From Sinorhizobium terangae (GTDB lineage Bacteria; Pseudomonadota; Alphaproteobacteria; Rhizobiales; Rhizobiaceae), in NCBI RefSeq assembly GCF_009601505.1, contig NZ_WITC01000115.1:1-64000 (forward strand): DNA of 64,000 bases, in the 5' to 3' direction. The position numbers and the translations under genes were made by a program. Shown one piece after another: positions 1-64,000 of this stretch (positions are counted from its first letter, which is position 1; the number at the start of each line of letters is the position of its first letter). The notes below the pieces were generated by a model. The model was not told where the DNA came from and made no database searches. It saw only the letters and a list, made by a program, of their open reading frames with translations.

Positions 1-1268
1 ATGATGACGAGATCGGACTCCCGCTTCAGGAAGCTCGTCGAGCGGAACAGCGCGCCGATCACCGGAACCTGCGACACCCACGGCAATTGTTGAACGTCCT
101 TGGCATTGATCGACTGCAGCAACCCGGCCATGGCGAAGCTCTGGCCGTCGCGCAGCGCCACCGTTGTCTTCGCCGCGCGCGAGATGAAGCCGGGATTGCC
201 GTTGACGTTGATCGAGGTGTCGAGCTCGGAGACTTCCGGCTCGATCTTGAGACTGATGAGCCCACTGTCGAGCACCACCGGCGTGAAAGTGAGCCTGACG
301 CCGAAGGGCCGGTAATCGGTTTCGGTCGCGACCGTGGCGCCGTTGGCAACCGTCGTCTGGATCGGCACCTCGCCGCCGGCGTGGAAGCTCGCGGTCTCGC
401 CGCTCATGGCGATCAGGTTCGGCTGTGCCAGGCGGCGCACCAGCCCCTTCTGCTCCAGCGCGTTGATGACGACGTCGATCTGGCCGCCGGCAATTTCCAG
501 CACCTTGGCGATCAACTGCCCGAAGGGCTGCATGCCCGTCGCCGCGCCCGCGGCATCTTCCAAGGTGCGGACGAGATTGCCGTCTTCATCTACGCTGATG
601 CCTTGGCTGGTCGTGGCCTTGCCGATGCCGTTCCGGCCCTGGCCGGACCAGCCGATGCCGAGGTCGCGGCCGGTCTGGCGCGAGGCCTCGATCACCCGCA
701 CTTCCAGCATGACCTGCTGGGAATCGCTGACACGCAACTGGTTCAGCACCGGCTGATCGGAATAGGACTGAGCGATCTCCAGCACGCGCTGTAATTCGAC
801 GGCGTCGCGCACGGTGCCGGTGAGGCGAATGCGGTCGTTGGAGTTGAACACCCGAATCCGCGCTGAAGGTGCGGCGGAACGAATGGCGGCGGCGGCTTCG
901 CTGAAATCGCTGGTGACGCGAATGTCTATGACGCCGAGAAGGTTTTTGTCGTCGTCATAGACCGAGATGTTGGTGGCGCCGATCTGCTTGCCGCGGATGA
1001 ACAGCGACCGGTCGGAGAGCGGTACGACATCGATAAGTTCGGCGCTGCCGATGACCAGATCACCGAAGGACTTGCCAGTCCTGATCGTTACGGTGTTGTT
1101 CGGCGCTAACGTCACGTGCTCCACGGTGCCCGTAAGGCTCACGAATTCTTCCTGGGCGTGCGCCGTACCGATGAGATCGGGGCTCGATAAAGTGCAGGCG
1201 ACTACCACCACACTCAACGCCGGAAGGGTTCCGGCTCGCGCCAACCCCTTGCTCATTCTGCTTAGCAT
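1..1268 (-). CDS. cpaC: CpaC, secretin of the Flp/Tad pilus (3' end outside window)
   Basis: Outer-membrane secretin through which the Flp/Tad pilus leaves the cell. The frame stays open from 1268 to the left edge, about 422 codons; the last part of the secretin domain is missing. It begins with a signal-peptide-like stretch ending near AHAQ, followed by the CpaC N-terminal domain (motifs TVTIRTGKS and GKQIGATNISVYD), a BON-like region near residues 110-170 (IRLTGTVRDAVELQRVLEIA) and the secretin core with VMLEVRVIEASR and a final GALFRSTSFLKRESDLVI. ATG 1268 is chosen; a second in-frame ATG at 1256 is possible. cpaB is normally directly upstream but is absent here; a cpaE fragment lies there instead, so the pilus locus has been rearranged. 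Confidence 0.9.
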   Translation of the reverse strand, partial: MLSRMSKGLARAGTLPALSVVVVACTLSSPDLIGTAHAQEEFVSLTGTVEHVTLAPNNTVTIRTGKSFGDLVIGSAELIDVVPLSDRSLFIRGKQIGATNISVYDDDKNLLGVIDIRVTSDFSEAAAAIRSAAPSARIRVFNSNDRIRLTGTVRDAVELQRVLEIAQSYSDQPVLNQLRVSDSQQVMLEVRVIEASRQTGRDLGIGWSGQGRNGIGKATTSQGISVDEDGNLVRTLEDAAGAATGMQPFGQLIAKVLEIAGGQIDVVINALEQKGLVRRLAQPNLIAMSGETASFHAGGEVPIQTTVANGATVATETDYRPFGVRLTFTPVVLDSGLISLKIEPEVSELDTSINVNGNPGFISRAAKTTVALRDGQSFAMAGLLQSINAKDVQQLPWVSQVPVIGALFRSTSFLKRESDLVI

Positions 1269-1542
1269 TCCCGCTTTAGTCTCCGCTCGTTCTCCACCGC
1301 CCGGCGGCAAAGCCGCACCTCAATTCTTTCCCATCAACCCGACTCGGCCCCTCTTACGCGAGGCGCACGGTCGCCCATTTCGGCTCTACCGACAAGGTTT
1401 GGCTGCGCATTTCACCCCCCACCATCTATAACTGTTTTTCATGATGTCGCTGTCTCACGCCTTGCCGATCCGGCCCGCCACGCTCCTAGCCATGAACAGC
1501 CCGTCGGCACAATCACCAGACTGGACGAATGCCATAGGGGAA

Positions 1543-1872
1543 CTACTTGCGGTTGACCTCAGTTAATCCAGGTTGCTTAACCGGGCGGGGACTCTGCTTC
1601 GTTACCAGGTAATCGCTCACGCCGGCGTCCAAGAGCTTCTTATAGAGACCGAGATCGTTGGAGCGGCCGATGACGATGACCTTGGTTCCGGTGACGCACT
1701 CCACCGCCAAGGCTTCCAGCGCCGCCATCAGCCCAACCTCATCATCATTGGTACTGCGAGACAGAGATCTTATCTTTCGGCGCACAAAGTGGCGCGTGAC
1801 GATATTGACCATCTCTTCAAAGTCAGAACCAGAAAAGCGCGAAACGAGCTTGGAAGGATTACTATGCGGCAT
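1543..1872 (-). pseudogene. cpaE: Truncated CpaE-like fragment (receiver-like domain only)
   Basis: A 109-residue frame whose middle (EALAVECVTGTKVIVIGRSNDLGLYKKLLDAGVSDYL, described here in two pieces: EALAVECVTGTKVIVIG and SNDLGLYKKLLDAGVSDYL) matches the N-terminal atypical receiver region of CpaE, the pilus assembly ATPase-like protein. The P-loop MinD-like domain, which should follow, is absent; the frame ends in an unrelated tail rich in Pro and Lys. The first 40 residues also do not look like a CpaE start. A full CpaE is about 400-450 residues. It reads in the same direction as cpaC but upstream of it, which is not the usual cpa order. Most likely a remnant left by recombination at the edge of the catabolic region. 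Confidence 0.6.
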
Positions 1873-1957
1873 TTTGCTGCAAGTGGGTCAATTGACGGCT
1901 GCCAAGGATGTTGGCCTCAAAAAGTCGCTGACGCTTAGATCAACAGGTGACCTGAGG

Positions 1958-2956
1958 TCAGCTCAGGAACCCCTCAACATATGGCTCCTGGTCATCAATC
2001 AACTGAGTGGATGCCCCTGTTATATAGGCGTTCCCTTCTACGCTTGGAATGATTGCAGGCATGCCTGCCGCCAGTGTTACGTGCCGCTCGATCCGGCCCT
2101 TGAACGTTGATCCTATCAAGCTCTCATGGGTGAAGACATCGCCGATTTCCTGCTCTCCTCGAGCCGCTCTGAGGGCTACACGCGCCGATGTGCCTGTACC
2201 GCAGGGTGAGCGATCGATGATCTTCGGAGTGGCGATCACGACAGCACGTGCATCGCCCCCGTTCGTGGGTGCGCCGCACCACATTGTATGATGTGCGCCT
2301 CGAATACTGGGGTTATCCGGGTGGACAACGTCAATGACGCCGGGCAGCATTTTCACGAGAACCTGTGCCATTCGCCGCAACTCTTCAGGCGAATAGTCGG
2401 CGCAGTCCCTGAAGTTTTTCTGGCTCTCGACAATGGGATAGAAATTGCCACCGTAAGCTATGTCGAAAACGATGGGGCCGAGGTCGGGGTGGTCCAATTC
2501 TACGCCTTGGGCAAGAACAAACGAGGGTACGTTGCTGAACCGAACCCCTGTGACCTTATCGCCGATCCTTTCGTATTTTGCCTCTACAACCCCGGCTGGG
2601 GTGTCTAGCCGCACAACTCCTGGCGTAATCGGTTCGAGTAACGCCTTTTCGATGATGAATGTCACCAGTCCTATCGTGGCATGACCACACATCGGTATAC
2701 ATCCCGACGTTTCAAGGTAGAGTACGCCTATATCGCAGTCTTCCCGTGTCGAGGGAACCAGCATTGCCCCCGACATCATCTCATGGCCCCTCGGTTCACA
2801 CATCAGGCCACTGCGGATCCAATCGTACCTTGTGATAAAATCCAGCCGCCTCTCATTCTGTGTCTCGCCCACGAGATCTGGCTGCCCAGAGACAATCAGG
2901 CGAACGGGCATGCCGGCCGTATGGCCCTCGATGCAGTCGAACATGTAACGGGTCAT
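1958..2956 (-). CDS. hypE: 4-hydroxyproline 2-epimerase (proline racemase family, Cys/Cys)
   Basis: Predicted to interconvert trans-4-hydroxy-L-proline and cis-4-hydroxy-D-proline, the first step of the D-route of hydroxyproline catabolism, in the cytoplasm. The 332-residue length is right for the family. Both catalytic cysteines are present: one in MCGHATIG (about residue 90) and one in DRSPCGTGTSA (about residue 252), and the N-terminal GHTAGMPVRL and central IAYGGNFYPIV signatures favour epimerase over proline racemase. ATG 2956 is preferred because GGAAG lies 8 bases upstream; GTG 2965 is in frame. It is divergent from the SDR at 3141, with a 17-bp operator copy between them. Substrate preference among hydroxyproline isomers cannot be settled from sequence. 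Confidence 0.85.
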   Translation of the reverse strand: MTRYMFDCIEGHTAGMPVRLIVSGQPDLVGETQNERRLDFITRYDWIRSGLMCEPRGHEMMSGAMLVPSTREDCDIGVLYLETSGCIPMCGHATIGLVTFIIEKALLEPITPGVVRLDTPAGVVEAKYERIGDKVTGVRFSNVPSFVLAQGVELDHPDLGPIVFDIAYGGNFYPIVESQKNFRDCADYSPEELRRMAQVLVKMLPGVIDVVHPDNPSIRGAHHTMWCGAPTNGGDARAVVIATPKIIDRSPCGTGTSARVALRAARGEQEIGDVFTHESLIGSTFKGRIERHVTLAAGMPAIIPSVEGNAYITGASTQLIDDQEPYVEGFLS

Positions 2957-3023
2957 ACCAATCACTTCCGTTGAGTGTTGAACACAGCGCCCATGAAGGG
3001 CAGGTAGCGCTATGTTGCAGAAT

Positions 3024-3040
3024 GTCGGGCAAATGTCGAC
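3024..3040 (-). promoter_or_regulatory. GntR-type operator copy A (17-bp element)
   Basis: On the minus strand this reads GTCGACATTTGCCCGAC, with the same spacing of GTCGAC and CGAC as the five other copies in the window (3091, 6920, 21422, 21493, 21520). It lies 68 bases upstream of the epimerase start at 2956, so it probably controls that gene. The core TGTCGACA suits an FCD-type GntR protein. Confidence 0.6.
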
Positions 3041-3074
3041 AGAAAGATAGAGCAGCCGTTCTCACATGAGCCGG

Positions 3075-3107
3075 TTGACAGAAGTTCTTTGTCGACATTA
3101 GATCGAC
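3075..3107 (+). promoter_or_regulatory. Promoter with overlapping operator copy B, upstream of SDR/aconitase X
   Basis: TTGACA at 3075-3080, a 17-base spacer, and TTAGAT at 3098-3103 form a sigma-70-type promoter. The operator GTCGACATTAGATCGAC occupies 3091-3107, covering the end of the spacer and the -10 box, so a bound regulator would block RNA polymerase. The start codon at 3141 has AAGGAAG upstream. Confidence 0.6.
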
Positions 3108-3140
3108 GCTTCTGAGCCTTACCGAGAAGGAAGCGGTGAT

Positions 3141-3938
3141 ATGAGCGCAAGCGCCGGCAGCCAGACGCCACGGGCGGTAGTGACGGGTGGAGCAAGTGGC
3201 ATCGGTGAGGCGACGGCGCGAAAGTTTGCCTCCTCGGGGTGGAAAGTCATTATCGCCGATATCGATGCTGACCGCGGCCGAGAGATAGCTGGCGAGCTAA
3301 GCGTTCAGGGCTTCGATGTGCAGTCTGTTTATCTCGATGTTACAAACGAGGCGGCAGTCCAATCATTTTCAGAGCAGGTGTTTTCTCTAGAAGGCGGAGT
3401 TGCAGCTCTGATCAATTCGGGCGGCATACTTCAAAACGCCACGCGGTTGACATCGATGCGTATCGAGGATTTCGACAGAATTCTCGATGTTAATCTGCGT
3501 GGAAGCGTTTTGACCGGCAAAGCCTTTGGGAAAAAAATGGCTGAGTCAGGCCATGGTGCGATTATCAACATGTGCTCATTGACGACGTTTCATGCGCTGC
3601 CGCAACCCGCATATGCGATGAGCAAGGCGGCCCTGAAAACTCTAACGGAAGTGATGGCAGCCGAATTGGGCCCGCAGGGGGTAAGGGTAAATGCCGTGGC
3701 CCCGGGATACACCCTTACTCCGGCGATGAAGGACAGGATCGATAAGGGAGAACGCGATCCATCGAAGGTTATCTCCAAGTCGGCTCTCGGAAGGTTTGTC
3801 GAGCCGAGCGAAATTGGAGAAGCCATCTTCTTCCTTTGTTCGCCTGCAGCCGCTGCCATCACAGGTGTGACATTGCCAGTGGACTGCGGTTGGCTGGTCT
3901 ACTCGGTTTACACTAACGCAGCTGCCCAGCCGGCGTAG
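3141..3938 (+). CDS. Short-chain dehydrogenase/reductase (classical SDR)
   Basis: NAD(P)-dependent alcohol/ketone oxidoreductase of 265 residues. The Rossmann glycine motif TGGASGIG is at residues 15-22 and the catalytic set is Ser146, Tyr158 and Lys162 (YAMSK). The usual NNAG structural motif is replaced by NSGG. A good AAGGAAG ribosome-binding site precedes ATG 3141. It is the first gene after the operator-controlled promoter at 3075, and is followed 87 bases later by the aconitase X gene, so the two are probably co-transcribed. The substrate is unknown; a hydroxyl or keto proline derivative is a guess from context. Confidence 0.85.
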   Translation: MSASAGSQTPRAVVTGGASGIGEATARKFASSGWKVIIADIDADRGREIAGELSVQGFDVQSVYLDVTNEAAVQSFSEQVFSLEGGVAALINSGGILQNATRLTSMRIEDFDRILDVNLRGSVLTGKAFGKKMAESGHGAIINMCSLTTFHALPQPAYAMSKAALKTLTEVMAAELGPQGVRVNAVAPGYTLTPAMKDRIDKGERDPSKVISKSALGRFVEPSEIGEAIFFLCSPAAAAITGVTLPVDCGWLVYSVYTNAAAQPA

Positions 3939-4025
3939 ACGAATAACGTAGCCCCGAACGGGGTACATTGGTGTCGAGAACACGTCAATCAGAGACGCTA
4001 GCAGCAATCATCGGGGGAGTGAGCG

Positions 4026-5756
4026 ATGAATGGAGAATGTCTTGTCGCCGGCATCGGAGCGGGTGAGCTTCTGTTTTCCCACGTCGGCCTCAGCTTCATG
4101 GGAGGCGTGCATCCCATGACCGGAGTCGTGATCGACACGCACCATCCACTGCATGGACAAAGCGTTTGCGGGAAGATCCTGGCAATCCCCAGCGGGCGGG
4201 GTTCCTGCGCAGGAAGCCTGGCCATCTTCGAACTTATCATGAACGGTCATGCTCCGAGCGCGCTCGTCTTGCAGCACAAGGAGACGATCTTGACCTTGGG
4301 CGTGCTTATTGCCAAGGAGCTGTTCCGGAAGAGCATTCCGGTCGTCCGTCTGTCCGCGGAGGACTTTGCCTCACTTGCCGAGGCTCGGCATGCGGTCGTC
4401 CACGATGGCCAGGTAGATCTCCACGCAGCCGCTCCCGCCATGGCCGATGACGGCGATTCTGTCACCCTCGATCTCGAGGGTTTCGAACTGACCGAGACTG
4501 ACCAGCGGTTTCTCGACGGTGAATTCGGCGAGGCGGCACGGGTCGCCATGCGCATCATCATTAGAACCGCGCAGATCGAAGGGGCCCACAGCCTTATCGA
4601 TGTCGATATGGCGCATATCGACGGATGTTTTTACCACGGGTCGGGCGTTCTTCAATTTGCCAGGAGACTGTTCGAACTGGGTGGCCGCGTTCGCATACGC
4701 TCGACCATGAATTCGCTTTGCGTCGATCGGCGCCTGTGGCAAGGCCTCGGCGTCGATCCGGGTCTTGGCAGGCCGTCCGACGAGCTGGCCGATATCTATA
4801 GGGCCATGGGCGTCGAGCCGACCTATACATGTGCGCCCTATCTACTCGATAGAGCGCCTGCATTCGGCCAGCGGATCGCCTGGGCGGAATCAAATGCCGT
4901 GGTGTTTGCGAACGCGGTGCTGGGCGCGCGCACGATGAAATATCCGGACTATCTCGATATTCTTGTGGCCATAACCGGGCGCGCTCCGAATGCCGATTGT
5001 TACCTTCCCGAGAAGCGTCTTGCCACGCTCCGGATAATTGTTCCGCGTCCTGATGTGCTCGACGATTCCTTCTGGCCGGCATTGGGATATCACGTGGGCA
5101 AGATCGCAACGAACGACATTCCCGTCCTTACCGGACTGGAGGGGCTACCGATCTCCCTCGATGATCTCAAGGCTTTCGGCGCGGCTTTTGCCACGACGTC
5201 GGCTGTGGCGATGTTCCACATTGTTGGCGCAACACCGGAGGCAAGGACCGTCGAAGAGGCGACGGGCGGCTCGCCTGGAGTGGGCCGCCACACGATTACG
5301 ATCGAGGCGTTGATCGAGACGTGGCGCGAGCTCAACAATGCCGGCTCCGCGGATGTCGATCTCGTATCGCTGGGCAACCCGCATTTCTCGCTGACGGAAT
5401 GCGAACGGCTCGCGGCACTTTGTACTGGCAGGATGAAGTCGGATAAGGTCGACATGATCGTGACCTGCGGAAGGGACGTTTTCGAGAAAGCCAAGAAGGA
5501 GGGCTTTATCGACGTGATCTCGAGGTTCGGCGGCCGGTTCCTCAACGATACCTGCTGGTGCCTGATCTCTGAGCCTGTCATTGCCCCCCGCGTCAGATAT
5601 ATCATGACGAATTCCGGCAAATATGCGCATTACGGTCCCGCCGCCGTGGGCAGGGAGTTCCATTTCGGAAGCCTACAACGCTGCGTCGACGCTGCCTGCA
5701 GCGGCTTTGCCGAGACCGCGCTTCCCGGATGGCTGACGGCAGGCTCTATTTCGTGA
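4026..5756 (+). CDS. acnX: Aconitase X, fused type; probable cis-3-hydroxy-L-proline dehydratase
   Basis: Predicted iron-sulfur dehydratase converting cis-3-hydroxy-L-proline to delta1-pyrroline-2-carboxylate. At 576 residues it is a fusion of the small swivel domain (about residues 1-130, with the SGRGSCAGS motif) and the large AcnX domain (about 150-560, with DMAHIDGCFYHG, VAITGRAPNADCYLPEK and SLGNPHFS). Fused AcnX proteins of alphaproteobacteria are known cis-3-hydroxyproline dehydratases, whereas archaeal two-subunit forms act on mevalonate 5-phosphate; the single-chain form and the hydroxyproline neighbours favour the first. GGGGGAG stands 6 bases before ATG 4026. Its product can be reduced to proline by the LDH2-type reductase at 13336. 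Its last 11 bases overlap the antisense proC remnant. Confidence 0.85.
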   Translation: MNGECLVAGIGAGELLFSHVGLSFMGGVHPMTGVVIDTHHPLHGQSVCGKILAIPSGRGSCAGSLAIFELIMNGHAPSALVLQHKETILTLGVLIAKELFRKSIPVVRLSAEDFASLAEARHAVVHDGQVDLHAAAPAMADDGDSVTLDLEGFELTETDQRFLDGEFGEAARVAMRIIIRTAQIEGAHSLIDVDMAHIDGCFYHGSGVLQFARRLFELGGRVRIRSTMNSLCVDRRLWQGLGVDPGLGRPSDELADIYRAMGVEPTYTCAPYLLDRAPAFGQRIAWAESNAVVFANAVLGARTMKYPDYLDILVAITGRAPNADCYLPEKRLATLRIIVPRPDVLDDSFWPALGYHVGKIATNDIPVLTGLEGLPISLDDLKAFGAAFATTSAVAMFHIVGATPEARTVEEATGGSPGVGRHTITIEALIETWRELNNAGSADVDLVSLGNPHFSLTECERLAALCTGRMKSDKVDMIVTCGRDVFEKAKKEGFIDVISRFGGRFLNDTCWCLISEPVIAPRVRYIMTNSGKYAHYGPAAVGREFHFGSLQRCVDAACSGFAETALPGWLTAGSIS

Positions 5757-6124
5757 TACGCAACAGCACCCGATCGGTGCGTCGACCAGAGCGCGCGTTC
5801 CGCCGTTCTGGTCGAAATCCGTCCAGACCTGTTCGTTCAGGCCTCCCTTGGTGGCGTATTCCCGCGACATCCTGTGACCTCCGCTGCGATTTGCGGCCGC
5901 ACGGCCAGAAAGACCACGTCGGTGCTGTCTGCGACAGCCTGATTGTCTTCGGCAATCGTGACCTGCGGATAGGTGGCCGCGAGATTCGCTGCGATTTCGG
6001 CGTTGCGGGGCGCGACAACGATCGGGTTGGTGAATGCCGGGTCGGCAAGCAGACCCGTGATGATCGCCTTGCTGATCGTTCCCGTCCCGAGAAAGCCAAT
6101 CGGACCGGTGATGACATCGCTCAT
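5746..6124 (-). pseudogene. proC: proC remnant (pyrroline-5-carboxylate reductase) with internal deletion
   Basis: The first ~85 codons encode a ProC Rossmann start (ITGPIGFLGTGTISKAII, then DVVFLAVRPQIAAEV). At about 5870 the frame jumps directly to a ProC C-terminal motif (EYATKGGLNEQVWTDF) in another frame, and a further shift leads to a plausible natural end, TDRVLLRITK-stop at 5746. ProC is normally about 260-275 residues, so roughly half has been deleted and the frames no longer match. The start codon overlaps the stop of the GntR gene (ATGA at 6121-6124), showing it was once the second gene of a GntR-proC operon. A functional product is very unlikely. Confidence 0.8.
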
Positions 6125-6837
6125 TCTGCGGCGCTCAATGGCACGAGAGGAGCTTCGGTGGTGTAGTTTTCGCGCATGAAATTGATGAAGTTGTCCTGGA
6201 ATTGACGGGTATGGGCGTGGGCGAGTTCGTCTGCTCGCTCCACATCGCGGTTGCGGATCGCTTCCAGCATCAGATTGTGCTCGTCGGTGAGGAGATAGCC
6301 TTCATGCGTCCTCTCGAGATATTCGAAATGCAGGTGCAGCATGCGCTGGCCTTGTCCCAGAAGCCGTTCATAGAACGAGGCAAGAAAGGGATTTTTTCCT
6401 GCATCCGCGATGGCCATGTGGAAGCGCTTGTTGGCTTCGGACATCGAGAGGTGAACGCCGGTCTTGACCGCCGCCTCGAATTCCTTCTGGCGCTTGGCAA
6501 TGATCTTGAGATCGGCGTCGGTGCGCAGTGTCGCCGCAAGGCGCGTGTTCATGCGCTGAGCGATGTCCAGGGCTTCGACATATTTCGGGAATGTCCCGAC
6601 TTCAATCGGCGCGACGATAGTGCTGCGGTTGGAAAGGGTGACCACCAGATCTTCGCCCGCCAGGCGGATCAGCGCCTCCCGGACGGGCGAGCGCGACATG
6701 TCGAAACGCTCGGCAAGCGTCGTCTCATCGAGAAGCTGGCCGGGCTGCAATCTCAGCCCCAGGATCTCGGCTCGCAGCGTATCGTAGACGCTTTTCCAGC
6801 CGGTGCCACGGATGCGCCTAGGTTCCTGTTCTTCCAC
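6121..6837 (-). CDS. GntR-family regulator (FCD type), candidate hydroxyproline repressor
   Basis: DNA-binding repressor or activator of 238 residues. A winged helix-turn-helix fills about residues 14-78 (LAERFDMSRSPVREALIRLAG) and an all-helical FCD ligand domain about 85-215, with conserved His positions (RFHMAIADAG, HLHFEY). It is divergent from hypD, with a 209-base gap holding one full 17-bp operator and an extra TGTCGACA, the arrangement expected for an autoregulated HypR-like protein. It closely resembles the regulator at 39588 in the motif NRS-IVAP after the wing. The best-placed candidate to bind all six 17-bp sites in the window; that assignment is inference. Confidence 0.85.
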   Translation of the reverse strand: MEEQEPRRIRGTGWKSVYDTLRAEILGLRLQPGQLLDETTLAERFDMSRSPVREALIRLAGEDLVVTLSNRSTIVAPIEVGTFPKYVEALDIAQRMNTRLAATLRTDADLKIIAKRQKEFEAAVKTGVHLSMSEANKRFHMAIADAGKNPFLASFYERLLGQGQRMLHLHFEYLERTHEGYLLTDEHNLMLEAIRNRDVERADELAHAHTRQFQDNFINFMRENYTTEAPLVPLSAAE

Positions 6838-6889
6838 TTCAAATCCCTCGCTGCCGATGTGCCTTGACCATAGATTCCAATGGACACCG

Positions 6890-6941
6890 TGTCGACAAGG
6901 ATTTTTTCATCTTGACTTTGTCGACATTAAGACGACATAAC
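6890..6941 (+). promoter_or_regulatory. hypD operon promoter with operator copy C and extra TGTCGACA
   Basis: TTGACT at 6912-6917 and CATAAC at 6936-6941 are 18 bases apart. The operator GTCGACATTAAGACGAC fills 6920-6936, nearly the entire spacer. A second TGTCGACA palindrome lies at 6890-6897, 29 bases upstream, and could serve the divergent GntR gene. The leader to ATG 7047 is about 100 bases. Confidence 0.65.
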
Positions 6942-7046
6942 ATCGGCAGACGGAGGACGAATGCAGGTGCCGCCGGACGGCGAAAATGCCCTGCCAAAGA
7001 CCCTCGGATCGAAACAGTCATAATTCTTGTCAATTGGAGCCTCGCG

Positions 7047-7925
7047 ATGAAACTCACCGGCGTCATGCCTGCCTTGGTCACCCCTTTCGACAAAAACAAC
7101 AAGATCGACTTCAAGTCGTTTGAAAAGCTTCTGGCCCATCTGCGTGAGGCAGGAGTGACCGGTTGGGTGCCGAACGGTTCGACGGGTGAATATTTCAGCC
7201 AGACCACCGAGGAGCGCCGCGACGTCCTGCAGTTCGTCAAGGACTTCGCCAAGCCGGGCGAAATCCTGATCGCCGGCACGAATGCGCCGGCCACGCGCGA
7301 GGTTATCGAGCAGACCGAGCTCGCCAAGAAGATCGGCTATGACACGGTTCTGCTCGCGCCACCCTTCTACACCCGCCCGACCCAGGAAGAGCTGATCAAG
7401 CACTATGAAACCGTGCTTGCCGCGGTCGACGTCAACCTCGTGCTCTACAGCTACCCGGCGAAGGACGGCTCGGACATAAGCTTCGAACTGATGGAGCACT
7501 TTGCCGACAATCCGCGTGTCATCGGCATCAAGGAAAGCTCGGGCGTGTTGCAGCGGGCGATCGATATCGCCAGCCGCTACGAGGGCAAGATCCAATTGGT
7601 CAGCGGTTCCGACGATATTGCGCTCGACTTCATGTTCTGGGGTGCGGAAAGCTGGATTTGCGGACCGTCGAACTGCATGGCCAAAGCCTGCTGCGATCTC
7701 GACCGCACCTACAAGTCAGGTGATATCGCCAAGGCGCGCGAGATGATGAAGACCCTCTATCGTGCGATGAACATCCTCGAATCCGGAAAATTCGTCCAGA
7801 AGATCAAGTATGGCTGCGACCTGCAGGGCTTGCCCGTCGGCGAGTGCCGCGCGCCGCTCGGCCCCCTGACCGATGCCGAGAAGGCCGAGTTCAAGGCCGC
7901 GATGCAGCCGATCCTCAACTGGTAA
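7047..7925 (+). CDS. hypD: Delta1-pyrroline-4-hydroxy-2-carboxylate deaminase (DapA/DHDPS family)
   Basis: Predicted to deaminate and dehydrate 1-pyrroline-4-hydroxy-2-carboxylate to 2-oxoglutarate semialdehyde plus ammonia, the third step of 4-hydroxyproline breakdown. It is a 292-residue TIM-barrel protein of the DHDPS/NAL family, with the GSTGE carboxylate loop (44-48), Tyr in LYSYP (about 134-136) and the Schiff-base lysine in GIKESSG (Lys162). ATG 7047 has GGAGC 7 bases upstream; longer in-frame starts from 6864 would run through the promoter and operator and are rejected. It heads an operon with hypO and hypH homologues, which supports the HypD role over dihydrodipicolinate synthase or other aldolases of this fold. 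Confidence 0.85.
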   Translation: MKLTGVMPALVTPFDKNNKIDFKSFEKLLAHLREAGVTGWVPNGSTGEYFSQTTEERRDVLQFVKDFAKPGEILIAGTNAPATREVIEQTELAKKIGYDTVLLAPPFYTRPTQEELIKHYETVLAAVDVNLVLYSYPAKDGSDISFELMEHFADNPRVIGIKESSGVLQRAIDIASRYEGKIQLVSGSDDIALDFMFWGAESWICGPSNCMAKACCDLDRTYKSGDIAKAREMMKTLYRAMNILESGKFVQKIKYGCDLQGLPVGECRAPLGPLTDAEKAEFKAAMQPILNW

Positions 7926-7940
7926 GGTTTTGGAGTCGTT

Positions 7941-7962
7941 GGGGCCCGGGATCCCGGGCCCC
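7941..7962. repeat. 22-bp perfect GC palindrome between hypD and the next gene
   Basis: Arms GGGGCCCGGGA and TCCCGGGCCCC join with no loop, giving an exact inverted repeat 15 bases after the hypD stop. It is followed by CGTATTGTTTC, not a run of T, so it is a weak terminator at best. It may lower downstream expression or protect the hypD mRNA end. Confidence 0.7.
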
Positions 7963-7994
7963 CGTATTGTTTCTGGGGTTCAGGGATCGGGGTC

Positions 7995-9029
7995 ATGCGG
8001 TTCAAAAAGGTGCTCTCCGTCGTCGAATGCCATGCGGAGGGCGAGAGCGGAAAGGTCATTGTCGGCGGCGTCGGACAGGTGCCGGGCAAGACGATGTTCG
8101 ACAAGAAACTTCATTTTGAAAATCACATGGACGAGATCCGCAAGATGGTGCTGTTCGAGCCGCGCGGTGCCGTCTGGCACAATGCCAATATCGTACTGCC
8201 GTCCAACCATCCAGATGCGGATATGGGCTATGTGATCCTCGAAACCACCGAATATCCCGCCATGTCCGGGTCGAACACGATGTGCGTCGCGACCGTGCTT
8301 CTGGAAACGGGGATCCTTCCCATGCAGGAGCCGGTCACCGAGCTGGTACTTGAGGCGCCGGCAGGCCTCATCCGTGTGCGCTGCGAATGCCGAGACGGCA
8401 AGGTGACGAGCGTCCGTCTGGTGAACCAGCCTGCCTTTTGCTACCACGTCGACAGCAAGATCGAGGTTGACGGCCTGGGTACGGTCGGGGTCGACATCGT
8501 CTATGGCGGCATGACCTATGTGATGGTCGACGCTGCAACACTCGGCTTTTCGATCGATCCGTCCGAAGCGCGGGAACTGTGCGAACTCGGGCAGCGGCTG
8601 AAAGCCGCCGCGGTGGAGCAGCTTGCGGTCGAACATCCCGAAAACCCTGCCATTCCGGGCATCACCAACACGGAATTCATGGGCCCGCTGCGCCGCGAGA
8701 ACGGCCAACTGGTGTCAAAGAATTGCGTCGTCGTTTCTCCCGGCCGCTGTGATCGCTCGCCCTGCGGCACGGGTTCGTCGGCCCGCTTGGCCCTGCTTCA
8801 TGCCAGAGGTCTGATCGCGCCCGGGGAAACACTGGTGCATGAATCCATCACCGGCAGCCGCTTTTTGTGCACCATCGACGGTTTGGCCAAGGTCGGTCGA
8901 TACGACGCCGTCATTCCCGCGATATCTGGCCAGGCATGGATCACCGGCTTTCACCAGATGGGCATGGATCCGACCGATCCGTATCCGAATGGCTTCACGG
9001 TGGCCGACACCTGGATGGCAACTGTTTGA
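7995..9029 (+). CDS. Proline racemase-family enzyme, Ser/Cys variant (hydroxyproline epimerase-like)
   Basis: A 344-residue member of the proline racemase superfamily. The first catalytic position is serine (Ser91 in AMSGSNTMC, where MCGH is usual) and the second is cysteine (Cys257 in DRSPCGTGSSA). The family is known to contain Cys/Cys, Ser/Cys and Cys/Thr classes; the missing threonine argues against a trans-3-hydroxyproline dehydratase. It sits between hypD and hypO, so epimerization of a hydroxyproline isomer is likely. It differs clearly from the Cys/Cys enzyme at 1958 and is most like the one at 27654. The exact isomer handled is not deducible. Confidence 0.8.
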   Translation: MRFKKVLSVVECHAEGESGKVIVGGVGQVPGKTMFDKKLHFENHMDEIRKMVLFEPRGAVWHNANIVLPSNHPDADMGYVILETTEYPAMSGSNTMCVATVLLETGILPMQEPVTELVLEAPAGLIRVRCECRDGKVTSVRLVNQPAFCYHVDSKIEVDGLGTVGVDIVYGGMTYVMVDAATLGFSIDPSEARELCELGQRLKAAAVEQLAVEHPENPAIPGITNTEFMGPLRRENGQLVSKNCVVVSPGRCDRSPCGTGSSARLALLHARGLIAPGETLVHESITGSRFLCTIDGLAKVGRYDAVIPAISGQAWITGFHQMGMDPTDPYPNGFTVADTWMATV

Positions 9030-9045
9030 TCCGGCGGACTGCAAC

Positions 9046-10293
9046 ATGAGCACTTCATCCACGATCGCAATTGTCGGCGCCGGCGTTATCGGCACCACGC
9101 TGGCTTATGACCTGCAGCGCCGCGGGCATTCCGTCCAGTTGATCGAGCGGGATGGTCCGGGCACCGGAGCAAGCTTTGGCAATATGGCAAGCATTGCCGT
9201 GACCGAGTTCATGCCCGCTTCCCGACCGGCGATCTGGAAACAGATGCCCAAATGGCTTCTCGACCCGGAAGGCCCGGTGCGTGTCCGGCCGTCCTATATG
9301 CCGCGGCTTATCCCCTGGTTCCTGCGTTTTCTGGCAGCAAGCCGTCCCTCGAAGCTTCGCGAACTCGAAGCAGCAGGCGCGGTCCTCTGCCATCGCGTGC
9401 ATGAGGACCTCGATGCGCTCCTGAAAGAGACCGGTCTGACTCACATGCTGAGCGCCGAAGGCTGCCTCAGCCTCTATGCCGACGAGGCCGAGTTCAAGGC
9501 CGATCGCGATCATATCGAGATCCTGGAGCGCTTCGGCTTCCGCCACGAAATCCTCGGCGGCAACGCCATCCGCGACCTTGAGCCGGCACTGACGACGAAG
9601 ATCGGCAAAGCGGTGCTCTTTCCCGACAACCGGTCGGTTGCAGACCCTTACAGGCTCGTCATCGCTCTCGCCGAACGCTTCCAGGCCCTCGGCGGTACGA
9701 TCATTCGCGGCGACGTCGGCGGCTTCGACGTTGGCGAGGGCGGGGTGAAGGCTGTCCGCCTGAAGGACGGCCGCGCCATCAATGCCGACAAGACCGTGCT
9801 TGCGGCCGGCGTCTTTACCGCCCGCATGGCCGGGGATCTCGGCGAGCCGATCCCGCTCGAAACCGAACGCGGCTATCACACCCAGATCATGGATCCCGGT
9901 ATTTCCATGCGCCATTCGATCATCTGGCCGGCCAAGGCCTTCATGGTGACACCGACGGCAGGCGGCATCCGCGTCGGCGGCACGGTGGAAATGGCGGGCA
10001 TCGACGCCGCACCGGACTATCGCCGCGCCAAGATCACCGTCAAGCGCGCGCTCGAAGCTCTGCCCGATTTGAAAGTGCGTCAGACGAGTGAATGGATGGG
10101 CCACCGTCCGGCCTTCCCAGACACGGTGCCTGTCATGAGCGCCTCTGCCAGGCATCGCGATCTCTATTATGCGACCGGCCATGGCCATCTCGGGCTCACC
10201 TATGCCGCGACCAATGCGCGGCTGATGGGGGACCTGATTTCCGGGGTCACCCCGCCCGTCGATCTTACCCCCTATCGTGTCGACCGGTTCTGA
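9046..10293 (+). CDS. hypO: FAD-dependent D-amino-acid (D-hydroxyproline) dehydrogenase, DadA family
   Basis: Predicted to oxidize cis-4-hydroxy-D-proline to 1-pyrroline-4-hydroxy-2-carboxylate, passing electrons to the respiratory chain. The 415-residue protein starts with a dinucleotide-binding motif (IAIVGAGVIGTTLAYDL) and GxSxGN-like FAD contact (ASFGNMASIA), and ends with the DAO-family motif GHRPAFPDTVPVMS and GHGHLGLTYA. ATG 9046 lies 16 bases after the previous stop; longer in-frame starts overlap the upstream gene. Position between the epimerase and the semialdehyde dehydrogenase genes supports the HypO role. A paralogue of the same family is at 37131, with different context. Confidence 0.8.
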   Translation: MSTSSTIAIVGAGVIGTTLAYDLQRRGHSVQLIERDGPGTGASFGNMASIAVTEFMPASRPAIWKQMPKWLLDPEGPVRVRPSYMPRLIPWFLRFLAASRPSKLRELEAAGAVLCHRVHEDLDALLKETGLTHMLSAEGCLSLYADEAEFKADRDHIEILERFGFRHEILGGNAIRDLEPALTTKIGKAVLFPDNRSVADPYRLVIALAERFQALGGTIIRGDVGGFDVGEGGVKAVRLKDGRAINADKTVLAAGVFTARMAGDLGEPIPLETERGYHTQIMDPGISMRHSIIWPAKAFMVTPTAGGIRVGGTVEMAGIDAAPDYRRAKITVKRALEALPDLKVRQTSEWMGHRPAFPDTVPVMSASARHRDLYYATGHGHLGLTYAATNARLMGDLISGVTPPVDLTPYRVDRF

Positions 10294-10317
10294 GCCGGGT
10301 TGCCAATGGAGTATCTG

Positions 10318-11808
10318 ATGCAGGACAAACTCTATATCGATGGAAAATGGGTTGCCCCCGCAAAGGGCGGCACGGCCGATGTCATCAATCCAGCGACAGA
10401 AGAGGTGATCCAGCAAATCGCGCTCGCAACCGAGGAGGATGTCGATCTCGCCGTGAAGGCAGCGCGACGCGCCTTCGACAAGGATGGTTGGCCGAAGCTC
10501 ACCGGCGCCGAGCGCGCCAAATATCTGCGCGCCATCGCGGCCGGCATTCGCGCCCGGCAGGCCGATATCGCCCGGCTTGAAGTGCTCGACAATGGCAAGC
10601 CTTTCCCGGAGGCGGACTGGGACATCGCCGACGCTGCCGGTTGCTTCGATTTCTATGCCGGGCTGGCTGAGGAATTCGACACGAAATCCGTCGAGCCGGT
10701 CCTGCTCGGCGATGCCCGCTTCACCTCCAAGGCGGTCAAGGAGCCAATGGGCGTCGTCGGAGCGATTGTCCCCTGGAACTATCCCTTGCTTATGGCATCG
10801 TGGAAGGTGGCGCCGGCGCTTGCGGCAGGTTGCACGGTCGTGCTGAAGCCGGCTGAACTCACCTCGCTGACCGCCCTTGAACTGGCCGCCATCGCCGATG
10901 ATGTTGGATTGCCGGCCGGCGTGCTGAACGTCGTGACAGGGGCGGGTTCGATCGCCGGACAGGCCGTCGTCGACCACCCCCTTGTTGACAAGCTCGCCTT
11001 CACCGGCTCCGGCCCCGTCGGCTCGAAGATGATGGCGCAGGCAGCGCGAGACGTAAAGCGCATCAGCCTCGAGCTTGGCGGCAAGTCGCCTTTCGTCGTT
11101 TTCGACGATGCCGATATCGAACAGGCCGTCGAGTGGATCATGTTCGGCATCTTCTGGAACCAGGGACAAGTCTGCTCGGCGACCTCCCGCGTTCTGGTGG
11201 AGCAGGGCATCTATGAGAGGCTGCTTGCCCGCCTGATCGAGGAAACCAGGAAGATCACCATCGGCAATGGCCTCGATGACGGGATCCTGCTCGGACCGCT
11301 CGTTTCTGCGCGACAATATTCGAACGTCGTGCGCGATATAGAGAAAGCAAAGGCAACTGGCGCGACCATTGCTTGCGGCGGCAAGCGCCCTGATGGTTTC
11401 GACAAGGGTTATTACCTGGAACCCACTATCCTGACTGACGTGCCGCTCGACAGCGAGGCGTGGGTCGAGGAAATCTTCGGACCGGTGGTTTGCATCCGCC
11501 CGTTTGCTACGGAAGAAGAGGCAATCCATCTCGCCAATGACAGCCGCTTCGGGCTTGCCGCAGCCGTAATGTCCAAGGACGATGCGCGCACTGAGCGTGT
11601 CGCAGCCGCCTTCCGCGCCGGCATTGTCTGGATCAACTGCTCGCAGCCGACTTTCACCGAAGCGCCGTGGGGCGGCTACAAGCAGTCCGGAATCGGCCGC
11701 GAACTTGGCCGCTGGGGCTTTGAAAACTATCTCGAAACCAAGCAGATCACCCGATTTGCCACCGATGATCCCTGGGGTTGGTACATCAAGCCGGAGGCAC
11801 GCCGGTGA
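10318..11808 (+). CDS. hypH: Aldehyde dehydrogenase, probable 2-oxoglutarate semialdehyde dehydrogenase
   Basis: NAD(P)-dependent aldehyde dehydrogenase of 496 residues, expected to oxidize 2-oxoglutarate semialdehyde made by HypD to 2-oxoglutarate. It has the substrate-binding PWNYPLLMASWK segment, the general base Glu252 in LELGGKSP, and the nucleophile Cys286 in NQGQVCSATSR. The overall style is close to betaine-aldehyde dehydrogenases, so the aldehyde is assigned from neighbours. ATG 10318 is preferred because GGAG lies 6 bases upstream; ATG 10306 and TTG 10300 are in frame. Its stop overlaps the GTG start of the next gene (GTGA), so translation is probably coupled. Confidence 0.8.
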   Translation: MQDKLYIDGKWVAPAKGGTADVINPATEEVIQQIALATEEDVDLAVKAARRAFDKDGWPKLTGAERAKYLRAIAAGIRARQADIARLEVLDNGKPFPEADWDIADAAGCFDFYAGLAEEFDTKSVEPVLLGDARFTSKAVKEPMGVVGAIVPWNYPLLMASWKVAPALAAGCTVVLKPAELTSLTALELAAIADDVGLPAGVLNVVTGAGSIAGQAVVDHPLVDKLAFTGSGPVGSKMMAQAARDVKRISLELGGKSPFVVFDDADIEQAVEWIMFGIFWNQGQVCSATSRVLVEQGIYERLLARLIEETRKITIGNGLDDGILLGPLVSARQYSNVVRDIEKAKATGATIACGGKRPDGFDKGYYLEPTILTDVPLDSEAWVEEIFGPVVCIRPFATEEEAIHLANDSRFGLAAAVMSKDDARTERVAAAFRAGIVWINCSQPTFTEAPWGGYKQSGIGRELGRWGFENYLETKQITRFATDDPWGWYIKPEARR

Positions 11809-12557
11809 GCAAGGCGCTTTCCGGCCAGACCATCCTGGTGACCGGTGCATCGGGCGAGATTGGCCGCGCTATTGTCAAGGCTTTGGCAGAGGACGGCGCC
11901 CGGCCGATCATTCATTACGGCCGCGACCGAGCCGGCGCGGAAAGGCTGAATGCCGAAATCGACGGAAGAGGCATCATCGTGTCTGCCGATCTGTCGGCGG
12001 CGGATGGCGCTTCCGCGCTCTGGCAGCGCTCGCTCGAAGCGGCGGGTCGCATCCATGGGCTGGTCAACAATGCCGGAATCTTGAGCCGCATTGCGATCGA
12101 CGCCGATCTCGATCAATGGCGCTCAGTTTGGCAAAGGGATTTCCAGGTCAATTTCTTTGCCGCCGCCGATCTCGCGAAAGAAGCAATCCGGCATTTCAAG
12201 GCGAATGGTGGTGGACGCATCATCAACATGGCGAGCCGGGCGGGCCAGCGCGGCTATGCGGCTGACGCAATGCCCTATGGCGCGACGAAGGCGGCGCTCG
12301 TCAATCTGACCAAATCGATCGCCCGCAGCTTCGGCGCCGACGGCGTGACCGCGATTGCGCCCGGATGGGTGCGTACCCGCATGGCTGAGGAGTTCGTTGC
12401 CAAGAACGGTAAGCAGGCGGCGGTTGGAGAAATTCCAATCGGCGAAATGGCGGAACCGGAAGCGGTCGCTGAATTGGTAGCCTTCGCCCTTCGCGCCTCG
12501 CAGGCATCGCTGAACGGCGCGACACTCGACGTCAATGGTGGCAGCTACATCCGTTAG
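11805..12557 (+). CDS. SDR-family oxidoreductase
   Basis: Classical short-chain dehydrogenase of 250 residues with TGASGEIG (13-20), NNAG (88-91), Ser144, Tyr158 and Lys162 (YGATK). It starts with GTG 11805, overlapping the aldehyde dehydrogenase stop; GGAGG is about 7 bases upstream. It is followed after 11 bases by a second SDR. Two consecutive SDRs in a hydroxyproline operon suggest oxidation or reduction of ring-hydroxyl or keto intermediates that the core pathway cannot take, but no substrate can be named. Confidence 0.8.
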   Translation: MSKALSGQTILVTGASGEIGRAIVKALAEDGARPIIHYGRDRAGAERLNAEIDGRGIIVSADLSAADGASALWQRSLEAAGRIHGLVNNAGILSRIAIDADLDQWRSVWQRDFQVNFFAAADLAKEAIRHFKANGGGRIINMASRAGQRGYAADAMPYGATKAALVNLTKSIARSFGADGVTAIAPGWVRTRMAEEFVAKNGKQAAVGEIPIGEMAEPEAVAELVAFALRASQASLNGATLDVNGGSYIR

Positions 12558-12568
12558 GGAGAGATCGA

Positions 12569-13324
12569 ATGCAACGTTTCGAAGGCAAAGTCGCGGTGGT
12601 CACCGGCGCTGGCGGCGGAATAGGCTCGGCGATTGCCAAGCGCCTCGCCTCTGAAGGCGCGTTGGTTGTTGTAACGGACGGCAATGCAGAGGCTGCCAAG
12701 GCGGTGACGGCAGATATCCGCGCCGCTGGCTGGCAGGCCGAAACGATTACGGCAAACATCGCGGAGAAAGGCGAATGCGCTTCGCTGATTTCGGATAGCT
12801 TTGCGCTGCATGGTCGCCTCGACGCGCTGGTCAACAATGCGGGCATCAACCGGCGCGGCAACCTGCTGTCGCTCTCCGACGAGGACTGGTCGATCAGCTT
12901 TGCCGTCAATCTCGATTCGATGTTTCATTTGTGCCGGGCTGCCCTGCCGCTGATGATCGAAGCCGGTGGCGGCGCTATCGTTAATACCGCCTCGCAATGG
13001 GGTCTCTATCCCGCACCCAACCACATCGCCTACAACACGACCAAGGCCGCCGTTGCCGCCTTTACCCAGAATCTCGCGCGCGACTATGCGCCGGTCAAGA
13101 TCCGCGTGAACGCCGTCTGCCCCGGCGAAATCCACACGCCGATGCTGGAAGCGGGGGTCAAGCGGTCCGGCCGCACGATTGCCGACCTCGACAAGCTGGT
13201 TCCCTTCGGACGTATCGGCAAGCCCGAGGAAGTCGCCGCACTCGTCGCCTTCCTCGCCTCGGACGAGGCGCAATTCATCTGCGGCTCGCTGGTCGAGATC
13301 ACCGGCGCGCAGCCGGTGTCGTGA
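12569..13324 (+). CDS. SDR-family oxidoreductase (3-oxoacyl-ACP-reductase-like)
   Basis: Second SDR in tandem, 251 residues, with TGAGGGIG (12-19), NNAG (89-92), Ser142, Tyr155 and Lys159 (YNTTK) and a typical C-terminal SLVEITGAQPVS end. GGGAGAG precedes ATG 12569. It is clearly different from the SDR before it, so the pair is not a recent tandem duplication. Its stop is followed within 11 bases by the start of the Pyr2C/Pip2C reductase gene. The role is probably oxidation of a ring hydroxyl on a proline analogue, by context only. Confidence 0.8.
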   Translation: MQRFEGKVAVVTGAGGGIGSAIAKRLASEGALVVVTDGNAEAAKAVTADIRAAGWQAETITANIAEKGECASLISDSFALHGRLDALVNNAGINRRGNLLSLSDEDWSISFAVNLDSMFHLCRAALPLMIEAGGGAIVNTASQWGLYPAPNHIAYNTTKAAVAAFTQNLARDYAPVKIRVNAVCPGEIHTPMLEAGVKRSGRTIADLDKLVPFGRIGKPEEVAALVAFLASDEAQFICGSLVEITGAQPVS

Positions 13325-13335
13325 GGGCCTTGCGC

Positions 13336-14457
13336 ATGTGCAATGGTCGCGGGGGCGACAGCGTCACGGTTTCCTTCGAGGATCTTCGTGCCCTGCTGAA
13401 GCGGATATTCCTGAAGGCAGGTACGGCGGAGTCGGTCGCGGATGTTCTGGCCGACAATTGCGCCGCCTGCGAACGGGATGGCTGCCACAGCCATGGCATT
13501 TTCCGCATGCCCGGCTATGTGACAAACCTGGAAACCGGATGGGTGGATGGTAGGGCCGTACCGAATGCTCAGGAGGTTGGCCCATCCTTCCTGCGCATCG
13601 ATGCCCGGAACGGCTTTGCCCAGCCAGCCTTTGAGGCATTCCGGCCGCAGGTCGGCCAGATGATCGAGGCGACCGGCGTTGCGGTTGCTGCGATCAACAA
13701 CTCGCATCACTTCAGCGCGCTCTGGCCGGAACTGGAGCCCTTCGCCCAGTTAGGCTTTGTTGGGCTTAGCGTTGTCACGGGTGGGTGCGTGGTCGTTCCC
13801 CCAGGCGGGCGCAAGCGTGTCCTCGGAACAAATCCCATCGCTTTCGCGACACCGGTCGGCGGTTCCGATCCTCTGATTTTCGACTTTGCCACAAGCAATA
13901 TGTCCCATGGCGATCTCACCATTGCTGCCGGTTCCGGTCGGAAAGTGCCATATGGAACGGGAGTGGATCGCGACGGCCGGCTGAGCGACGACCCCGTTGC
14001 GATCAATGACGGTGGCGGCATCCTGCCATTTGGCGGCCACAAGGGCGCGGCGATCTCGCTGATGGTCGAGGTCCTGGCCTCGGCGCTGACCGGCGGAAAG
14101 TTCGCGGCGGAAGTGGATTTCGCCGGCTATCCCGGCGCGAACGCGCCGAAGACCGGCCAGCTCCTGATCTTCATCGATCCCGCGCGCGGGGGCAACCGCG
14201 GGTTCAGCAGCCGGGTCTCCGATTTGCTGGAAATGCTGCGCGAGGCCGGACAGGAACGGTTTCCGTCGCAGCAACGGTACCAGCGTCGTGTCGCAGCGTT
14301 GAAGGATGGCATCCCAATCCGCACCGCCGAGTTCGAGAATCTGGAAGCTCTAGCAAATGGAGGAAGTTCGGCCGATGGCTGTCGCGGGGACCTTAGTTCC
14401 TTGCGCGGCAAGCGCTTTTGTCTAATCCATGTCGGCAAGGGACCGACAGCCGTTTGA
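13336..14457 (+). CDS. Delta1-pyrroline-2-carboxylate / delta1-piperideine-2-carboxylate reductase (LDH2 family)
   Basis: NAD(P)H-dependent reductase of the malate/L-lactate dehydrogenase-2 superfamily, predicted to reduce delta1-pyrroline-2-carboxylate to L-proline. That compound is the product of the aconitase X at 4026. Family signatures include HSHGIFRMPGY, NNSHHFSALWPELE and FGGHKGAAISLMVE. ATG 13336 has GAGGG 8 bases upstream; GTG 13321 is also in frame. At 373 residues it is slightly longer than usual (about 335-350): the last 30 residues after NLEALANGG have no family resemblance and may come from sequence change near the adjacent pseudogene. Other LDH2 activities cannot be excluded. 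Confidence 0.75.
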   Translation: MCNGRGGDSVTVSFEDLRALLKRIFLKAGTAESVADVLADNCAACERDGCHSHGIFRMPGYVTNLETGWVDGRAVPNAQEVGPSFLRIDARNGFAQPAFEAFRPQVGQMIEATGVAVAAINNSHHFSALWPELEPFAQLGFVGLSVVTGGCVVVPPGGRKRVLGTNPIAFATPVGGSDPLIFDFATSNMSHGDLTIAAGSGRKVPYGTGVDRDGRLSDDPVAINDGGGILPFGGHKGAAISLMVEVLASALTGGKFAAEVDFAGYPGANAPKTGQLLIFIDPARGGNRGFSSRVSDLLEMLREAGQERFPSQQRYQRRVAALKDGIPIRTAEFENLEALANGGSSADGCRGDLSSLRGKRFCLIHVGKGPTAV

Positions 14458-14459
14458 CG

Positions 14460-15028
14460 AACCGCCGGTCCAACCCGATGTTCGGCTGCCAGTATTATGG
14501 CTTCCAGGCTGACATCATGGTCCTGTCGAAGCAGATCACCTCAACCTATCAGCCGCTCGCGGCGATCGTGGTCTCGGACGTAATAAACGATATTCATACT
14601 GCGAACAACGGCAGGATCGGTAGCTACGCACACAGCTTCACCCGGTTTCGACCGCCGTTGCGCTGGAAAATCTGGCTGTCATCGGAGCGGCAATTGGTCG
14701 ACCATGCGAAGGTCTGGGCGCACGCCTGCAGGCGGGCCTGAATGGCCCGGCATCGCACCGCTGGTCGGCGACGTCCGCACCATCGGGCTAGGGTGGCACT
14801 GGTTGCCGACAAGGTGACCAACGCATGTTTGACCCGCGAGGTGCATTGGGCGCCTATGTCTTCCGGCAGGCGCATGAGCATGGGCTGATCATCCGCAGCA
14901 TCTACGACACCATCTCCTTCTGCCCGCCGTTTATCATCACCGAAGACCAGGTCTTGGCCGTGATCGATGCTTTCGCCTGCACGCTCGACGATGCCGCAAA
15001 GTGGCTCGAAACCGGGAGTCTTGCATAG
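14460..15028 (+). pseudogene. Class III (omega) aminotransferase remnant, frameshifted
   Basis: Three pieces in different frames align end to end with the C-terminal half of a class III aminotransferase: FGCQYYGFQADIMVLSKQI, containing the PLP lysine motif; LVGDVRTIG followed by VALVADKVT around 14760-14815; and ARGALGAYVF-like plus EHGLIIRSIYDTISFCPP near 14840-14930. The first half of the enzyme (about 230 residues) is missing and at least two frameshifts and a stop interrupt the rest. It follows the Pyr2C reductase gene on the same strand, so it may once have been the last gene of that operon. Not expected to make an active protein. Confidence 0.8.
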
Positions 15029-15073
15029 ATGAAGCGCAAGACGGCCGTTGGGCCGCCTCCTGTTTCGTGGATT

Positions 15074-16366
15074 TCAGGGATAGAGGCCCCTGCGCTGGCG
15101 GGCGGCAAGGACCCTCTGGCAGGCAATGATGAAAGCGGCGGTTCGAAGCGACACGCCACGATCAGCGGCGAGTGTCCAGATCGCATCGAAGGCGCCGATC
15201 ATGATCTGCTCGAGCCGGGCGTTGATCTCGTCTTCGGTCCAGAAGAATGATGAGAAATCCTGCACCCATTCGAAATAGGACACAGTCACGCCGCCCGCAT
15301 TGGCTAGGACATCAGGGACGACGATGATACCGCGGTCGCGCAGGACGTCGTCGGCTCCGGGTGTTGTCGGACCATTTGCGCCTTCAACGACGATGCGCGT
15401 CGGAAGCGTTGCCGCGCGACGGGCGTCTATCTGGCCTTCCATCGCCGCCGGGACGACGAAGTCTGTTGGTATCTGCCAGAACTCCTCGCCCGCCGCGGTT
15501 TTCTCTGAGGCGTACCCGGCCAGCCGGCCATGTTGTTCAGTATAGGCCAGCGCCTTGGTGATATCGATTCCGGCTTCGTCGATAATGGTGGCGGAATCAT
15601 CCTGAAGGGCGATGATCTTCGCGCCGGCCGCCCGAAACATTGCGGCAGCCGTGCCGCCGACATTGCCGAAGCCTTGAACTGCGACGCGTGAGCCTTCGAT
15701 CGGAATTCCGGAGCGGCGTGCAGTCTCGCGCGCGGTGATGAAGACCCCGCGGCCGGTTGCTTCCCGGCGACCGAGCGAACCGCCAAGTGATAGCGGTTTT
15801 CCGGTGACCACGTCGGTCGTGGTCCCGCCGACATTCATGGAATAGGTGTCCATCATCCACGCCATTGTTTGTTCATTGGTGCCGACATCGGGCGCGGGAA
15901 TGTCACGGTTTGGCCCGATGAAGTTGCCGATCTCCGATGTGTAGCGGCGCGTTACGCGTTGTAACTCGTCGAGGGAATGGTGGCGTGGATCGATGCGGAC
16001 GCCGCCCTTCGCGCCGCCGTACGGCAGATTCAGCGCGGCATTCTTGATTGTCATCCACCCAGCAAGCGCCATCACCTCGTTGAGGTTAACGTCAGGGTGA
16101 AAGCGCACCCCGCCCTTGCCGGGGCCCCGCGAAAGTGTGTGTTGGACGCGATAGCCTTCGTAATGTGCGATCGTGCCGTCGTCACGCACGATCGGTACGT
16201 CGACGATCATTGTCCGTTTCGGTCGCTTAAGCGTGTCTGACGAGCGCGCGAGATCGCCGAGATGGGGCGTCACGCGGTCGATCTGTTCGAGGAAATTTGC
16301 CCAAGGCTGCGTTGCGTCAGCGCTTATGTAAGACAGCCCGGCTCTATCGCGAACCATAACATTCAT
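15074..16366 (-). CDS. gdhA: Glutamate dehydrogenase (Glu/Leu/Phe/Val dehydrogenase family)
   Basis: NAD(P)-dependent oxidative deaminase, most likely interconverting glutamate and 2-oxoglutarate plus ammonia. The 430-residue protein carries the catalytic lysine motif ([13 protein letters not shown]), the substrate loop [10 protein letters not shown], the dimerization-domain [17 protein letters not shown], and a Rossmann motif [14 protein letters not shown] 16366 is chosen for its AGAGGA ribosome-binding site 6 bases upstream; a longer frame to 16417 exists. It lies 168 bases after the OCD-family gene and is probably the last gene of the minus-strand operon that begins with the kinase at 20395. 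It may recycle nitrogen released by the upstream enzymes. Confidence 0.9.
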
Positions 16367-16534
16367 ATCACGTCCTCTGATGGTTGGGGAAAGCAGTGAC
16401 CTTGGAGCCTGGCCCAAAAGGCGAAATCGCCCGCGACAGTCGTAGACAATCGACCGCCGCCGGCTATTTTGGGTCGCAGCGCGGGAGACGTTATAGGCCA
16501 GGCGGCGCGGGCCGGCCGCCAGGCTTTTGGGCGC

Positions 16535-17656
16535 TCAGGCCTGGCTGGGCTTGTCCCATAGGTTCAGCGACTGGCCGATGCCATTCTTGAGTGCCGTCTG
16601 GTAGCACTCATAGCCCCAGCTGATGTCAAAGACAGCCATGCCGCAGGCGATGAAGATTACGCGATCCTTGGACGTTTCGCGTCCGGGCTTCTTGCCGTTG
16701 ACCACGTCGCCGAGGCCGGTCGAGTCATGCAGCGCCGGCAGCTTTCCGGCATCGATCAGCCGGAAGAAAGGACCGCCGATGACGCCGCTGTAATAGGCTT
16801 CCTTGTTGCCGGAGGCGACGGCATCCTCCACATAGGCTTCCTGCAGCGCGGTGTGGTCGTAGACGATCTTGGCGCTGGTGAGGAAGCTTTCCTCGGTGTT
16901 GAACGGGCCGGAAACGAGGATGGTGGCGCCTTCCTTGATCCATTCGTCGTTGAAGAAAAGCGGCTTCAAACGCGACGCGGCGACAGTGACGACATCAGCG
17001 CCGCGGAAACCTGCCTCGGCATCATCGACGCCCACGGCTTCGACATTATAGGTCTCCTTGACCCAGGCCGCGAACTCGTTGGCCTTGTCGAGGAAGATGT
17101 CGAAGCAGACGACCTTTTCGACAGCCTTGAGCTGGGTCATGATCGCCGAGAAGCAAGCCTTGTTGATCGGGCCGCAGCCGATCACCGAGACGACTTTCGA
17201 ATCAGCATTGGCGAGATGCTTGGCGGCCACGCCCGGCACGCCGCCGGTGCGGGCCGCGCTCAGCAAGTTGGCGGACATCAGCGCGAGCGGCGCGCCGGTG
17301 TCCTTGTCGTTGAGCATCATGGTCAGTACCGAACGCGGCAAGCCCTTCGACGCATTGGCATGGTTGGAGCCGTACCACTTGTTGCCGCAGACGTCGAAGC
17401 GCCCGCCGAGATAGCCTGGCATGGCGGCAAAACGGCGGTCTGGACCGGCAACCGGCATGTTCGGGAACTTCGTTTCCTTCGGGAAGACGATGTTGAGGCC
17501 ATGGCTGTTGTGGTTTGCGCCACCCATCAGATAGTCGCCTTCGCCGAGCAGGCTGAACGTTTCTTCGCAGATGGTGACGCAACGCTCGGCATCAAGGACG
17601 CCGGCTGCGATCATATCGGGTTCGGACAGGTAGAGAAAATCGATCCGGGGATACAT
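16535..17656 (-). CDS. Ornithine cyclodeaminase / mu-crystallin family protein
   Basis: NAD(P)-binding protein of the OCD/mu-crystallin superfamily, 373 residues, longer than typical OCDs (about 320-350). Recognizable parts are the N-terminal FLYLSEPDMIAAGVLD, the substrate-side LLSAARTGGVPGVAAKHLA, and the Rossmann motif VVSVIGCGPINKACF, where the usual GxGxQA is GCGPINKA. Members act as ornithine cyclodeaminase, alanine dehydrogenase, or imine (Pyr2C, iminosuccinate) reductases. A related group is database-labelled tyramine oxidase subunit B without a clear role. It sits between the enolase-like gene and glutamate dehydrogenase, so an imine or amino-acid substrate is likely. The precise reaction is unknown. 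Confidence 0.75.
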   Translation of the reverse strand: MYPRIDFLYLSEPDMIAAGVLDAERCVTICEETFSLLGEGDYLMGGANHNSHGLNIVFPKETKFPNMPVAGPDRRFAAMPGYLGGRFDVCGNKWYGSNHANASKGLPRSVLTMMLNDKDTGAPLALMSANLLSAARTGGVPGVAAKHLANADSKVVSVIGCGPINKACFSAIMTQLKAVEKVVCFDIFLDKANEFAAWVKETYNVEAVGVDDAEAGFRGADVVTVAASRLKPLFFNDEWIKEGATILVSGPFNTEESFLTSAKIVYDHTALQEAYVEDAVASGNKEAYYSGVIGGPFFRLIDAGKLPALHDSTGLGDVVNGKKPGRETSKDRVIFIACGMAVFDISWGYECYQTALKNGIGQSLNLWDKPSQA

Positions 17657-17709
17657 GACTTTGCCTTTCGAATGGATGTTGAAGGGGGTTGATGAGCCGT
17701 CGTCCGAGC

Positions 17710-18984
17710 TCAGAAGCGCAGAAGGGGTTTGATGTCGTAGAGCCGGCAGTCAGGGCTGCGCGCGTTGGCGCGCATCAGGAAGTTCAGTTTTTCGATGCGT
17801 TCGCCCGATCGCGGGGCACCGTTCTTCTGGAACGGAACCTGCAGGCCGACGGAAAAGTCCATCACGACATCATCGACCACGCCACCGGAACGGCCCGATG
17901 GCACGGCGATCATCCCGTGTTCAGAGGCGAACCGGTAGGCGTCCATCGCCTCGGTGATGGTCCCCACCTGATTGGGTTTCAGGACGAAGCCGTCGACCGC
18001 ATGTTCCTCATGGGCGCGGCGAAGCAGGGGCAGGCTAGTGACGGTCAAGTCGTCGCCGAGGATGATGGTTCGCGGCAGTTCCTGCACGGCCTTCCGGTAG
18101 CCCTCCCAATCGTTCTCGTCGAGAAGATCTTCGATAAAGACGAAGTCGAAGGTTTCAGTGAGCTTGCGCACATAGGCGATCAGCGCGCTGGAGGTGACGC
18201 GCTCGCCCTTCAAAAGGTAGGTCTTGGTTGTGGCGTCATACATCTCGCTCGACGCGCAATCGAGCGCGAATGAGATCCTGCCGCGATAGCCGCACTCGTC
18301 GATCGCCCTGCGCATCATGGAGAGGACCACCGCCGGATCGTCCGACGGTGCTGCATAGCCGTAGGAGCCGGCGACCTGCGGCTTATGGCCGAGATAGGCG
18401 GTGAGGACGGAGCCGAGGTGGTTGAACATCGTCACCGCCATTTCGACGGCTTCGTCGATGCTGTCCGTTCCATGCGGAACGATCAGGAATTCGTTGAAGG
18501 ACTGCGTGAAATTCTCGTAGCGGCCCCCGTTGATGACGTTGAAGCAGGGTACCGGAACGGTCCTGATGTCGCCTCCGGCGATGTGATTGTAGAGCGGGAT
18601 GCGGCGGGAAGCGGCGGCCGCCCTGAATGCGGCAATCGACGCTGAATAGATAGTATTGCCGCCGAGATTGCGCTTGTCCGGCGTGCCGTCAAGCGCGATC
18701 ATCTTCTCGTCGATCGCTCGCTGATCGAACACATCCATGCCGATAAGGGCGGGGCCGATTATGTTGACGGCTTTGTCGACCGCCTTGTGGACGCTCAGGC
18801 CCTTGTAGCTCGACGGGTCGCCGTCGCGCAGCACGAAGGCTTCATACATGCCGACAGACGTGCCGGTCGGTGCAGCGCCAAGGCCGATAGCGCCGCTTTC
18901 GGTGCGGATTTCCACCTCGACGGCGGGGCGGCACTTGCAGTCGATGATCTGCTGGGCGCGAAGGGATACGATCTTGTCCTGCAT
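17710..18984 (-). CDS. Enolase-superfamily protein with altered catalytic residues
   Basis: A 424-residue enolase homologue by length and order of motifs: GGNTIYSASIA (109-119), PCFNVINGG (146-154), NEFLIVP (164-170), FALDCASSEMYD (239-250), FIEDLLDENDW (283-293), ILGDDLTVTS (308-317), LKPNQVGTITEA (335-346). Metal ligands (Asp242, Glu285, Asp311 or 312), the base lysine Lys336 and the C-terminal KNGAP lysine are kept. The GDEGGFAP loop is replaced by AGSYGYAAP, removing the catalytic Glu; the INGGSH histidine is Tyr156; and the SHRSGET histidine loop is PSGRSGG. Ordinary 2-phosphoglycerate dehydration is therefore doubtful. It starts 1 base after the kinase gene (ATG 18984), so the two are translated together. 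A related elimination on another phosphorylated acid is the best guess. Confidence 0.8.
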   Translation of the reverse strand: MQDKIVSLRAQQIIDCKCRPAVEVEIRTESGAIGLGAAPTGTSVGMYEAFVLRDGDPSSYKGLSVHKAVDKAVNIIGPALIGMDVFDQRAIDEKMIALDGTPDKRNLGGNTIYSASIAAFRAAAASRRIPLYNHIAGGDIRTVPVPCFNVINGGRYENFTQSFNEFLIVPHGTDSIDEAVEMAVTMFNHLGSVLTAYLGHKPQVAGSYGYAAPSDDPAVVLSMMRRAIDECGYRGRISFALDCASSEMYDATTKTYLLKGERVTSSALIAYVRKLTETFDFVFIEDLLDENDWEGYRKAVQELPRTIILGDDLTVTSLPLLRRAHEEHAVDGFVLKPNQVGTITEAMDAYRFASEHGMIAVPSGRSGGVVDDVVMDFSVGLQVPFQKNGAPRSGERIEKLNFLMRANARSPDCRLYDIKPLLRF

Positions 18985-18985
18985 C

Positions 18986-20395
18986 TCATGCACCTCGCTT
19001 GAGTTCGGGGACGTACATGATGGTGAGGTCGCAGAGATTGGTGCCGGTGTTGCCGGTGAAGATGGCCGAGGAAACAGCATCGAGCGCTTCGAAGCAGCTG
19101 TGGTCCCGCAAGGACTGGTAGAGGTTTATTCCCTTCTCCGCTGCCGCATTGGCGGTGGTCGAGTCCGTTATGCCGCCCGCCACGCGCGTCGTCCCGTCCG
19201 TGCCCTCGGTGTCGACCGAAAGCAGGCAGGCGCCCGACGTCTTGGCGGCAGCTATCGCAAAGCTGACCGCCATTTCCTGGCCCGGCCCGCCATGGCCGCG
19301 AATGACGTTGTTGTCCTCGATCAGGGTCGTGACCTCACCTGAGCTTAGAAGCACGCAAGGGGCTTTGATCGGATTGCCATAGGTCTGGATCTCACGCGCC
19401 ATAGAGGCGAGGAAGGCTCCGGCGTCCCGCGCTTCGCATTCGAGGAAGGACGAAACAATCATTGCCGGGATACCCATCTCCGCGCAGATTTCTTTGGCGT
19501 AGATGCAGGAGTCCGGGAGCGTGTTGAGCAGGAAATAGGTGTTGTCAGGAAAGGCCTTCGGCGTTTCCGCCTCGGGGCCAGCATTCATCAGATAATCGAC
19601 CACCGTTTTTGGCAGGCGATCGGCGACGTTGCGGTTTATGATCGTCGCGCGCGCGTCGTCCAGTGTGGTCGCATCGGGACCAATGGGCGTGCTTTTGTAT
19701 GCAGCATAGGGCACGGAAATGTCGCCGGTCGCCGGGTTGCCGACTGCATCGCTGATGCCGAAGCCGATCAGCTCGGCGCCGACATCCTGGATCCGCTTGG
19801 CCAGCATGCCGCCGTTGAGCGCGGAAATGTGCCGCCTGACAGCATTGATCTCGTAAATGCCGGCGCCTGATTTCAAGAGGACGTCGGTCGTGTCGATCTC
19901 GTCCTGGAGGCTGATCCCGTCGATCGGGCAGGACATGAGCGCCGAACTCCCGCCGCTGATGACACAGATGAAAAGGTCGTCCGGGCCGGACTGGTCGACG
20001 ATCTCGATGATCTTTTTCGAGGCGCGATGGCCTTCTTCGTTCGGCAGCGGGTGCCCGCCGATGAAGACCTCGGTCCTGTCAAACCGGTCCGTCTCCTCGA
20101 GCACCTTGACGATGGCAATACCCTTGGTCAGCCGTTCGCCGAGTACGTGATCCACGGCCATGGCCATGTGATTGCAGGCTTTACCGGCGCCGAAGAGATA
20201 GACGTTGCGCTTCTTCGAAAGATCCCAGGAGCGGGTGCCAATATGCAGCACGCTGCCGTCCATGCGCATGATGTCGCGCATACGTCGATAGCTATCCAGC
20301 CGGTCGAGCGTCCTGTCGGCGATCTCCAGCACGATCTGCCGGGAAGATCGATCGCCTCCGGACAGGATTTCATCTCCGTTACGTATCTTTTTCAT
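18986..20395 (-). CDS. Glycerate 2-kinase homologue (MOFRL family)
   Basis: Kinase of the GckA/TtuD (MOFRL) family, about 469 residues, expected to phosphorylate a 2-hydroxy acid such as D-glycerate with ATP. Visible motifs are VYLFGAGKACNHMA, FICVISGGSSALMSCP, INAVRRHISALNGG and the C-terminal VDTEGTDGTTRVAGG. Two departures from the norm: the RKHLS-x-KGG lysine is Asn, and the usual GRGGRNQE is GHGGPGQE. The start is uncertain: ATG 20395 (MKKIRNGDEIL) is preferred; ATG 20416 and 20446 are in frame. First gene of the minus-strand operon and directly coupled to the enolase-like gene. If both were canonical the pair would take glycerate to phosphoenolpyruvate; the substitutions in both suggest an analogue instead. 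Confidence 0.75.
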   Translation of the reverse strand: MKKIRNGDEILSGGDRSSRQIVLEIADRTLDRLDSYRRMRDIMRMDGSVLHIGTRSWDLSKKRNVYLFGAGKACNHMAMAVDHVLGERLTKGIAIVKVLEETDRFDRTEVFIGGHPLPNEEGHRASKKIIEIVDQSGPDDLFICVISGGSSALMSCPIDGISLQDEIDTTDVLLKSGAGIYEINAVRRHISALNGGMLAKRIQDVGAELIGFGISDAVGNPATGDISVPYAAYKSTPIGPDATTLDDARATIINRNVADRLPKTVVDYLMNAGPEAETPKAFPDNTYFLLNTLPDSCIYAKEICAEMGIPAMIVSSFLECEARDAGAFLASMAREIQTYGNPIKAPCVLLSSGEVTTLIEDNNVIRGHGGPGQEMAVSFAIAAAKTSGACLLSVDTEGTDGTTRVAGGITDSTTANAAAEKGINLYQSLRDHSCFEALDAVSSAIFTGNTGTNLCDLTIMYVPELKRGA

Positions 20396-20545
20396 CTGGA
20401 CACTCGATTGCTGCATGCGCGGTCCGGCACGAGCAGGGCGCAACATGTCGCCCGCTCGGCAGGCAGCCCCCGCGGTTGAAGTCTGGGTGAAGTTCGCTTG
20501 CGGCGACGTCTCAGGCCGCCAACGGAGCTCAACATACGCAAAAGG

Positions 20546-20563
20546 GCTATTGTCGACAATAGC
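20546..20563. promoter_or_regulatory. 18-bp perfect palindromic operator GCTATTGTCGACAATAGC
   Basis: An exact inverted repeat centred on TGTCGACA in the divergent region between the kinase operon (minus) and the GntR gene at 20649 (plus). It shares the TGTCGACA core with the 17-bp elements but lacks the second CGAC block, so it may be the site of the neighbouring GntR protein itself. The rest of the 20396-20648 gap holds nothing else recognized. Confidence 0.65.
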
Positions 20564-20648
20564 GCTTTGAGATATTTTTTAACATGCTCTTCTTGTTCCC
20601 GATCAGTTCAAGACGATAAACAGGTAGAAACGCAGCCGAAGAGGCCCC

Positions 20649-21320
20649 ATGATGGATCGAACGAAGCTTCCTAAGATTGAAAAAATGCCGGCGGATGTGC
20701 GCGCACTGGGCGTTTTGCGGGGCAGGATCATCGACGGTTCGATTCCCGCCGGGTCCCGGTTGACCGAGGTGCAGATTTCAGACGAGATGGGGCTTTCGCG
20801 CGCTACCGTGCGCACCGCGCTTCATCAACTGGCCCAAGAGGGCCTGGTCAGTCTGGTGCCCTATACGGGGTGGACGGTGGTCAAGCTGTCGCGTCAGGAT
20901 GTCTGGGAGCTCTATACGCTACGTGGCGCGGTCGAGCGACTGGCGGCCAGTTTGACGGCTGCCAATGCTGAGCCCGCCCAGATCGCTGACGTCCGGGAAG
21001 CCTTCGATGCGCTTGAAACCGCATGCGAGCGCGAAAATCCCGATGAGATTGCTGAGGCGGATTTCGGATTCCACAAGGCGGTGGTGGACGCCTCCGGTCA
21101 TTCCCGGCTGCGCGCGCAATACGGGCAGATCGAGCACCAGATCAGGGTCTATATCCGCTCGAGCGACGCGCTGATTGCCGATTCCAAGGAAATCCTGGAT
21201 CAGCACCGGCCGATCCTCGAGGCGATCCTGTCGCGGAACTCCGCCTTGGCCGGCGAACTGTCCGAAGACCATAATCTTCGGGAGGGCCAGAAGCTCACCG
21301 TTTCGGTGCCACTCGCCTAA
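20649..21320 (+). CDS. GntR-family regulator (FCD type)
   Basis: Transcription regulator of 223 residues: winged helix at about 18-80 (ISDEMGLSRATVRTALHQLAQ) and an FCD domain with the metal/ligand histidine motif ADFGFHKAVVDASGHSRL. ATG 20649 is followed at once by a second ATG (20652); AAGAGG lies upstream of both. It is less like the regulators at 6121 and 39588 than those two are to each other, with a different recognition-helix region. Divergent from the kinase/enolase-like operon across an 18-bp perfect palindrome and directly upstream of the transporter operon, so it could control either or both. Confidence 0.85.
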   Translation: MMDRTKLPKIEKMPADVRALGVLRGRIIDGSIPAGSRLTEVQISDEMGLSRATVRTALHQLAQEGLVSLVPYTGWTVVKLSRQDVWELYTLRGAVERLAASLTAANAEPAQIADVREAFDALETACERENPDEIAEADFGFHKAVVDASGHSRLRAQYGQIEHQIRVYIRSSDALIADSKEILDQHRPILEAILSRNSALAGELSEDHNLREGQKLTVSVPLA

Positions 21321-21413
21321 ATCGCTTCCTCTCGGTGAGAACGATCCCTCGCCGACCTTCTGGCGGCGAATGACCTTTGCCGTCCACTTTGACTGATGTG
21401 CGCTTTTTTAGCC

Positions 21414-21443
21414 TTGACGATGTCGACACTAAGACGACATAAT
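21414..21443 (+). promoter_or_regulatory. Transporter-operon promoter P1 with operator copy E
   Basis: TTGACG at 21414-21419 and CATAAT at 21438-21443, 18 bases apart; the operator GTCGACACTAAGACGAC lies at 21422-21438 inside the spacer, as in the hypD promoter. Distance to ATG 21822 is nearly 380 bases. Confidence 0.6.
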
Positions 21444-21484
21444 AGCTGTCGATACGGCGTCGACACGAAGGCAAAAATAAGCAC

Positions 21485-21536
21485 TTGACATTGTCGACAT
21501 TAGAACGACTAATAATAAAGTCGACATTAGAACGAC
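21485..21536 (+). promoter_or_regulatory. Promoter P2 with exact tandem operators F and G
   Basis: TTGACA at 21485-21490 with CTAATA at 21509-21514 forms a second promoter. GTCGACATTAGAACGAC is present twice without mismatch, at 21493-21509 and 21520-21536, starts 27 bases apart. The stretch 21537-21821 that follows is a long leader in which no gene or other element was recognized; the frame is open through it but shows no protein resemblance. Confidence 0.6.
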
Positions 21537-21821
21537 AAAGATAGATTGGCTCAGCCAACATCGGGAACTGCGCCGCAGGGCGCCAATGGTGGGAATCAGA
21601 AGCAGTCACATCGAAATGAGCTTGCAGCCGGGGCTTTGGCCCTGTGGCTCAGATTGGAGGGCGGCTATTCGGATGCGCTGGCACCGGGTCGAGGGTTCGC
21701 GTTTGGTTGCACCAGAGACTTTAAGGGCCGGGCGAGAGAGGTGAGGGGCTCCAAAGAGATCGGAACTGTGCTCCCCGGGAAAGACGAAGTGATCTTCAAA
21801 ACCAACAGAGGATGGAATGCG

Positions 21822-22856
21822 ATGAGAAATGCTTTGAAGCTTGCAATAGCGCTTCTTTCACTTTCGGCGGCTGTGCCGCCCGCTGCGATGGCCGCCCCGG
21901 GTGATACGCTCAAGGCAGTCCAGGCGCGCGGTGCTCTCAACTGCACGTCCAGCGATGGCAACTTCGAAGGTTTCGCCGAAGTTGACGCACAGGGCAACTG
22001 GCACGGCCTCGACATCGACTATTGCCGCGCCGTCGCAACCGCCATTTTCGGCAATGACGACAAGCTGAAGCTGATCCCGATCAGCTGGGCCCAGCGCTTC
22101 CCGTCACTGCAGTCGGGTGAAATCGACCTGGTCATCAAGGCAAGCGGCTGGCTGTTCAGCCGCGATACCGAACTCGGCCTGCAGTTCTCGATGCCCTACT
22201 TCATTGGCGTCACGACCTTTATGGCGCATAAAGACCTTTCCGCCAAATCCTTGGCTGATCTTGCTGGCGGGACAGTTTGCGTCGCCGGCGGCACGTCGAC
22301 CGAGAAGCTCGTCAGCGACTACATCAAGGAAAAGAAATACGAGGTCAAGGTCGTAACCTTCGAGAAGAACACCGAAGCCACCGCCGCCTATTTCGCCAAC
22401 CGTTGCGATGCCTATGCCGAATGGGGCCCGATCGTTGCGGCAACGCGCGCGACCTCGGCCGATCCGGATAACCACGACATCCTGTCAGACGCGCTGTCGC
22501 TCGAAGGCGAGGCGATCGTCATGCGCCAGGGCGACGATAACTGGGTCGACATCGCCAACTGGGTCATTGCCGCGCAGCGCATAGCCGAGGAAAATGGCGT
22601 GACCTCGAAGAACATCGACGAGATGAAGGCTAACCCGCCGAACACCGTCGTCGGCAAGCTGCTCGGAGTCACGCCCGGCATCGGCACGCGCCTCGGCCTC
22701 AAGGATGACTGGGCATACAATGTCATCAAGAAGCTCGGCAATTCCGAGGAAATGTACAACCGCAACTTCGGAACCGAGTCGCGCTATAAGCTGCCACGCG
22801 CCCTGAATTCGATGTGGAACAAGGGTGGCGTCTTCTACGCGCCGGTCCTCGACTAA
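21822..22856 (+). CDS. Polar amino-acid ABC transporter substrate-binding protein (AapJ/BztA type)
   Basis: Periplasmic binding protein of 344 residues for a general/polar amino-acid importer. A signal peptide (LKLAIALLSLSAA...AMA) precedes GDTLKAVQARGALNCTSSDG. Family motifs are NWHGLDIDYCRAVATAIFGN, FPSLQSGEIDLVIKASGW, YAEWGPIVAATRA and the C-terminal GGVFYAPVLD. ATG 21822 is preferred: AGAGGA is upstream and the signal peptide starts there. Longer starts back to 21546 give no plausible leader. It opens an operon of SBP, two permeases and ATPase whose promoters carry three copies of the hydroxyproline-region operator. S. meliloti takes up hydroxyproline by an ABC system (HypMNPQ); the same substrate class is inferred here. 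Confidence 0.85.
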   Translation: MRNALKLAIALLSLSAAVPPAAMAAPGDTLKAVQARGALNCTSSDGNFEGFAEVDAQGNWHGLDIDYCRAVATAIFGNDDKLKLIPISWAQRFPSLQSGEIDLVIKASGWLFSRDTELGLQFSMPYFIGVTTFMAHKDLSAKSLADLAGGTVCVAGGTSTEKLVSDYIKEKKYEVKVVTFEKNTEATAAYFANRCDAYAEWGPIVAATRATSADPDNHDILSDALSLEGEAIVMRQGDDNWVDIANWVIAAQRIAEENGVTSKNIDEMKANPPNTVVGKLLGVTPGIGTRLGLKDDWAYNVIKKLGNSEEMYNRNFGTESRYKLPRALNSMWNKGGVFYAPVLD

Positions 22857-22866
22857 AGATCGCCGT

Positions 22867-22893
22867 CCTCCGCCGGGCTTGTTCCGGCGGAGG
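22867..22893 (+). terminator. Intercistronic hairpin after the binding-protein gene
   Basis: CCTCCGCCGG, a 7-base loop, then CCGGCGGAGG gives a 10-bp stem 10 bases after the stop, followed by a T-rich TTCATTTCATTTT. Such attenuating hairpins commonly keep binding protein in excess over permease; here it would be a partial terminator, since the permease gene follows 47 bases on. Confidence 0.65.
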
Positions 22894-22940
22894 TTCATTT
22901 CATTTTATGCCTCCTCGTGAGGCGAGGTGGACATGGACCC

Positions 22941-24077
22941 ATGACCTTTTCGTTCGGAAACCGCAAACAGCGCGATATCCTCTTGCAGGCTGTCTTCCTC
23001 GCCGTCGTCCTGACCTTGCTGCTCATCGCCGTGATGACGACGCGACGAAATCTCGAAATCCAGGGCCTGAGTGTCGGATGGAGTTTTCTGAACTATGCGA
23101 CGGGCTCTTCCATCGTCTTTTCCTTGATCCACTATGATCTTGATTCAAGCTTTGCCCGCGCGCTGCTGGTCGGCTTCATCAACACGCTGTTTCTTGGGAC
23201 GATCTCGGTCTCGCTGGCGGTCCTCCTCGGCACGGTTATCGGGACGGCGCGGCTCTCCAGCCACAAGCTGGTCAAGTCCATCGCCGGCGTCTATGTGCAA
23301 ATCTTCCGCAACATTCCGCTGATCCTCCAGGCCTTCTTCTGGTATGCGATTTTCGTGAATTTCCCCTCGCCACGCCAAGCGATCGCTGTGCCGGGCGGTT
23401 TCTTCATGTCCAACCGCGGCATCTTCTTTCCGATGTTCAACATCGAGGCTTGGTATCTTCTGGCCGCGATCGCGATCTTTATCATCGGCTCAATCATTTC
23501 CGTTGCCGTTGCGCGCCGCACGGGCCGCGGCTCGTCGCTGGTCGGGATCTTTCTCTCGCTGGCACTCGCCTTCATCGTCGGTTATGCCGGACGCCTCGCC
23601 GACACGCCGTTGTTTGATATGCCCCAGCCAAAAGGCCTGCGCTTTCTCGGCGGCGGCACGATGACGCCGGAACTTGGATCCGCCATCGTTGCGATCGCGC
23701 TCTTTGGTGCATCTTATGTCGCCGAAATTGTCCGCGCCGGCTTTCTTTCCATCCCAACCGGATTGATCGAAGCCGCCCATGCGCTCGGCCTTGGCAACTG
23801 GCACGTCTTCTGGCGCATCCGCTTGCCACTGATGATACGGCGCATCCTGCCGACGATGACCAACCAGATCATCTGGCTGATGAAAGCCACCACGATCGGC
23901 ATTGCCATCGGGTTTCCGGATTATTTCGGCGTGGTCGCCAATTCGATCAACCATTCCGGCCAGACGATCTCGCTGATTTTCCTACTGATCATCGGCTTCT
24001 GGGCGATCAACATGACCATCTCCATCACCATGAACGCGATCAATCGGGCGCTTGCCCTGCCGGGACATAAGAAATGA
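22941..24077 (+). CDS. Amino-acid ABC transporter permease (AapQ/BztB type)
   Basis: Inner-membrane subunit of about 378 residues with a long N-terminal region and several hydrophobic helices (LLQAVFLAVVLTLLLIAVM, LLAAIAIFIIGSIISVAVA and others). The ATPase-contacting EAA loop reads EAAHALGLGNWHVFWRIRLP. The extra central helices between about residues 170 and 240 mark the Aap/Bzt group rather than short His-type permeases. ATG 22941 is chosen; GTG 22917 is in frame. Its stop overlaps the start of the next permease (ATGA). Confidence 0.85.
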   Translation: MTFSFGNRKQRDILLQAVFLAVVLTLLLIAVMTTRRNLEIQGLSVGWSFLNYATGSSIVFSLIHYDLDSSFARALLVGFINTLFLGTISVSLAVLLGTVIGTARLSSHKLVKSIAGVYVQIFRNIPLILQAFFWYAIFVNFPSPRQAIAVPGGFFMSNRGIFFPMFNIEAWYLLAAIAIFIIGSIISVAVARRTGRGSSLVGIFLSLALAFIVGYAGRLADTPLFDMPQPKGLRFLGGGTMTPELGSAIVAIALFGASYVAEIVRAGFLSIPTGLIEAAHALGLGNWHVFWRIRLPLMIRRILPTMTNQIIWLMKATTIGIAIGFPDYFGVVANSINHSGQTISLIFLLIIGFWAINMTISITMNAINRALALPGHKK

Positions 24078-25171
24078 GAGCGGAAACGATGACGGCCACC
24101 ACGGACATTCAGGCGCCGGTGTTGAACGGCAGCCTCCTCGACAGCGTAAGGCGCGACTACTTCTCCTCGGTCGGACGCACGATCCTCACCTTGGTTTGCC
24201 TGGCGTTGATCCTTTCAGCCCTGTGGTTTCTCGTAAACTGGGGACTGGTCGATGCCGTCTGGTTCGGCACGCCCGAGGACTGCCACAAGGCTGCCGGCGC
24301 CTGTTGGGCCGTCATCACCGACCGCTATCGCCTGATCTTCTTCGGCCTTTACCCCTATGAGGAGCAGTGGCGTTCGGCGCTTGCGTGCCTCGCCATCCTT
24401 GCGACCGTCATTCTGTCGTGCGTTCCATTCTTCTGGTCCGCGAAACGGCTGCCGGTGCTATGGGCCCTCGGCTACGGCCTGTTCTACTTTCTCATGAAAG
24501 GCGGCGTGTTTGGCATGCCCGTCGTGCTCGAAACCCAATGGGGCGGGCTCGCGCTGACAGTCTTCGTCTTCTCGTCCACCGTTGTCATCGGCATGCCGCT
24601 CGCCATAGTTCTTGCGCTGTTGCGACGCTCCAGTCTGCCGGTGGTCTCGACGGTCACGGCACTCTGCATAGATGGCATTCGTTCGCTGCCGCTTCTCTCC
24701 ATTCTGTTCACCGCCGCTATCATCCTGCCTTTGACGCTGCCGGGTTTCCTGGTTGGCGACAAGCTGTACCGCGTCATTATCGGCGCCGCCGTCTTCTTTG
24801 CGGTCTACCAGGCGGAAATCATTCGGAGCGGCATCCAGTCTTTGCCCGCAGGGCAAGAGGAAGCGGCAACCGCGCTTGGCCTCAATTACTGGCAGACGAT
24901 CTCGCGCATCATCCTGCCGCAGGCTTTCCGCTTTGCGCTACCGCCGACGATCAACCAGGTGGTGATCGCGTTCATGGAAACGGCCCTGATCGTCATTCTG
25001 GGCTTCTTCGAGATCACGGCGTCCGGCAATGCGGCCTTTTCGACAGGCGGATGGAAGCCGTTCCATATCGAGGTCTATAGCTTTGTCGCTCTGATCTACT
25101 TCGTCTTCACTTACTCGCTTTCGATGTATGGCAGTTATCTCGAACGGTCCATGAAATTGGGTTCGCGGTAG
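24074..25171 (+). CDS. Amino-acid ABC transporter permease (AapM/BztC type)
   Basis: Second inner-membrane subunit, 365 residues, with helices such as ILTLVCLALILSALWFLVNW and ALTVFVFSSTVVIGMPLAIV and the EAA loop EEAATALGLNYWQTISRIIL. Family-typical end is VFTYSLSMYGSYLERSM. ATG 24074 overlaps the previous stop; ATG 24089 is an alternative. It pairs with the subunit at 22941 to form the heterodimeric channel. The 96 bases to the ATPase gene hold no recognized element. Confidence 0.85.
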   Translation: MRAETMTATTDIQAPVLNGSLLDSVRRDYFSSVGRTILTLVCLALILSALWFLVNWGLVDAVWFGTPEDCHKAAGACWAVITDRYRLIFFGLYPYEEQWRSALACLAILATVILSCVPFFWSAKRLPVLWALGYGLFYFLMKGGVFGMPVVLETQWGGLALTVFVFSSTVVIGMPLAIVLALLRRSSLPVVSTVTALCIDGIRSLPLLSILFTAAIILPLTLPGFLVGDKLYRVIIGAAVFFAVYQAEIIRSGIQSLPAGQEEAATALGLNYWQTISRIILPQAFRFALPPTINQVVIAFMETALIVILGFFEITASGNAAFSTGGWKPFHIEVYSFVALIYFVFTYSLSMYGSYLERSMKLGSR

Positions 25172-25267
25172 CACGAGAAGCGGCAAGCATGTGTCGGGCT
25201 TCGGATACGGCATGACAGACATTCCCGCGCTCTTCGGCGCGACGGCAGGATTTTGGGAGTAATGAAA

Positions 25268-26014
25268 ATGACCACAAGCGCTCTGGCGATCGAAGTCGAC
25301 GGTCTGTGCAAATATTACGGCGCACATCAAGTTCTTCACGGAGTGAACCTAACGGTGAAAGCGGGTGAAAAGATCGTCGTCTGCGGTCCATCTGGTTCGG
25401 GCAAGTCGACCCTGATCCGCTGCCTCAACAAGCTCGAGGAACATCAGCAGGGCAGTATCCGCGTGCTCGGCACCGAACTCAATGACGAGATCGACAATAT
25501 CAACGAGATCCGTCGCGAAGTCGGCATGGTGTTCCAGCATTTCAATCTCTTCCCGCATCTGACGGTGCTGGAAAATTGCATGCTGGCACCGATGCTGGTC
25601 CGCAAAATCGATCGCAAGACTGCCGAGGAACAGGCCATGACCTATCTCGAGCGCGTCAAGATCCCGCAGAAAGCGAAGAACTATCCCGGGGAACTGTCTG
25701 GCGGCCAACAGCAGCGCGTGGCGATTGCCCGGGCTCTGTGCATGAAGCCGGAAATCATGCTGTTCGATGAACCGACCTCGGCGCTCGATCCGGAAATGAT
25801 TTCGGAAGTACTCGACGTCATGATCCAACTTGCCCAGGGCGGCATGACCATGGTCTGCGTGACCCACGAAATGGGCTTTGCCCGCAAGGTCGCCGATCGG
25901 GTGATCTTCATGGACCAGGGAAAGATCGTCGAAGATGCGCCGCCGGCAGACTTCTTCGACAACCCGCAGCATGCGCGGTCGAAACTCTTCCTCAGCCAGA
26001 TACTTGGGCACTGA
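25268..26014 (+). CDS. Amino-acid ABC transporter ATPase (AapP/GlnQ type)
   Basis: Cytoplasmic ATPase energizing the importer, 248 residues. Walker A is GPSGSGKST, the Q-loop region [13 protein letters not shown], the ABC signature LSGGQQQR, Walker [13 protein letters not shown] and the switch histidine [11 protein letters not shown] 25268 is preferred because GGGAGT lies 7 bases upstream; ATG 25262 is too close to it. The sulfatase gene starts only 12 bases after its stop, so transporter and sulfatase are co-transcribed, which implies that the sulfate ester is what the transporter brings in. Confidence 0.9.
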
Positions 26015-26026
26015 GAGGGCGCGGAC

Positions 26027-27586
26027 GTGCAACCGGTCTCGGAAAAGCCGAATATTCTTCTCGTCATGGCCGATCAGATGACCGCGATTGCCCTGTCCAT
26101 TTATGGCAATCGGGTATGCAAGACGCCCAATATCGACCGGCTGGCCGGGCAGGGTTCGGTGTTCGACAATGCCTATTGCAACTATCCGCTCTGCGCGCCG
26201 TCCCGGTTTGCCTTGATGACCGGCCGCTTGCCGTCGCGGATCGGCGCTTTCGACAACGCCTCCGAATTTCCCGCCGCCGTGCCGACGCTTGCGCACTATC
26301 TGCGCGATGCGGGCTACTATACGTGCATATCGGGCAAGATGCATTTTGTCGGGCCCGACCAGCATCATGGCTATGAAGATCGTCTGACAACGGAAATCTA
26401 TCCGGCCGATTTCAGCTGGGTTCCTCCGAAGACCTATGACGAGCTGGAGGCGGAAGAACTCAAGGCCAAGGGGGAGGTTCCCTTCGGCGTATCCAGCGTC
26501 GAAACAATCGCCGATGCCGGGCCGCTCGCGCGCTCGCAGCAGATCGACTATGACGACGAGGTCGCCCGCCGCGCGACCCAGCATATCTATGACTGGCGAC
26601 GCTACGGAGATGGGCGGCCGCTGTTCATGACGGTGTCCTTCACCCAGCCGCACGACCCTTATGTAACCACGCGCGACTACTGGGATCTCTACACGGACGA
26701 AGCGATCGATCCACCACGGACACCCGCGATCCCGCTAGAGGAAATGGATCCGCACAGCCGTTCGCTCTATTTCCACTACAGCCTCGACAAGTTCGAGGTG
26801 ACTGATGCCATCTACCGCCGCGCGCGGCGCGGCTATTACGGCATGATCAGCTATGTGGATCGCAAGCTCGGCGAACTCAGGCAAACGCTGGAAGATGCCG
26901 GCATTGCCGACAATACGGTGATCATCTTCACCTCCGACCACGGTGACATGATCGGTGAGCGCGGCCTGTGGTTCAAGAAGAACCTCTTCGATCCGGCGAT
27001 CCGCGTGCCGCTGGTGCTCTATGATCCGCGACGGCAGGGCCTGAAGCGCGTCGCCGCGCCGGTTTCGCTCATCGATATCCTGCCGACATTGGTCGACCTC
27101 GCCAGCGGTTCGCTGGATGCGCTCGTCACCGATCACGAGGGCGACAGCCTTTTGCCCCTGCTGAGCGAGGACAGGCCGGACCGGACGGTCTACGCCGAGC
27201 ATCTCGACGGAGGCACCAACGCGCCACGCGTCATGCTCCGACGCGGCCCTCATAAACTCGTCGCCTCCGAAGCCTATCCGATGCAGCTTTATGATCTGGC
27301 CGCCGACCCGGGTGAGACGCGCAATCTGGCGGACGAGACTGAATGGCGCGAAACGGTGGAGGCGCTAAAGGCCGGGGTGCGAAAAACTTGGAACCTGGCG
27401 GCTCTGAAACAGGATGTGATGCGCAGCCAGCGCGTCCGCCAGTTCGTCAATCGCGCCATGCAGAAAGGTAAGCTGCGGGACTGGGAGCACTATCCCGACC
27501 CGATCCGCGAGCACACCAAATTTGTCCGCACAGGCGAACGCTTCCCCGAGGTGGAGAGACGATCCTATCTGCCTTACGGCGATTGA
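26027..27586 (+). CDS. Sulfatase, choline-sulfatase (BetC) type
   Basis: Type I formylglycine-dependent sulfatase of 519 residues. The modification motif C-x-P-S-R is at Cys56-Arg60 (LCAPSRFALMTGRLPSRIG), with the N-terminal metal-site segment ILLVMADQM and the later SGKMHFVGPDQHHG and FTSDHGDMIGERGLW. The whole pattern follows choline-O-sulfatases (BetC). There is no signal peptide, so it acts in the cytoplasm on an imported ester. GTG 26027 is the start, with GAGAGGG upstream. No choline dehydrogenase (betA/betB) or choline transporter is nearby; instead it is between a polar amino-acid ABC transporter and a proline-racemase-family gene. A sulfated hydroxy-amino acid is a better fit than choline sulfate, but this is inference. 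Confidence 0.85.
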   Translation: MQPVSEKPNILLVMADQMTAIALSIYGNRVCKTPNIDRLAGQGSVFDNAYCNYPLCAPSRFALMTGRLPSRIGAFDNASEFPAAVPTLAHYLRDAGYYTCISGKMHFVGPDQHHGYEDRLTTEIYPADFSWVPPKTYDELEAEELKAKGEVPFGVSSVETIADAGPLARSQQIDYDDEVARRATQHIYDWRRYGDGRPLFMTVSFTQPHDPYVTTRDYWDLYTDEAIDPPRTPAIPLEEMDPHSRSLYFHYSLDKFEVTDAIYRRARRGYYGMISYVDRKLGELRQTLEDAGIADNTVIIFTSDHGDMIGERGLWFKKNLFDPAIRVPLVLYDPRRQGLKRVAAPVSLIDILPTLVDLASGSLDALVTDHEGDSLLPLLSEDRPDRTVYAEHLDGGTNAPRVMLRRGPHKLVASEAYPMQLYDLAADPGETRNLADETEWRETVEALKAGVRKTWNLAALKQDVMRSQRVRQFVNRAMQKGKLRDWEHYPDPIREHTKFVRTGERFPEVERRSYLPYGD

Positions 27587-27653
27587 GGACGCACCTCCTG
27601 AAGGACACTAGAATAGTATAGTCGGGCCGCGTGCCCGCAAATGAGAGGCCTCC

Positions 27654-28688
27654 ATGAAATTCGACCAAAAGCTTGAAATTCTCCAGGTTCATTGCGAGGG
27701 AGAAATCGGCAATGTTCTCGTCGCCGGCGCGCCGGAAATTCCCGGTGCAACCGCGTTGGACAAGATGAACTACATCAACAATGTCGACGACAGCCTCCGC
27801 CGTTTCGTGACGTTCGAGCCGCGCGCGAATGTCGCCATGACCGTCAATTTGCTGCTGGAACCCACCCGTCCCGACGCGGATGCCGGCTTCATCGTGCTCC
27901 AGGCCGACCGTGCGCATGCAATGTCGGGCTCGAACTGCATCTGCGTCGTGACAGCGCTTCTCGAGAGCGGCCGGGTGGCCATGGTTGAGCCCGAAACGAT
28001 TGTGCGTCTCGATATGCCGGCAGGACTGGTCACAGCGCGGGCGCACTGCGAAAATGGCCGTTGCCTTTCCGTCAGCATCGACAATGTCCCGGCCTTTGCG
28101 GAAGCTCTCGACCAGGAGATCGACACGCCGCGCTGGGGCCGGATCAAGGCCGACATCTGCTTCGGCGGCGTCTATTACGGTCTGGTCGATGTCGAGCAGG
28201 TCGGGCTTACCATTGAGCCGAAGAATGCGCGCGCACTGGCCGAGGCCGGCATTGAGTTGAAGGCCCTGCTGGCGGAGCAGGTCAAGGTCCGGCACCCGAC
28301 CTTGCCGGGTGTCGATGAGATCGCCTATGTGATGTTCCGTTCTCAGGAGCCGGATGGCGCAGTGCGCACCTGCACGACGCTGAAACCCGGCCGCGTCGAC
28401 CGCTCGCCCTGCGGTACCGGCAGCTCGGCCAATCTTGCAAGCCTTCACGCGCGTGGTCTGATCGTGGTCGGAGAGACTAAGGTCTCTCGCTCGATCATCG
28501 GTGGGGAATTCCATGTTCAGGCGCTGGAGGAAACCGAAGTGGGCGGACGCAAGGCGGTCATCCCGCGGATCACCGGCCAGGGCTTCGTCTATGGCAAGCA
28601 GGAATTGCGCCTCGTCACCGATGATCCCTTCGTCAAGGGCTTTGCCCTTTCCGACACCTGGGGTCCGCAGGTGCATCTTCTGGACTGA
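27654..28688 (+). CDS. Proline racemase-family enzyme, Ser/Cys variant (second copy)
   Basis: A 344-residue proline racemase superfamily protein, with Ser91 (AMSGSNCIC) at the first catalytic position and Cys253 (DRSPCGTGSSAN) at the second, like the enzyme at 7995. It shares the FEPRAN, PDADAGFI and TGQGFVYGKQE framework with that copy but is well diverged, so it is an older paralogue. GAGAGG lies 5 bases before ATG 27654. It is the last gene of the transporter-sulfatase operon and is followed by a strong terminator. Likely role: epimerizing the (hydroxy)proline-like acid after desulfation so that a D-specific dehydrogenase such as the one at 9046 can oxidize it. Confidence 0.8.
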   Translation: MKFDQKLEILQVHCEGEIGNVLVAGAPEIPGATALDKMNYINNVDDSLRRFVTFEPRANVAMTVNLLLEPTRPDADAGFIVLQADRAHAMSGSNCICVVTALLESGRVAMVEPETIVRLDMPAGLVTARAHCENGRCLSVSIDNVPAFAEALDQEIDTPRWGRIKADICFGGVYYGLVDVEQVGLTIEPKNARALAEAGIELKALLAEQVKVRHPTLPGVDEIAYVMFRSQEPDGAVRTCTTLKPGRVDRSPCGTGSSANLASLHARGLIVVGETKVSRSIIGGEFHVQALEETEVGGRKAVIPRITGQGFVYGKQELRLVTDDPFVKGFALSDTWGPQVHLLD

Positions 28689-28705
28689 TTGGCTCCCAAG
28701 GCCTG

Positions 28706-28739
28706 GGCTCCATGCCTCCGGGCATGGAGCCATTTTTTT
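28706..28739 (+). terminator. Rho-independent terminator of the transporter-sulfatase operon
   Basis: GGCTCCATGCC, loop TCCG, GGCATGGAGCC form an 11-bp stem 17 bases after the stop at 28688, followed by ATTTTTTT. This closes the operon that starts at 21414. The remaining bases to 28822 show nothing recognizable. Confidence 0.9.
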
Positions 28740-28822
28740 GCCCGGCGTCAGCTGGAGGTCTGCGGTTTACGGAGATAAACGATCGTCATTTCGACCGCTC
28801 GCCCCGGCAAGGAGGCGGAAGT

Positions 28823-29485
28823 CTATCTTTTCAGATATGCCAATATGATGCTGACTGTCTGGTCACGCTGTTTGGCGACTTCAACGCTACTCTCCAGTTT
28901 TTCATCCAGCACGATCGATAGCGTGTGGATGTTGGAGAAGTAGAAGTAACCCAAAGCCGATATGGACACGTACAGGTGCTTCAGGTCGACATCTGCCCTG
29001 AAGATGCCCTTGTCCTGGCCACTGCGGATCACGCGCGACAGCTTGGCGAGAAGGGGGGTGTAGAGGTTCTTGATGCCCAGCGCCTGTTTCAGAAAACGGG
29101 CATTCTGAACATTCTCATGGGTCAGCATTCGAACAATGCGGGGATTGTTAGCGAACGTGTCGAAGGTCGACTGAACGAGAGTCCTGACTGCCCCAACCGG
29201 GTCATTTTCATCGAGGTCAATCTCATGCTGGGACGCGCGCAGCTTCTCATAGGTGTTCGAAAGGCTGGCGATATACAGCTCTTCCTTGCTGTTGAAGTAT
29301 CTGTAGATCAGGCTCTTGTTTGTCTGGGATTGCTCGGCGATCGCATCTATCCGCGCGCCGTCGAACCCGCGCTCCGTGAACTCGTCGATCGCCGAGTCGA
29401 TGATCCACTGCTTCGTCCGTTCAGGGTCGCGGAACCGCTTCTTCTTATCCGGGCCGCTTTTTTCAAGTTCCATTCTCTGGTCCAT
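28823..29485 (-). CDS. TetR-family regulator
   Basis: Repressor-type regulator of 220 residues. The N-terminal TetR helix-turn-helix is at about residues 18-65 (IIDSAIDEFTERGFDGARID, then TNKSLIYRYFNSKEELY), followed by an all-helical ligand domain. ATG 29485 is preferred, with AAGGG upstream; a longer frame to 29569 begins in the intergenic region. It is divergent from the ABC transporter starting at 29752. The 266-base gap has a GTTCT-ATA-AGAAC inverted repeat near the transporter start, a candidate operator. It probably represses the transporter and the downstream HyuAB operon. Confidence 0.85.
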   Translation of the reverse strand: MDQRMELEKSGPDKKKRFRDPERTKQWIIDSAIDEFTERGFDGARIDAIAEQSQTNKSLIYRYFNSKEELYIASLSNTYEKLRASQHEIDLDENDPVGAVRTLVQSTFDTFANNPRIVRMLTHENVQNARFLKQALGIKNLYTPLLAKLSRVIRSGQDKGIFRADVDLKHLYVSISALGYFYFSNIHTLSIVLDEKLESSVEVAKQRDQTVSIILAYLKR

Positions 29486-29673
29486 CAATACGCCCTTGGG
29501 CCTTAAACATTGAAGTTTGTCGTAGCAGCCTCTGCTTAGCATTTCCATGCTCACGGCAAACTCTAGCACCGCGGAAACAGACCGTTTTCGCGTTCGAAAA
29601 GATATTGCCGGCGCGTTCTAACCTATTGAATTTGCGGCATAATAAAATACTCCGGTTTTTGGTTTTGGCGCGA

Positions 29674-29735
29674 TTGACAGCAAGCCGAAAACGGGTTAGC
29701 TCTCTCCTTAATAAACTAAATAGTTCTATAAGAAC
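29674..29735 (+). promoter_or_regulatory. Candidate promoter and TetR-type inverted repeat
   Basis: TTGACA at 29674-29679 with a weak TTAGCT 16 bases on (29696-29701), then an inverted repeat GTTCT-ATA-AGAAC at 29723-29735, just before GAGGGG and ATG 29752. The location suits a repressor site downstream of the promoter; the -10 match is poor. Confidence 0.4.
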
Positions 29736-29751
29736 AAGAGGGGTCTTGAGA

Positions 29752-30759
29752 ATGAGCAACCGGATGTCCAAGTTCCAAACGTCCCGACGCGCGTTTCTTG
29801 CCGGCGGTATTGCCGCCCTGGCTATGCCGTCCTTGGTTCGTGCCCAAGGCGTCGAGGCGCTGTCGGCCCGCATGGATTTTGCGCCTTGGGGTGTTCAGGC
29901 GGCCATGCATCTCGCCCAGGTGAAAGGGTGGTTCAAAGATGTCGGCCTGGACGTTGATGTGCAGGACGGCCGTGGCTCTGCGAACACCCTGCAGCTTGTG
30001 AATGCGGGCCAGGTTGATGTTGGCCAGGTGCAGCTCGGTCTCGTCCCCCAGGCGCGTATGAAGAGTGCGACCGTGCGCTCCTTCGCTGGTTTCGCTCGCG
30101 CTACGGATCTCGCGGCAGTCGTCGACCGCGACTCGGACTACAAGACGGTTGCCGATCTGAAGGGCAAGAGCATCGTCTGTTTTGCGGCGAGCCCATGGGC
30201 GCCCTTCATCGACTATTGGCTCGCGCAGGGCGGGCTTGACCGCTCTACTGTGGAGCTGCTCCTCGTCGATCCGGCAGCCCTCTGGAGCACCTATACCACG
30301 CGCCGGGCGGATGCGATCCTGTCCACCGGCCCCTCGATCATCCCGCCCGCCGAAGCCGTTCGTCCTTCGCGCGGCATCCTCGCCAGCGACGCTGGCGTCA
30401 ATTTCCCGAGCTACGGCCTCATCGCCAGTGACGAGACCATCGAAAAACGTGGTGATGCTCTGAAGGCCCTCGTGGCCTCCCAGCAGAAGGCGTGGGCCTA
30501 TCTGCGTGACGGCAATGCGGGCGAGGGCGCTGAGGCCATGATCCAGCAACGGCCAACTATAAAGCTGACGAAGGAAGTTCTGACCAGGCAGATCGAATTG
30601 ACGATCGAAACCTTCGAGACCCCGGCGACGGCGGGAAAACCGATCGGCTGGCAGGCTGACGCGGATTGGAACGCCGCGCTGGCGTCGATGGAAAAAGCAA
30701 ATGCGATCCCCTCCGGATTGACGCTTTCCGATATTTTCACCAACGACTTCATTGGGTGA
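29752..30759 (+). CDS. ABC transporter substrate-binding protein (NMT1/SsuA-like), Tat signal
   Basis: Periplasmic binding protein of 335 residues in the NMT1/THI5/SsuA group that carries pyrimidine precursors, sulfonates, taurine or aromatic acids. The N-terminus is a twin-arginine signal (TSRRAFLAGGIAALAMPSLV...AQG), followed by the family start MDFAPWGVQAAMHLAQVKGWF and VNAGQVDVGQV. ATG 29752 is preferred over the longer frame because the Tat signal then has normal length and GAGGGG is upstream. The ATPase gene follows 7 bases after its stop. Together with HyuAB downstream, a ring compound such as a hydantoin or pyrimidine-like amide is a reasonable substrate guess. Confidence 0.85.
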   Translation: MSNRMSKFQTSRRAFLAGGIAALAMPSLVRAQGVEALSARMDFAPWGVQAAMHLAQVKGWFKDVGLDVDVQDGRGSANTLQLVNAGQVDVGQVQLGLVPQARMKSATVRSFAGFARATDLAAVVDRDSDYKTVADLKGKSIVCFAASPWAPFIDYWLAQGGLDRSTVELLLVDPAALWSTYTTRRADAILSTGPSIIPPAEAVRPSRGILASDAGVNFPSYGLIASDETIEKRGDALKALVASQQKAWAYLRDGNAGEGAEAMIQQRPTIKLTKEVLTRQIELTIETFETPATAGKPIGWQADADWNAALASMEKANAIPSGLTLSDIFTNDFIG

Positions 30760-30766
30760 GGTCGAG

Positions 30767-31555
30767 ATGTTGGACCAGGTCAAGGACAGCTATATCAGGG
30801 TCTCCGGCGTCGATAAGCGCTACGGCGGCAGTGATGCGTCGCTTGTTCTTCAAGACATCAATCTGGACATCAGGAAGGGCGAGTTCGTCAGCATTCTCGG
30901 TCCGAGCGGCTGCGGCAAGAGCACGCTTTTGAAATGCATCGCCGGGCTTGAGGACGTTTCCAACGGAAGCGTCACGACCCGGGGGCTTATGGTCGACGGT
31001 CCCCCGGAGGGCCTCGGCATGGTCTTCCAGCGTGACATGCTGCTCGACTGGCGGACGATCCTGGAAAACGTCCTGTTTACCGTCGAGCTCCAAGGCAAGG
31101 CCAGTGCGGAGATGCGGGCAAGGGCGAGCGCACAGCTCGCGCGCTTCGGCCTCGGTGGTTACGAGAACCGCCGGCCCTGGGAGCTGTCGGGCGGCATGCG
31201 GCAGAGGGCGTCGATCTGCCGGGCACTTCTGACCGATCCCGACATCCTGCTCATGGATGAGCCGTTCGGGGCGCTCGACGCCATGACGCGCGACGATCTC
31301 AATGTCGAGGTCGCGCGCATCTCGCACGAGACCCACAAGACGATCGTTTTCATCACCCACAGCATCAGCGAAGCGGTCTTCTTGTCCGATCGTGTCGTGA
31401 TCCTCGACCGCCACCCCGGAAGGATCGTCGAAATCCTGGATATCGACCTTCCCCGTCCACGGCAGCTGTCCGCCCGCGAGACACCGAAATTCGGACATTA
31501 CAGCAGCCATATCCGCCAGGTGTTCACGAAGCTCGGGATTTTCAAGAATGCGTAG
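30767..31555 (+). CDS. ABC transporter ATPase (SsuB/TauB type)
   Basis: ATPase of 262 residues for the NMT1-type importer: Walker A GPSGCGKST, Q-loop MVFQRDMLLDWRT, signature LSGGMRQRASICRALL, Walker B ILLMDEPFGALDA and switch VFITHSISEAVFLSD. ATG 30767 follows GAGG by 5 bases; TTG 30752 is in frame but overlaps the upstream stop. The last 8 bases overlap the permease gene start, so the two are translationally coupled. Confidence 0.9.
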   Translation: MLDQVKDSYIRVSGVDKRYGGSDASLVLQDINLDIRKGEFVSILGPSGCGKSTLLKCIAGLEDVSNGSVTTRGLMVDGPPEGLGMVFQRDMLLDWRTILENVLFTVELQGKASAEMRARASAQLARFGLGGYENRRPWELSGGMRQRASICRALLTDPDILLMDEPFGALDAMTRDDLNVEVARISHETHKTIVFITHSISEAVFLSDRVVILDRHPGRIVEILDIDLPRPRQLSARETPKFGHYSSHIRQVFTKLGIFKNA

Positions 31556-32321
31556 CAAGCCATCCATTACCACACGCTTTCTGCCCGGCCTGATAACGCT
31601 GGTTTCGGCGGTGGTGCTTTGGGAAATCTGCGTCAGGCTTTTCCAGATTTCCCCGATCCTCCTCCCGTCGCCGTCGACGGTCTGGGTCGAGTTCTGGAAA
31701 ATGCCGTCCTTCTTCCTCTATAACGCCGGGGTCACTCTGGTTGTGACGCTTGCCGGGTTTTTTCTCGCCGCGGTCTTCGGCATCCTGCTGGCAGTCGTCA
31801 TCGTGTCGTCGAAGACGCTCGAGCGCCCTGTGTTTTCGGCGCTGGTCGCGCTGAACTCGGTCCCCAAGGTTGCTCTGGCGCCGCTCTTCGTTGTGTGGAT
31901 GGGCATCGGGCCGGAACCCAAGATCGCCATCGCGGTCATGCTCGCCATTTTCGCCATCGTCATCGATACTGTCCTTGGCCTGCGGTCGGTCGATCCGGAC
32001 ATGATCAATCTGGCGCGTGTCGGGCGGGCAAGCGCTTGGCAGATTCTCACGAAAGTCCGGCTCCCCTGCGCCCTTCCGAGCATCTTCGCCGGCTTGAAGG
32101 TTGCCATCTCGCTGGCCCTGATCGGTGCGATCATCGGCGAGTTCGTCGGCAGCTCCTCGGGCCTCGGATTTGCGATTTTGACCGCGCAAGGGCAGTTCGA
32201 CACCCCCGGTCTCTTTGTCAGTTTGGCCCTTCTGATCGCGATGGGATCGCTGCTCTTCAACCTCATGGAAGGCATAGAGCGGCTGTCGATCCCCTGGCAC
32301 ACGTCGGTCCGCTCTCACTAA
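31548..32321 (+). CDS. ABC transporter permease (SsuC/TauC type)
   Basis: Inner-membrane permease of 257 residues with about six hydrophobic helices (LITLVSAVVLWEICVRLF, VTLVVTLAGFFLAAVFGILLA, ALIGAIIGEFVGSSSGLG). The ATPase-contact segment is ARVGRASAWQILTKVRLPCALP. Probably a homodimer with the ATPase at 30767. It ends 100 bases before the HyuA gene; a GCAGGAGG ribosome-binding site is in that gap but no terminator, so hyuAB is likely in the same operon. Confidence 0.85.
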   Translation: MRSKPSITTRFLPGLITLVSAVVLWEICVRLFQISPILLPSPSTVWVEFWKMPSFFLYNAGVTLVVTLAGFFLAAVFGILLAVVIVSSKTLERPVFSALVALNSVPKVALAPLFVVWMGIGPEPKIAIAVMLAIFAIVIDTVLGLRSVDPDMINLARVGRASAWQILTKVRLPCALPSIFAGLKVAISLALIGAIIGEFVGSSSGLGFAILTAQGQFDTPGLFVSLALLIAMGSLLFNLMEGIERLSIPWHTSVRSH

Positions 32322-32421
32322 CCACGAAACACGCGACGCATGAATGACCCTACGGGCGAGATCAACTCGGCCGACGGGAGAACTCGACCCAAAAAAGCGC
32401 TGATGCGCAGGAGGCATTAAG

Positions 32422-34494
32422 ATGAACAACGCACGCATTGGCGTTGATATTGGCGGGACTTTTACCGACCTAGTCCTGTTCGGCGACGCTGGCGAGACCT
32501 TCTTTACGAAGGTGCCTTCCACGCCGGCCAAGCCCGAGGAAGCGGTGTTGACCGGCATCCGCCAGATCACCGAGACCGCCGGCGTTTCGGTTTCCAAGGT
32601 AGCGGAAGTGGTGCATGGCACGACCGTCGGCTCGAACACGCTGCTGCAGAAAGTCGGTGCGAAAACCGGCCTGATCACCACCAAGGGCTTTCGCGACGTG
32701 CTGGAAATCGGACGTGTCCGGACGCCCACCATGTTCGACCTTAGCTGGGAAAAGGCCGTACCGCTGATCGCCCGCCGTTACCGCATGGAAGTGGACGAGC
32801 GGTCGACCGCCGACGGCCGCATCCTCAAGGGGGTGAACGAGCAGGAAGTGATCGAGATCGGCCGCTACTTCGAAGCCGAGGGCGTTGAATCCGTTGCGGT
32901 GTGCTTCATCAATTCCTACCGCAATCCCGAGAACGAGACCCGGGTGTTGGAAATCATGCGCGAGCATTTTCCCGACATGTGGGTGACGGCCTCGGTCTCG
33001 GTGCTGCCCGAGATCCGTGAATATGAGCGGACCTCGACCACCGCCGTGAACGCCTATGTGCTGCCGTCGCTGCGCGCTTACTTCGAGCGCCTCGAAAACG
33101 GCCTTCGCGAGATCGGGGTCTCCGCACCGCTCCTGATCAGCAATTCCAATGGTGGTCTCTCTAGCGCCCGGATGGCCCAGGAAAAGCCCGTTTTCTTCAT
33201 CTCCTCCGGCCGTTCGGCTGGGGTGGTCGGCGCCGGCCGACTGGGTGAAGCTGCAGGCGAGAAGGATCTCGTCGTGTTCGACATGGGCGGCACGACGGCT
33301 TCCGCTTCGCTGATCCACAAGGGCGAACTGTCGCGTGCCAACGAATACGAATTCCGCGCCGGCATCTCAACGCCGAGCCGCTTCATCAAGGCGGGCGGCT
33401 ACCTGATGCGCGTTCCAACAGTCGACGTGGCGGAGGTCGGCAGCGGCGCCGGCTCCATCGCCCGCATCGATGAAGGCGGCCTGTTGCATGTTGGCCCTCT
33501 GTCGGCGGGCGCTGATCCAGGACCGGTCTGCTACGGTATCGGCGGCAATTCGCCGACCGTCACAGACGCCAATGTGGTGCTCGGCTTTCTGCCGGCCGCG
33601 CTGGCCGGCGGCAGCATGAAGCTCGACATCGACGGCGCCCGCGCTGCCATCAAGCGCGATCTAGCCGATCCGCTGAAGCTTTCGATCGAAGACGCCGCCT
33701 TTGGGATCCGCGAAGTGGTCAACATCAACATGGCCCGTACCATCAAGGCGGTGACGGTTGAGCGTGGCGTCGACCCGCGCGACTTCGCCATCCTTGCCTT
33801 CGGCGGTTCCGGCCCCGTGCATGCCTGCGATCTCGCCCGCACGCTCGGCATTTCCCGCGTCATCTTCCCGCGCTCGCCCGGCGTCTTCACCGCGACCGGC
33901 ATGCTCGCGGCCAAAGTCGAACGCTATTTCCTGCGCAGCCTACACGGCAGGCTCGACCAGTTGCCGGTCGCCGAGGTCAATGCTCTGCTCAAGGACATGC
34001 GCGCTGACGCCCATGCTTCGCTGGCGGAAGAAGGCTACACGGACGACCAAATCGAATGCAGCTTCGAAGCGGACCTGCGCTTCAAGGGCCAGGATTTCGA
34101 GATTCCGATCGCGCTTCCCGACACGGTGACCGAAAATGACCGCGCAAGCCTGCGTGCATCGTTCCGGGAGGCCTACAAGGCGATCTACGGCTATGCCTCC
34201 GACGACAGCGTCGAGATTGTCAACATCAGGCTCAATGCCGGCGGCAACAGCGGAAACCGCCTCGCTTTCACGGCTCACAAGCCTGAGGACGGTCCGGCTG
34301 ATGTCACCACGCGAAAAGTCTATTTCTCGCGCAAGGACGGTTGGATCGACACTCCGATCCACCAGCGCGCGACGTTCCGCGGCGGGGCCGTCGGGCCGCT
34401 GATTATCCAGAGCCCCGATACAACCATCGTCGTTCCGCCCGGCGCCAAGGCAGATCTCGATGCCTTCGGCAACGTCGTTGCCACGCTTGCCTGA
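32422..34494 (+). CDS. hyuA: Hydantoinase/oxoprolinase subunit A (HyuA-like)
   Basis: ATP-binding subunit of an ATP-dependent cyclic amide hydrolase or carboxylase (N-methylhydantoinase, 5-oxoprolinase, acetone/acetophenone carboxylase families), 690 residues. The N-terminal ASKHA nucleotide motif is VDIGGTFTDLVLF, followed by HGTTVGSNTLL, FDMGGTTASASLI and AFGGSGPVHACDLAR. GGAGG stands 7 bases before ATG 32422. HyuB follows immediately. Two paralogous pairs are in this window (also 44931/47013). Downstream genes (isomerase, D-amino-acid dehydrogenase) suit release of an amino acid from a ring amide rather than a carboxylase, but the substrate is not defined. Confidence 0.85.
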   Translation: MNNARIGVDIGGTFTDLVLFGDAGETFFTKVPSTPAKPEEAVLTGIRQITETAGVSVSKVAEVVHGTTVGSNTLLQKVGAKTGLITTKGFRDVLEIGRVRTPTMFDLSWEKAVPLIARRYRMEVDERSTADGRILKGVNEQEVIEIGRYFEAEGVESVAVCFINSYRNPENETRVLEIMREHFPDMWVTASVSVLPEIREYERTSTTAVNAYVLPSLRAYFERLENGLREIGVSAPLLISNSNGGLSSARMAQEKPVFFISSGRSAGVVGAGRLGEAAGEKDLVVFDMGGTTASASLIHKGELSRANEYEFRAGISTPSRFIKAGGYLMRVPTVDVAEVGSGAGSIARIDEGGLLHVGPLSAGADPGPVCYGIGGNSPTVTDANVVLGFLPAALAGGSMKLDIDGARAAIKRDLADPLKLSIEDAAFGIREVVNINMARTIKAVTVERGVDPRDFAILAFGGSGPVHACDLARTLGISRVIFPRSPGVFTATGMLAAKVERYFLRSLHGRLDQLPVAEVNALLKDMRADAHASLAEEGYTDDQIECSFEADLRFKGQDFEIPIALPDTVTENDRASLRASFREAYKAIYGYASDDSVEIVNIRLNAGGNSGNRLAFTAHKPEDGPADVTTRKVYFSRKDGWIDTPIHQRATFRGGAVGPLIIQSPDTTIVVPPGAKADLDAFGNVVATLA

Positions 34495-34532
34495 GACTCG
34501 TTCGGCCTGACCCCATTCAAGGAGCTGTTCCC

Positions 34533-36266
34533 ATGGCCCAGAAAACAAATGACCCCATCACATTCGCCGTCATCAAGAACGCGCTGGACACAATCGTCGA
34601 TGACATGGCGTTTGCTGTCATGCGCACGGCGCGCTCGCCGATCGTCCGTGACGTGCTCGACTATTCGGTGACGCTCTGCGACAAGCACGGCCGCATCCTG
34701 TCGCAGGCGAAAACCGTCGCGCTGCATCTTGGCGCCGTGCCGGATGCCATGGCTGTGATCATGGAAGAATATGCGGACGATCTCGCCGAAGGCGACGTCA
34801 TCATCTTCAACGATCCCTATGAAGGCGGCATGCATCTGCCTGATATCTTCATGATCCGGCCGATCTTCCATAGCGACAACAGCCTGCGCGGCTTCTCGGT
34901 GGTGATCGCCCATCATTGCGATGTCGGCGGCCGTGTACCCGGCTCCAATGCGGCCGATTCCACTGAGATCTATCAGGAAGGCCTGCGCATCGCGCCGATG
35001 AAGCTCTACAGCAAGGGCGTGCGCAACGACACGCTGATGCGCATCATCGAAAAGAACGTCCGACTGCCGGAACTTGTCTTCGGCGACCTCGAAGCGCAGT
35101 TCGCCACCTGCAATCTCGGCGAACGCGAACTGCTGCGCCTGATCGAGCGCTACGGCGCCGACGAGCTCGACAGCTATTTCGACGACCTGATCGACTATGG
35201 CGAGCAACTGACGCGCGCGGCGATCCGCTCTTGGCCGGACGGTGAATACAGCTTCGAGGATTTCATCGACGGCGATGGCTTCTCGACCGATGCCATTCCG
35301 ATCCGCGTCAAGCTGACGGTCAAGGGCGATCATCTGAACGTCGACTTCGCCGGTTCCTCGCCGCAGGTCAAGGGCGCGATCAATTCGACGCTCTCGTTCG
35401 TGAAGTCGGCGACCTATCTCTCGGTGCGTTGCGCGCTTGATGCCGAAGTGCCGAACAATGCCGGCGTCTACCGTTGCATCACCATTACCGCGCCCGAAGG
35501 CTCGATCCTCAATCCGCAAATGCCGGCTGCCGTCGCAGCGCGTGCGCTCACCGGCTACCGCGTTGTCGATACCGTACTCGGCGCGCTGTCGCAGATCGCG
35601 CCGAAGAAGGTGATGGCGGCGGGTGAGGGCGGCAATACGGTCCTCGCCTTCGGTGGTTGGGACAAGGAGACCCGCGAGCCCTTCGTGCTGGTCGACATGA
35701 TCAACGGCGCCTGGGGCGGTCGCTGGAACAAGGATGGCGTTGAAGGCGTCACCAATCCCTCGCAGAACATGTCCAACCTGCCCGTCGAGACGCTTGAAGT
35801 CCGCTATCCGATGATGATGGACGAATATAGCCTTCGGCCCGATTCCTGCGGCGCTGGCGAATTTCGTGGTGGCCTTGGTCTCATCCGCCAGTATCGCCTG
35901 CTGGCGGAGGAAGCCGTACTGCAGATCCGCGCCGATCGCCACGACCATGCACCATATGGTCTTTTCGGCGGCAAGCCGGCAGCCAAATGCGTGAACATTC
36001 TCGATCCGGATGGCGAGAACATCATCCTGCCCGCCAAGATCACCCGCACCATTGGCAAGAATGTCGTGGTCCGCCACGAACAGGCAGGCGGTGGCGGCTA
36101 TGGCGATCCCCTGAAGCGTCCGCTCGAGCTCATTCGCGACGATCTTACCAATGGCAAGATTACGCCCGCCTATGCGGAAACTTATCACGGTGTGGTGTTC
36201 GCAAACGATGGCATTTCCATCGACGAAACGAAAACGGCAATGCGCCGACAGGGAGCAGCACGATGA
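34533..36266 (+). CDS. hyuB: Hydantoinase/oxoprolinase subunit B (HyuB-like)
   Basis: Partner subunit of HyuA, 577 residues, carrying the cyclic-amide-acting part of the complex. Family signatures are FAVIKNALDTIVDDMAFAV near the N-terminus, SVTLCDKHGRILSQA, IIFNDPYEGGMHLPD, VDFAGSSPQVKGAIN and the C-terminal GGGGYGDPLKRP. AAGGAG precedes ATG 34533 by 9 bases; frames from 34341 run into hyuA and are rejected. Its stop overlaps the start of the TIM-barrel isomerase (ATGA). Confidence 0.85.
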   Translation: MAQKTNDPITFAVIKNALDTIVDDMAFAVMRTARSPIVRDVLDYSVTLCDKHGRILSQAKTVALHLGAVPDAMAVIMEEYADDLAEGDVIIFNDPYEGGMHLPDIFMIRPIFHSDNSLRGFSVVIAHHCDVGGRVPGSNAADSTEIYQEGLRIAPMKLYSKGVRNDTLMRIIEKNVRLPELVFGDLEAQFATCNLGERELLRLIERYGADELDSYFDDLIDYGEQLTRAAIRSWPDGEYSFEDFIDGDGFSTDAIPIRVKLTVKGDHLNVDFAGSSPQVKGAINSTLSFVKSATYLSVRCALDAEVPNNAGVYRCITITAPEGSILNPQMPAAVAARALTGYRVVDTVLGALSQIAPKKVMAAGEGGNTVLAFGGWDKETREPFVLVDMINGAWGGRWNKDGVEGVTNPSQNMSNLPVETLEVRYPMMMDEYSLRPDSCGAGEFRGGLGLIRQYRLLAEEAVLQIRADRHDHAPYGLFGGKPAAKCVNILDPDGENIILPAKITRTIGKNVVVRHEQAGGGGYGDPLKRPLELIRDDLTNGKITPAYAETYHGVVFANDGISIDETKTAMRRQGAAR

Positions 36267-37102
36267 GGGGATATGACCTATCCCGCTTTGCCATCAACCA
36301 GATCACCACACCAAAATGGTCGATGCCACAGGCGATCGAAGGCTATGCCCAACAGGGTGTTCACGGAATTGCCGTCTGGAGAAATTTTCTCGACGATTAC
36401 GGTCTCGAGTCAACCGTCCGCCATCTGCGCGACGCGGACATGTGGGTTGCGTCGCTCTGCACCAGCGCCTGGGTGAACGAGTCTGACCCGACGAGACTTC
36501 GTGCAGCGATCGACACCAACAAGCATATCCTCGATCAGGCTGCGGCGATCGGCGCACCCTGCGTGGTCATGGTGGTCGGCGGCCTGCCCGCCGGCGATAA
36601 GGACTTGGGTGCCCAGAGGCAGCGAATTCGGGATGCGCTCGTCGAACTCGCACCCTATGCGCGCTCGGTTGGGGTCAAGCTCGGGCTCGAGCCGCTGCAC
36701 CCGATGTATTGCGGCGACCGCAGCGCGATGAACCTCATCACCGAATGCAATGACATGATCGATGAACTGGGAGATGAGGCAACCAGCCTCGTCGCTGACG
36801 TCTATCATTGCTGGTGGGATCCCGCATTCGAGCAGGAATTGCGCCGGGCAGGGCCGAAGCGCATCCAGACCTTCCACTATTGCGATTGGCTCGTTCCGAC
36901 CCGGAACCTGCGTGATCGCGGCATGGTGGGCGATGGCGTCATCGACCTACCGCGTATCCGCGGTTGGCTCGACGACATCGGCTATGACGGCCCGTTCGAA
37001 CTCGAGCTGTTCTCCGAACTCGATTGGTGGGAGCGGGATGCGGCGGAGACGGTTCGCATCGCAATCGAGCGTTGCGGGCCTCTAGTCGCGCCGCGCAAAT
37101 AG
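36263..37102 (+). CDS. Sugar-phosphate isomerase/epimerase-like TIM barrel (AP endonuclease 2 family)
   Basis: A 279-residue xylose-isomerase-like TIM-barrel protein. Probable metal ligands are Glu in LGLEPLHPM, Asp/His in VADVYHCWWDP, His in IQTFHYCDW and the last Glu in FELELFSELDWW. Such proteins isomerize or epimerize sugars, inosose or hydroxypyruvate-like acids. Translation is coupled to HyuB by the ATGA overlap and GGGAG is 7 bases upstream. A role in isomerizing the HyuAB product is possible; no specific activity can be named. It ends 28 bases before the convergent D-amino-acid dehydrogenase gene. Confidence 0.75.
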   Translation: MRGYDLSRFAINQITTPKWSMPQAIEGYAQQGVHGIAVWRNFLDDYGLESTVRHLRDADMWVASLCTSAWVNESDPTRLRAAIDTNKHILDQAAAIGAPCVVMVVGGLPAGDKDLGAQRQRIRDALVELAPYARSVGVKLGLEPLHPMYCGDRSAMNLITECNDMIDELGDEATSLVADVYHCWWDPAFEQELRRAGPKRIQTFHYCDWLVPTRNLRDRGMVGDGVIDLPRIRGWLDDIGYDGPFELELFSELDWWERDAAETVRIAIERCGPLVAPRK

Positions 37103-37130
37103 CAGGCTCGCGCCTCCAGCAGCGGCTCGA

Positions 37131-38432
37131 TCAATAGGGAGGGTATCGAATAAGATCGTTGCCCTCTTCCGATTTGCTAGCGGTCAAGTTCCACGAGAAC
37201 CGTGTTGCCCGGTATGGAGCGAGGTCCAAAGTCGGTCTTCGACCTACTACGAGATCGGCAACCAATCTTCCGGTCGTGGCTCCGAGTGTCATACCGACTT
37301 GGCCATGCCCGAATGCCATGACCACATTATCGTGATTAGGCGCTTTATCGATGACCGGCATCGTGTCCGGCATGAAGGGGCGAGGGCCCATCCATTGCTT
37401 GCCGCCGGAGATGTTGAGCCCGGGAAGAACAGTCTTTGCCTTCTCGGCAATGATATTGGCGCGCTCGAAATTGGGCTTGGGATCTAGCCCTGCGACCTCG
37501 ATGGTTCCAGCTATTCTCAACCCACTTTCCATGGGCGTGAGGACGAAGCCGCCATTGGCGTAAAGCACGGCGTGATTGACGGTTACATTGGGGTTGGGCA
37601 ATTGATGATGATAGCCCTGGAGTGCTGCAAGCGGCACCCGCACGCCGATGTCGCGTGCCAGCTTGCCGCTCCACGCGCCAGCCGCCAGCACTATTCGTTT
37701 CACGCTGACCTGCTCGCCGCTTTCGAGACGGATCGCCGTAACATGGCCGCGCGTGGCGACGAGCCCGGATACTGAGGCGGTTCTGAGCGTGCCGCCGCGT
37801 GACAGGAAGAATTCCGCAAGCTTGTTGCGCACGATTCCGGGATCGGAGAATTGCAGCCATTTCTCGAGCAGCACGCCGCAGGTAATCGGTCCCGAAAGCG
37901 CCGGCTCGATCGCCTGCAGGTCCTTCTTGTCGAGGAAGCGGTGGCGGAAACCCTTCTGGGTCCTGAGATCCCAGGTGAAGCTGTCGCTGTCGATGTCGGC
38001 CTTCGAATTGAAGGCCATGATGTTTTCCTTGTTCACGAGCTTGTCGGAAAGGCCGGCGGCCTCGAGCAGGGCACGATAGTCCTGTTCGGCCCGCGACAGG
38101 AGCGGGGTCATGCCCGCTGCGATCTCCAGCACCTTGCTTCGACGGCCCGACCACAGGAAGCGCAGGAGCCAGGGCATCTGGCCGATCATGTCCTTGGGCC
38201 GCACGAACAAAGGGCTTTTCGGATCCGACAGCCATTTGGGAATTTTGGGCAGGATTCCCGGCTTGGAGATCGGCACGACTTCGCCAACGGCCAGCAGGCC
38301 GCAATTGCCGTAGCTCGCAGCCTCGGTTTCAAGGCCGCGATCAACCAGCTCGACCCTATAGCCTTCATCCTGCAGCGCAATGGCCGAACATACGCCGACG
38401 ATGCCGCCGCCGATTACAGTTACGTCAGTCAC
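37131..38432 (-). CDS. FAD-dependent D-amino-acid dehydrogenase (DadA family)
   Basis: Oxidizes a D-amino acid to the imino/keto acid, 433 residues. It has the FAD-binding start VTVIGGGIVGVCSAIALQ, the SYGNCGLLAVGEV loop, GGKQWMGPRPFMPDTMPVI and the C-terminal GHGQVGMTLGATTG. It is related to, but clearly distinct from, the enzyme at 9046. Transcribed toward the HyuAB operon, it is 22 bases downstream of the tautomerase gene's strand-mate start region, with both on the minus strand (order tautomerase, then this gene). Context suggests it takes the D-amino acid released by hydantoin-type ring opening. Confidence 0.8.
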   Translation of the reverse strand: MTDVTVIGGGIVGVCSAIALQDEGYRVELVDRGLETEAASYGNCGLLAVGEVVPISKPGILPKIPKWLSDPKSPLFVRPKDMIGQMPWLLRFLWSGRRSKVLEIAAGMTPLLSRAEQDYRALLEAAGLSDKLVNKENIMAFNSKADIDSDSFTWDLRTQKGFRHRFLDKKDLQAIEPALSGPITCGVLLEKWLQFSDPGIVRNKLAEFFLSRGGTLRTASVSGLVATRGHVTAIRLESGEQVSVKRIVLAAGAWSGKLARDIGVRVPLAALQGYHHQLPNPNVTVNHAVLYANGGFVLTPMESGLRIAGTIEVAGLDPKPNFERANIIAEKAKTVLPGLNISGGKQWMGPRPFMPDTMPVIDKAPNHDNVVMAFGHGQVGMTLGATTGRLVADLVVGRRPTLDLAPYRATRFSWNLTASKSEEGNDLIRYPPY

Positions 38433-38453
38433 TGATATGCCTTCCCAATCTGC

Positions 38454-38651
38454 TCACTTCGCCCGGGTTTTCGCGTCCACCATGACGCCGTTCTTCGCCC
38501 AACTGCTGCGTTCGAATTCGTTGAAGACAATCTGCACGTCGTCCTCGGTGCATTTGGCGATCCGCGCGAGCTCGCGCGTGAAGACGTCCGCGATCTCGGC
38601 CTTCTGCTCGTAGGTGCGGCCCGCAAGCATGTCGACGCGTACAACAGGCAT
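38454..38651 (-). CDS. 4-oxalocrotonate tautomerase-like protein
   Basis: A 65-residue tautomerase of the 4-OT family. The catalytic Pro is directly after the initiator Met (MPVVRVDMLAGRTYEQK), and a basic residue follows in the usual place (Arg12). The end, SSWAKNGVMVDAKTRAK, is typical of this group. GAGGAG lies 6 bases before ATG 38651, and longer readings of the frame would bury the N-terminal proline, so this start is firm. It probably tautomerizes an enol/imine from the neighbouring dehydrogenase. It reads away from the operator palindrome at 38709 and precedes the DadA-type gene. Confidence 0.85.
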   Translation of the reverse strand: MPVVRVDMLAGRTYEQKAEIADVFTRELARIAKCTEDDVQIVFNEFERSSWAKNGVMVDAKTRAK

Positions 38652-38708
38652 GAAAAACTCCTCGGTTTGGAAATGTTCTTGAGATGTCGTCACAGATATT
38701 GCATATCT

Positions 38709-38720
38709 AATGTCGACATT
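38709..38720. promoter_or_regulatory. Palindrome AATGTCGACATT between tautomerase and AroE-like genes
   Basis: A perfect 12-bp palindrome with the TGTCGACA core shared by the other GntR sites, midway between two divergent genes (38651 and 38793). On the minus strand it continues ATTAGAT, as in site B, but the second CGAC block is absent. Probably a target of the nearby GntR at 39588. Confidence 0.55.
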
Positions 38721-38792
38721 CCATAGACAGTATGCAAAAAAGTTGGCTGAGGAAACGTCCACGCGGTCACGGCAGGCTTGAGAGGCACATCG

Positions 38793-39584
38793 ATGATGAT
38801 TTCTGGTACCACGAAGATCTTTTACATGCTGGCGCACCCGATCGGCCATGTCCGCACGCCGGAGGTGATCAATCCCCTTTTTGCCGAGCGTGGCATCGAC
38901 GCCGTCATGGTGCCCGTGCATTTCACGCCCGAAGACTTCGCGACCGGCTGGGAGGCGATCAAAAGGACGCGCAATCTCGGCGGTCTCGTCGTCAGCGTCC
39001 CGCACAAGGAGCAGGCCTATGCGCTCTCAGACGAGGTCGAGGCCGCGGCCGAGGAACTCGGCGCCGCGAATGTCATCCGGCGCGGCCCGGATGGGCGGAT
39101 GATTGCCACCAATATGGATGGCCTCGGATTTCTGCATGGCATGCTGAACAACGGGCAGGACGCCAGGGACCGCGATGTGCTGCTGGTAGGCGCCGGCGGC
39201 GCCGGCAAGGCGATCGCCTTTGCCCTCGCGCGAAGCGGCTGCAAGTCCATCCGGATCAGCGATGTCGATCCCGGTCGTGCCGCGCTGCTGGCTGCTGATG
39301 TGGCAGTCCGCTACCCAAGCCTCTCGGTCACGGCGTCCGATGCTGATCTTGACGGTGCCGACATGCTCGCCAACGCCACGCCGTGCGGCTTGCATCCCGA
39401 GACCGATCCACTGCCGGTCGACATTTCCCAATTGCGGCCGGACATTCTCGTCGCGGACATCATCATGAAACCGCGCGAAACACCGCTTCTGAAGGCGGCA
39501 ATCGCGCGCGGCTGTCAGGTCCGCTATGGCGCAGGCATGCTTGATTCGCAAATTGCGTTGATGGTGTCCTACTTCGGATACTAG
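38793..39584 (+). CDS. Shikimate dehydrogenase-family protein with altered substrate site
   Basis: NAD(P)-dependent oxidoreductase of the AroE fold, about 263 residues. Catalytic Lys72 (SVPHKEQA) and Asp109 (ATNMDGLGF) are kept, and the nucleotide loop is LLVGAGGAGKAIAFAL. The substrate-binding S-x-S-P motif of true shikimate dehydrogenases is V-R-T-P (PIGHVRTPE), so shikimate is unlikely. ATG 38793 or 38796 may start it; AGAGG is upstream. It is divergent from the tautomerase across a TGTCGACA palindrome and convergent with the GntR gene 3 bases away. A 3-keto or enol ring acid in the hydantoin/hydroxyproline-type pathway is possible. Confidence 0.8.
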   Translation: MMISGTTKIFYMLAHPIGHVRTPEVINPLFAERGIDAVMVPVHFTPEDFATGWEAIKRTRNLGGLVVSVPHKEQAYALSDEVEAAAEELGAANVIRRGPDGRMIATNMDGLGFLHGMLNNGQDARDRDVLLVGAGGAGKAIAFALARSGCKSIRISDVDPGRAALLAADVAVRYPSLSVTASDADLDGADMLANATPCGLHPETDPLPVDISQLRPDILVADIIMKPRETPLLKAAIARGCQVRYGAGMLDSQIALMVSYFGY

Positions 39585-39587
39585 CGC

Positions 39588-40334
39588 CTAGTCCGCCTTT
39601 GTCGCGTAGTTGAGCGTTAGCTTGGCGGTCAGATTCCGGTTCAGGAAGTCCATGAAGCGGCCCCTGAACTGGACGGCATGCAGGTGAGCCTCGTGCTCGG
39701 CGCGATCGGCATCCCGCTTTTCAATCGCATCGATCATCGCACGGTGAGGGGCGGCCAAGTCGTCCAGCTTCAGGTTCGGATCCAGTGACTGGTACTGAAA
39801 GTGGAAGAACAGCAGGCGGCGTCCTTCCTGCAGCAGGCGCCGATAGGAGTCGGCAAAATAGGTGTTGCGAGAAGCGCCGGCGATCGCCATGTGGAATTCG
39901 AAGTTTTTTTCGATCATGCCGATGGAATCGCCGGACTTGATCGCATTGCCGGCCTCGCGCTCGTACGCCTTTTCCGCCTCGTGAATTTTGATCAGATCTT
40001 CCGGTGAGCGGTGAAGTGCCGCGAAGCGCGTGACGACACGCTGCATCAAATCCAGCGCGTCGAGGAATTCCGGCATTTTGTCGAACTCCATGGGCGCCAC
40101 GATGATGCTGCGATTGGGGAGGATCTGCACCAAGCCCTCGCCGGAGAGCCGCACCAGCGCCTCCCGGATCGGCGACCGCGAAAGTTTGAACCTTTGGCTG
40201 AGGCTGACTTCATCGAGTGAGGTGCCGGGCGCGATGAGCACCCGAAGAATGTCATCGCGGAGCTTCTTGTACACGCGCGCACTGCCGGTTTCTTTCCCGC
40301 CGCTGACGCTTTCAACTTTACGCGTTTTTTCCAA
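39588..40334 (-). CDS. GntR-family regulator (FCD type), paralogue of the one at 6121
   Basis: Regulator of 248 residues with a basic N-terminal tail, a winged helix at about 20-85 (LSQRFKLSRSPIREALVRLSG, wing ending NRSIIVAPMEF) and an FCD domain with NFEFHMAIAGAS and LFFHFQYQS. The same NRS-IVAP and FHF motifs occur in the regulator at 6121, so the two are paralogues and may share DNA specificity. A TGTCGACA site lies 117 bases upstream (40451) and a palindrome stands before the divergent tautomerase/AroE-like pair (38709). Likely controls genes 37131-39584. Confidence 0.85.
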   Translation of the reverse strand: MEKTRKVESVSGGKETGSARVYKKLRDDILRVLIAPGTSLDEVSLSQRFKLSRSPIREALVRLSGEGLVQILPNRSIIVAPMEFDKMPEFLDALDLMQRVVTRFAALHRSPEDLIKIHEAEKAYEREAGNAIKSGDSIGMIEKNFEFHMAIAGASRNTYFADSYRRLLQEGRRLLFFHFQYQSLDPNLKLDDLAAPHRAMIDAIEKRDADRAEHEAHLHAVQFRGRFMDFLNRNLTAKLTLNYATKAD

Positions 40335-40789
40335 AGTCGTTTTCCAAAACTGTTACGTGAGGCAGGGTATCTCACCAGCCTCGTATTCATTGAACGGCGT
40401 TATGGTCCCCATAAAGCTCCGCGTACTATATAGCGTGTTGTATGAATCATTGTCGACAGTGGATTGGCATGCGCGCACGGGCATTTGCAGTCAAGATCAT
40501 CGTTTTTCAGGCAGAGCTACCCCTGAGTGGTTACAGGTATAAATTCTGGCAATCCGTCTCTTGACGGCTTGGTGTTTCCGGGGCCGAGATAGCTAGTCAG
40601 GTGGCGCCCTCAACACGATAATTAATCTCGCAGAGCCGGGAAAGCCCGGGGAATGGCCGATCCGGGATACGTTTGATTGTTGTGGCTACGTTTGCTCAGT
40701 TCGACCCGCAATGCGTTGAAGATCGAGCGAAGCGATGCGGGCGGATTAACTTACGCAAGATCAACAGCCAACAATGCCTCGGTTGTGCC
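40335..40789. other. Intergenic stretch with one TGTCGACA site
   Basis: This 455-base gap lies upstream of the GntR gene at 40334 and beyond the stop of the next GntR gene at 40790. TGTCGACA at 40451-40458 is a probable autoregulatory site. No frame in it resembles a known protein, and no RNA gene, repeat or insertion-sequence end was recognized. Confidence 0.5.
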
Positions 40790-41521
40790 CTAGTCAGCGA
40801 CTTCTGTGATCAGGGGCTCATCCAACATTGCGCGATATCGATTTAGACTCTCTTCGAGATGGGCCGCCAATGCATTCTTCGCCGCTCTCGGATCGCCCTG
40901 GGTGATGGCCGCGAAAATCGCGGCATGTTCCTTGTTGATCTTTCTCAGGTAGGTCCGGTAGGTCCGCGCCGACTGGCGATGCTTCATCACGAGGTCGAAG
41001 CTGATCTCGCTGAACACGGCCTGGAGAAACTGCGGGAAGTGCGGATTGCGGGTTGCCCGGGCGATTGCCAGATGGAACTCGAAATCTGCCCGCGCCTCGA
41101 CTTCGGCGTCGTCGCTCTCAAGATTGTCGAGATAATCGTATGCTCGAGCAATGTCGGCCAGCGCTTCCGGCGTCCGACGCGAGGCGGCGAGCGCCACAGA
41201 CTGCATTTCGACGCCAAGGCGGAGTTCGAGGATTTCCATCGCCGAGCGAATGTCCTCGATCCGGCTGATCTCGAAATTGACCGTCTTTGAATCGCGCTCG
41301 GTGACATAGACACCGTCGCCTTGACGAGACGTAACCCGGCCTGCGACCCGTAGCGAGGTCAGCGCTTCACGGATGACAGTCCGGCTTACCCCGAAATCCT
41401 GGCACAATTGCGCGCTTGATGGGATCTTTTGACCGGGCAAATAGACGCCGGAGTCGATGCGGCTTGAAAGCTCGGCAACGACGATTTCAGCCAGATTGCC
41501 GCGCTGAGTAATGACTGACAC
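40790..41521 (-). CDS. GntR-family regulator (FadR-type FCD)
   Basis: Regulator of 243 residues. The winged helix spans about residues 10-75 (LCQDFGVSRTVIREALTSLR, wing RQGDGVYVTER) and the FCD domain about 85-225, with ADFEFHLAIARATRNPHF and a C-terminal DPRAAKNALAAHLEES. It belongs to a different branch from the 6121/39588 pair. Divergent from the SDR operon at 41683 with a 161-base gap that holds ACATAT-C-ATATGT, an inverted repeat unlike the TGTCGACA sites. It probably represses the 41683-51866 gene set until its inducer is present. Confidence 0.85.
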   Translation of the reverse strand: MSVITQRGNLAEIVVAELSSRIDSGVYLPGQKIPSSAQLCQDFGVSRTVIREALTSLRVAGRVTSRQGDGVYVTERDSKTVNFEISRIEDIRSAMEILELRLGVEMQSVALAASRRTPEALADIARAYDYLDNLESDDAEVEARADFEFHLAIARATRNPHFPQFLQAVFSEISFDLVMKHRQSARTYRTYLRKINKEHAAIFAAITQGDPRAAKNALAAHLEESLNRYRAMLDEPLITEVAD

Positions 41522-41544
41522 TGATTTCTCCTACATAATTCATC

Positions 41545-41557
41545 ACATATCATATGT
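41545..41557. promoter_or_regulatory. Inverted repeat ACATAT-C-ATATGT, candidate FadR-type operator
   Basis: Six-base arms with a one-base centre, 24 bases upstream of the GntR start at 41521. A similar but imperfect AT-rich tract (ATAACATACATATTA) lies near 41640-41655, before the SDR gene. These are the only clear symmetric elements in the divergent gap. Confidence 0.5.
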
Positions 41558-41682
41558 CATGCCGTGTTGCCACTTGCGGTACTAGTTCCGTCAACATTTC
41601 CCAAAACACTTGCCGCAAAGAAAATTTGGCATATAAGTGATAACATACATATTAAATCAGGCAACCTAGCTGCGAGGTGAAC

Positions 41683-42432
41683 ATGCAGGACCAAACCGTT
41701 GTTATTGTCGGGGGAGCATCTGGTCTCGGGTTGACGACGGCCAAGCTTATGGTCGAGCGCGGCGCAGCCAAGATCGGCCTGATCGACCGCAACGAGCAGC
41801 TTCTGGCAAGCTCCGCTGAAGCCCTTCGAGCGCAAGGAGCGGAGGTCGCGACATCCGTGGCGGACATTTCGTGCGCAGAGACGGCGCATCGCGGCTTCGA
41901 CGAGATCGTGAGCAAGCTCGGCCGCGTTCATGCGCTGGTAAACAGCGCGGCCATCTACCCGCGTAGGCCAATCCTCGAAATCACCGACGAGGAGTGGGAC
42001 CTGGAGAATGCAATCAATGTGAAGGGAACCTATCACATGATGGTGGCCGCGGTTCGCCACATGCGCAGTTTTATGAACTCGCCTGAAGTCACGGGCCGCA
42101 TCGTCAATGTCACCTCCGTCGATGCGTTCAAGGCGCATCCGCAGAACGCCCATTATGCAGCCACCAAGGCCGCGGTCGTCAGCCTCACCAAGTCCTTCGC
42201 GCAGGAATGCGCCGCCGACGGCATCTTGGTGAACTCCGTGGCGCCGGCCGGCTTTGCCACCGACCGCGCCAAGGAGCTCGGCTTCCTGCCCGAGCTTGCC
42301 AAGGCAAGCGCGCTCGGCCGCGCGGCCGAACCGGTCGAGATGGCCGAGTGGATTGTCATGATGGCCAGCAGCCGCAATACCTATGCCACCGGCGAGAACG
42401 TGGTGATCAGTGGAGGCTACATCTATGTCTGA
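41683..42432 (+). CDS. SDR-family oxidoreductase
   Basis: Classical SDR of 249 residues with the cofactor motif GGASGLG, an NSAAIYPR segment where NNAG is usual, and a catalytic YAATK; the serine is in [18 protein letters not shown] is 4-6 bases upstream of ATG 41683. It opens the operon divergent from the FadR-type gene and overlaps the next SDR by 8 bases, so the two SDRs are produced together. Substrate unknown. Confidence 0.8.
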
Positions 42433-43171
42433 CGCCATCGCGTACAGGACGGCCGTGGTTACGGGAGCGACGAGCGGAATCGGCCGGGCGACCGTGCTCA
42501 GGCTCCGGCAGATGGAGCTCGATGTCTACGCGGTAGGCCGCAATGCCCCCGCGCTCGAAGAGCTGGCGTCGTCCTCCGGCGCGAAGATCGTGATAGCGGA
42601 TGTGCGCGACACCGCGGCCCTGGCCGCCAGCTTGGAAGATATCGAGGTCGACATCCTCGTCAACAATGCCGGCATCCTGTCGACCCGTGCCGCATTCCAC
42701 GAGATCGATCCCACCGAGATCGACGCGATGATCGACATCAATCTCAAGGCGCCCATGCATCTCACCCGAGCCGTCCTTCCTGGAATGGTCGCCCGCAAGC
42801 GGGGGCACCTGATCTTCATCGGCTCGACCGGCGGCCAGGCGGCGTATCCCTCGATGAGCGTCTACGGGGCATCCAAGGCCGGGCTCAGCCTGTTCTGCGA
42901 CAATCTGCGCTGCGATCTCCTTGGCACGTCGGTCCGGGTGACGGAGGTCGTGCCCGGTCGCGTCCAGACGGGTCTTTACCGCACGGCCATTGCCGGCAAC
43001 CAGGCGCAAGCCGTTCTCTACGATGGCTACAGGCCCATCCAGCCGGAGCACATCGCCACCGTCATCGCCAACGCCATTGAACTGCCGGTCTTTGTCGACG
43101 TCGCCCGGGTGGAAGTCCTGCCGACCGATCAGGCTGCGGGTGGCGGTCAGATGGTCAAGTTCGAACAATGA
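42425..43171 (+). CDS. SDR-family oxidoreductase
   Basis: Second SDR of the pair, 248 residues, with TGATSGIG (13-20), [12 protein letters not shown], the catalytic serine in [12 protein letters not shown] and YGASK. It resembles the YdfG/serine-type SDRs that oxidize 3-hydroxy acids. GGAGG is upstream inside the preceding gene. It ends 86 bases before the ThDP-enzyme gene. Together with the first SDR it could interconvert hydroxy- and keto-acids before cleavage by that enzyme; this is a context guess. Confidence 0.8.
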
Positions 43172-43257
43172 TCGCTGACGCCGCCGACCTCCGGCCGGCT
43201 TTGGGATAGCGTTTGTCTTCCGCGTGCCGACGCATCTCAAGAGACCAGGAAACCAGT

Positions 43258-44934
43258 ATGAAACGGAATGGAGGAACGCTCCTCGTCGATAGCCTGAACG
43301 GGCTCGGTGCGACGAAGAGTTTCGGTGTGCCGGGCGAAAGCTATCTCGCGGTCCTCGATGCGCTGCACGACACGCGCGGGCGCCTCGACTATGTTCTGTG
43401 CCGCAACGAAGGCGGGGCGGCATTCATGGCGGCGGCCTATGGCAAACTGACAGGCCAGCCGGGCATCTGCTTCGTCACGCGCGGACCGGGTGCGACCAAT
43501 GCCTCGATCGGCGTGCACACCGCCATGCAGGACTCGGTTCCGATGCTGCTGTTCGTAGGTCAGGTCGGACGCGACATGCGGGGCCGCGAAGCCTTTCAGG
43601 AAGTCGATTATCGCGCGGCTTTCGGCACCATCGCAAAATGGGCCGTCGAGATCGACGACGCTGACCGGATTCCTGAGATCCTGTCCCGTGCTTGGACCAT
43701 GGCCGTCACCGGACGCCCCGGACCTGTGGTTATCGCTCTGCCGGAAGACATGCTCACCTCAATGACTGATGCAGAGCCTCTCTCGGGCCCCCTCGACATA
43801 TCGGAGCCGGCGCCATCAGCCGCCGCCATGGCGCGGCTTCGCGAAACGCTCGGCAGTGCCGAGCGCCCCGTCATTCTCTATGGCGGTTGCAACTGGAAGC
43901 CCGGCGCGATGGCGCGCGTGCAGAACTTCGCCGAGGCCTCCGATATTCCCGTGGTCGCCGTGTTTCGTTACCAGGACCGATATGACAACAATTCGCCGAC
44001 CTTTTGCGGCGAGGCCGGTGTCGGCATGGTCGAATCCGTCAAGACGATCTTGAGGGAAGCCGACGTCATCCTCGCGATCAACAATCGGTTCGGCGAGAAT
44101 TCAACGGACGGCTACACTCTCTTCGACGTGCCTAGCCCGAGGCAGGCCATCATCCATGTGCACGGTTCCGACCTCGAGATCGGCAAAGTCTACCGTCCTG
44201 CCCTCGGCATCCAGGCCGGACCGAACGCCTTTGCCGCGGCATTGGGCGATGTGGCCCCAGTCAAGGGCCCCTGGTCGCAATGGCGCGAGCGTGCTCGCGA
44301 CTCCTATCTGAAGGGCTTCGAACTCGGCGATCTGCCGTCACCGGTCGACATGGGCAAGGTCACGTCACTGCTCAACGACGTCCTGCCTGACGACGTCATC
44401 CTCACGAATGGCGCGGGCAATTTCACCGTCTGGCCGAACAAGTTCTTCAAGTTCGGTCCGAAGGCGCGCCTGCTGGCGCCGCAGTCTGGCGCCATGGGCT
44501 ATGGTGTCCCCGCGGCGATTGCCGCAAAGGTGGCGCATCCCGATCGCACGGTCGTCTGCTTCGCCGGGGACGGTGATTTTCAGATGAACTGCCAGGAACT
44601 CGCGACCGCGCTGCAGGCCGGCGCCCAGCCGATCATCCTGCTCCTCAACAACGGGATCTATGGCACCATTCGTGCGCATCAGGAGCGGCACTATCCGGAG
44701 CGCGTCTCCGGCACGACGATGGTCAATCCCGATTTCGTGGTGCTCGCGAAAGCCTATGGCTTCCACGCCGAGCGGGTCGAGACGACGGCCGACTTCGCCG
44801 CGGCCTTCGACCGCGCGCGTGCCTCGAAGACCGGTGCTTTGCTCGACCTCGACATTTCGCCAGAAGCACTCACACCGCGGCGCACGCTCAGCCAGATGCG
44901 TCAGGCCGCTCTCGCCGTAAAGGAACCCGCATGA
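43258..44934 (+). CDS. Thiamine diphosphate-dependent enzyme (acetolactate synthase-like)
   Basis: A 558-residue ThDP enzyme of the acetolactate synthase/benzoylformate decarboxylase superfamily, with PYR, central and PP domains. The cofactor-activating glutamate is Glu51 (CRNEGGAAFMAAAYG). The ThDP/Mg motif runs from FAGDGDFQMNCQEL to LLNNGIYGT. There is no partner regulatory subunit gene, so it is unlikely to be the biosynthetic acetolactate synthase; decarboxylation or carboligation of a 2-keto acid in this pathway is more likely. AGGA is 7 bases before ATG 43258, and its stop overlaps the next start (ATGA). Confidence 0.8.
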   Translation: MKRNGGTLLVDSLNGLGATKSFGVPGESYLAVLDALHDTRGRLDYVLCRNEGGAAFMAAAYGKLTGQPGICFVTRGPGATNASIGVHTAMQDSVPMLLFVGQVGRDMRGREAFQEVDYRAAFGTIAKWAVEIDDADRIPEILSRAWTMAVTGRPGPVVIALPEDMLTSMTDAEPLSGPLDISEPAPSAAAMARLRETLGSAERPVILYGGCNWKPGAMARVQNFAEASDIPVVAVFRYQDRYDNNSPTFCGEAGVGMVESVKTILREADVILAINNRFGENSTDGYTLFDVPSPRQAIIHVHGSDLEIGKVYRPALGIQAGPNAFAAALGDVAPVKGPWSQWRERARDSYLKGFELGDLPSPVDMGKVTSLLNDVLPDDVILTNGAGNFTVWPNKFFKFGPKARLLAPQSGAMGYGVPAAIAAKVAHPDRTVVCFAGDGDFQMNCQELATALQAGAQPIILLLNNGIYGTIRAHQERHYPERVSGTTMVNPDFVVLAKAYGFHAERVETTADFAAAFDRARASKTGALLDLDISPEALTPRRTLSQMRQAALAVKEPA

Positions 44935-47009
44935 CATCGCGTCATCAAATCCGCCTCGGCGCCGATATCGGCGGCACCTTCACCGATATCGCGCTCGATG
45001 TCGGGGGCACGCTCCATTCGACCAAGGTGCTGACGAACTATACGGCGCCCGAGCAGGCCATCCTCGACGGGATCGAGATCGTCGTCCGGGATGCCGGCAT
45101 CGCGACCGGCGATATCGACATCATCATCCATGGCACAACGCTCGCGACCAATGCGCTGATCGAGCGGCGCGGCGCGCGGACGGCCTTGGTCACCACGGAA
45201 GGTTTCCGGGACGTGCTTGAAATGCGCACCGAGAACCGCTTCGAACAGTACGACCTCAGCCTCGTGCTGCCGAAGCCGCTGATCCCGCGAGAAGACCGTT
45301 TCGTCGTCAAGGGTCGCATGGATGCGCAGGGCCGGGAGCTCCAGCCACTTGACGAGGCAACGCTCGAAGCGATCGCCGACACCATCGCCGCCGGCAATTT
45401 CGGCGCCATCGCCATCGGCTTCATCCACTCCTACATGAACCCGGCACATGAGCAGCGGGCGCGGGAAATACTGTCGCGCAAGCTCTCCATCCCGATCTCG
45501 ATCTCGTCGGAAGTGTCGCCGCAGATGCGGGAGTTCGAGCGCTTCAACACGGTCTGCGCTAATGCCTATGTGCGGCCCCAGATGGCGGACTATCTTTCCC
45601 GCCTGCAAGTGCGCCTCAAGGAGATGGGCGCGCAATGCCCGGTCTTCATGATCCACTCCGGCGGCGGCCTGATTTCCGTCGAGACCGCGGCGGAGTTCCC
45701 GGTGCGGCTGGTCGAGTCAGGCCCGGCGGGTGGCGCGATCTTCGCGGCCGACGTCGCCCGCCGTTTCGACCTGAACCGCGTCGTGTCCTATGACATGGGC
45801 GGCACGACAGCAAAAGTCTGCCTGATCGAGGACTTCGAGCCACAGACCGCGCGCACCTTCGAGGTCGCCCGCACCTACCGCTTCTCCAAGGGATCGGGCA
45901 TGCCGATCTCCATTCCCGTCATCGAGATGATCGAGATCGGCGCCGGCGGCGGTTCAATCGCCTGGGTCGATGCCATGGGACGGATCCAGGCAGGCCCGGA
46001 ATCGGCGGCCTCCGAACCCGGCCCGGCTTGCTACCAGCGTGGCGGCGAACGCCCCGCCATCACCGATGCCGATCTCGTGCTCGGCAAGCTCGATCCGGAC
46101 AATTTCGCCGGCGGCAAGATCAGGCTTTCGGTCGACAAGGCCAAGGCGGCGATCTCGCGCGATGTCGGCGAAAGGCTCAGCCTCGGACCGCAGGCGGCAG
46201 CCTTCGGCATCGTCGAGGTCGTCGACGAGAACATGGCCAATGCCGCGCGCGTGCACGCCGTCGAGCATGGCAAGAACATTTCCGACAATACGATGATTGC
46301 CTTCGGCGGCGCTGCCCCGCTGCATGCAGCGCGGCTGTGCGAAAAGCTCGGCGTCGATCGCTGCCTGATCCCGCAGGGCGCCGGTGTCGGCTCGGCCATC
46401 GGCTTCCTCAAGGCGCCGTTCGGCTACGAGGCGCTTGCCTCCAAAATCGTCGGCCTGTCGAAATTCGACGCGGCGTCGATCAACGCGATGCTCGACCAGC
46501 TGAAGGCGACCGCCGAGGGCTTCGTGCGCGCCGGCACCGAAGGTGTCATAACCCGCGAAGTAACGGCGTTCATGCGCTATGCCGGCCAAGGTTGGGAAAT
46601 CCCGGTCCCGATGCCAGACAGTGCATTCGTCAACGACGACAAGGCTTCGATCGAAGAGGCGTTCAAGGAGCGCTACGCGCAGTTCTTCGGCCGTGCGGTC
46701 GAAGGTCCGGAAGTGGAATTCGTGACCTGGTCGGTCAAGGCGAACGACATTCGCCCTGAAGGCGAAAAGTTCGCGCTCGACGCCAGCGGCCGTGCCGCCT
46801 CCGGTCACCCCACGCGCAATGTCTTCGATCCGGCGTCCGGCAAGGAATTGGAAACAGCGATCGTCCCGCGCGACGCGCTTGATGCCGGCGACCGGATTTC
46901 CGGACCTGCAGTCATCGTCGAGCGGGAAACCTCGACCGTCGTCACTTCGCCATTCGATGCCGTCATTCAGGCCGATGGCACCATCCTGCTCGTGCGGAAA
47001 GGGCTCTGA
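44931..47009 (+). CDS. hyuA: Hydantoinase/oxoprolinase subunit A (second HyuA-like)
   Basis: 692-residue paralogue of the protein at 32422, with ADIGGTFTDIALDVGG, HGTTLATNALIERRGA, YDMGGTTAKVCLIEDF and AFGGAAPLHAARLCEKLGVD. The last motif differs from the FGGSGPVHA of the other copy, which hints at a different substrate subgroup. Translation is coupled to the ThDP enzyme by the ATGA overlap, and subunit B starts 3 bases after its stop. Confidence 0.85.
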   Translation: MTSRHQIRLGADIGGTFTDIALDVGGTLHSTKVLTNYTAPEQAILDGIEIVVRDAGIATGDIDIIIHGTTLATNALIERRGARTALVTTEGFRDVLEMRTENRFEQYDLSLVLPKPLIPREDRFVVKGRMDAQGRELQPLDEATLEAIADTIAAGNFGAIAIGFIHSYMNPAHEQRAREILSRKLSIPISISSEVSPQMREFERFNTVCANAYVRPQMADYLSRLQVRLKEMGAQCPVFMIHSGGGLISVETAAEFPVRLVESGPAGGAIFAADVARRFDLNRVVSYDMGGTTAKVCLIEDFEPQTARTFEVARTYRFSKGSGMPISIPVIEMIEIGAGGGSIAWVDAMGRIQAGPESAASEPGPACYQRGGERPAITDADLVLGKLDPDNFAGGKIRLSVDKAKAAISRDVGERLSLGPQAAAFGIVEVVDENMANAARVHAVEHGKNISDNTMIAFGGAAPLHAARLCEKLGVDRCLIPQGAGVGSAIGFLKAPFGYEALASKIVGLSKFDAASINAMLDQLKATAEGFVRAGTEGVITREVTAFMRYAGQGWEIPVPMPDSAFVNDDKASIEEAFKERYAQFFGRAVEGPEVEFVTWSVKANDIRPEGEKFALDASGRAASGHPTRNVFDPASGKELETAIVPRDALDAGDRISGPAVIVERETSTVVTSPFDAVIQADGTILLVRKGL

Positions 47010-47012
47010 TCC

Positions 47013-48632
47013 ATGGGCGACATCAATGAAATCCGCATGCAGGTCATGTGGAACCGACTGATCTCGGTCGTTGAGGAACAGGCGTTAACCTTGCTCCGCA
47101 CCGCCTTCTCCACTTCGGTGCGCGAAGCCGGCGACTTGTCAGCGGGGGTCTACAATGCCAAGGGCGAAATGCTGGCCCAGGCTGTGACTGGCACGCCGGG
47201 CCACGTCAACACCATGGCAGAGGCCGTGCTGCATTTCATCGCCGAGATTCCACGCGAAGAAATGTACCCGGGCGATACCTATGTGACCAACGACCCCTGG
47301 AAAGGCACCGGTCATCTGCATGACATCACCATGATCTCGCCGTCCTTCAAGGGCGACGAGCTGATCGGCTTCTTTGCCTGCACCGCCCATGTCGTAGATG
47401 TAGGCGGGCGCGGCTTCGGCGCCGACGGCAAGTCGGTTTATGAGGAAGGCATCCAGATCCCGATCATGAAATTCGCCGAACGCGGCGTGGTGAACAAGGA
47501 TCTGTTGAAGATCCTCCGTCTCAACGTGCGCGAACCCGACCAGGTCATCGGCGACTTCTTCTCGCTCGCCGCCTGCAACGACGTCGGCCATCGCCGCCTG
47601 ATCGAGATGCTGAACGAAGTCGGCTATGACAATCTCGACACGTTGGGCGATTTCATTCTGTCACGCACCCATGCCGCGACCATGGAGCGCATCGCAGGAT
47701 TGCCGAAGGGGTCGTGGTCGAACGAGATGCTGACCGATGGTTATGACGAGCCGATCAAGCTCGCTGCAAAGGTCACGATCACCAATGACGGCGTCAATGT
47801 CGATTTCGCCGGCAGCGCGGCGGTAAGCCGCTGGGGTATCAACGTACCTCTGATCTATACCAAGGCCTATGCCTGCTATGCACTGAAATGCGTCGTCGCG
47901 CCTGACATCCCAAACAATGCGGCTTCGCTCGCTGTATTCAATGTGTCCTCGCCCAGCAATATCCTCAATGCCGGGCGCCCGGCGCCGGTCTCCGTGCGCC
48001 ATGTCATCGGCCACATGGTTCCGGACCTTGTCCTCGGCGCCCTGGCCAAGGCGCTTCCCGGTCAGATCCTTGCGGAAGGCGCGGCGGCGCTCTGGAACGT
48101 GCATATGTCCGTGCGTCCGGTCGCCGGTGCACCCGGCCGCCGAGCCGAGGTGCTGATGTTCAATTCGGGCGGCATGGGCGCGCGACCCGATCTTGACGGC
48201 CTGTCATCGACCGCGTTCCCCTCGGGCGTCCACACGATGCCGATCGAGGCAACGGAACATACCGGCCCGATCGTTATCTGGCGCAAGGAGCTTCGCCCGG
48301 ATTCCGGCGGTGACGGCAAGTATCGCGGTGGCCTCGGCCAGGTGATCGAAATCGCCCCCGCCGAGGGCCACGAATTCGATTTCTCGGCCATGTTCGACCG
48401 CATCTCCACGCCGGCACGGGGTCGTGCCGGCGGTAGGGATGGCGCACCGGGCTCGGCCACGCTCGACGACGGCACCAAGCTGCGTCCCAAGGGGTGGCAG
48501 CACGTGCCCGCAGGCCGAAGGCTGAAGCTCGAACTGCCGGGCGGCGGCGGCTTCGGCGATCCGGCCGAGCGCGCGCCCGAAGCCCGGGCCGAAGATCTGT
48601 CCAAGGGATATGTTACGGAGAAGAAGTCGTGA
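47013..48632 (+). CDS. hyuB: Hydantoinase/oxoprolinase subunit B (second HyuB-like)
   Basis: 539-residue subunit B, shorter than the copy at 34533. Motifs are RLISVVEEQALTLLRTAFST, AGDLSAGVYNAKGEML, TYVTNDPWKGTGHLHD, VDFAGSAAVSRWGIN, MPIEATEHTGPIV, and LPGGGGFGDPAERAPE at the C-terminus. It forms the enzyme with the HyuA at 44931. Its stop overlaps the GTG start of the aminotransferase gene, linking ring opening to transamination. Confidence 0.85.
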   Translation: MGDINEIRMQVMWNRLISVVEEQALTLLRTAFSTSVREAGDLSAGVYNAKGEMLAQAVTGTPGHVNTMAEAVLHFIAEIPREEMYPGDTYVTNDPWKGTGHLHDITMISPSFKGDELIGFFACTAHVVDVGGRGFGADGKSVYEEGIQIPIMKFAERGVVNKDLLKILRLNVREPDQVIGDFFSLAACNDVGHRRLIEMLNEVGYDNLDTLGDFILSRTHAATMERIAGLPKGSWSNEMLTDGYDEPIKLAAKVTITNDGVNVDFAGSAAVSRWGINVPLIYTKAYACYALKCVVAPDIPNNAASLAVFNVSSPSNILNAGRPAPVSVRHVIGHMVPDLVLGALAKALPGQILAEGAAALWNVHMSVRPVAGAPGRRAEVLMFNSGGMGARPDLDGLSSTAFPSGVHTMPIEATEHTGPIVIWRKELRPDSGGDGKYRGGLGQVIEIAPAEGHEFDFSAMFDRISTPARGRAGGRDGAPGSATLDDGTKLRPKGWQHVPAGRRLKLELPGGGGFGDPAERAPEARAEDLSKGYVTEKKS

Positions 48633-49834
48633 CCTGTATTGCTAGCCGACTGTCGGCGGTGAAGCCGTCGGCCTCCATGGCCGTTTCCCAGGCAGCGAAG
48701 GAGCTTGCAGCGACCGGCATCGATGTCATCGATCTCGGGCTTGGCGAGCCGGATTTTGCCGCACCCGCCCATATCACCAAGGCTGCGTTCGAGGCCGCCA
48801 GCCGGGAGCGTATGCTCTACACGGCGTCGCTGGGAACGCCGGATCTGCGCAAGGCGATTGCGGCCAAGTTCAAGCGCGAAAACGGCCTCGATTATGCGCT
48901 CGACCAGATCGCCGTCGCCAATGGCGCCAAGCAGATCATCTTCAACGCGCTGATGGCGAGCGTGGAGGAGGGCGACGAAATTCTCCTTCCCGCACCCTAT
49001 TTCGTGTCCTATCCCGAAATGGCGAAGTTGTTCGGGGGCGTCCCGGTGACGCCGGAATGCCTGGCTGAGGCGGGCTTCCGGCTGACGCCTGAGGTCCTTG
49101 AAGCGTCGATCACCGACAAGACGCGCTGGCTTTTCCTCAACATGCCTAGCAATCCCTCGGGTGCGGTCTATTCCAAGGAACAGCTCCAAGCGCTCGGCGC
49201 GGTTCTGGCGAAACACCCGCAGGTCCTGATCCTGTCCGACGAGATCTACGAGCACATCATCTTCGACGGCCGGACATTCGTCTCCTTCGGCGCGGCCTCC
49301 CCGGAACTGCTCGAACGCACACTGGTGGTCAACGGCGTTTCAAAAGCTTATGCCATGACCGGATGGCGCGTCGGCTATGCCGCCGGCCCGAAGGACCTCA
49401 TCAAGGCGATGGCGACTGTCCAGAGCCAGTCCTGCACATCCGTAAGCGCGCCCGCCCAAATCGCTGCCAAAGCTGCGCTCGAAGGGCCGCAGGACGAGGT
49501 ATCAACGTTCTGCGCCGCCTTCGAACGCCGCCGAAATCTTGTCGTCGAGGGCATATCGAGGATCGATGCGCTCACACTCGATCCCCCGGAAGGTGCGTTC
49601 TACGCGTATATAGGTTGTGCTGCGCTGATCGGTGCCGTCACCCCCTCCGGCCAAACACTTGCCGACGACGTCGCGGTGGCCAAGTATCTTCTCGATGAAG
49701 GTCATGTGGCGGCGGTGCCGGGCACAGCCTATGGCCTCTCGCCGTTCTTCCGCATTTCCACGGCAACATCGGAAGAGGTTTTGATCGAGGCAGTGACGCG
49801 CATCGGCCGCGCCGTTGCCAAGCTCAAGAAGTGA
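48629..49834 (+). CDS. Class I/II aminotransferase (AspC family)
   Basis: PLP-dependent aminotransferase of 401 residues, subgroup I-gamma like bacterial aspartate/prephenate aminotransferases. Motifs are DLGLGEPDFAAPAH, YTASLGTPDLRKAIA, NMPSNPSGAVYS, LSDEIYEHIIFDG and the lysine segment NGVSKAYAMTGWRVGY. GTG 48629 is the start, with ACGGAG 8 bases upstream and the previous stop overlapping. In this operon it probably moves the amino group from the HyuAB-released amino acid, but a broad substrate range is common in the family. Confidence 0.85.
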   Translation: MTCIASRLSAVKPSASMAVSQAAKELAATGIDVIDLGLGEPDFAAPAHITKAAFEAASRERMLYTASLGTPDLRKAIAAKFKRENGLDYALDQIAVANGAKQIIFNALMASVEEGDEILLPAPYFVSYPEMAKLFGGVPVTPECLAEAGFRLTPEVLEASITDKTRWLFLNMPSNPSGAVYSKEQLQALGAVLAKHPQVLILSDEIYEHIIFDGRTFVSFGAASPELLERTLVVNGVSKAYAMTGWRVGYAAGPKDLIKAMATVQSQSCTSVSAPAQIAAKAALEGPQDEVSTFCAAFERRRNLVVEGISRIDALTLDPPEGAFYAYIGCAALIGAVTPSGQTLADDVAVAKYLLDEGHVAAVPGTAYGLSPFFRISTATSEEVLIEAVTRIGRAVAKLKK

Positions 49835-50664
49835 TGGACACGACAATGGCCAAGGATTTCAACAGCATTCTAATCACGGGCGCCGCCGGCCGCCTGGGAA
49901 CCCAGCTCCGCAACGGGTTGGCGCATCTAGCCAACGAGGTCCGCGTCGCCGACCGGGTCGAGATCTCCGATCTGGCGCCGCATGAACAAGATTTCGTCTT
50001 CGATCTCGCGGATGCTAAAGCGGTCGAAAATGCCGTAAAAGGCGTCGACGCCATCGTCCATTTCGGTGGGGCGCCGCTCGAAACGGCGTGGAAGACGATT
50101 CTCGCGTCCAATATCGAGGGCAGCTACAATATCTACGAGGCGGCGCGTCGCCACGGCGTCAAGCGAGTCGTTTACGCCTCCTCCGTCCATGCCATCGGCT
50201 ATCACAAGCTAACGGACAATATCGACGAGGCTGCCCCGGTGCGCCCGGACAGCCTTTACGGCGTCTCGAAATGCTTTGTCGAAGCGCTGGCGCAGTTCTA
50301 TTGGGACAAGTTCGGCCTGGAAAGCGCCTGCCTGCGCATCTTCTCATCCTTCCCGGAACCGCCGGAGCGCCGCATGCTGTGGTCCTGGCTGTCGTTTGAT
50401 GATTGCGTTCGGCTGGTGGAGGCGGCGCTGACCGCGCCGCATATCGGCTGCACCATCGCCTTCGGCCTATCCGACAACAAGGTCTGCCCGGTCGACAATA
50501 CCAATTGGGGGAGGCTGGGCTATCATCCCAGGGACAATACCGAATTCGCGCGCCAGAAAGTCGAGGCCGCCGTGCCGCGCCTCGACCCGCACGCCCCCGC
50601 AACCCAGCATCTCGGCGGCTGGTTCGTCGACCTGCCGCATCCCGACCACGAGGCGTCCAAATGA
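49834..50664 (+). CDS. NAD-dependent epimerase/dehydratase, uronate dehydrogenase-like
   Basis: Extended SDR of 276 residues matching uronate dehydrogenase (Udh), which oxidizes uronic acids to aldarolactones. The Rossmann motif is ITGAAGRLGTQLRNGL; other shared parts are VHFGGAPLETAW, YNIYEAARRHGVKRVVYASS, PDSLYGVSKCFVEALA (catalytic Tyr and Lys) and the C-terminal GYHPRDNTEFARQ. GTG 49831 and ATG 49846 are alternative starts; ATG 49834 touches the previous stop. A true uronate role fits the aldarate-type genes at 61936 and 62910 but not the amino-acid-type neighbours, so the substrate is open. Confidence 0.75.
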   Translation: MDTTMAKDFNSILITGAAGRLGTQLRNGLAHLANEVRVADRVEISDLAPHEQDFVFDLADAKAVENAVKGVDAIVHFGGAPLETAWKTILASNIEGSYNIYEAARRHGVKRVVYASSVHAIGYHKLTDNIDEAAPVRPDSLYGVSKCFVEALAQFYWDKFGLESACLRIFSSFPEPPERRMLWSWLSFDDCVRLVEAALTAPHIGCTIAFGLSDNKVCPVDNTNWGRLGYHPRDNTEFARQKVEAAVPRLDPHAPATQHLGGWFVDLPHPDHEASK

Positions 50665-51866
50665 AGAATTCCTACGATGTCGTGGTCGTCGGCGGCGCTG
50701 TCATCGGCTCGGCCGTCGCCTATTATCTCTCCGCCAATCCGGATTTCGACGGCTCGATTCTCGTGATCGAGAAGGACCCGACCTATGCGAAGGCGTCGAC
50801 TTCCCTGTCGTCGTCTTCGATCCGGACGCAATTCTCCAATCCGATCAATGTCAGGATCAGCCAGTATGGTTCCGAGGTCATTCGCAACTTCGCCGACATG
50901 ATGCAGGTGGGCGACGATCGCCCGGATCTGGGTTTTCAATCTGGCGGCTATCTCTTTCTTGCCAACAGGCCGCAGCAAGTGCAGACCCTCCGCGAAAACC
51001 ATAAGGCGCAAATATCCTGTGGCGCCGACGTTTTGCTTCTCAACCGCGATGAACTCGCCAACGCGTTTCCGCATCTCAATGTCGCCGATATCGAGCTCGC
51101 ATCCTACGGCCGGTCCGGCGAGGGCTGGTTCAACAATACCGGCCTGATGTACGGCTTCCGCAACAAGGCGCGTTCGCTCGGTGTGGACTATGTTGCCGAC
51201 GAGGTCGTGGGCATTGGGCGCCAAGGAAGTCGCGTGACCTCCGTTGCCCTGAAGTCGGGTACGACCGTCGGTGCCGGCACGATCGTGAACTGCTCAGGTC
51301 CGCGCGCGGCATTGACGGCGCGTATGGCGGGCCTCGATATCCCGGTGGAGCCGCGCAAGCGCACGTTGTTTGTCTTCGATTGCGCCGACACACCGGAAGG
51401 CACGGCCAACATCAACGATGGCCGACTGCCGCTGATGATCGACCCGAGCGGTGTGTTCTGCCGTCCCGAGGGCCGCTTTTTCCTGACGGGCTGCCCACCT
51501 GTCGAGGACCCAACGTCGGACTGGGACGATTTCGAACCGCGCTATGAAGAATTCGAAGAGATCATCTGGCCGGCACTCGCCGAACGCTCGCCGAAATTCG
51601 AAGCGATCAAGGTCGTCAATCAATGGGCAGGTCATTACGATTACAACACCCTCGACCAAAATCTGATCGTCGGCCGCCATCCTGAAGTGCGCAACTTCCT
51701 CTTCGCAAATGGCTTTTCGGGCCACGGTTTGCAGCAGGGACCGGCCACCGGCCGAGGTGTGTCCGAACTTATCATTTATAACGAGTATCGAACCCTCGAT
51801 TTGACGGAAGTCGGGTACGAGAGAGTCCTCAACAATCGACCTTTTATCGAAAGGGCAGTCATATAG
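50661..51866 (+). CDS. FAD-dependent oxidoreductase (DAO family)
   Basis: 401-residue flavoprotein of the sarcosine/glycine oxidase-like DAO family: FAD motif DVVVVGGAVIGSAVAYYLS, ribityl-region SSSSIRTQFSNPINVRIS, and C-terminal FANGFSGHGLQQGPATGRG. It probably oxidizes a secondary amine or N-methyl amino acid to an imine. Start ATG 50661 overlaps the previous stop (ATGA), with GAGG 8 bases upstream. Last gene of the operon beginning at 41683. The 250 bases from 51867 to 52116 hold no recognizable gene; an insertion-sequence scar was considered but not supported. Confidence 0.8.
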   Translation: MKNSYDVVVVGGAVIGSAVAYYLSANPDFDGSILVIEKDPTYAKASTSLSSSSIRTQFSNPINVRISQYGSEVIRNFADMMQVGDDRPDLGFQSGGYLFLANRPQQVQTLRENHKAQISCGADVLLLNRDELANAFPHLNVADIELASYGRSGEGWFNNTGLMYGFRNKARSLGVDYVADEVVGIGRQGSRVTSVALKSGTTVGAGTIVNCSGPRAALTARMAGLDIPVEPRKRTLFVFDCADTPEGTANINDGRLPLMIDPSGVFCRPEGRFFLTGCPPVEDPTSDWDDFEPRYEEFEEIIWPALAERSPKFEAIKVVNQWAGHYDYNTLDQNLIVGRHPEVRNFLFANGFSGHGLQQGPATGRGVSELIIYNEYRTLDLTEVGYERVLNNRPFIERAVI

Positions 51867-52116
51867 GACCTGGTGGCCGTAGCCGTCGACGGCAACGGTG
51901 TCTGACATGGTTCGATGAATGTGTGGCAACCGCATGAAGCAGTTCATCTGCTCTTGCACCGATCCGAAGCACTTCTCGCGGCGTTGGCCTCGAGAACTCT
52001 TCAATGCGGGCCATAGTTGCCGATGAAATGGCCCGGCAGGCGTTCCGACGCCGAATTGTCCGAACTCATGGCGGCTGCCGAACCGTTGCGGGCGTCAATG
52101 AAGTCGACGGAGGTCG

Positions 52117-54738
52117 TCATCCAATGTGCCCTTCGCTGCTACCGTTCGTAGCTAAGTCTCTTGTGCCGGCGAGTAGCGGGTTAAGAATAAGAGGGATCAT
52201 TCCGCCAGCAAGCATTGTCTTGGCCTCCTGCTCGGTCTCTACGGCAGCGCGCGCCGTCAATATCTCCTGGGCACCGGACGCGCGCTGTAGAACTAGCCTC
52301 ACATCGCAGCGCGGATGGATGCGCGTGGCATCAATTTCAATGAGGTCCTGTGCCGAAAGTGAGGGCAACAAGCTTTCGATCGCGATCGGTAGAATGCCCA
52401 TGCCGATCAGATTGGTGCGATGGATGCGCTCGAAGCTTCTCGCAATGACGGCGCGCACGCTCAGCAATGCGACGCCTTTGGCTGCCCAATCGCGTGATGA
52501 ACCGGCCCCATATCGCTCTCCGGCCACGATGACGACGGACCGGCCTTCCTGCCGGTAGCGTTGGGCGACCTCCCATAGCGGACCTTCCTCCATTGAAGGC
52601 GCATGCACGGTCCTTGAGGCTGGTTCCCCGCCAAGCAGGAGGTTGGCGGCAGTCCGATTGTCGAAGAGACCGCGAACCATGGCCTGCCAGTTCCCTCGTC
52701 GGGCCGCATAGACATTGAGATCGTTGGGCTGATCGCCGGCGGCAACGAGATGACGCCCGGCATAGCTCTCGGCGACGATCTGGCCGGCGGGGGAGATGTG
52801 ATCCGTGGTCATGTCATCGCCAAGCACGAGCAGCGGATGGGCCGAGTAGGTTCCGAGCCGATTGGTGGAGCTGATGCCGGCGAAAGGCGGACGCCGGATA
52901 TAGGTCGAGCTCTCATCCCAGGGAAACGTTGGAGACGACGGCGCCTCAAGGGCGAGCCATGCCTCGTTCTGCGCCGCATCGTGGAAGGCCCGACCAAAAT
53001 CCTCATTATCCGAGAAGTCTCGCAGGATCGCGTCGATCTCTTCGTCCGATGGGAGGAGATCGCAAAGATGGACGGCGGAGTCGTCGGAGGCCTTTGCGAT
53101 TTCAAGGTTCATCGGATGGGAACAGAATTTGCCGATGATCGAGAGGGCGACCACATGCGGCGGTGAGGCGAGAAAGCCGAATTGCAGACTTGGATGAATC
53201 CGGCCGGGAAAGTTGCGATTGCCCGAGAGGAGGGCGGCGGCAACCGTGCCGTTGGCGATTGCCTCGGCCATGTCCGGCTGGAGTGGCCCCGAATTGCCGA
53301 TGCAGGTGGTGCAGCCGTGGCCCACGATACCGAAGCCGATGGCCTCCAAGTCCACCAACAGACCGCTCCGTTTCAGGAAGAGTTCGGCGGATGGCGAGCC
53401 CGGCGCCAATGATGTCTTGACCCACCAAGGCGGGCGCAGACCGAGCCGGTTTGCCTTGCGGGCGGCAAGACCGGCGGCGGCCAAGAGGCGCTGGTCGGAG
53501 GTGTTGGTGCAGCTCGTGATCGCCGCGATCGCGATTGCGCCGTCCGGAATGCCTTTGGATCCTTCCCCGAGCGGCCTGCCAACTGCCGCCTCCAGGGCAG
53601 AGGCGGCCTCTGTGAGCGCCAACTTGTCTTGCGGGCGCTGCGGCCCGGCCATAAGGGCGCACACATTGCCGAGATCGAGTTCGATGACCCTGGTGTAGCG
53701 GGGCTCGGCTTCCGGATCAAACCAGAGGCCCATCGCACGCGCGGCACTTTCGACCAGTGAGCAATGTTCGCACGCTCGACCGGTTCCACGCAGGTATTCG
53801 ATCGTCTGACTGTCGATCGGAAAATAGCCGGTTGATGCTCCATATTCCGGCGCCATGTTGGCGATGACGGCGCGGTCTCCGCCTGAGAGCGTTGCCACAC
53901 CCGGTCCGAAGAATTCGACGAACTCTCCCGAGACCGCGTGGCGCCGCAGGAGGTGCGTAACGTCTAGCGCCAAGTCCGTTGACAGCACGCCGGGCGAGAG
54001 CCGTCCGGTCAGGCGCACACCGACGACATCCGGAAGGCGTATCGTGACGGGGAAACCAAAGAATACGCTTTCCGCCTCCAGCCCGCCCACACCCCAGCCA
54101 AGAACGCCGATACCGTTTATCATCGGCGTGTGGCTGTCGGTTCCGATAAGTGTGTCCGGCGTGGCCCAGGTCTCGCCGTTCCGGTCTTCGAGGCGGATGA
54201 CGGTCGCCAATTGCTCGAGATTGAGCGTGTGCATGATCCCGGTGCCCGGTGGATGCACGGTGACACCCGGAAGAGCGGTCGTCGCCCATTTCATCAGGCG
54301 GTAGCGCTCGCTGTTGCGCTCCATCTCGCGCTGCATGTTGAAGGCACGAGACTGGGGCTGTCCATACATGTCGACGCCGATACTGTGATCGACGGAGACG
54401 TCGACCGGCAGGACCGGCGTGAGGCTTGCCGGGTCACCGCCGGCTTCCGCGATGGCGTCGCGCATGGCAGCAATGTCGACCAGCGCGGGCACGCAGGTCG
54501 TGTCGTGCATGAGGACACGCGAGGGATGGAAGGCGATCTCGGCCTCGCTCGTGCCGCTGACAAGCCAGCCCCGCAAGACTGTGATCATGGACGGCAGGCG
54601 GTCTGCGTCTTCCCTGGCAACGTTTTCCAGAAGGATTCGATGGACGAAGGGCAGTCTCGCGAGATCCCCGCCGAAGATTGTGGGGAGATCAAGTGCTTTG
54701 ACGACTCCGTATGGTGTCGCTAGCTGAAGAAAGCTCAT
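52117..54738 (-). CDS. Aconitase-family hydratase (AcnA type)
   Basis: 4Fe-4S hydro-lyase of 873 residues. The cluster cysteines are in ITSCTNTSD and HGCTTCIGNSGP, the active-site loop in GERYGAGSSRDWAAKG, and the swivel domain is at the C-terminus. Close to AcnA/2-methylisocitrate-type enzymes, but the neighbourhood (isopropylmalate/tartrate-type dehydrogenase, carboxylate transporter) suggests a specialized tricarboxylate or hydroxy-diacid substrate rather than the TCA-cycle enzyme. ATG 54738 has GGAGGAG 4 bases upstream. It is divergent from the double-winged-helix GntR gene, with two AAAAGCCAAA elements between them. Confidence 0.85.
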   Translation of the reverse strand: MSFLQLATPYGVVKALDLPTIFGGDLARLPFVHRILLENVAREDADRLPSMITVLRGWLVSGTSEAEIAFHPSRVLMHDTTCVPALVDIAAMRDAIAEAGGDPASLTPVLPVDVSVDHSIGVDMYGQPQSRAFNMQREMERNSERYRLMKWATTALPGVTVHPPGTGIMHTLNLEQLATVIRLEDRNGETWATPDTLIGTDSHTPMINGIGVLGWGVGGLEAESVFFGFPVTIRLPDVVGVRLTGRLSPGVLSTDLALDVTHLLRRHAVSGEFVEFFGPGVATLSGGDRAVIANMAPEYGASTGYFPIDSQTIEYLRGTGRACEHCSLVESAARAMGLWFDPEAEPRYTRVIELDLGNVCALMAGPQRPQDKLALTEAASALEAAVGRPLGEGSKGIPDGAIAIAAITSCTNTSDQRLLAAAGLAARKANRLGLRPPWWVKTSLAPGSPSAELFLKRSGLLVDLEAIGFGIVGHGCTTCIGNSGPLQPDMAEAIANGTVAAALLSGNRNFPGRIHPSLQFGFLASPPHVVALSIIGKFCSHPMNLEIAKASDDSAVHLCDLLPSDEEIDAILRDFSDNEDFGRAFHDAAQNEAWLALEAPSSPTFPWDESSTYIRRPPFAGISSTNRLGTYSAHPLLVLGDDMTTDHISPAGQIVAESYAGRHLVAAGDQPNDLNVYAARRGNWQAMVRGLFDNRTAANLLLGGEPASRTVHAPSMEEGPLWEVAQRYRQEGRSVVIVAGERYGAGSSRDWAAKGVALLSVRAVIARSFERIHRTNLIGMGILPIAIESLLPSLSAQDLIEIDATRIHPRCDVRLVLQRASGAQEILTARAAVETEQEAKTMLAGGMIPLILNPLLAGTRDLATNGSSEGHIG

Positions 54739-54769
54739 GTCTCCTCCGTTGAATGATTTTTTAATATGC

Positions 54770-54825
54770 AAAAAGCCAAAATATACGTGGTGTCAATGGA
54801 GGTTCTACCATTTTTTGGCTTTTCT
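54770..54825. promoter_or_regulatory. Pair of inverted AAAAGCCAAA elements in a divergent gap
   Basis: AAAAAGCCAAAATATA at 54770-54785 and its inverted relative ATTTTTTGGCTTTTCT at 54810-54825 (AGAAAAGCCAAAAAAT on the minus strand), arranged between the aconitase and GntR starts. A third copy lies at 55869, in front of the dehydrogenase gene. This is probably the binding element of the GntR protein at 54902. Confidence 0.55.
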
Positions 54826-54901
54826 AGGGCCCAGATATGCAAATTGTTTCGCTCGATTTGTTCCCTTTGCGGCCGGCATGGATTAACCTGCGGCGACATC
54901 G

Positions 54902-55852
54902 ATGTTTCATACGGGGTTGATCGAGATGCGTTCCAGCCAATTGGCACAAACCATTGCGAATGAAATCACCCTGCTCGTCACTTCGGGAGAGTTGTCGGTC
55001 GGCGACCACCTGAAGACGCAGCAGCTTGCAGACCGCTTTGGCGTCTCCCGCTCGCCCGTGCGCGAAGCGATGGACATGCTGGCGACGCAAGGTCTCCTCG
55101 AGCAGAAGGAAAACAGGGGCTTCTTCGTCAAGGAGATCACCGACAGCATCGCCGAACGCGTTCGCGAGGATGCGGAGCCATTCGAAGTGTCCAACGACTA
55201 CCAGCGTCTTGCAGAAGACTGGCTCACCGATCGGATACCGGCCGAAGTCACCGAGCAGATGCTGAGGGAACGCTACGATCTGACGAAGTCGCAGGTCAAC
55301 GATGTCCTGATGCGCGCGTCTCGCGAGGGATGGGCCGAGCGCAAGCAGGGTTACGGCTGGCGCTTCCTGCCGGTCGCCAAGACGCCCGAGGCTTTCGAGC
55401 AGATCTACCGCTTCCGTATGCTGATCGAGCCGGCCGCGATGCTGGAACCCGCGTTCCGGCTGGATCGGAAGATCATCGAGGAGCAACGCCGCATTCAGTT
55501 GCGCATGCTGGAGACTGATATTGAACGGCTGCCAGCGGAACGGCTTCTCCACAACGGCGCACTCTTCCATGAAGAACTGATCAAGATGTCGAACAATCCG
55601 TTTTTCCACCTCTCGCTCGTGCGCGTGAACCGGATGCGGCGTCTGCTCGAATATCGGTCCCGTGTCGACCGCAGCCGCACTGTGCGTCAGTGCCAGGAAC
55701 ATCTCGAAATTCTTGATCTTCTCGAGCGCGGTGAGGTCGTCGAGGCTTCTTACGCAATGCGCCGGCACCTCGGCGGTGCGCTCTCCAAGAAGTCGCCCGT
55801 GACCTGGTCCTGGTCGCACCAGGCGCATGAAAAAGAGCTCCTCGAAAAATAG
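54902..55852 (+). CDS. GntR/FCD regulator with two winged-helix domains
   Basis: A 316-residue regulator, about 80 longer than usual FCD GntR proteins. First winged helix: residues 12-78 (LADRFGVSRSPVREAMDMLA). A second region at about 98-158 again looks like a winged helix (MLRERYDLTKSQVNDVLMRA, then a wing EGWAERKQGYGWRF). The FCD domain follows from about 163 (IYRFRMLIEPAAMLEPAF, HEELIKMSNNPFFH, MRRHLGG). ATG 54902 is the longest start; ATG 54926 (MRSSQLAQ) is possible. It is divergent from the aconitase gene and precedes the dehydrogenase gene; all three intergenic copies of AAAAGCCAAA lie around it, so it likely controls both sides. Confidence 0.8.
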   Translation: MFHTGLIEMRSSQLAQTIANEITLLVTSGELSVGDHLKTQQLADRFGVSRSPVREAMDMLATQGLLEQKENRGFFVKEITDSIAERVREDAEPFEVSNDYQRLAEDWLTDRIPAEVTEQMLRERYDLTKSQVNDVLMRASREGWAERKQGYGWRFLPVAKTPEAFEQIYRFRMLIEPAAMLEPAFRLDRKIIEEQRRIQLRMLETDIERLPAERLLHNGALFHEELIKMSNNPFFHLSLVRVNRMRRLLEYRSRVDRSRTVRQCQEHLEILDLLERGEVVEASYAMRRHLGGALSKKSPVTWSWSHQAHEKELLEK

Positions 55853-55868
55853 CTATTGCATTTTCAGA

Positions 55869-55884
55869 TTTAAAAAGCCAATAA
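55869..55884 (+). promoter_or_regulatory. Third copy of the AAAAGCCAAA element
   Basis: TTTAAAAAGCCAATAA, 17 bases after the GntR stop and about 56 bases before the start at 55940. It has the same orientation and core as the copy at 54770, suggesting that the dehydrogenase-transporter operon has its own promoter under the same regulator. A looser relative (TTTTGGTTTTAC) lies near 57043. Confidence 0.5.
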
Positions 55885-55939
55885 TCCGCCCGTGACGTTG
55901 CGCGGCCTGTCGGTCGTTGCCTCATGGGAGATTTGTCAG

Positions 55940-57034
55940 ATGAAAATATTCGTGACGCCGTGTGATGGGATCGGTCCCGAAATCACCGCGGCAACAATGG
56001 AGGTCATGAAGGCCACGGACGCGGCTTTCGGTCTGGGCCTCGAATACCACTACGAGGACACCGGCTTCACGAGCCTGGAAAAACATGGTTCCACTCTCCA
56101 GGATGAGACGATCGAGCTTGCCCGCACCTTCGACGGGATCATTCTCGGTCCCCAGTCGCACATGGACTATCCGCCCCGTGACAAGGGCGGCGTCAACGTA
56201 TCGGCCGGCTTCCGCGTCAAGCTCGATCTCTACGCCAATGTCCGCCCGGCACGCTCCCGTCCATTCCTGAACGACGCCAAGAAGATGGACCTCGTCATCA
56301 TGCGCGAGGCAACGGAAGGCTTTTATCCGGACCGCAACATGTATGCCGGTACGGGCGAATTCATGCCGACGCCGGATGTCGCGCTGTCTGTCCGGAAGAT
56401 CACGGCTTCGGCTTGTGAGCGTATTGCCCGTCAGGCCTTTCTCCTTGCCATGAAGCGCAACAGGAAGGTGACGGCCGTCCACAAGGCCAACAATTTCATC
56501 CTGACGGACGGCCTGTTCCTCAAGCAGGTGCGCAAGATCGCAGCCGAATTCCCCGAGGTCACACTCAACGAATTCATCATCGACGCCATGGCGGCGCATC
56601 TGGTGCGCGACCCCTCGCGCTTCGACGTGATCGTCGCCACCAATTTCTATTCCGACATCCTTTCCGACCTCGCCAGCGAGCTCTCGGGCAGCTTGGGTCT
56701 TGCCGGCTCGATCAATGCCAATGCCGAAACCGGCCTTGTCTGCGCCCAAGCCCAGCACGGCTCGGCGCCGGACATCCAGAATAAGAATATCGCCAACCCG
56801 ACATCGCTCATCCTCTCGGCGGCGATGATGCTGAGCTGGCTCGGCGAGCAGCGCGGCTTGCCACAATTCGAGGTCGCCGGCGCGGAAATCGAGCGAGCCG
56901 TCGACGAGGTTCTCGCCAATCCCGCGACTCGTACGCGCGATCTCGGCGGCAACACCAACACCGACACGTTTGGCTCGCTCGTGGCCAAGGCTGTCCAGAA
57001 CCGCGGCGGCGACCGGAAGGCTGTCAACGCCTAA
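55940..57034 (+). CDS. Isocitrate/isopropylmalate/tartrate dehydrogenase-family enzyme
   Basis: NAD(P)- and metal-dependent beta-hydroxyacid oxidative decarboxylase of 364 residues. Motifs are FVTPCDGIGPEITAATMEVM, GPQSHMDYPPRDKGG, NVRPARSRPF, REATEGFYPDRNMYAGTGEF, the catalytic lysine in VTAVHKANNF and metal aspartates in TLNEFIIDAMAAHLV and NFYSDILSDLASEL. GGGAG is 9 bases before ATG 55940. It lacks the usual biosynthetic leuCD partners; the aconitase-family gene across the regulator is the obvious partner, giving isomerization followed by oxidative decarboxylation of a substituted malate. Confidence 0.8.
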   Translation: MKIFVTPCDGIGPEITAATMEVMKATDAAFGLGLEYHYEDTGFTSLEKHGSTLQDETIELARTFDGIILGPQSHMDYPPRDKGGVNVSAGFRVKLDLYANVRPARSRPFLNDAKKMDLVIMREATEGFYPDRNMYAGTGEFMPTPDVALSVRKITASACERIARQAFLLAMKRNRKVTAVHKANNFILTDGLFLKQVRKIAAEFPEVTLNEFIIDAMAAHLVRDPSRFDVIVATNFYSDILSDLASELSGSLGLAGSINANAETGLVCAQAQHGSAPDIQNKNIANPTSLILSAAMMLSWLGEQRGLPQFEVAGAEIERAVDEVLANPATRTRDLGGNTNTDTFGSLVAKAVQNRGGDRKAVNA

Positions 57035-57082
57035 GTGTTTGCACTTTTGGTTTTACAAATCCAAATTGCAAAGTTGGAGGAA

Positions 57083-57106
57083 GCGAGGGCAAGGAGTGGC
57101 CCTCGC
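57083..57106 (+). other. Stem-loop upstream of the binding-protein gene
   Basis: GCGAGGGC, an 8-base loop, GCCCTCGC: an 8-bp GC stem between the dehydrogenase stop and ATG 57159, with no T run after it. It may stabilize or partly attenuate the downstream message. Confidence 0.5.
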
Positions 57107-57158
57107 GCATTTGCCCGGAGGAGCTTTCGTGCACGGGCGCTATTGGGAGATCAGGATT

Positions 57159-58265
57159 ATGAACATGAAATACATCGCCCGCTCGGCAACATTCGCCGTC
57201 ACCGCGGCGGTCATGACAGCAATTGTAGCCCCAGCCTCTGCCCAGGAAGTGCCGGCCGGCTATCCGTCAGACTATGCCGACCTCGTCGCCAAAGCCAAGG
57301 AGGAGGGTACCGTCTCCATCTATACGTCTACGGACGCGGCCCAGTCGCAGAAACTGCAGGACGGGTTCACCAAGAAATACGGCATCAAGATCGCCTACAA
57401 CGACCTTGGCACGAACGGCACCTATAATCAGGTGATCTCGGAAGCCGCTGCTGGCCAGACGACCGCCGATATCGTCTGGAGTTCGGCCATGGATCTGCAG
57501 ATGACGCTGGTCCAGGACGGCTATGCTAGCGAGTATGCATCTCCGGAAGCGGGCAAGTTGCCGAGCTGGGCCAACTACAAGAACACGCTCTATGCCACGA
57601 CCGTAGAGCCGATCGGCGTGATCTACAACACCAAGGTCCTGTCGGCAGACAAGCTGCCGAAGACCTATGCCGACATGATTACCTTCCTGAAGGACAACAA
57701 GTCCATGCTGCAAGGCAAGGTGGCGACTTTTGACCCGGAAAAGAGCGGCTCCGGTTTCCTCCATCACTCAAATGACGCGCGCAACCGCAAGGACTTCTGG
57801 GATCTCGCCAAGGCCATGGGCGAGGACGGCGCGAAGATCTATTCGAGTTCGGGCGGCATGAAGGAAACGGTCGTTTCCGGTGAGAACGTCATCGCAATCA
57901 ATATCATCGGCTCCTATGCGCTCGACTGGGTCAAGGAAAGCCCTAATCTCGGTGTCCACTTCGCGTCTGACTATACGCCCGCCTTTTCCCGCCTGGCGCT
58001 GATCACCAAGGATGCTCCGCATTCGAACGCCGCCAAGCTCTTCGTCGATTACATGCTGTCGGCCGAGGGGCAGGCGCTCCTCGCCGAAGGCGGCCTGCCG
58101 TCCGTCCGCGAAGACGTCACTGCCGGCCTCAACATCAAGACGCTCAATGAACGCGTCGGCGGCGGTCTAAAACCGATCGCCGTCGATGAAGGCGTGCTTG
58201 AATATATGGATCAGATGAAGCGCGTCCAGTTCCTCAACGACTGGAAGGCAGCCCTCGGCCGCTGA
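57159..58265 (+). CDS. ABC transporter substrate-binding protein (FbpA/AfuA-like)
   Basis: Periplasmic binding protein of 368 residues from the iron(III)/spermidine/2-aminoethylphosphonate-like group. A signal peptide (TFAVTAAVMTAIVAPASAQ) is followed by DLVAKAKEEGTVSIYTSTDA, ADIVWSSAMDLQM, VEPIGVIYNTKVLSADKLP and SAEGQALLAEGGLPSVREDV. The tyrosine pattern needed for ferric iron is not evident, so an organic anion is as likely. ATG 57159 or 57165 may start it. First of a three-gene transporter set with its permease and ATPase. Confidence 0.85.
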   Translation: MNMKYIARSATFAVTAAVMTAIVAPASAQEVPAGYPSDYADLVAKAKEEGTVSIYTSTDAAQSQKLQDGFTKKYGIKIAYNDLGTNGTYNQVISEAAAGQTTADIVWSSAMDLQMTLVQDGYASEYASPEAGKLPSWANYKNTLYATTVEPIGVIYNTKVLSADKLPKTYADMITFLKDNKSMLQGKVATFDPEKSGSGFLHHSNDARNRKDFWDLAKAMGEDGAKIYSSSGGMKETVVSGENVIAINIIGSYALDWVKESPNLGVHFASDYTPAFSRLALITKDAPHSNAAKLFVDYMLSAEGQALLAEGGLPSVREDVTAGLNIKTLNERVGGGLKPIAVDEGVLEYMDQMKRVQFLNDWKAALGR

Positions 58266-58276
58266 TGCTTCGCCGT

Positions 58277-58301
58277 CCGCGGCGCTATCCATGCGCCGCG
58301 G
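58277..58301 (+). terminator. Intercistronic hairpin after the binding-protein gene
   Basis: CCGCGGCGC, loop TATCCAT, GCGCCGCGG: a 9-bp GC stem 11 bases after the stop at 58265 and before the permease start at 58330. There is no T run, so it acts at most as an attenuator, like the hairpin in the amino-acid transporter operon at 22867. Confidence 0.6.
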
Positions 58302-58329
58302 CTCCGCTCCTGTTTGCGAGAGGCAAGGA

Positions 58330-60090
58330 ATGTCTACCCACGCTCAAGCACCGGCCGCAGTCGAGCTTTCAAAAGCCGCAGCCGAAAAGAAATATCCGGC
58401 GAGAATGCCGCGCCACGGCAACGCCAGCGCTTACAGGCGCATTGTCATCGGCCTGCTCGCAATCGCGGTTCTCGCGCCCGTCGGCCTGATCATATACCAG
58501 AGTTTCCTGACCGCCGCCTTCTTCAGCCCACGTGCCAGGTTCGGTCTCGACGCCTATCGCTACGTCTTCTTCGACCAGAATTTCTATAAGGCGCTCGGCA
58601 CGACGGCGATTTTCTCTTTCGGCATGGTCGCGATTGCCGTGCCGCTCGGTGGCCTGCTCGCCTTCCTGATCACCCGCACCGATATTAAGGCCAAGCGCCT
58701 GCTCGAAATCCTCGTGCTGGTGCCGATGTTCATTTCTTCCATCGTGCTCGCCTTCGGCTACACCGTTTCGGTCGGCCCTACCGGTTTCGTCTCGCTTTTC
58801 ATCCGTGATCTCATCGGCGTCGTTCCCTGGAACATCTATAGCCTGCCCGGCATGATCCTGATCGCCGGCCTGAGCCATGTGCCGCATGTCTATCTCTATG
58901 TCTCCTCGGCAATGCGCAATCTTCCCTCCGATCTCGAGGAGGCCGCGCGCACGACCGGTGCCTCCATCTGGCAGGTTTCGCGTGACGTGACGCTACCCAT
59001 GGTGCTGCCGGCGCTGATCTTCGCCGCCGCACTCAACGTCCTTCTCGGCTTCGAAACCTTCGGCATTCCGCTGGTGCTCGGCGACCCCAACGGCATCATG
59101 GTGCTCACCACCTATATCTACAAGCTCACCACCTTGTTCGGCACGCCGACCTATCAGCTGATGGCGGTGGTGGCTGTGATGCTGGTCCTGATCACGCTGC
59201 CGCTCGTCTGGATGCAGCGCAAGCTGCTGCGCAATGCCCGCAAATACGCAGCCATGGGCGGCAAGGGCGCGCGCGTCTCCACTCTCAAGCTCGGCAAGAG
59301 CGGCCAGATCATTGCGCTGTCAATCATCGGTCTTTGGCTCTTCGTCTCCGTCGCCCTGCCGATCGGCGGCATCACTGTGCGTGCCTTCGTCGATGCCTGG
59401 GGTGAGGGCGTGAGCCTCTTCGACCAACTGACCCTCGCAAATTTCAGCCGCATGCTCGAGGTTCCGAGCCTCTATAACGGCATTGTTAACACCGTCATCC
59501 TGTCGGTGGTCGGTGGCGCAGTCGCGGTGGCGATCTATCTGGCAGTCGGGCTTGCCGGCCACCGCAATTGGGGCATGTCGAACACGGTTCTCGACTATAT
59601 CGTGCTTCTGCCACGCGCCCTGCCGGGCCTGGTGGTCGGCCTTGCCTTCTTCTGGGTCTTCCTGTTCGTGCCGTTCCTGACGCCGCTGCGGCCGACCCTG
59701 GTCAGCCTGTTCGTGGCCTACTTGGTCGTCGGCCTCTCCTATGGCCTCAGGCTGCTACAGGGCACGCTCATTCAGGTGGCGCCGGAACTCGAAGAGTCCG
59801 CCCGTACGACTGGCGCCACGATCGGCCGCACCTGGAAGGACGTGGTGATCCCGATCGTTCGTCCCGGCCTCGCCGGCGCCTGGGCACTCATCATGATTAT
59901 CTTCCTTCGCGAATATGCGACAGGCGTCTATCTCATGGGCGCCGGCACCGAAGTGATCGGCTCGCTGATGGTCTCGCTGCTGCAGACCGGCGCGATGAAC
60001 ACCATCGCCGCGCTCGCCCTCATCAGCATCGTATTGACGGGCGCAGGCCTCGCACTCGCCCTCCGTTTGGGAGCAAAAATCCATGACTGA
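58330..60090 (+). CDS. Fused ABC transporter permease (FbpB-like, two permease domains)
   Basis: Inner-membrane protein of 586 residues made of two permease modules with roughly 12 helices in total. Two ATPase-contact loops are visible: LEEAARTTGASIWQVSRDVT near residue 205 and LEESARTTGATIGRTWKDVV near residue 490. Such fusions serve iron(III) and 2-aminoethylphosphonate-type importers. ATG 58330 is preferred with GAGAGG upstream; ATG 58291 is in frame but lies inside the hairpin region. Its stop overlaps the ATPase start by 8 bases. Confidence 0.85.
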   Translation: MSTHAQAPAAVELSKAAAEKKYPARMPRHGNASAYRRIVIGLLAIAVLAPVGLIIYQSFLTAAFFSPRARFGLDAYRYVFFDQNFYKALGTTAIFSFGMVAIAVPLGGLLAFLITRTDIKAKRLLEILVLVPMFISSIVLAFGYTVSVGPTGFVSLFIRDLIGVVPWNIYSLPGMILIAGLSHVPHVYLYVSSAMRNLPSDLEEAARTTGASIWQVSRDVTLPMVLPALIFAAALNVLLGFETFGIPLVLGDPNGIMVLTTYIYKLTTLFGTPTYQLMAVVAVMLVLITLPLVWMQRKLLRNARKYAAMGGKGARVSTLKLGKSGQIIALSIIGLWLFVSVALPIGGITVRAFVDAWGEGVSLFDQLTLANFSRMLEVPSLYNGIVNTVILSVVGGAVAVAIYLAVGLAGHRNWGMSNTVLDYIVLLPRALPGLVVGLAFFWVFLFVPFLTPLRPTLVSLFVAYLVVGLSYGLRLLQGTLIQVAPELEESARTTGATIGRTWKDVVIPIVRPGLAGAWALIMIIFLREYATGVYLMGAGTEVIGSLMVSLLQTGAMNTIAALALISIVLTGAGLALALRLGAKIHD

Positions 60091-61159
60091 ACTCGTTGTT
60101 AGCAATGTCCAGAAATGGCTCGGCGGCCTGCAGATCCTCAAAGGCGCCTCGTTTACCGCGAAGCGCGGCTCGATCGTCGCGCTGCTCGGGGCGTCGGGCA
60201 GCGGCAAGACCACGCTTCTGCGCTGTGTCGCCGGGCTCGAACAGCCGGAAGTCGGTCAGATTGTCATCGGCGGCAAGACCGTTCTCGACGGCGAGAAGAA
60301 ACTGGCGCTTCCGCCGGAGCAGCGCAATATCGGCCTCGTCTTCCAGTCCTACGCACTCTGGCCGCATCGGACCGTCAAGGAGAATGTCGGTTACGGCCTG
60401 AAACTGCGCAATGTGGCGCCGGCCGACATTGAAAAGCGGGTGCAGGCGATCCTCGATCGCATGGGCCTCGGTCATCTGGCCGACCGTTTTCCGTCGCAGC
60501 TCTCTGGCGGTCAGCAGCAGCGCGTCGCGATCTGCCGGGCGCTCGTCTACGAGCCACGCGTGCTGCTGCTCGACGAGCCGCTTTCCAACCTCGATGCCAA
60601 GCTGCGCGAGGAGGCGCGCTACTGGATCCGCAAGCTCATCCTCGACCTGGAGATCTGCGCGATCCTCGTGACACACGACCAGAGTGAGGCGCTAGCCGCG
60701 GCCGACAACATTCTCCTGCTGCAGGACGGGCGCATCGTCCAGCAAGGCGGACCGCAGGAGATCTATTCCAACCCGAACAGCTTCTATTCGGCCGACTTCC
60801 TCGGCGCCAACAATATCGTCAAGGCGAAGGTGAAGACGGTCGACGGCAAGAGCGCCGTTATCGGCGGCGACAATTGGAGCCTCGATGGCACCATACGCGA
60901 GGCGTCCGGCCTGGCCGCCTCGCAGCATGCGCGGGCGGTCATCCGCGTGGAGCAGATCAGCGTCAGCGACCAGCCGCAATCAGGCGGGCTCGAGATGAAT
61001 CTCGACGACAGCATCTATCTCGGGGACAGGTGGGAATATCGTCTGCGCCGTGGGGATTTTGTCGCCAAGGCGCACGGGGCCAAGCAACTGCAATCGGGAA
61101 CCGTCTGGGCGCGCATTCCACCTGAAAGCGTCTGGGTGTTTTCGGCGGGCCAGCAGTAG
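60083..61159 (+). CDS. ABC transporter ATPase (FbpC/PotA type)
   Basis: ATPase of 358 residues with Walker A GASGSGKTT, Q-loop LVFQSYALWPHRTV, signature [16 protein letters not shown], Walker B VLLLDEPLSNLDA, and switch ILVTHDQSEALAAAD. A C-terminal TOBE-like domain runs from about residue 245 (ADFLGANNIVKAKV) to the end. It energizes the permease at 58330. GGGAGC is upstream and the start overlaps the permease stop. Confidence 0.9.
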   Translation: MTELVVSNVQKWLGGLQILKGASFTAKRGSIVALLGASGSGKTTLLRCVAGLEQPEVGQIVIGGKTVLDGEKKLALPPEQRNIGLVFQSYALWPHRTVKENVGYGLKLRNVAPADIEKRVQAILDRMGLGHLADRFPSQLSGGQQQRVAICRALVYEPRVLLLDEPLSNLDAKLREEARYWIRKLILDLEICAILVTHDQSEALAAADNILLLQDGRIVQQGGPQEIYSNPNSFYSADFLGANNIVKAKVKTVDGKSAVIGGDNWSLDGTIREASGLAASQHARAVIRVEQISVSDQPQSGGLEMNLDDSIYLGDRWEYRLRRGDFVAKAHGAKQLQSGTVWARIPPESVWVFSAGQQ

Positions 61160-61172
61160 CAAGGTCTCAAGC

Positions 61173-61202
61173 GGCGGCCGTCCTTCCTCCCGGGCGGCCG
61201 CC
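61173..61202 (+). other. Intercistronic GC hairpin after the ATPase gene
   Basis: GGCGGCCG and CGGCCGCC form an 8-bp stem around a 14-base loop between the ATPase stop (61159) and ATG 61226. It lacks a T run; the next gene follows 24 bases on with AGGA upstream, so transcription probably continues. Confidence 0.5.
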
Positions 61203-61225
61203 ACCTCCTAACCAGGATAGCCAAG

Positions 61226-61885
61226 ATGACGTCACGAAAAAGGATCGCGCTTGTCCACGCGACACCGATCGCAATTGATCCGATCAGGAGCGCCTTCGAG
61301 GCCGGCTGGCCTGAGGCCGAGCGGGTGAACATCCTCGAAGATAGCCTTTCTCCGGACAGAGCAAGAGACGGCGCTATCACCGACCAAATGTCCGATCGTA
61401 TCGTGGCGCTGGCCAGGTACGCCCGCATGATCGGCTCCGACGCGGTCCTCTTCACCTGTTCGTCCTTCGGCACGGCCATCGAGCGGGCGGCGAGCACACT
61501 GGATATTCCCGTTCTCAAGCCCAACGAAGCAATGTTCGAAGCCGCGATCCGCAAGGGTGGCCGTACGGCCATGCTCTACACCTTCCCGCCGGCGCGGGAG
61601 GGGATGGAAGCCGAGTTCCGTGAAGAGGCTTCGCGAGTGAGCCCCTCAGCCGAAATCGAAAGCTTTCTCGTCGACGGAGCCATTGACGCGGTCCGCGCTG
61701 GCGACGAGGCGACCCACAACCGTTTGGTAGCCGAGACGGCAGCCACGATTGAGGGCTTCGACGCGATCACGCTGGCGCATTTCTCGACAGCGCGGGCGCT
61801 TGAGGCCGTGCAGGCGGCCACACCTATCCCGGTTCTGACCAGCCCGGATGCGGCGGTTGCCAAGCTTCGCCGCCTGCTGACCTAG
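61226..61885 (+). CDS. Asp/Glu/hydantoin racemase-family protein, one catalytic Cys only
   Basis: A 219-residue protein of the aspartate/glutamate/hydantoin racemase superfamily. The N-terminal segment IALVHATPIAIDPI and the first cysteine in LFTCSSFGTAIERA (Cys78) are family features. The second catalytic cysteine, usually in a GCT motif, is replaced by LAHFSTA. Two-base racemization is therefore unlikely as such; a one-base lyase or isomerase (maleate isomerase- or arylmalonate decarboxylase-like) is an option. It lies between transporter and hydrolase genes, so it probably acts on the imported acid. Confidence 0.75.
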   Translation: MTSRKRIALVHATPIAIDPIRSAFEAGWPEAERVNILEDSLSPDRARDGAITDQMSDRIVALARYARMIGSDAVLFTCSSFGTAIERAASTLDIPVLKPNEAMFEAAIRKGGRTAMLYTFPPAREGMEAEFREEASRVSPSAEIESFLVDGAIDAVRAGDEATHNRLVAETAATIEGFDAITLAHFSTARALEAVQAATPIPVLTSPDAAVAKLRRLLT

Positions 61886-61935
61886 GCGGAAACCAGGCAT
61901 CTTCAGACGAGCAGTTCAAACTGGAGGAGACTTGA

Positions 61936-62877
61936 ATGAGCAGTGCAGATCTGACACGCAGGCAAATGTTGCAAGGGACGGCGGTGGCGGCTGCTGCGGT
62001 CCTTTCACCGGCCAATGCTTTTGCGCAGGAAATTCCCTTCTCGGCGGGGAGTGCCCATCCGAAGTTCAAGGCGCCGCCGAAGACCTGCGACGCGCATTTC
62101 CACATCTACAACAGCAAGTTTCCCGCGGCCGCCAATGCGAGCCTCGTTCCTCCGGACGCGAGAGTGAGCGATTACCGCCGTCTCAAGGAGCGGCTTGGCT
62201 TCGAGCGCAGCGTCATCGTTCAGCCCTCCACCTATGGAACGGATAATTCCTGCCTGCTCGAAGCATTGGCCGAGTTCGGCGACGCTGCGAGAGGCATTGC
62301 CGTGGTCGACACGTCCGTAACCGACGGTGAACTCAAGCGGCTCGACGCCGCCGGCGTCCGTGGCATTCGCTTCAATCTCGCGAGAGCCGGCGCCACGACC
62401 GTGGACATGATCGAGCCGCTTGCGACACGCGTTGCGGATCTCGGCTGGCATATCCAAGTTCATATCAAGGGCGACAGCATCGCAGAACATGCCGGGCTGT
62501 TCCAGAACCTTCCGGTCATCACGGTCTTCGACCATCTCGGCCGAATTCCGCAACCAGCCGGCAAAGAGCATCCGGCATTCAAGGTCGTGGCCGACCTGCT
62601 CGAAAAGGGCAAGGCTTACACCAAGCTCTCCAGCATCTATCAGGACACGCTGGTCGGGCCGCCAACCTACGAGGACATGGGTGCGCTTGCGAAACCTTAT
62701 CTCGCTTTGGCACCAGAGCGCGTGCTTTGGGCCACCGATTGGCCGCATCCTTCGCCTGGCAAGTCCGGCAAACCGGACGATGCGCTGCTGATGGACCTTT
62801 GCGCCGAGTGGGCGGGGGATGATGCGACCCGAAGCAAGATTTTTGTCGAGAATGCCGCAGGCCTCTACGGCTTTTGA
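61936..62877 (+). CDS. Amidohydrolase-family lactonase/isomerase with Tat signal
   Basis: Metal-dependent TIM-barrel hydrolase of 313 residues, group of 2-pyrone-4,6-dicarboxylate lactonase and D-galactarolactone isomerase. A twin-arginine leader (LTRRQMLQGTAVAAAAVLSP...FAQE) precedes CDAHFHIYNSKFPA; other motifs are GIRFNLARAG, HIQVHIKGDSI, FDHLGRIPQPAG and LWATDWPHPSPG with the terminal Asp. GGAGGAG precedes ATG 61936. Export is unusual for this group and suggests that lactone opening or isomerization happens in the periplasm before uptake by the transporter at 57159. Confidence 0.8.
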   Translation: MSSADLTRRQMLQGTAVAAAAVLSPANAFAQEIPFSAGSAHPKFKAPPKTCDAHFHIYNSKFPAAANASLVPPDARVSDYRRLKERLGFERSVIVQPSTYGTDNSCLLEALAEFGDAARGIAVVDTSVTDGELKRLDAAGVRGIRFNLARAGATTVDMIEPLATRVADLGWHIQVHIKGDSIAEHAGLFQNLPVITVFDHLGRIPQPAGKEHPAFKVVADLLEKGKAYTKLSSIYQDTLVGPPTYEDMGALAKPYLALAPERVLWATDWPHPSPGKSGKPDDALLMDLCAEWAGDDATRSKIFVENAAGLYGF

Positions 62878-62909
62878 GCGGGGACCGACGAACGGAAAGA
62901 GGGTGAAGA

Positions 62910-64000
62910 ATGCTTCTCGGGGTCATTGCCGACGATTTTACCGGGGCGAGCGACATCGCCAATACGATTGCCAAGGGATTGCCAGGGCAGGGCGGCCTTC
63001 GCACCGTGCAATATCTTGGCATTCCAAGTGGCGCCGCCGACCCGGCGGTCGAGGCTGGTATCATCGCGCTGAAGAGCCGGTCGATCGACGCGGGTCTGGC
63101 GGTCAGGCAATCGCTCGAGGCGCTGAGATGGCTGCTCGATCAAGGCTGCGAGCAGATCGTCTTCAAATATTGCTCGACCTTCGATTCCACGCCGACCGGG
63201 AATATCGGTCCGGTCGCAGAGGCGCTTGCCGAAGCGCTCGGGGTGAAGGGTGTCGTCGCCTGCCCGGCATTTCCAGGGGCCGGACGCACCGTCTATCAGG
63301 GGCATCTCTTCGTGAAGGACCGGCTTCTCAACGAGTCCGGTCTGCAAAACCACCCGCTCAACCCGATGACCGATGCCGATATCCGCCGCTGGCTGCAGTT
63401 GCAGACGGTTTCGGATGTCGGCCATGTCGACATCACCACCGTCCACGATGGAGCCGCGGCGATTGAGGCGGCCTTGCGCAGGAATGGCGAGGCAAACCGT
63501 GTCCTCGTCATTGTCGATGCGATCACGGATGACGACCTCGTCGCAATCGGCCGTGCCGCGGCCTTGCATCGCCTCGTCACCGGCGGCTCGGGCATCGCAC
63601 TGGGCCTTGCCGCAAACTTCATCGAGCGAGGCCTCGCGCATGGCACCGTCGCCGGTACGCTTCCCGTTGATGGACCGGAGGCCATTCTGGCCGGAAGCTG
63701 CTCCGGCGCCACCCGCGAACAGGTGGAGATCCACCGCCGCAACCACCCGACGCTCGCAATCGACGTGACCGGTGTGATGGAGGGCAGGGTCGCGACGTCC
63801 GACTTAACCTCGTTCCTGCTCGCCAATCAGGGGAGGGCGCCGCTCGCCTATTCCTCCAGCACGCCTGACGAGGTTCAGGCGATCCAAGCGCGCTTCGGCC
63901 GAGAGAAGGTGGCGGCGACCCTCGACAGCCTCTTTGCCGAAACCGCCCGGGAACTGGTCAGTGCCGGCGTCAGGCGCCTTGTCGTCGCCGGCGGCGAAAC
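62910..64000 (+). CDS. Four-carbon acid sugar kinase (OtnK/DUF1537 family), cut by window edge
   Basis: ATP-dependent kinase for 3-oxo-tetronate, threonate or erythronate-type acids; about 363 residues are visible of the usual 420 or so. The N-terminal motif is VIADDFTGASDIANTIAKG, followed by IVFKYCSTFDSTPTGNIGPVAEAL, CPAFPGAGRTVYQGHLF and, in the second domain, VTGGSGIALGLA and LAGSCSGATREQVE. AAAGAGG lies before ATG 62910. Together with the amidohydrolase just upstream it points to breakdown of an aldonic/tetronic acid. A partner OtnC/PdxA-type gene would be expected beyond the right edge. Confidence 0.9.
   Translation, partial: MLLGVIADDFTGASDIANTIAKGLPGQGGLRTVQYLGIPSGAADPAVEAGIIALKSRSIDAGLAVRQSLEALRWLLDQGCEQIVFKYCSTFDSTPTGNIGPVAEALAEALGVKGVVACPAFPGAGRTVYQGHLFVKDRLLNESGLQNHPLNPMTDADIRRWLQLQTVSDVGHVDITTVHDGAAAIEAALRRNGEANRVLVIVDAITDDDLVAIGRAAALHRLVTGGSGIALGLAANFIERGLAHGTVAGTLPVDGPEAILAGSCSGATREQVEIHRRNHPTLAIDVTGVMEGRVATSDLTSFLLANQGRAPLAYSSSTPDEVQAIQARFGREKVAATLDSLFAETARELVSAGVRRLVVAGGE

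Follow-up and report, generated by a model that had tools for sequence, protein, structure and literature searches.

A predicted operon for use of a sulfated hydroxy-amino acid in Sinorhizobium terangae

Why would a gene named as a choline sulfatase stand between an amino-acid importer and a proline-racemase-family gene, and what might the enzyme act on? This question is raised by a locus of the soil bacterium Sinorhizobium terangae that was analysed within a stretch of 64,000 nucleotides (i.e. the window). The transporter, sulfatase and racemase genes are all present and co-directional (+ strand, 21822-28688) in the order SBP-permease-permease-ATPase-sulfatase-racemase (Table 1). The initial annotation was borne out in placing a sulfatase with an intact CAPSR motif between an Aap-type importer and a racemase of the Ser/Cys type. 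No signal peptide was apparent by eye in the sulfatase. The racemase (i.e. PRac3) has Ser91 and Cys253 as its catalytic residue pair. This pair is common to one of its two best solved matches, the Agrobacterium vitis Ser/Cys 4-hydroxyproline epimerase (4lb0; 395 bits, residues 1-339), the other match being 4q2h; unlike in 4lb0, the PRac3 gene adjoins a sulfatase gene and the activity is predicted. All scores of PRac3 against NCBIfam models were under the cut-off. A single terminator had also been described, but a second candidate hairpin (22867-22893; 11 bp, GC-rich, with a T tail weaker than that at 28706-28731) was found between the SBP and first permease genes. Terminator-like sites in the scanned region numbered 13 as compared to 8.3 in shuffles.

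Table 1. Positions of genes and sites in the window
Feature	Coordinates	Strand	Basis or remark
FCD-type GntR regulator	6121..6837	-	identity to regulators of related operons
Operator before HypD-like operon	6920..6936	+	pattern search
DHDPS-family protein, HypD-like deaminase	7047..7925	+	family and context; searches used 6990-7925
Proline-racemase family PR2, Ser/Cys	7995..9029	+	catalytic residues
FAD oxidoreductase, HypO-like	9055..10293	+	stretch used in searches; start codon provisional
Aldehyde dehydrogenase ORF, HypH-like	10300..11808	+	context
Two short-chain dehydrogenase (SDR) ORFs	11778..13324	+	relatives come after racemase in L088, L095, L106
Operator 1	21422..21438	+	overlaps promoter-like TTGACG-18-CATAAT
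Operator 2	21493..21509	+	pattern search
Operator 3	21520..21536	+	pattern search
SBP gene (SBP_bac_3, amino-acid ABC transporter)	21822..22856	+	profile match
Amino-acid ABC permease 1	22941..24077	+	ORF opens at 22917
Amino-acid ABC permease 2	24074..25171	+	relatives annotated amino-acid ABC permease in loci L061-L063
Amino-acid ABC ATPase	25262..26014	+	ORF opens at 25253
S1-type formylglycine sulfatase, clade without BetC choline site	26027..27586	+	GTG start
CAPSR motif in sulfatase	26192..26206	+	Cys56, predicted formylglycine
Proline-racemase family epimerase PRac3	27654..28688	+	Ser91/Cys253; solved matches 4q2h, 4lb0
Intrinsic-terminator-like hairpin and T tail	28706..28731	+	hairpin scan

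Three GTCGACAYTARRACGAC-like operators precede the transporter-sulfatase-racemase genes, in agreement with the initial annotation, and their number is above chance: six matches with up to three mismatches were observed in the window (the others at 3024, 3091 and 6920) versus 0.09 expected from shuffles. A stricter pattern had four matches in the 7.08 Mb genome, three within the window and the fourth before a sister operon that lacks the sulfatase and encodes a different transporter. All four stand before hydroxyproline-type operons, and the pattern read backwards had no match in 7.08 Mb. Operators also adjoin genes for cis-3-hydroxyproline dehydratase and 4-hydroxyproline epimerase. The FCD-GntR protein, the probable repressor of the regulon, matches the regulators of the pSymA operon of S. 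meliloti (85% identity), of R. acidisoli (84%), of Shinella HZN7 (83%; encoded next to its ABC-sulfatase operon), of Sulfitobacter (56%) and of Mameliella (49%). The marks of a hydroxyproline-type (HypR-like) regulon were found: epimerase, HypD/O/H-like and transporter genes preceded by a common operator, and a nearby FCD-GntR gene whose product is predicted to bind that operator.

The HypO/HypD/HypH-like genes of the window lie outside the sulfatase operon, at ~7-12 kb, under a like operator; their names reflect family and context rather than comparison with the characterised S. meliloti hyp cluster. By family, the set of epimerase, DAO, DHDPS and ALDH is complete (6.9-11.8 kb plus 27654-28688), and it forms a single run at loci L061 and L088. 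Matches of the HypD-like protein to solved structures were of DHDPS/sialate-lyase type, none naming a substrate. The account of HypR-regulated trans-4-hydroxyproline catabolism in PMC5343134 lists hypMNPQ, hypE, hypO, hypD and hypH. An epimerase, FAD oxidoreductase, DHDPS-family protein, aldehyde dehydrogenase and GntR-type regulator are shared with the window, which differs from the system as outlined there by an extra sulfatase (PMC5343134).

The database name of the sulfatase looks wrong. The window protein scored 603 bits against the NCBIfam choline-sulfatase model TIGR03417 (cut-off, 433) as compared to 889 bits for the genome's own BetC, and a complete betI-betC-betB-betA set lies elsewhere in the genome. 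All ten S1 sulfatase residues (CxPxR, metal Asp/His, catalytic Lys/His) are present in the window protein. They are kept in 116 of the nearest proteins (i.e. the best 120 of the 4493 that passed E 1e-120), the other four being cut or changed. In these best 120, BetC His145 is absent throughout (Ser in 116, Gly in 4) and the position of Glu386, which in BetC contacts the quaternary ammonium, is always Gly, as it is in the window protein. The Trp of the Trp129-His145 clamp (GW-x13-WYHN hairpin) is kept, the His is lost and the tail gate residues are altered. The closest solved structures are choline sulfatases. In common with S. meliloti BetC (6fny, 7pth, 6g60), the window sulfatase has the CxPxR formylglycine site, the metal ligands, Lys102, His104, His201, Lys309, Asn75, Trp129 and a Choline_sulf_C domain (30.4 vs 27 bits). 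In contrast to BetC, it has lost His145, Glu386, the Asn146/Asp500 gate and the WYHN hairpin, has gained Arg392, Lys310 and Asp385, and has no bet genes nearby. Residues at or near the pocket that typify the clade (BetC numbering: Lys310, Gly143, Ser145, His383, Asp385, Gly386 and Arg392) occur in 97-100% of 138 rows and at most 10% of 16 BetC-like rows, which were picked by their BetC residues and whose function is presumed from them.

Glu386 is described as fully conserved in >80 choline sulfatases (PMC5870055). A less selected control of 14 non-clade sulfatases from a class search (L074-L087) had Glu386 in all 14 and His145 in 12. The position is Ile in 11 of 25 other related sulfatases, so loss of Glu386 is not unique to the clade, and residue loss speaks against choline without speaking for hydroxyproline. 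From its place beside the lost Glu386, Asp385 may keep a charge, so that some choline-sulfate activity is possible. HEPES in reported BetC crystals has its piperazine ring in the choline clamp, indicating that the parent site can take a cyclic amine (PMC9063841). Choline sulfatase identity was rejected on the residues, the regulon and the separate bet operon.

In the tree, a branch with an SH-aLRT of 100 separates the sulfatase clade (30 of 71 rows) from the remaining rows. Conservation of the sulfatase-racemase adjacency, suggested earlier as a check, was seen elsewhere: 13 of 19 clade loci, which are non-independent (several per genus), have a racemase gene within 10 kb, as compared to 0 of 31 other sulfatase loci, found by similarity to the query. 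One of these controls, L069, was found via its SBP, and a transporter match there is unsurprising. Within the same 10-kb limit, 16/19 clade loci have an Aap-type ATPase gene and just 5/19 have HypD plus HypO, which are farther off in the window. Of the six clade loci that lack a racemase gene in that range, L011 and L029 keep the transporter, L014 and L090 have none, and L015 and L089 are cut by a contig end. L010, L012, L015, L089 and L090 run into a contig end on one or both sides. L091 and L073, on the same contig as L014, were dropped from the counts and the tree; L067 (a remnant) was uncounted, L015 (truncated) is outside the tree, and L098 and L107 were unused. At L062 and L089 an aminotransferase gene lies between the ATPase and sulfatase genes; ~1 kb of L089 is unread. 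Transporter, sulfatase, HypD, HypO, ALDH and racemase genes form a single run in Shinella HZN7, Mameliella, Sulfitobacter and Mesorhizobium B4-1-4, and also in S. granuli, where the contig starts inside the transporter. R. jaguaris keeps the transporter and racemase, with short remnants of the sulfatase gene. At E 1e-150, the sulfatase was found in 3 of 394 family genomes, its own included; clade members also come from a marine-aquarium Sulfitobacter and a bryozoan-associated Chromatiales bacterium. Near the window sulfatase, no choline genes were seen, as first noted: BetI, BetB and BetA had no match within 10 kb at the neighbourhood-search thresholds. They had none at the 19 clade loci either, a weak test given control counts of 1/31, 1/31 and 2/31, respectively.

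The importer gave no support for a transporter specific to a sulfated ligand. No residue of the SBP alignment was present in all 15 sulfatase-linked SBPs yet absent from the four sulfatase-free SBPs, and the sulfatase-linked SBPs formed no single clade in a tree. Solved structures matching the SBP were amino-acid SBPs, none naming a substrate. As in S. meliloti pSymA, the transporter encoded in the sulfatase-free sister operon of this genome is a different one; relative to the window transporter, its SBP had no BLAST match at 1e-10, its ATPase is 48% identical and its permeases 29-30%. Operators and back-end enzymes of the two operons are alike, suggesting that this genome joins a single catabolic module to two kinds of front end: in one operon an importer alone, in the second an importer and a sulfatase.

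Loss of most choline residues and wiring to hydroxyproline-type genes make a sulfated hydroxy-amino acid the probable substrate. With modest confidence, we propose that the ABC importer takes up a hydroxy-imino acid in O-sulfated form, the likeliest being a 4-hydroxyproline O-sulfate or a near analogue, and that the cytoplasmic formylglycine sulfatase, related to BetC with a changed leaving-group pocket, cuts the sulfate ester. Desulfation would precede epimerization of the freed L-hydroxy-imino acid to its D-epimer by the Ser/Cys enzyme. The HypO-, HypD- and HypH-like enzymes (a putative FAD oxidoreductase, deaminase and semialdehyde dehydrogenase), encoded upstream under a like operator, would then lead to 2-oxoglutarate. 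The FCD regulator would repress the regulon, and the cell would gain carbon, nitrogen and sulfate. Gene order, operators, kept catalytic residues, the changed choline site and cross-genus conservation are the direct basis of this pathway. The original sulfated-hydroxyproline reading is supported in part, by the residues and by the hydroxyproline-type tie (operators, runs elsewhere and neighbourhood counts), and is weakened by an SBP with no sulfatase-specific residue or clade and by HypO/HypD/HypH-like genes outside the operon. No natural hydroxyproline sulfate was found in the open-licence literature, and searches there for sulfated hydroxypipecolate, sulfated hydroxy-amino acids and sulfatase-racemase links gave nothing relevant.

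The same architecture might instead serve a sulfated hydroxypipecolate, or some other imino acid with a six-membered ring or an N-methyl group, with the hydroxyproline-type enzymes as adapted paralogues; we judge this unlikely. Two SDR genes stand in the back end, and plain 4-hydroxyproline breakdown should not need SDRs; however, sulfatase-free sister operons have them too, so SDRs are no mark of a sulfated substrate. Of four sulfatase-bearing Rhizobium plasmid records, three have Gliricidia, Leucaena and Calliandra as their sources and the fourth has Phaseolus; R. jaguaris, with its sulfatase remnant, is from Calliandra. Peltophorum contains sulfate esters of hydroxypipecolic acid, although these were not found in the open-licence literature. 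Hydroxypipecolic acid itself is reported from Acacia (PMC9658407). Against this substrate are the marine-aquarium and bryozoan-associated clade members and the identity of 4lb0, among the two best solved matches, as a 4-hydroxyproline epimerase. A linear substrate (a sulfated hydroxy-amino acid of the serine, threonine or homoserine type), with the racemase and FAD enzyme handling D-forms, is improbable. It would suit the general amino-acid family of the importer, the aminotransferase genes at some loci, and the glycerate kinase and enolase-like genes, which are divergent in the window and, in L009 and L092-L094, close to the sulfatase gene. However, DHDPS, DAO, ALDH and proline racemase together are described as the hydroxyproline set (PMC4113996), and the operators also stand beside the two hydroxyproline genes named above.

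An ordinary choline sulfatase that neighbours hydroxyproline-type genes by chance is very improbable. The TIGR03417 equivalog score, the nearest solved structures, the kept Trp129 and a Shinella HZN7 gene annotated as choline dehydrogenase near the 10-kb edge (under the BetA threshold) favour it, but Glu386 is Gly and His145 absent in all of the best 120 of 4493, the tail gate is changed and the genome's own BetC scores far higher on the same model. Unmatched BetI/BetB/BetA at the 19 clade loci also count against it, though at least 28 of 31 controls lack them too. Capture of the sulfatase gene without any role in the pathway, as its patchy occurrence and near loss in R. jaguaris might suggest, is hardly credible given the frequency of the Aap-type ATPase gene nearby and a sulfatase placed directly after the ATPase in the gene orders listed, except at L062 and L089.

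Under the proposed sulfated hydroxy-imino acid pathway, the organism probably feeds on a so far undescribed sulfated hydroxy-amino acid. More tentatively, a distinct sulfatase subfamily may be hidden under the choline-sulfatase name in bacteria, and perhaps some fungi, giving a dedicated carbon, nitrogen and sulfur route for O-sulfated hydroxy-imino acids and implying an undescribed natural pool of such esters in terrestrial and marine settings. The database name of the whole clade, at least 120 proteins, would then need correction, there would be a new sulfatase specificity that can be tested and has clear markers among its residues, and so far undescribed sulfated metabolites would be predicted.

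The initial annotation had described an operon carrying a sulfatase between an Aap-type transporter and a proline-racemase family enzyme (the racemase), with a single terminator. Gene order, shared direction and the CAPSR motif of the sulfatase were borne out. The terminator claim held only in part: a hairpin with a T tail follows the racemase gene, but a second strong hairpin lies after the gene for the substrate-binding protein (SBP).

Features of the window at and around the ABC-sulfatase operon
Feature	Position	Strand	Location or basis
4-Hydroxyproline epimerase gene	1958-2965		named by NCBIfam, above cut-off
Operator copies, two	3024, 3091		GTCGACATTAGAACGAC scan; 1-kb gap between the epimerase and dehydratase genes
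cis-3-Hydroxyproline dehydratase gene	4026-5756		named by NCBIfam, above cut-off
Regulator gene	6121-6837		
Operator copy	6920		GTCGACATTAGAACGAC scan; before HypD-like operon
Glutamate dehydrogenase-like, OCD family ('tyramine oxidase subunit B' model), enolase paralogue, glycerate-2-kinase-like genes	15074-20446		divergent run
Perfect palindrome GCTATTGTCGACAATAGC	20546-20563		between divergent GntR (20649) and glycerate-kinase genes
Operator copies, three			GTCGACATTAGAACGAC scan; 5' of ABC-sulfatase operon
SBP, two permeases, ATPase, sulfatase, racemase	21822-28688	+	head-to-tail
Second strong hairpin, weaker T tail	22867-22893		after SBP gene
Hairpin with T tail	28706-28731	+	terminator scan; 3' of racemase gene
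NMT1-type ABC transporter, HyuA/HyuB hydantoinase-oxoprolinase genes	29605-37102		beyond operon

Six matches to GTCGACATTAGAACGAC (≤3 mismatches) were present in the window as compared to 0.09 expected, and the three before the operon agreed with the hydroxyproline-type operators claimed initially. The pattern TTGTCGACAYNNNRNCGAC occurred four times in the 7.08-Mb genome (window 3089, 6918 and 21491; contig C116, 30912) and its reverse not at all. The C116 site precedes a sister operon without a sulfatase, encoding an FCD regulator, a 277-residue SBP, an ATPase, two permeases, HypD-, HypO- and HypH-like proteins, a racemase and two short-chain dehydrogenases (SDRs). Similar operons with a similar operator were found in S. 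meliloti pSymA and R. acidisoli, and the window regulator exhibited 83-85% identity to regulators of S. meliloti, R. acidisoli and Shinella. Several operators sit immediately behind a TTGAC -35-like box, a placement that would suit a repressor. The ABC-sulfatase operon appears to belong to a hydroxyproline-type regulon, a label taken from the gene-family set and the two NCBIfam-named genes.

Around the operon, HyuA/HyuB genes also follow in seven loci of other genomes (L009, L010, L013, L092-L094 and L067), of which only L009 and L013 have the NMT1-type transporter. Enolases carry the motif SHRSGE, replaced by SGRSGG in the window paralogue; in L009 and L092-L094 the sulfatase likewise has OCD, enolase and kinase genes in its neighbourhood. 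The palindrome is perhaps the operator of the second GntR (20649).

The sulfatase aligned with S. meliloti BetC over residues 5-513 of 519 and exceeded the NCBIfam choline-sulfatase cut-off (TIGR03417; 603 versus 433 bits). Published studies of BetC describe Trp129 and His145 as a clamp on the quaternary ammonium, Glu386, fully conserved in >80 choline sulfatases, as the specificity-giving charge and Asn146-Asp500 as the gate (PMC9063841, PMC5870055). The window protein retained Trp129 and all catalytic residues tested but differed in having GVSS for WYHN, Gly for Glu386 and the tail VRxGxxFPxVE; these changes to the choline site argue against a choline sulfatase. A protein search with this sequence scored 7999 candidates, 4493 passing E 1e-120. 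Among the best 120 of these 4493, position 386 was Gly in 120 and His145 was found in none, whilst Trp129 was kept in 119, all ten catalytic residues in 116 and strict versions of all three clade motifs in 87. When 138 clade rows (the best 120 plus 18 loci) were compared with 16 BetC-like rows, the clade exhibited (BetC numbering) Lys310 (100%), His383 (99%), Asp385 (97%), Gly386 (100%) and Arg392 (100%); of these, Arg392 and Lys310 might serve to bind a carboxylate. Less selected controls (14 non-clade sulfatases that emerged from the class search and are 45-50% identical to the query) had Glu386 in 14/14 and His145 in 12/14. Loss of Glu386 was not confined to the clade: Ile occupied this position in 11 of 25 'other' sulfatase rows, and the choline-sulfatase model therefore seems to take in further groups. 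Four clade members scanned scored 578-603 bits; as the cut-off admits them, their public name is likely wrong. The genome's own BetC, in betI-betC-betB-betA, scored 889 bits.

In a 71-row tree, the clade formed one side of a branch (30 rows, SH-aLRT 100), with the L014 and L090 sulfatases branching off first under midpoint rooting. It was rare, occurring in 3/394 genomes of the family (E 1e-150) and 2/398 of the phylum (E 1e-165); the class search (E 1e-135) matched 16/385 genomes, three with clade residues (own genome included in each case). The window sulfatase shares 72-78% identity with fungal proteins from Exophiala, two Clonostachys and Thozetella (P0014, P0019, P0024, P0064). In the tree, those of Exophiala and Clonostachys form one group amid Rhizobiales sequences; either bacteria-to-fungi transfer or contamination would explain these proteins. 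On contig C70 (54117-56166) of the own genome, a further sulfatase match adjoins an FGE-sulfatase family gene.

The sulfatase-racemase adjacency, whose conservation the initial annotation had named as a check, recurred elsewhere. Within 10 kb, 19 clade loci (not independent, some cut by contig ends) were compared with 31 control sulfatase loci: racemase, 13/19 versus 0/31; Aap-type ATPase, 16/19 versus 1/31; SBP, 15/19 versus 1/31; HypD plus HypO, 5/19 versus 0/31. BetI and BetB (0/19 versus 1/31) and BetA (0/19 versus 2/31) were absent from the clade loci; a gene annotated as choline dehydrogenase near the 10-kb edge in Shinella HZN7, by a sugar ABC system, fell below the BetA threshold. As in the window, sulfatase and racemase genes are immediate neighbours, in that order, in the loci of S. 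kostiense, S. saheli, Mesorhizobium SOD10 and the Rhizobium strains CB3090, CB3060 and NXC24; in CB3171 the racemase is located within 10 kb of the sulfatase. Shinella HZN7, Mameliella alba and Sulfitobacter THAF37 are annotated with, in this order, SBP, permease, permease, ATPase, 'choline-sulfatase', DHDPS-family, FAD oxidoreductase, ALDH and racemase genes, with an additional aminotransferase after the Mameliella ATPase and SDR or DMT genes interspersed in the two marine-type loci (Mameliella, Sulfitobacter). The same set was found in Mesorhizobium B4-1-4 and in S. granuli, whose contig begins inside the transporter. The link of the sulfatase to transporter and hydroxyproline-type genes is conserved. 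In L013 (5516-9183), DMFA2-like and class-III aminotransferase genes separate permease 2 from the ATPase; L088, L093 and L094 have gaps of similar size.

Some observations, the rarity of the clade among them, speak against the proposed pathway. At L011 and L029 the transporter and the sulfatase occur without a racemase within 10 kb, and L014 and L090 have neither transporter nor racemase. R. jaguaris (L067) keeps transporter and racemase, but between them only short stretches of the two sulfatase ends, residues 1-20 and residues 503-519, were matched, at E 0.001 apiece. This remnant (16107-16297, between ATPase and racemase) has a pattern as after internal deletion; the PR1 relative there is split in two pieces. 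Sulfatase-linked SBPs formed no clade in the SBP tree, and their alignment held no residue common to them and missing from all four unlinked SBPs.

No paper was found with hydroxyproline-sulfate terms among the open-licence PMC papers searched, and 'sulfatase' is absent from the main texts of the HypR regulon paper (PMC5343134) and a proline-racemase neighbourhood study (PMC4113996). The main rival substrate is a hydroxypipecolate sulfate, because Gliricidia, Leucaena and Calliandra are the sources of three of the four Rhizobium plasmid records that carry the sulfatase. The most straightforward substrate would be a 4-hydroxyproline O-sulfate. It would be imported by the ABC transporter and its S-O bond cleaved in the cytoplasm by a formylglycine sulfatase; the genome encodes three members of the broad FGE-sulfatase Pfam family. 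The Ser/Cys enzyme, whose best solved matches are 4q2h and the 4-hydroxyproline epimerase 4lb0, would then epimerize the product. Oxidation, deamination and semialdehyde oxidation, as described for this enzyme set in PMC4113996, would finally yield 2-oxoglutarate.
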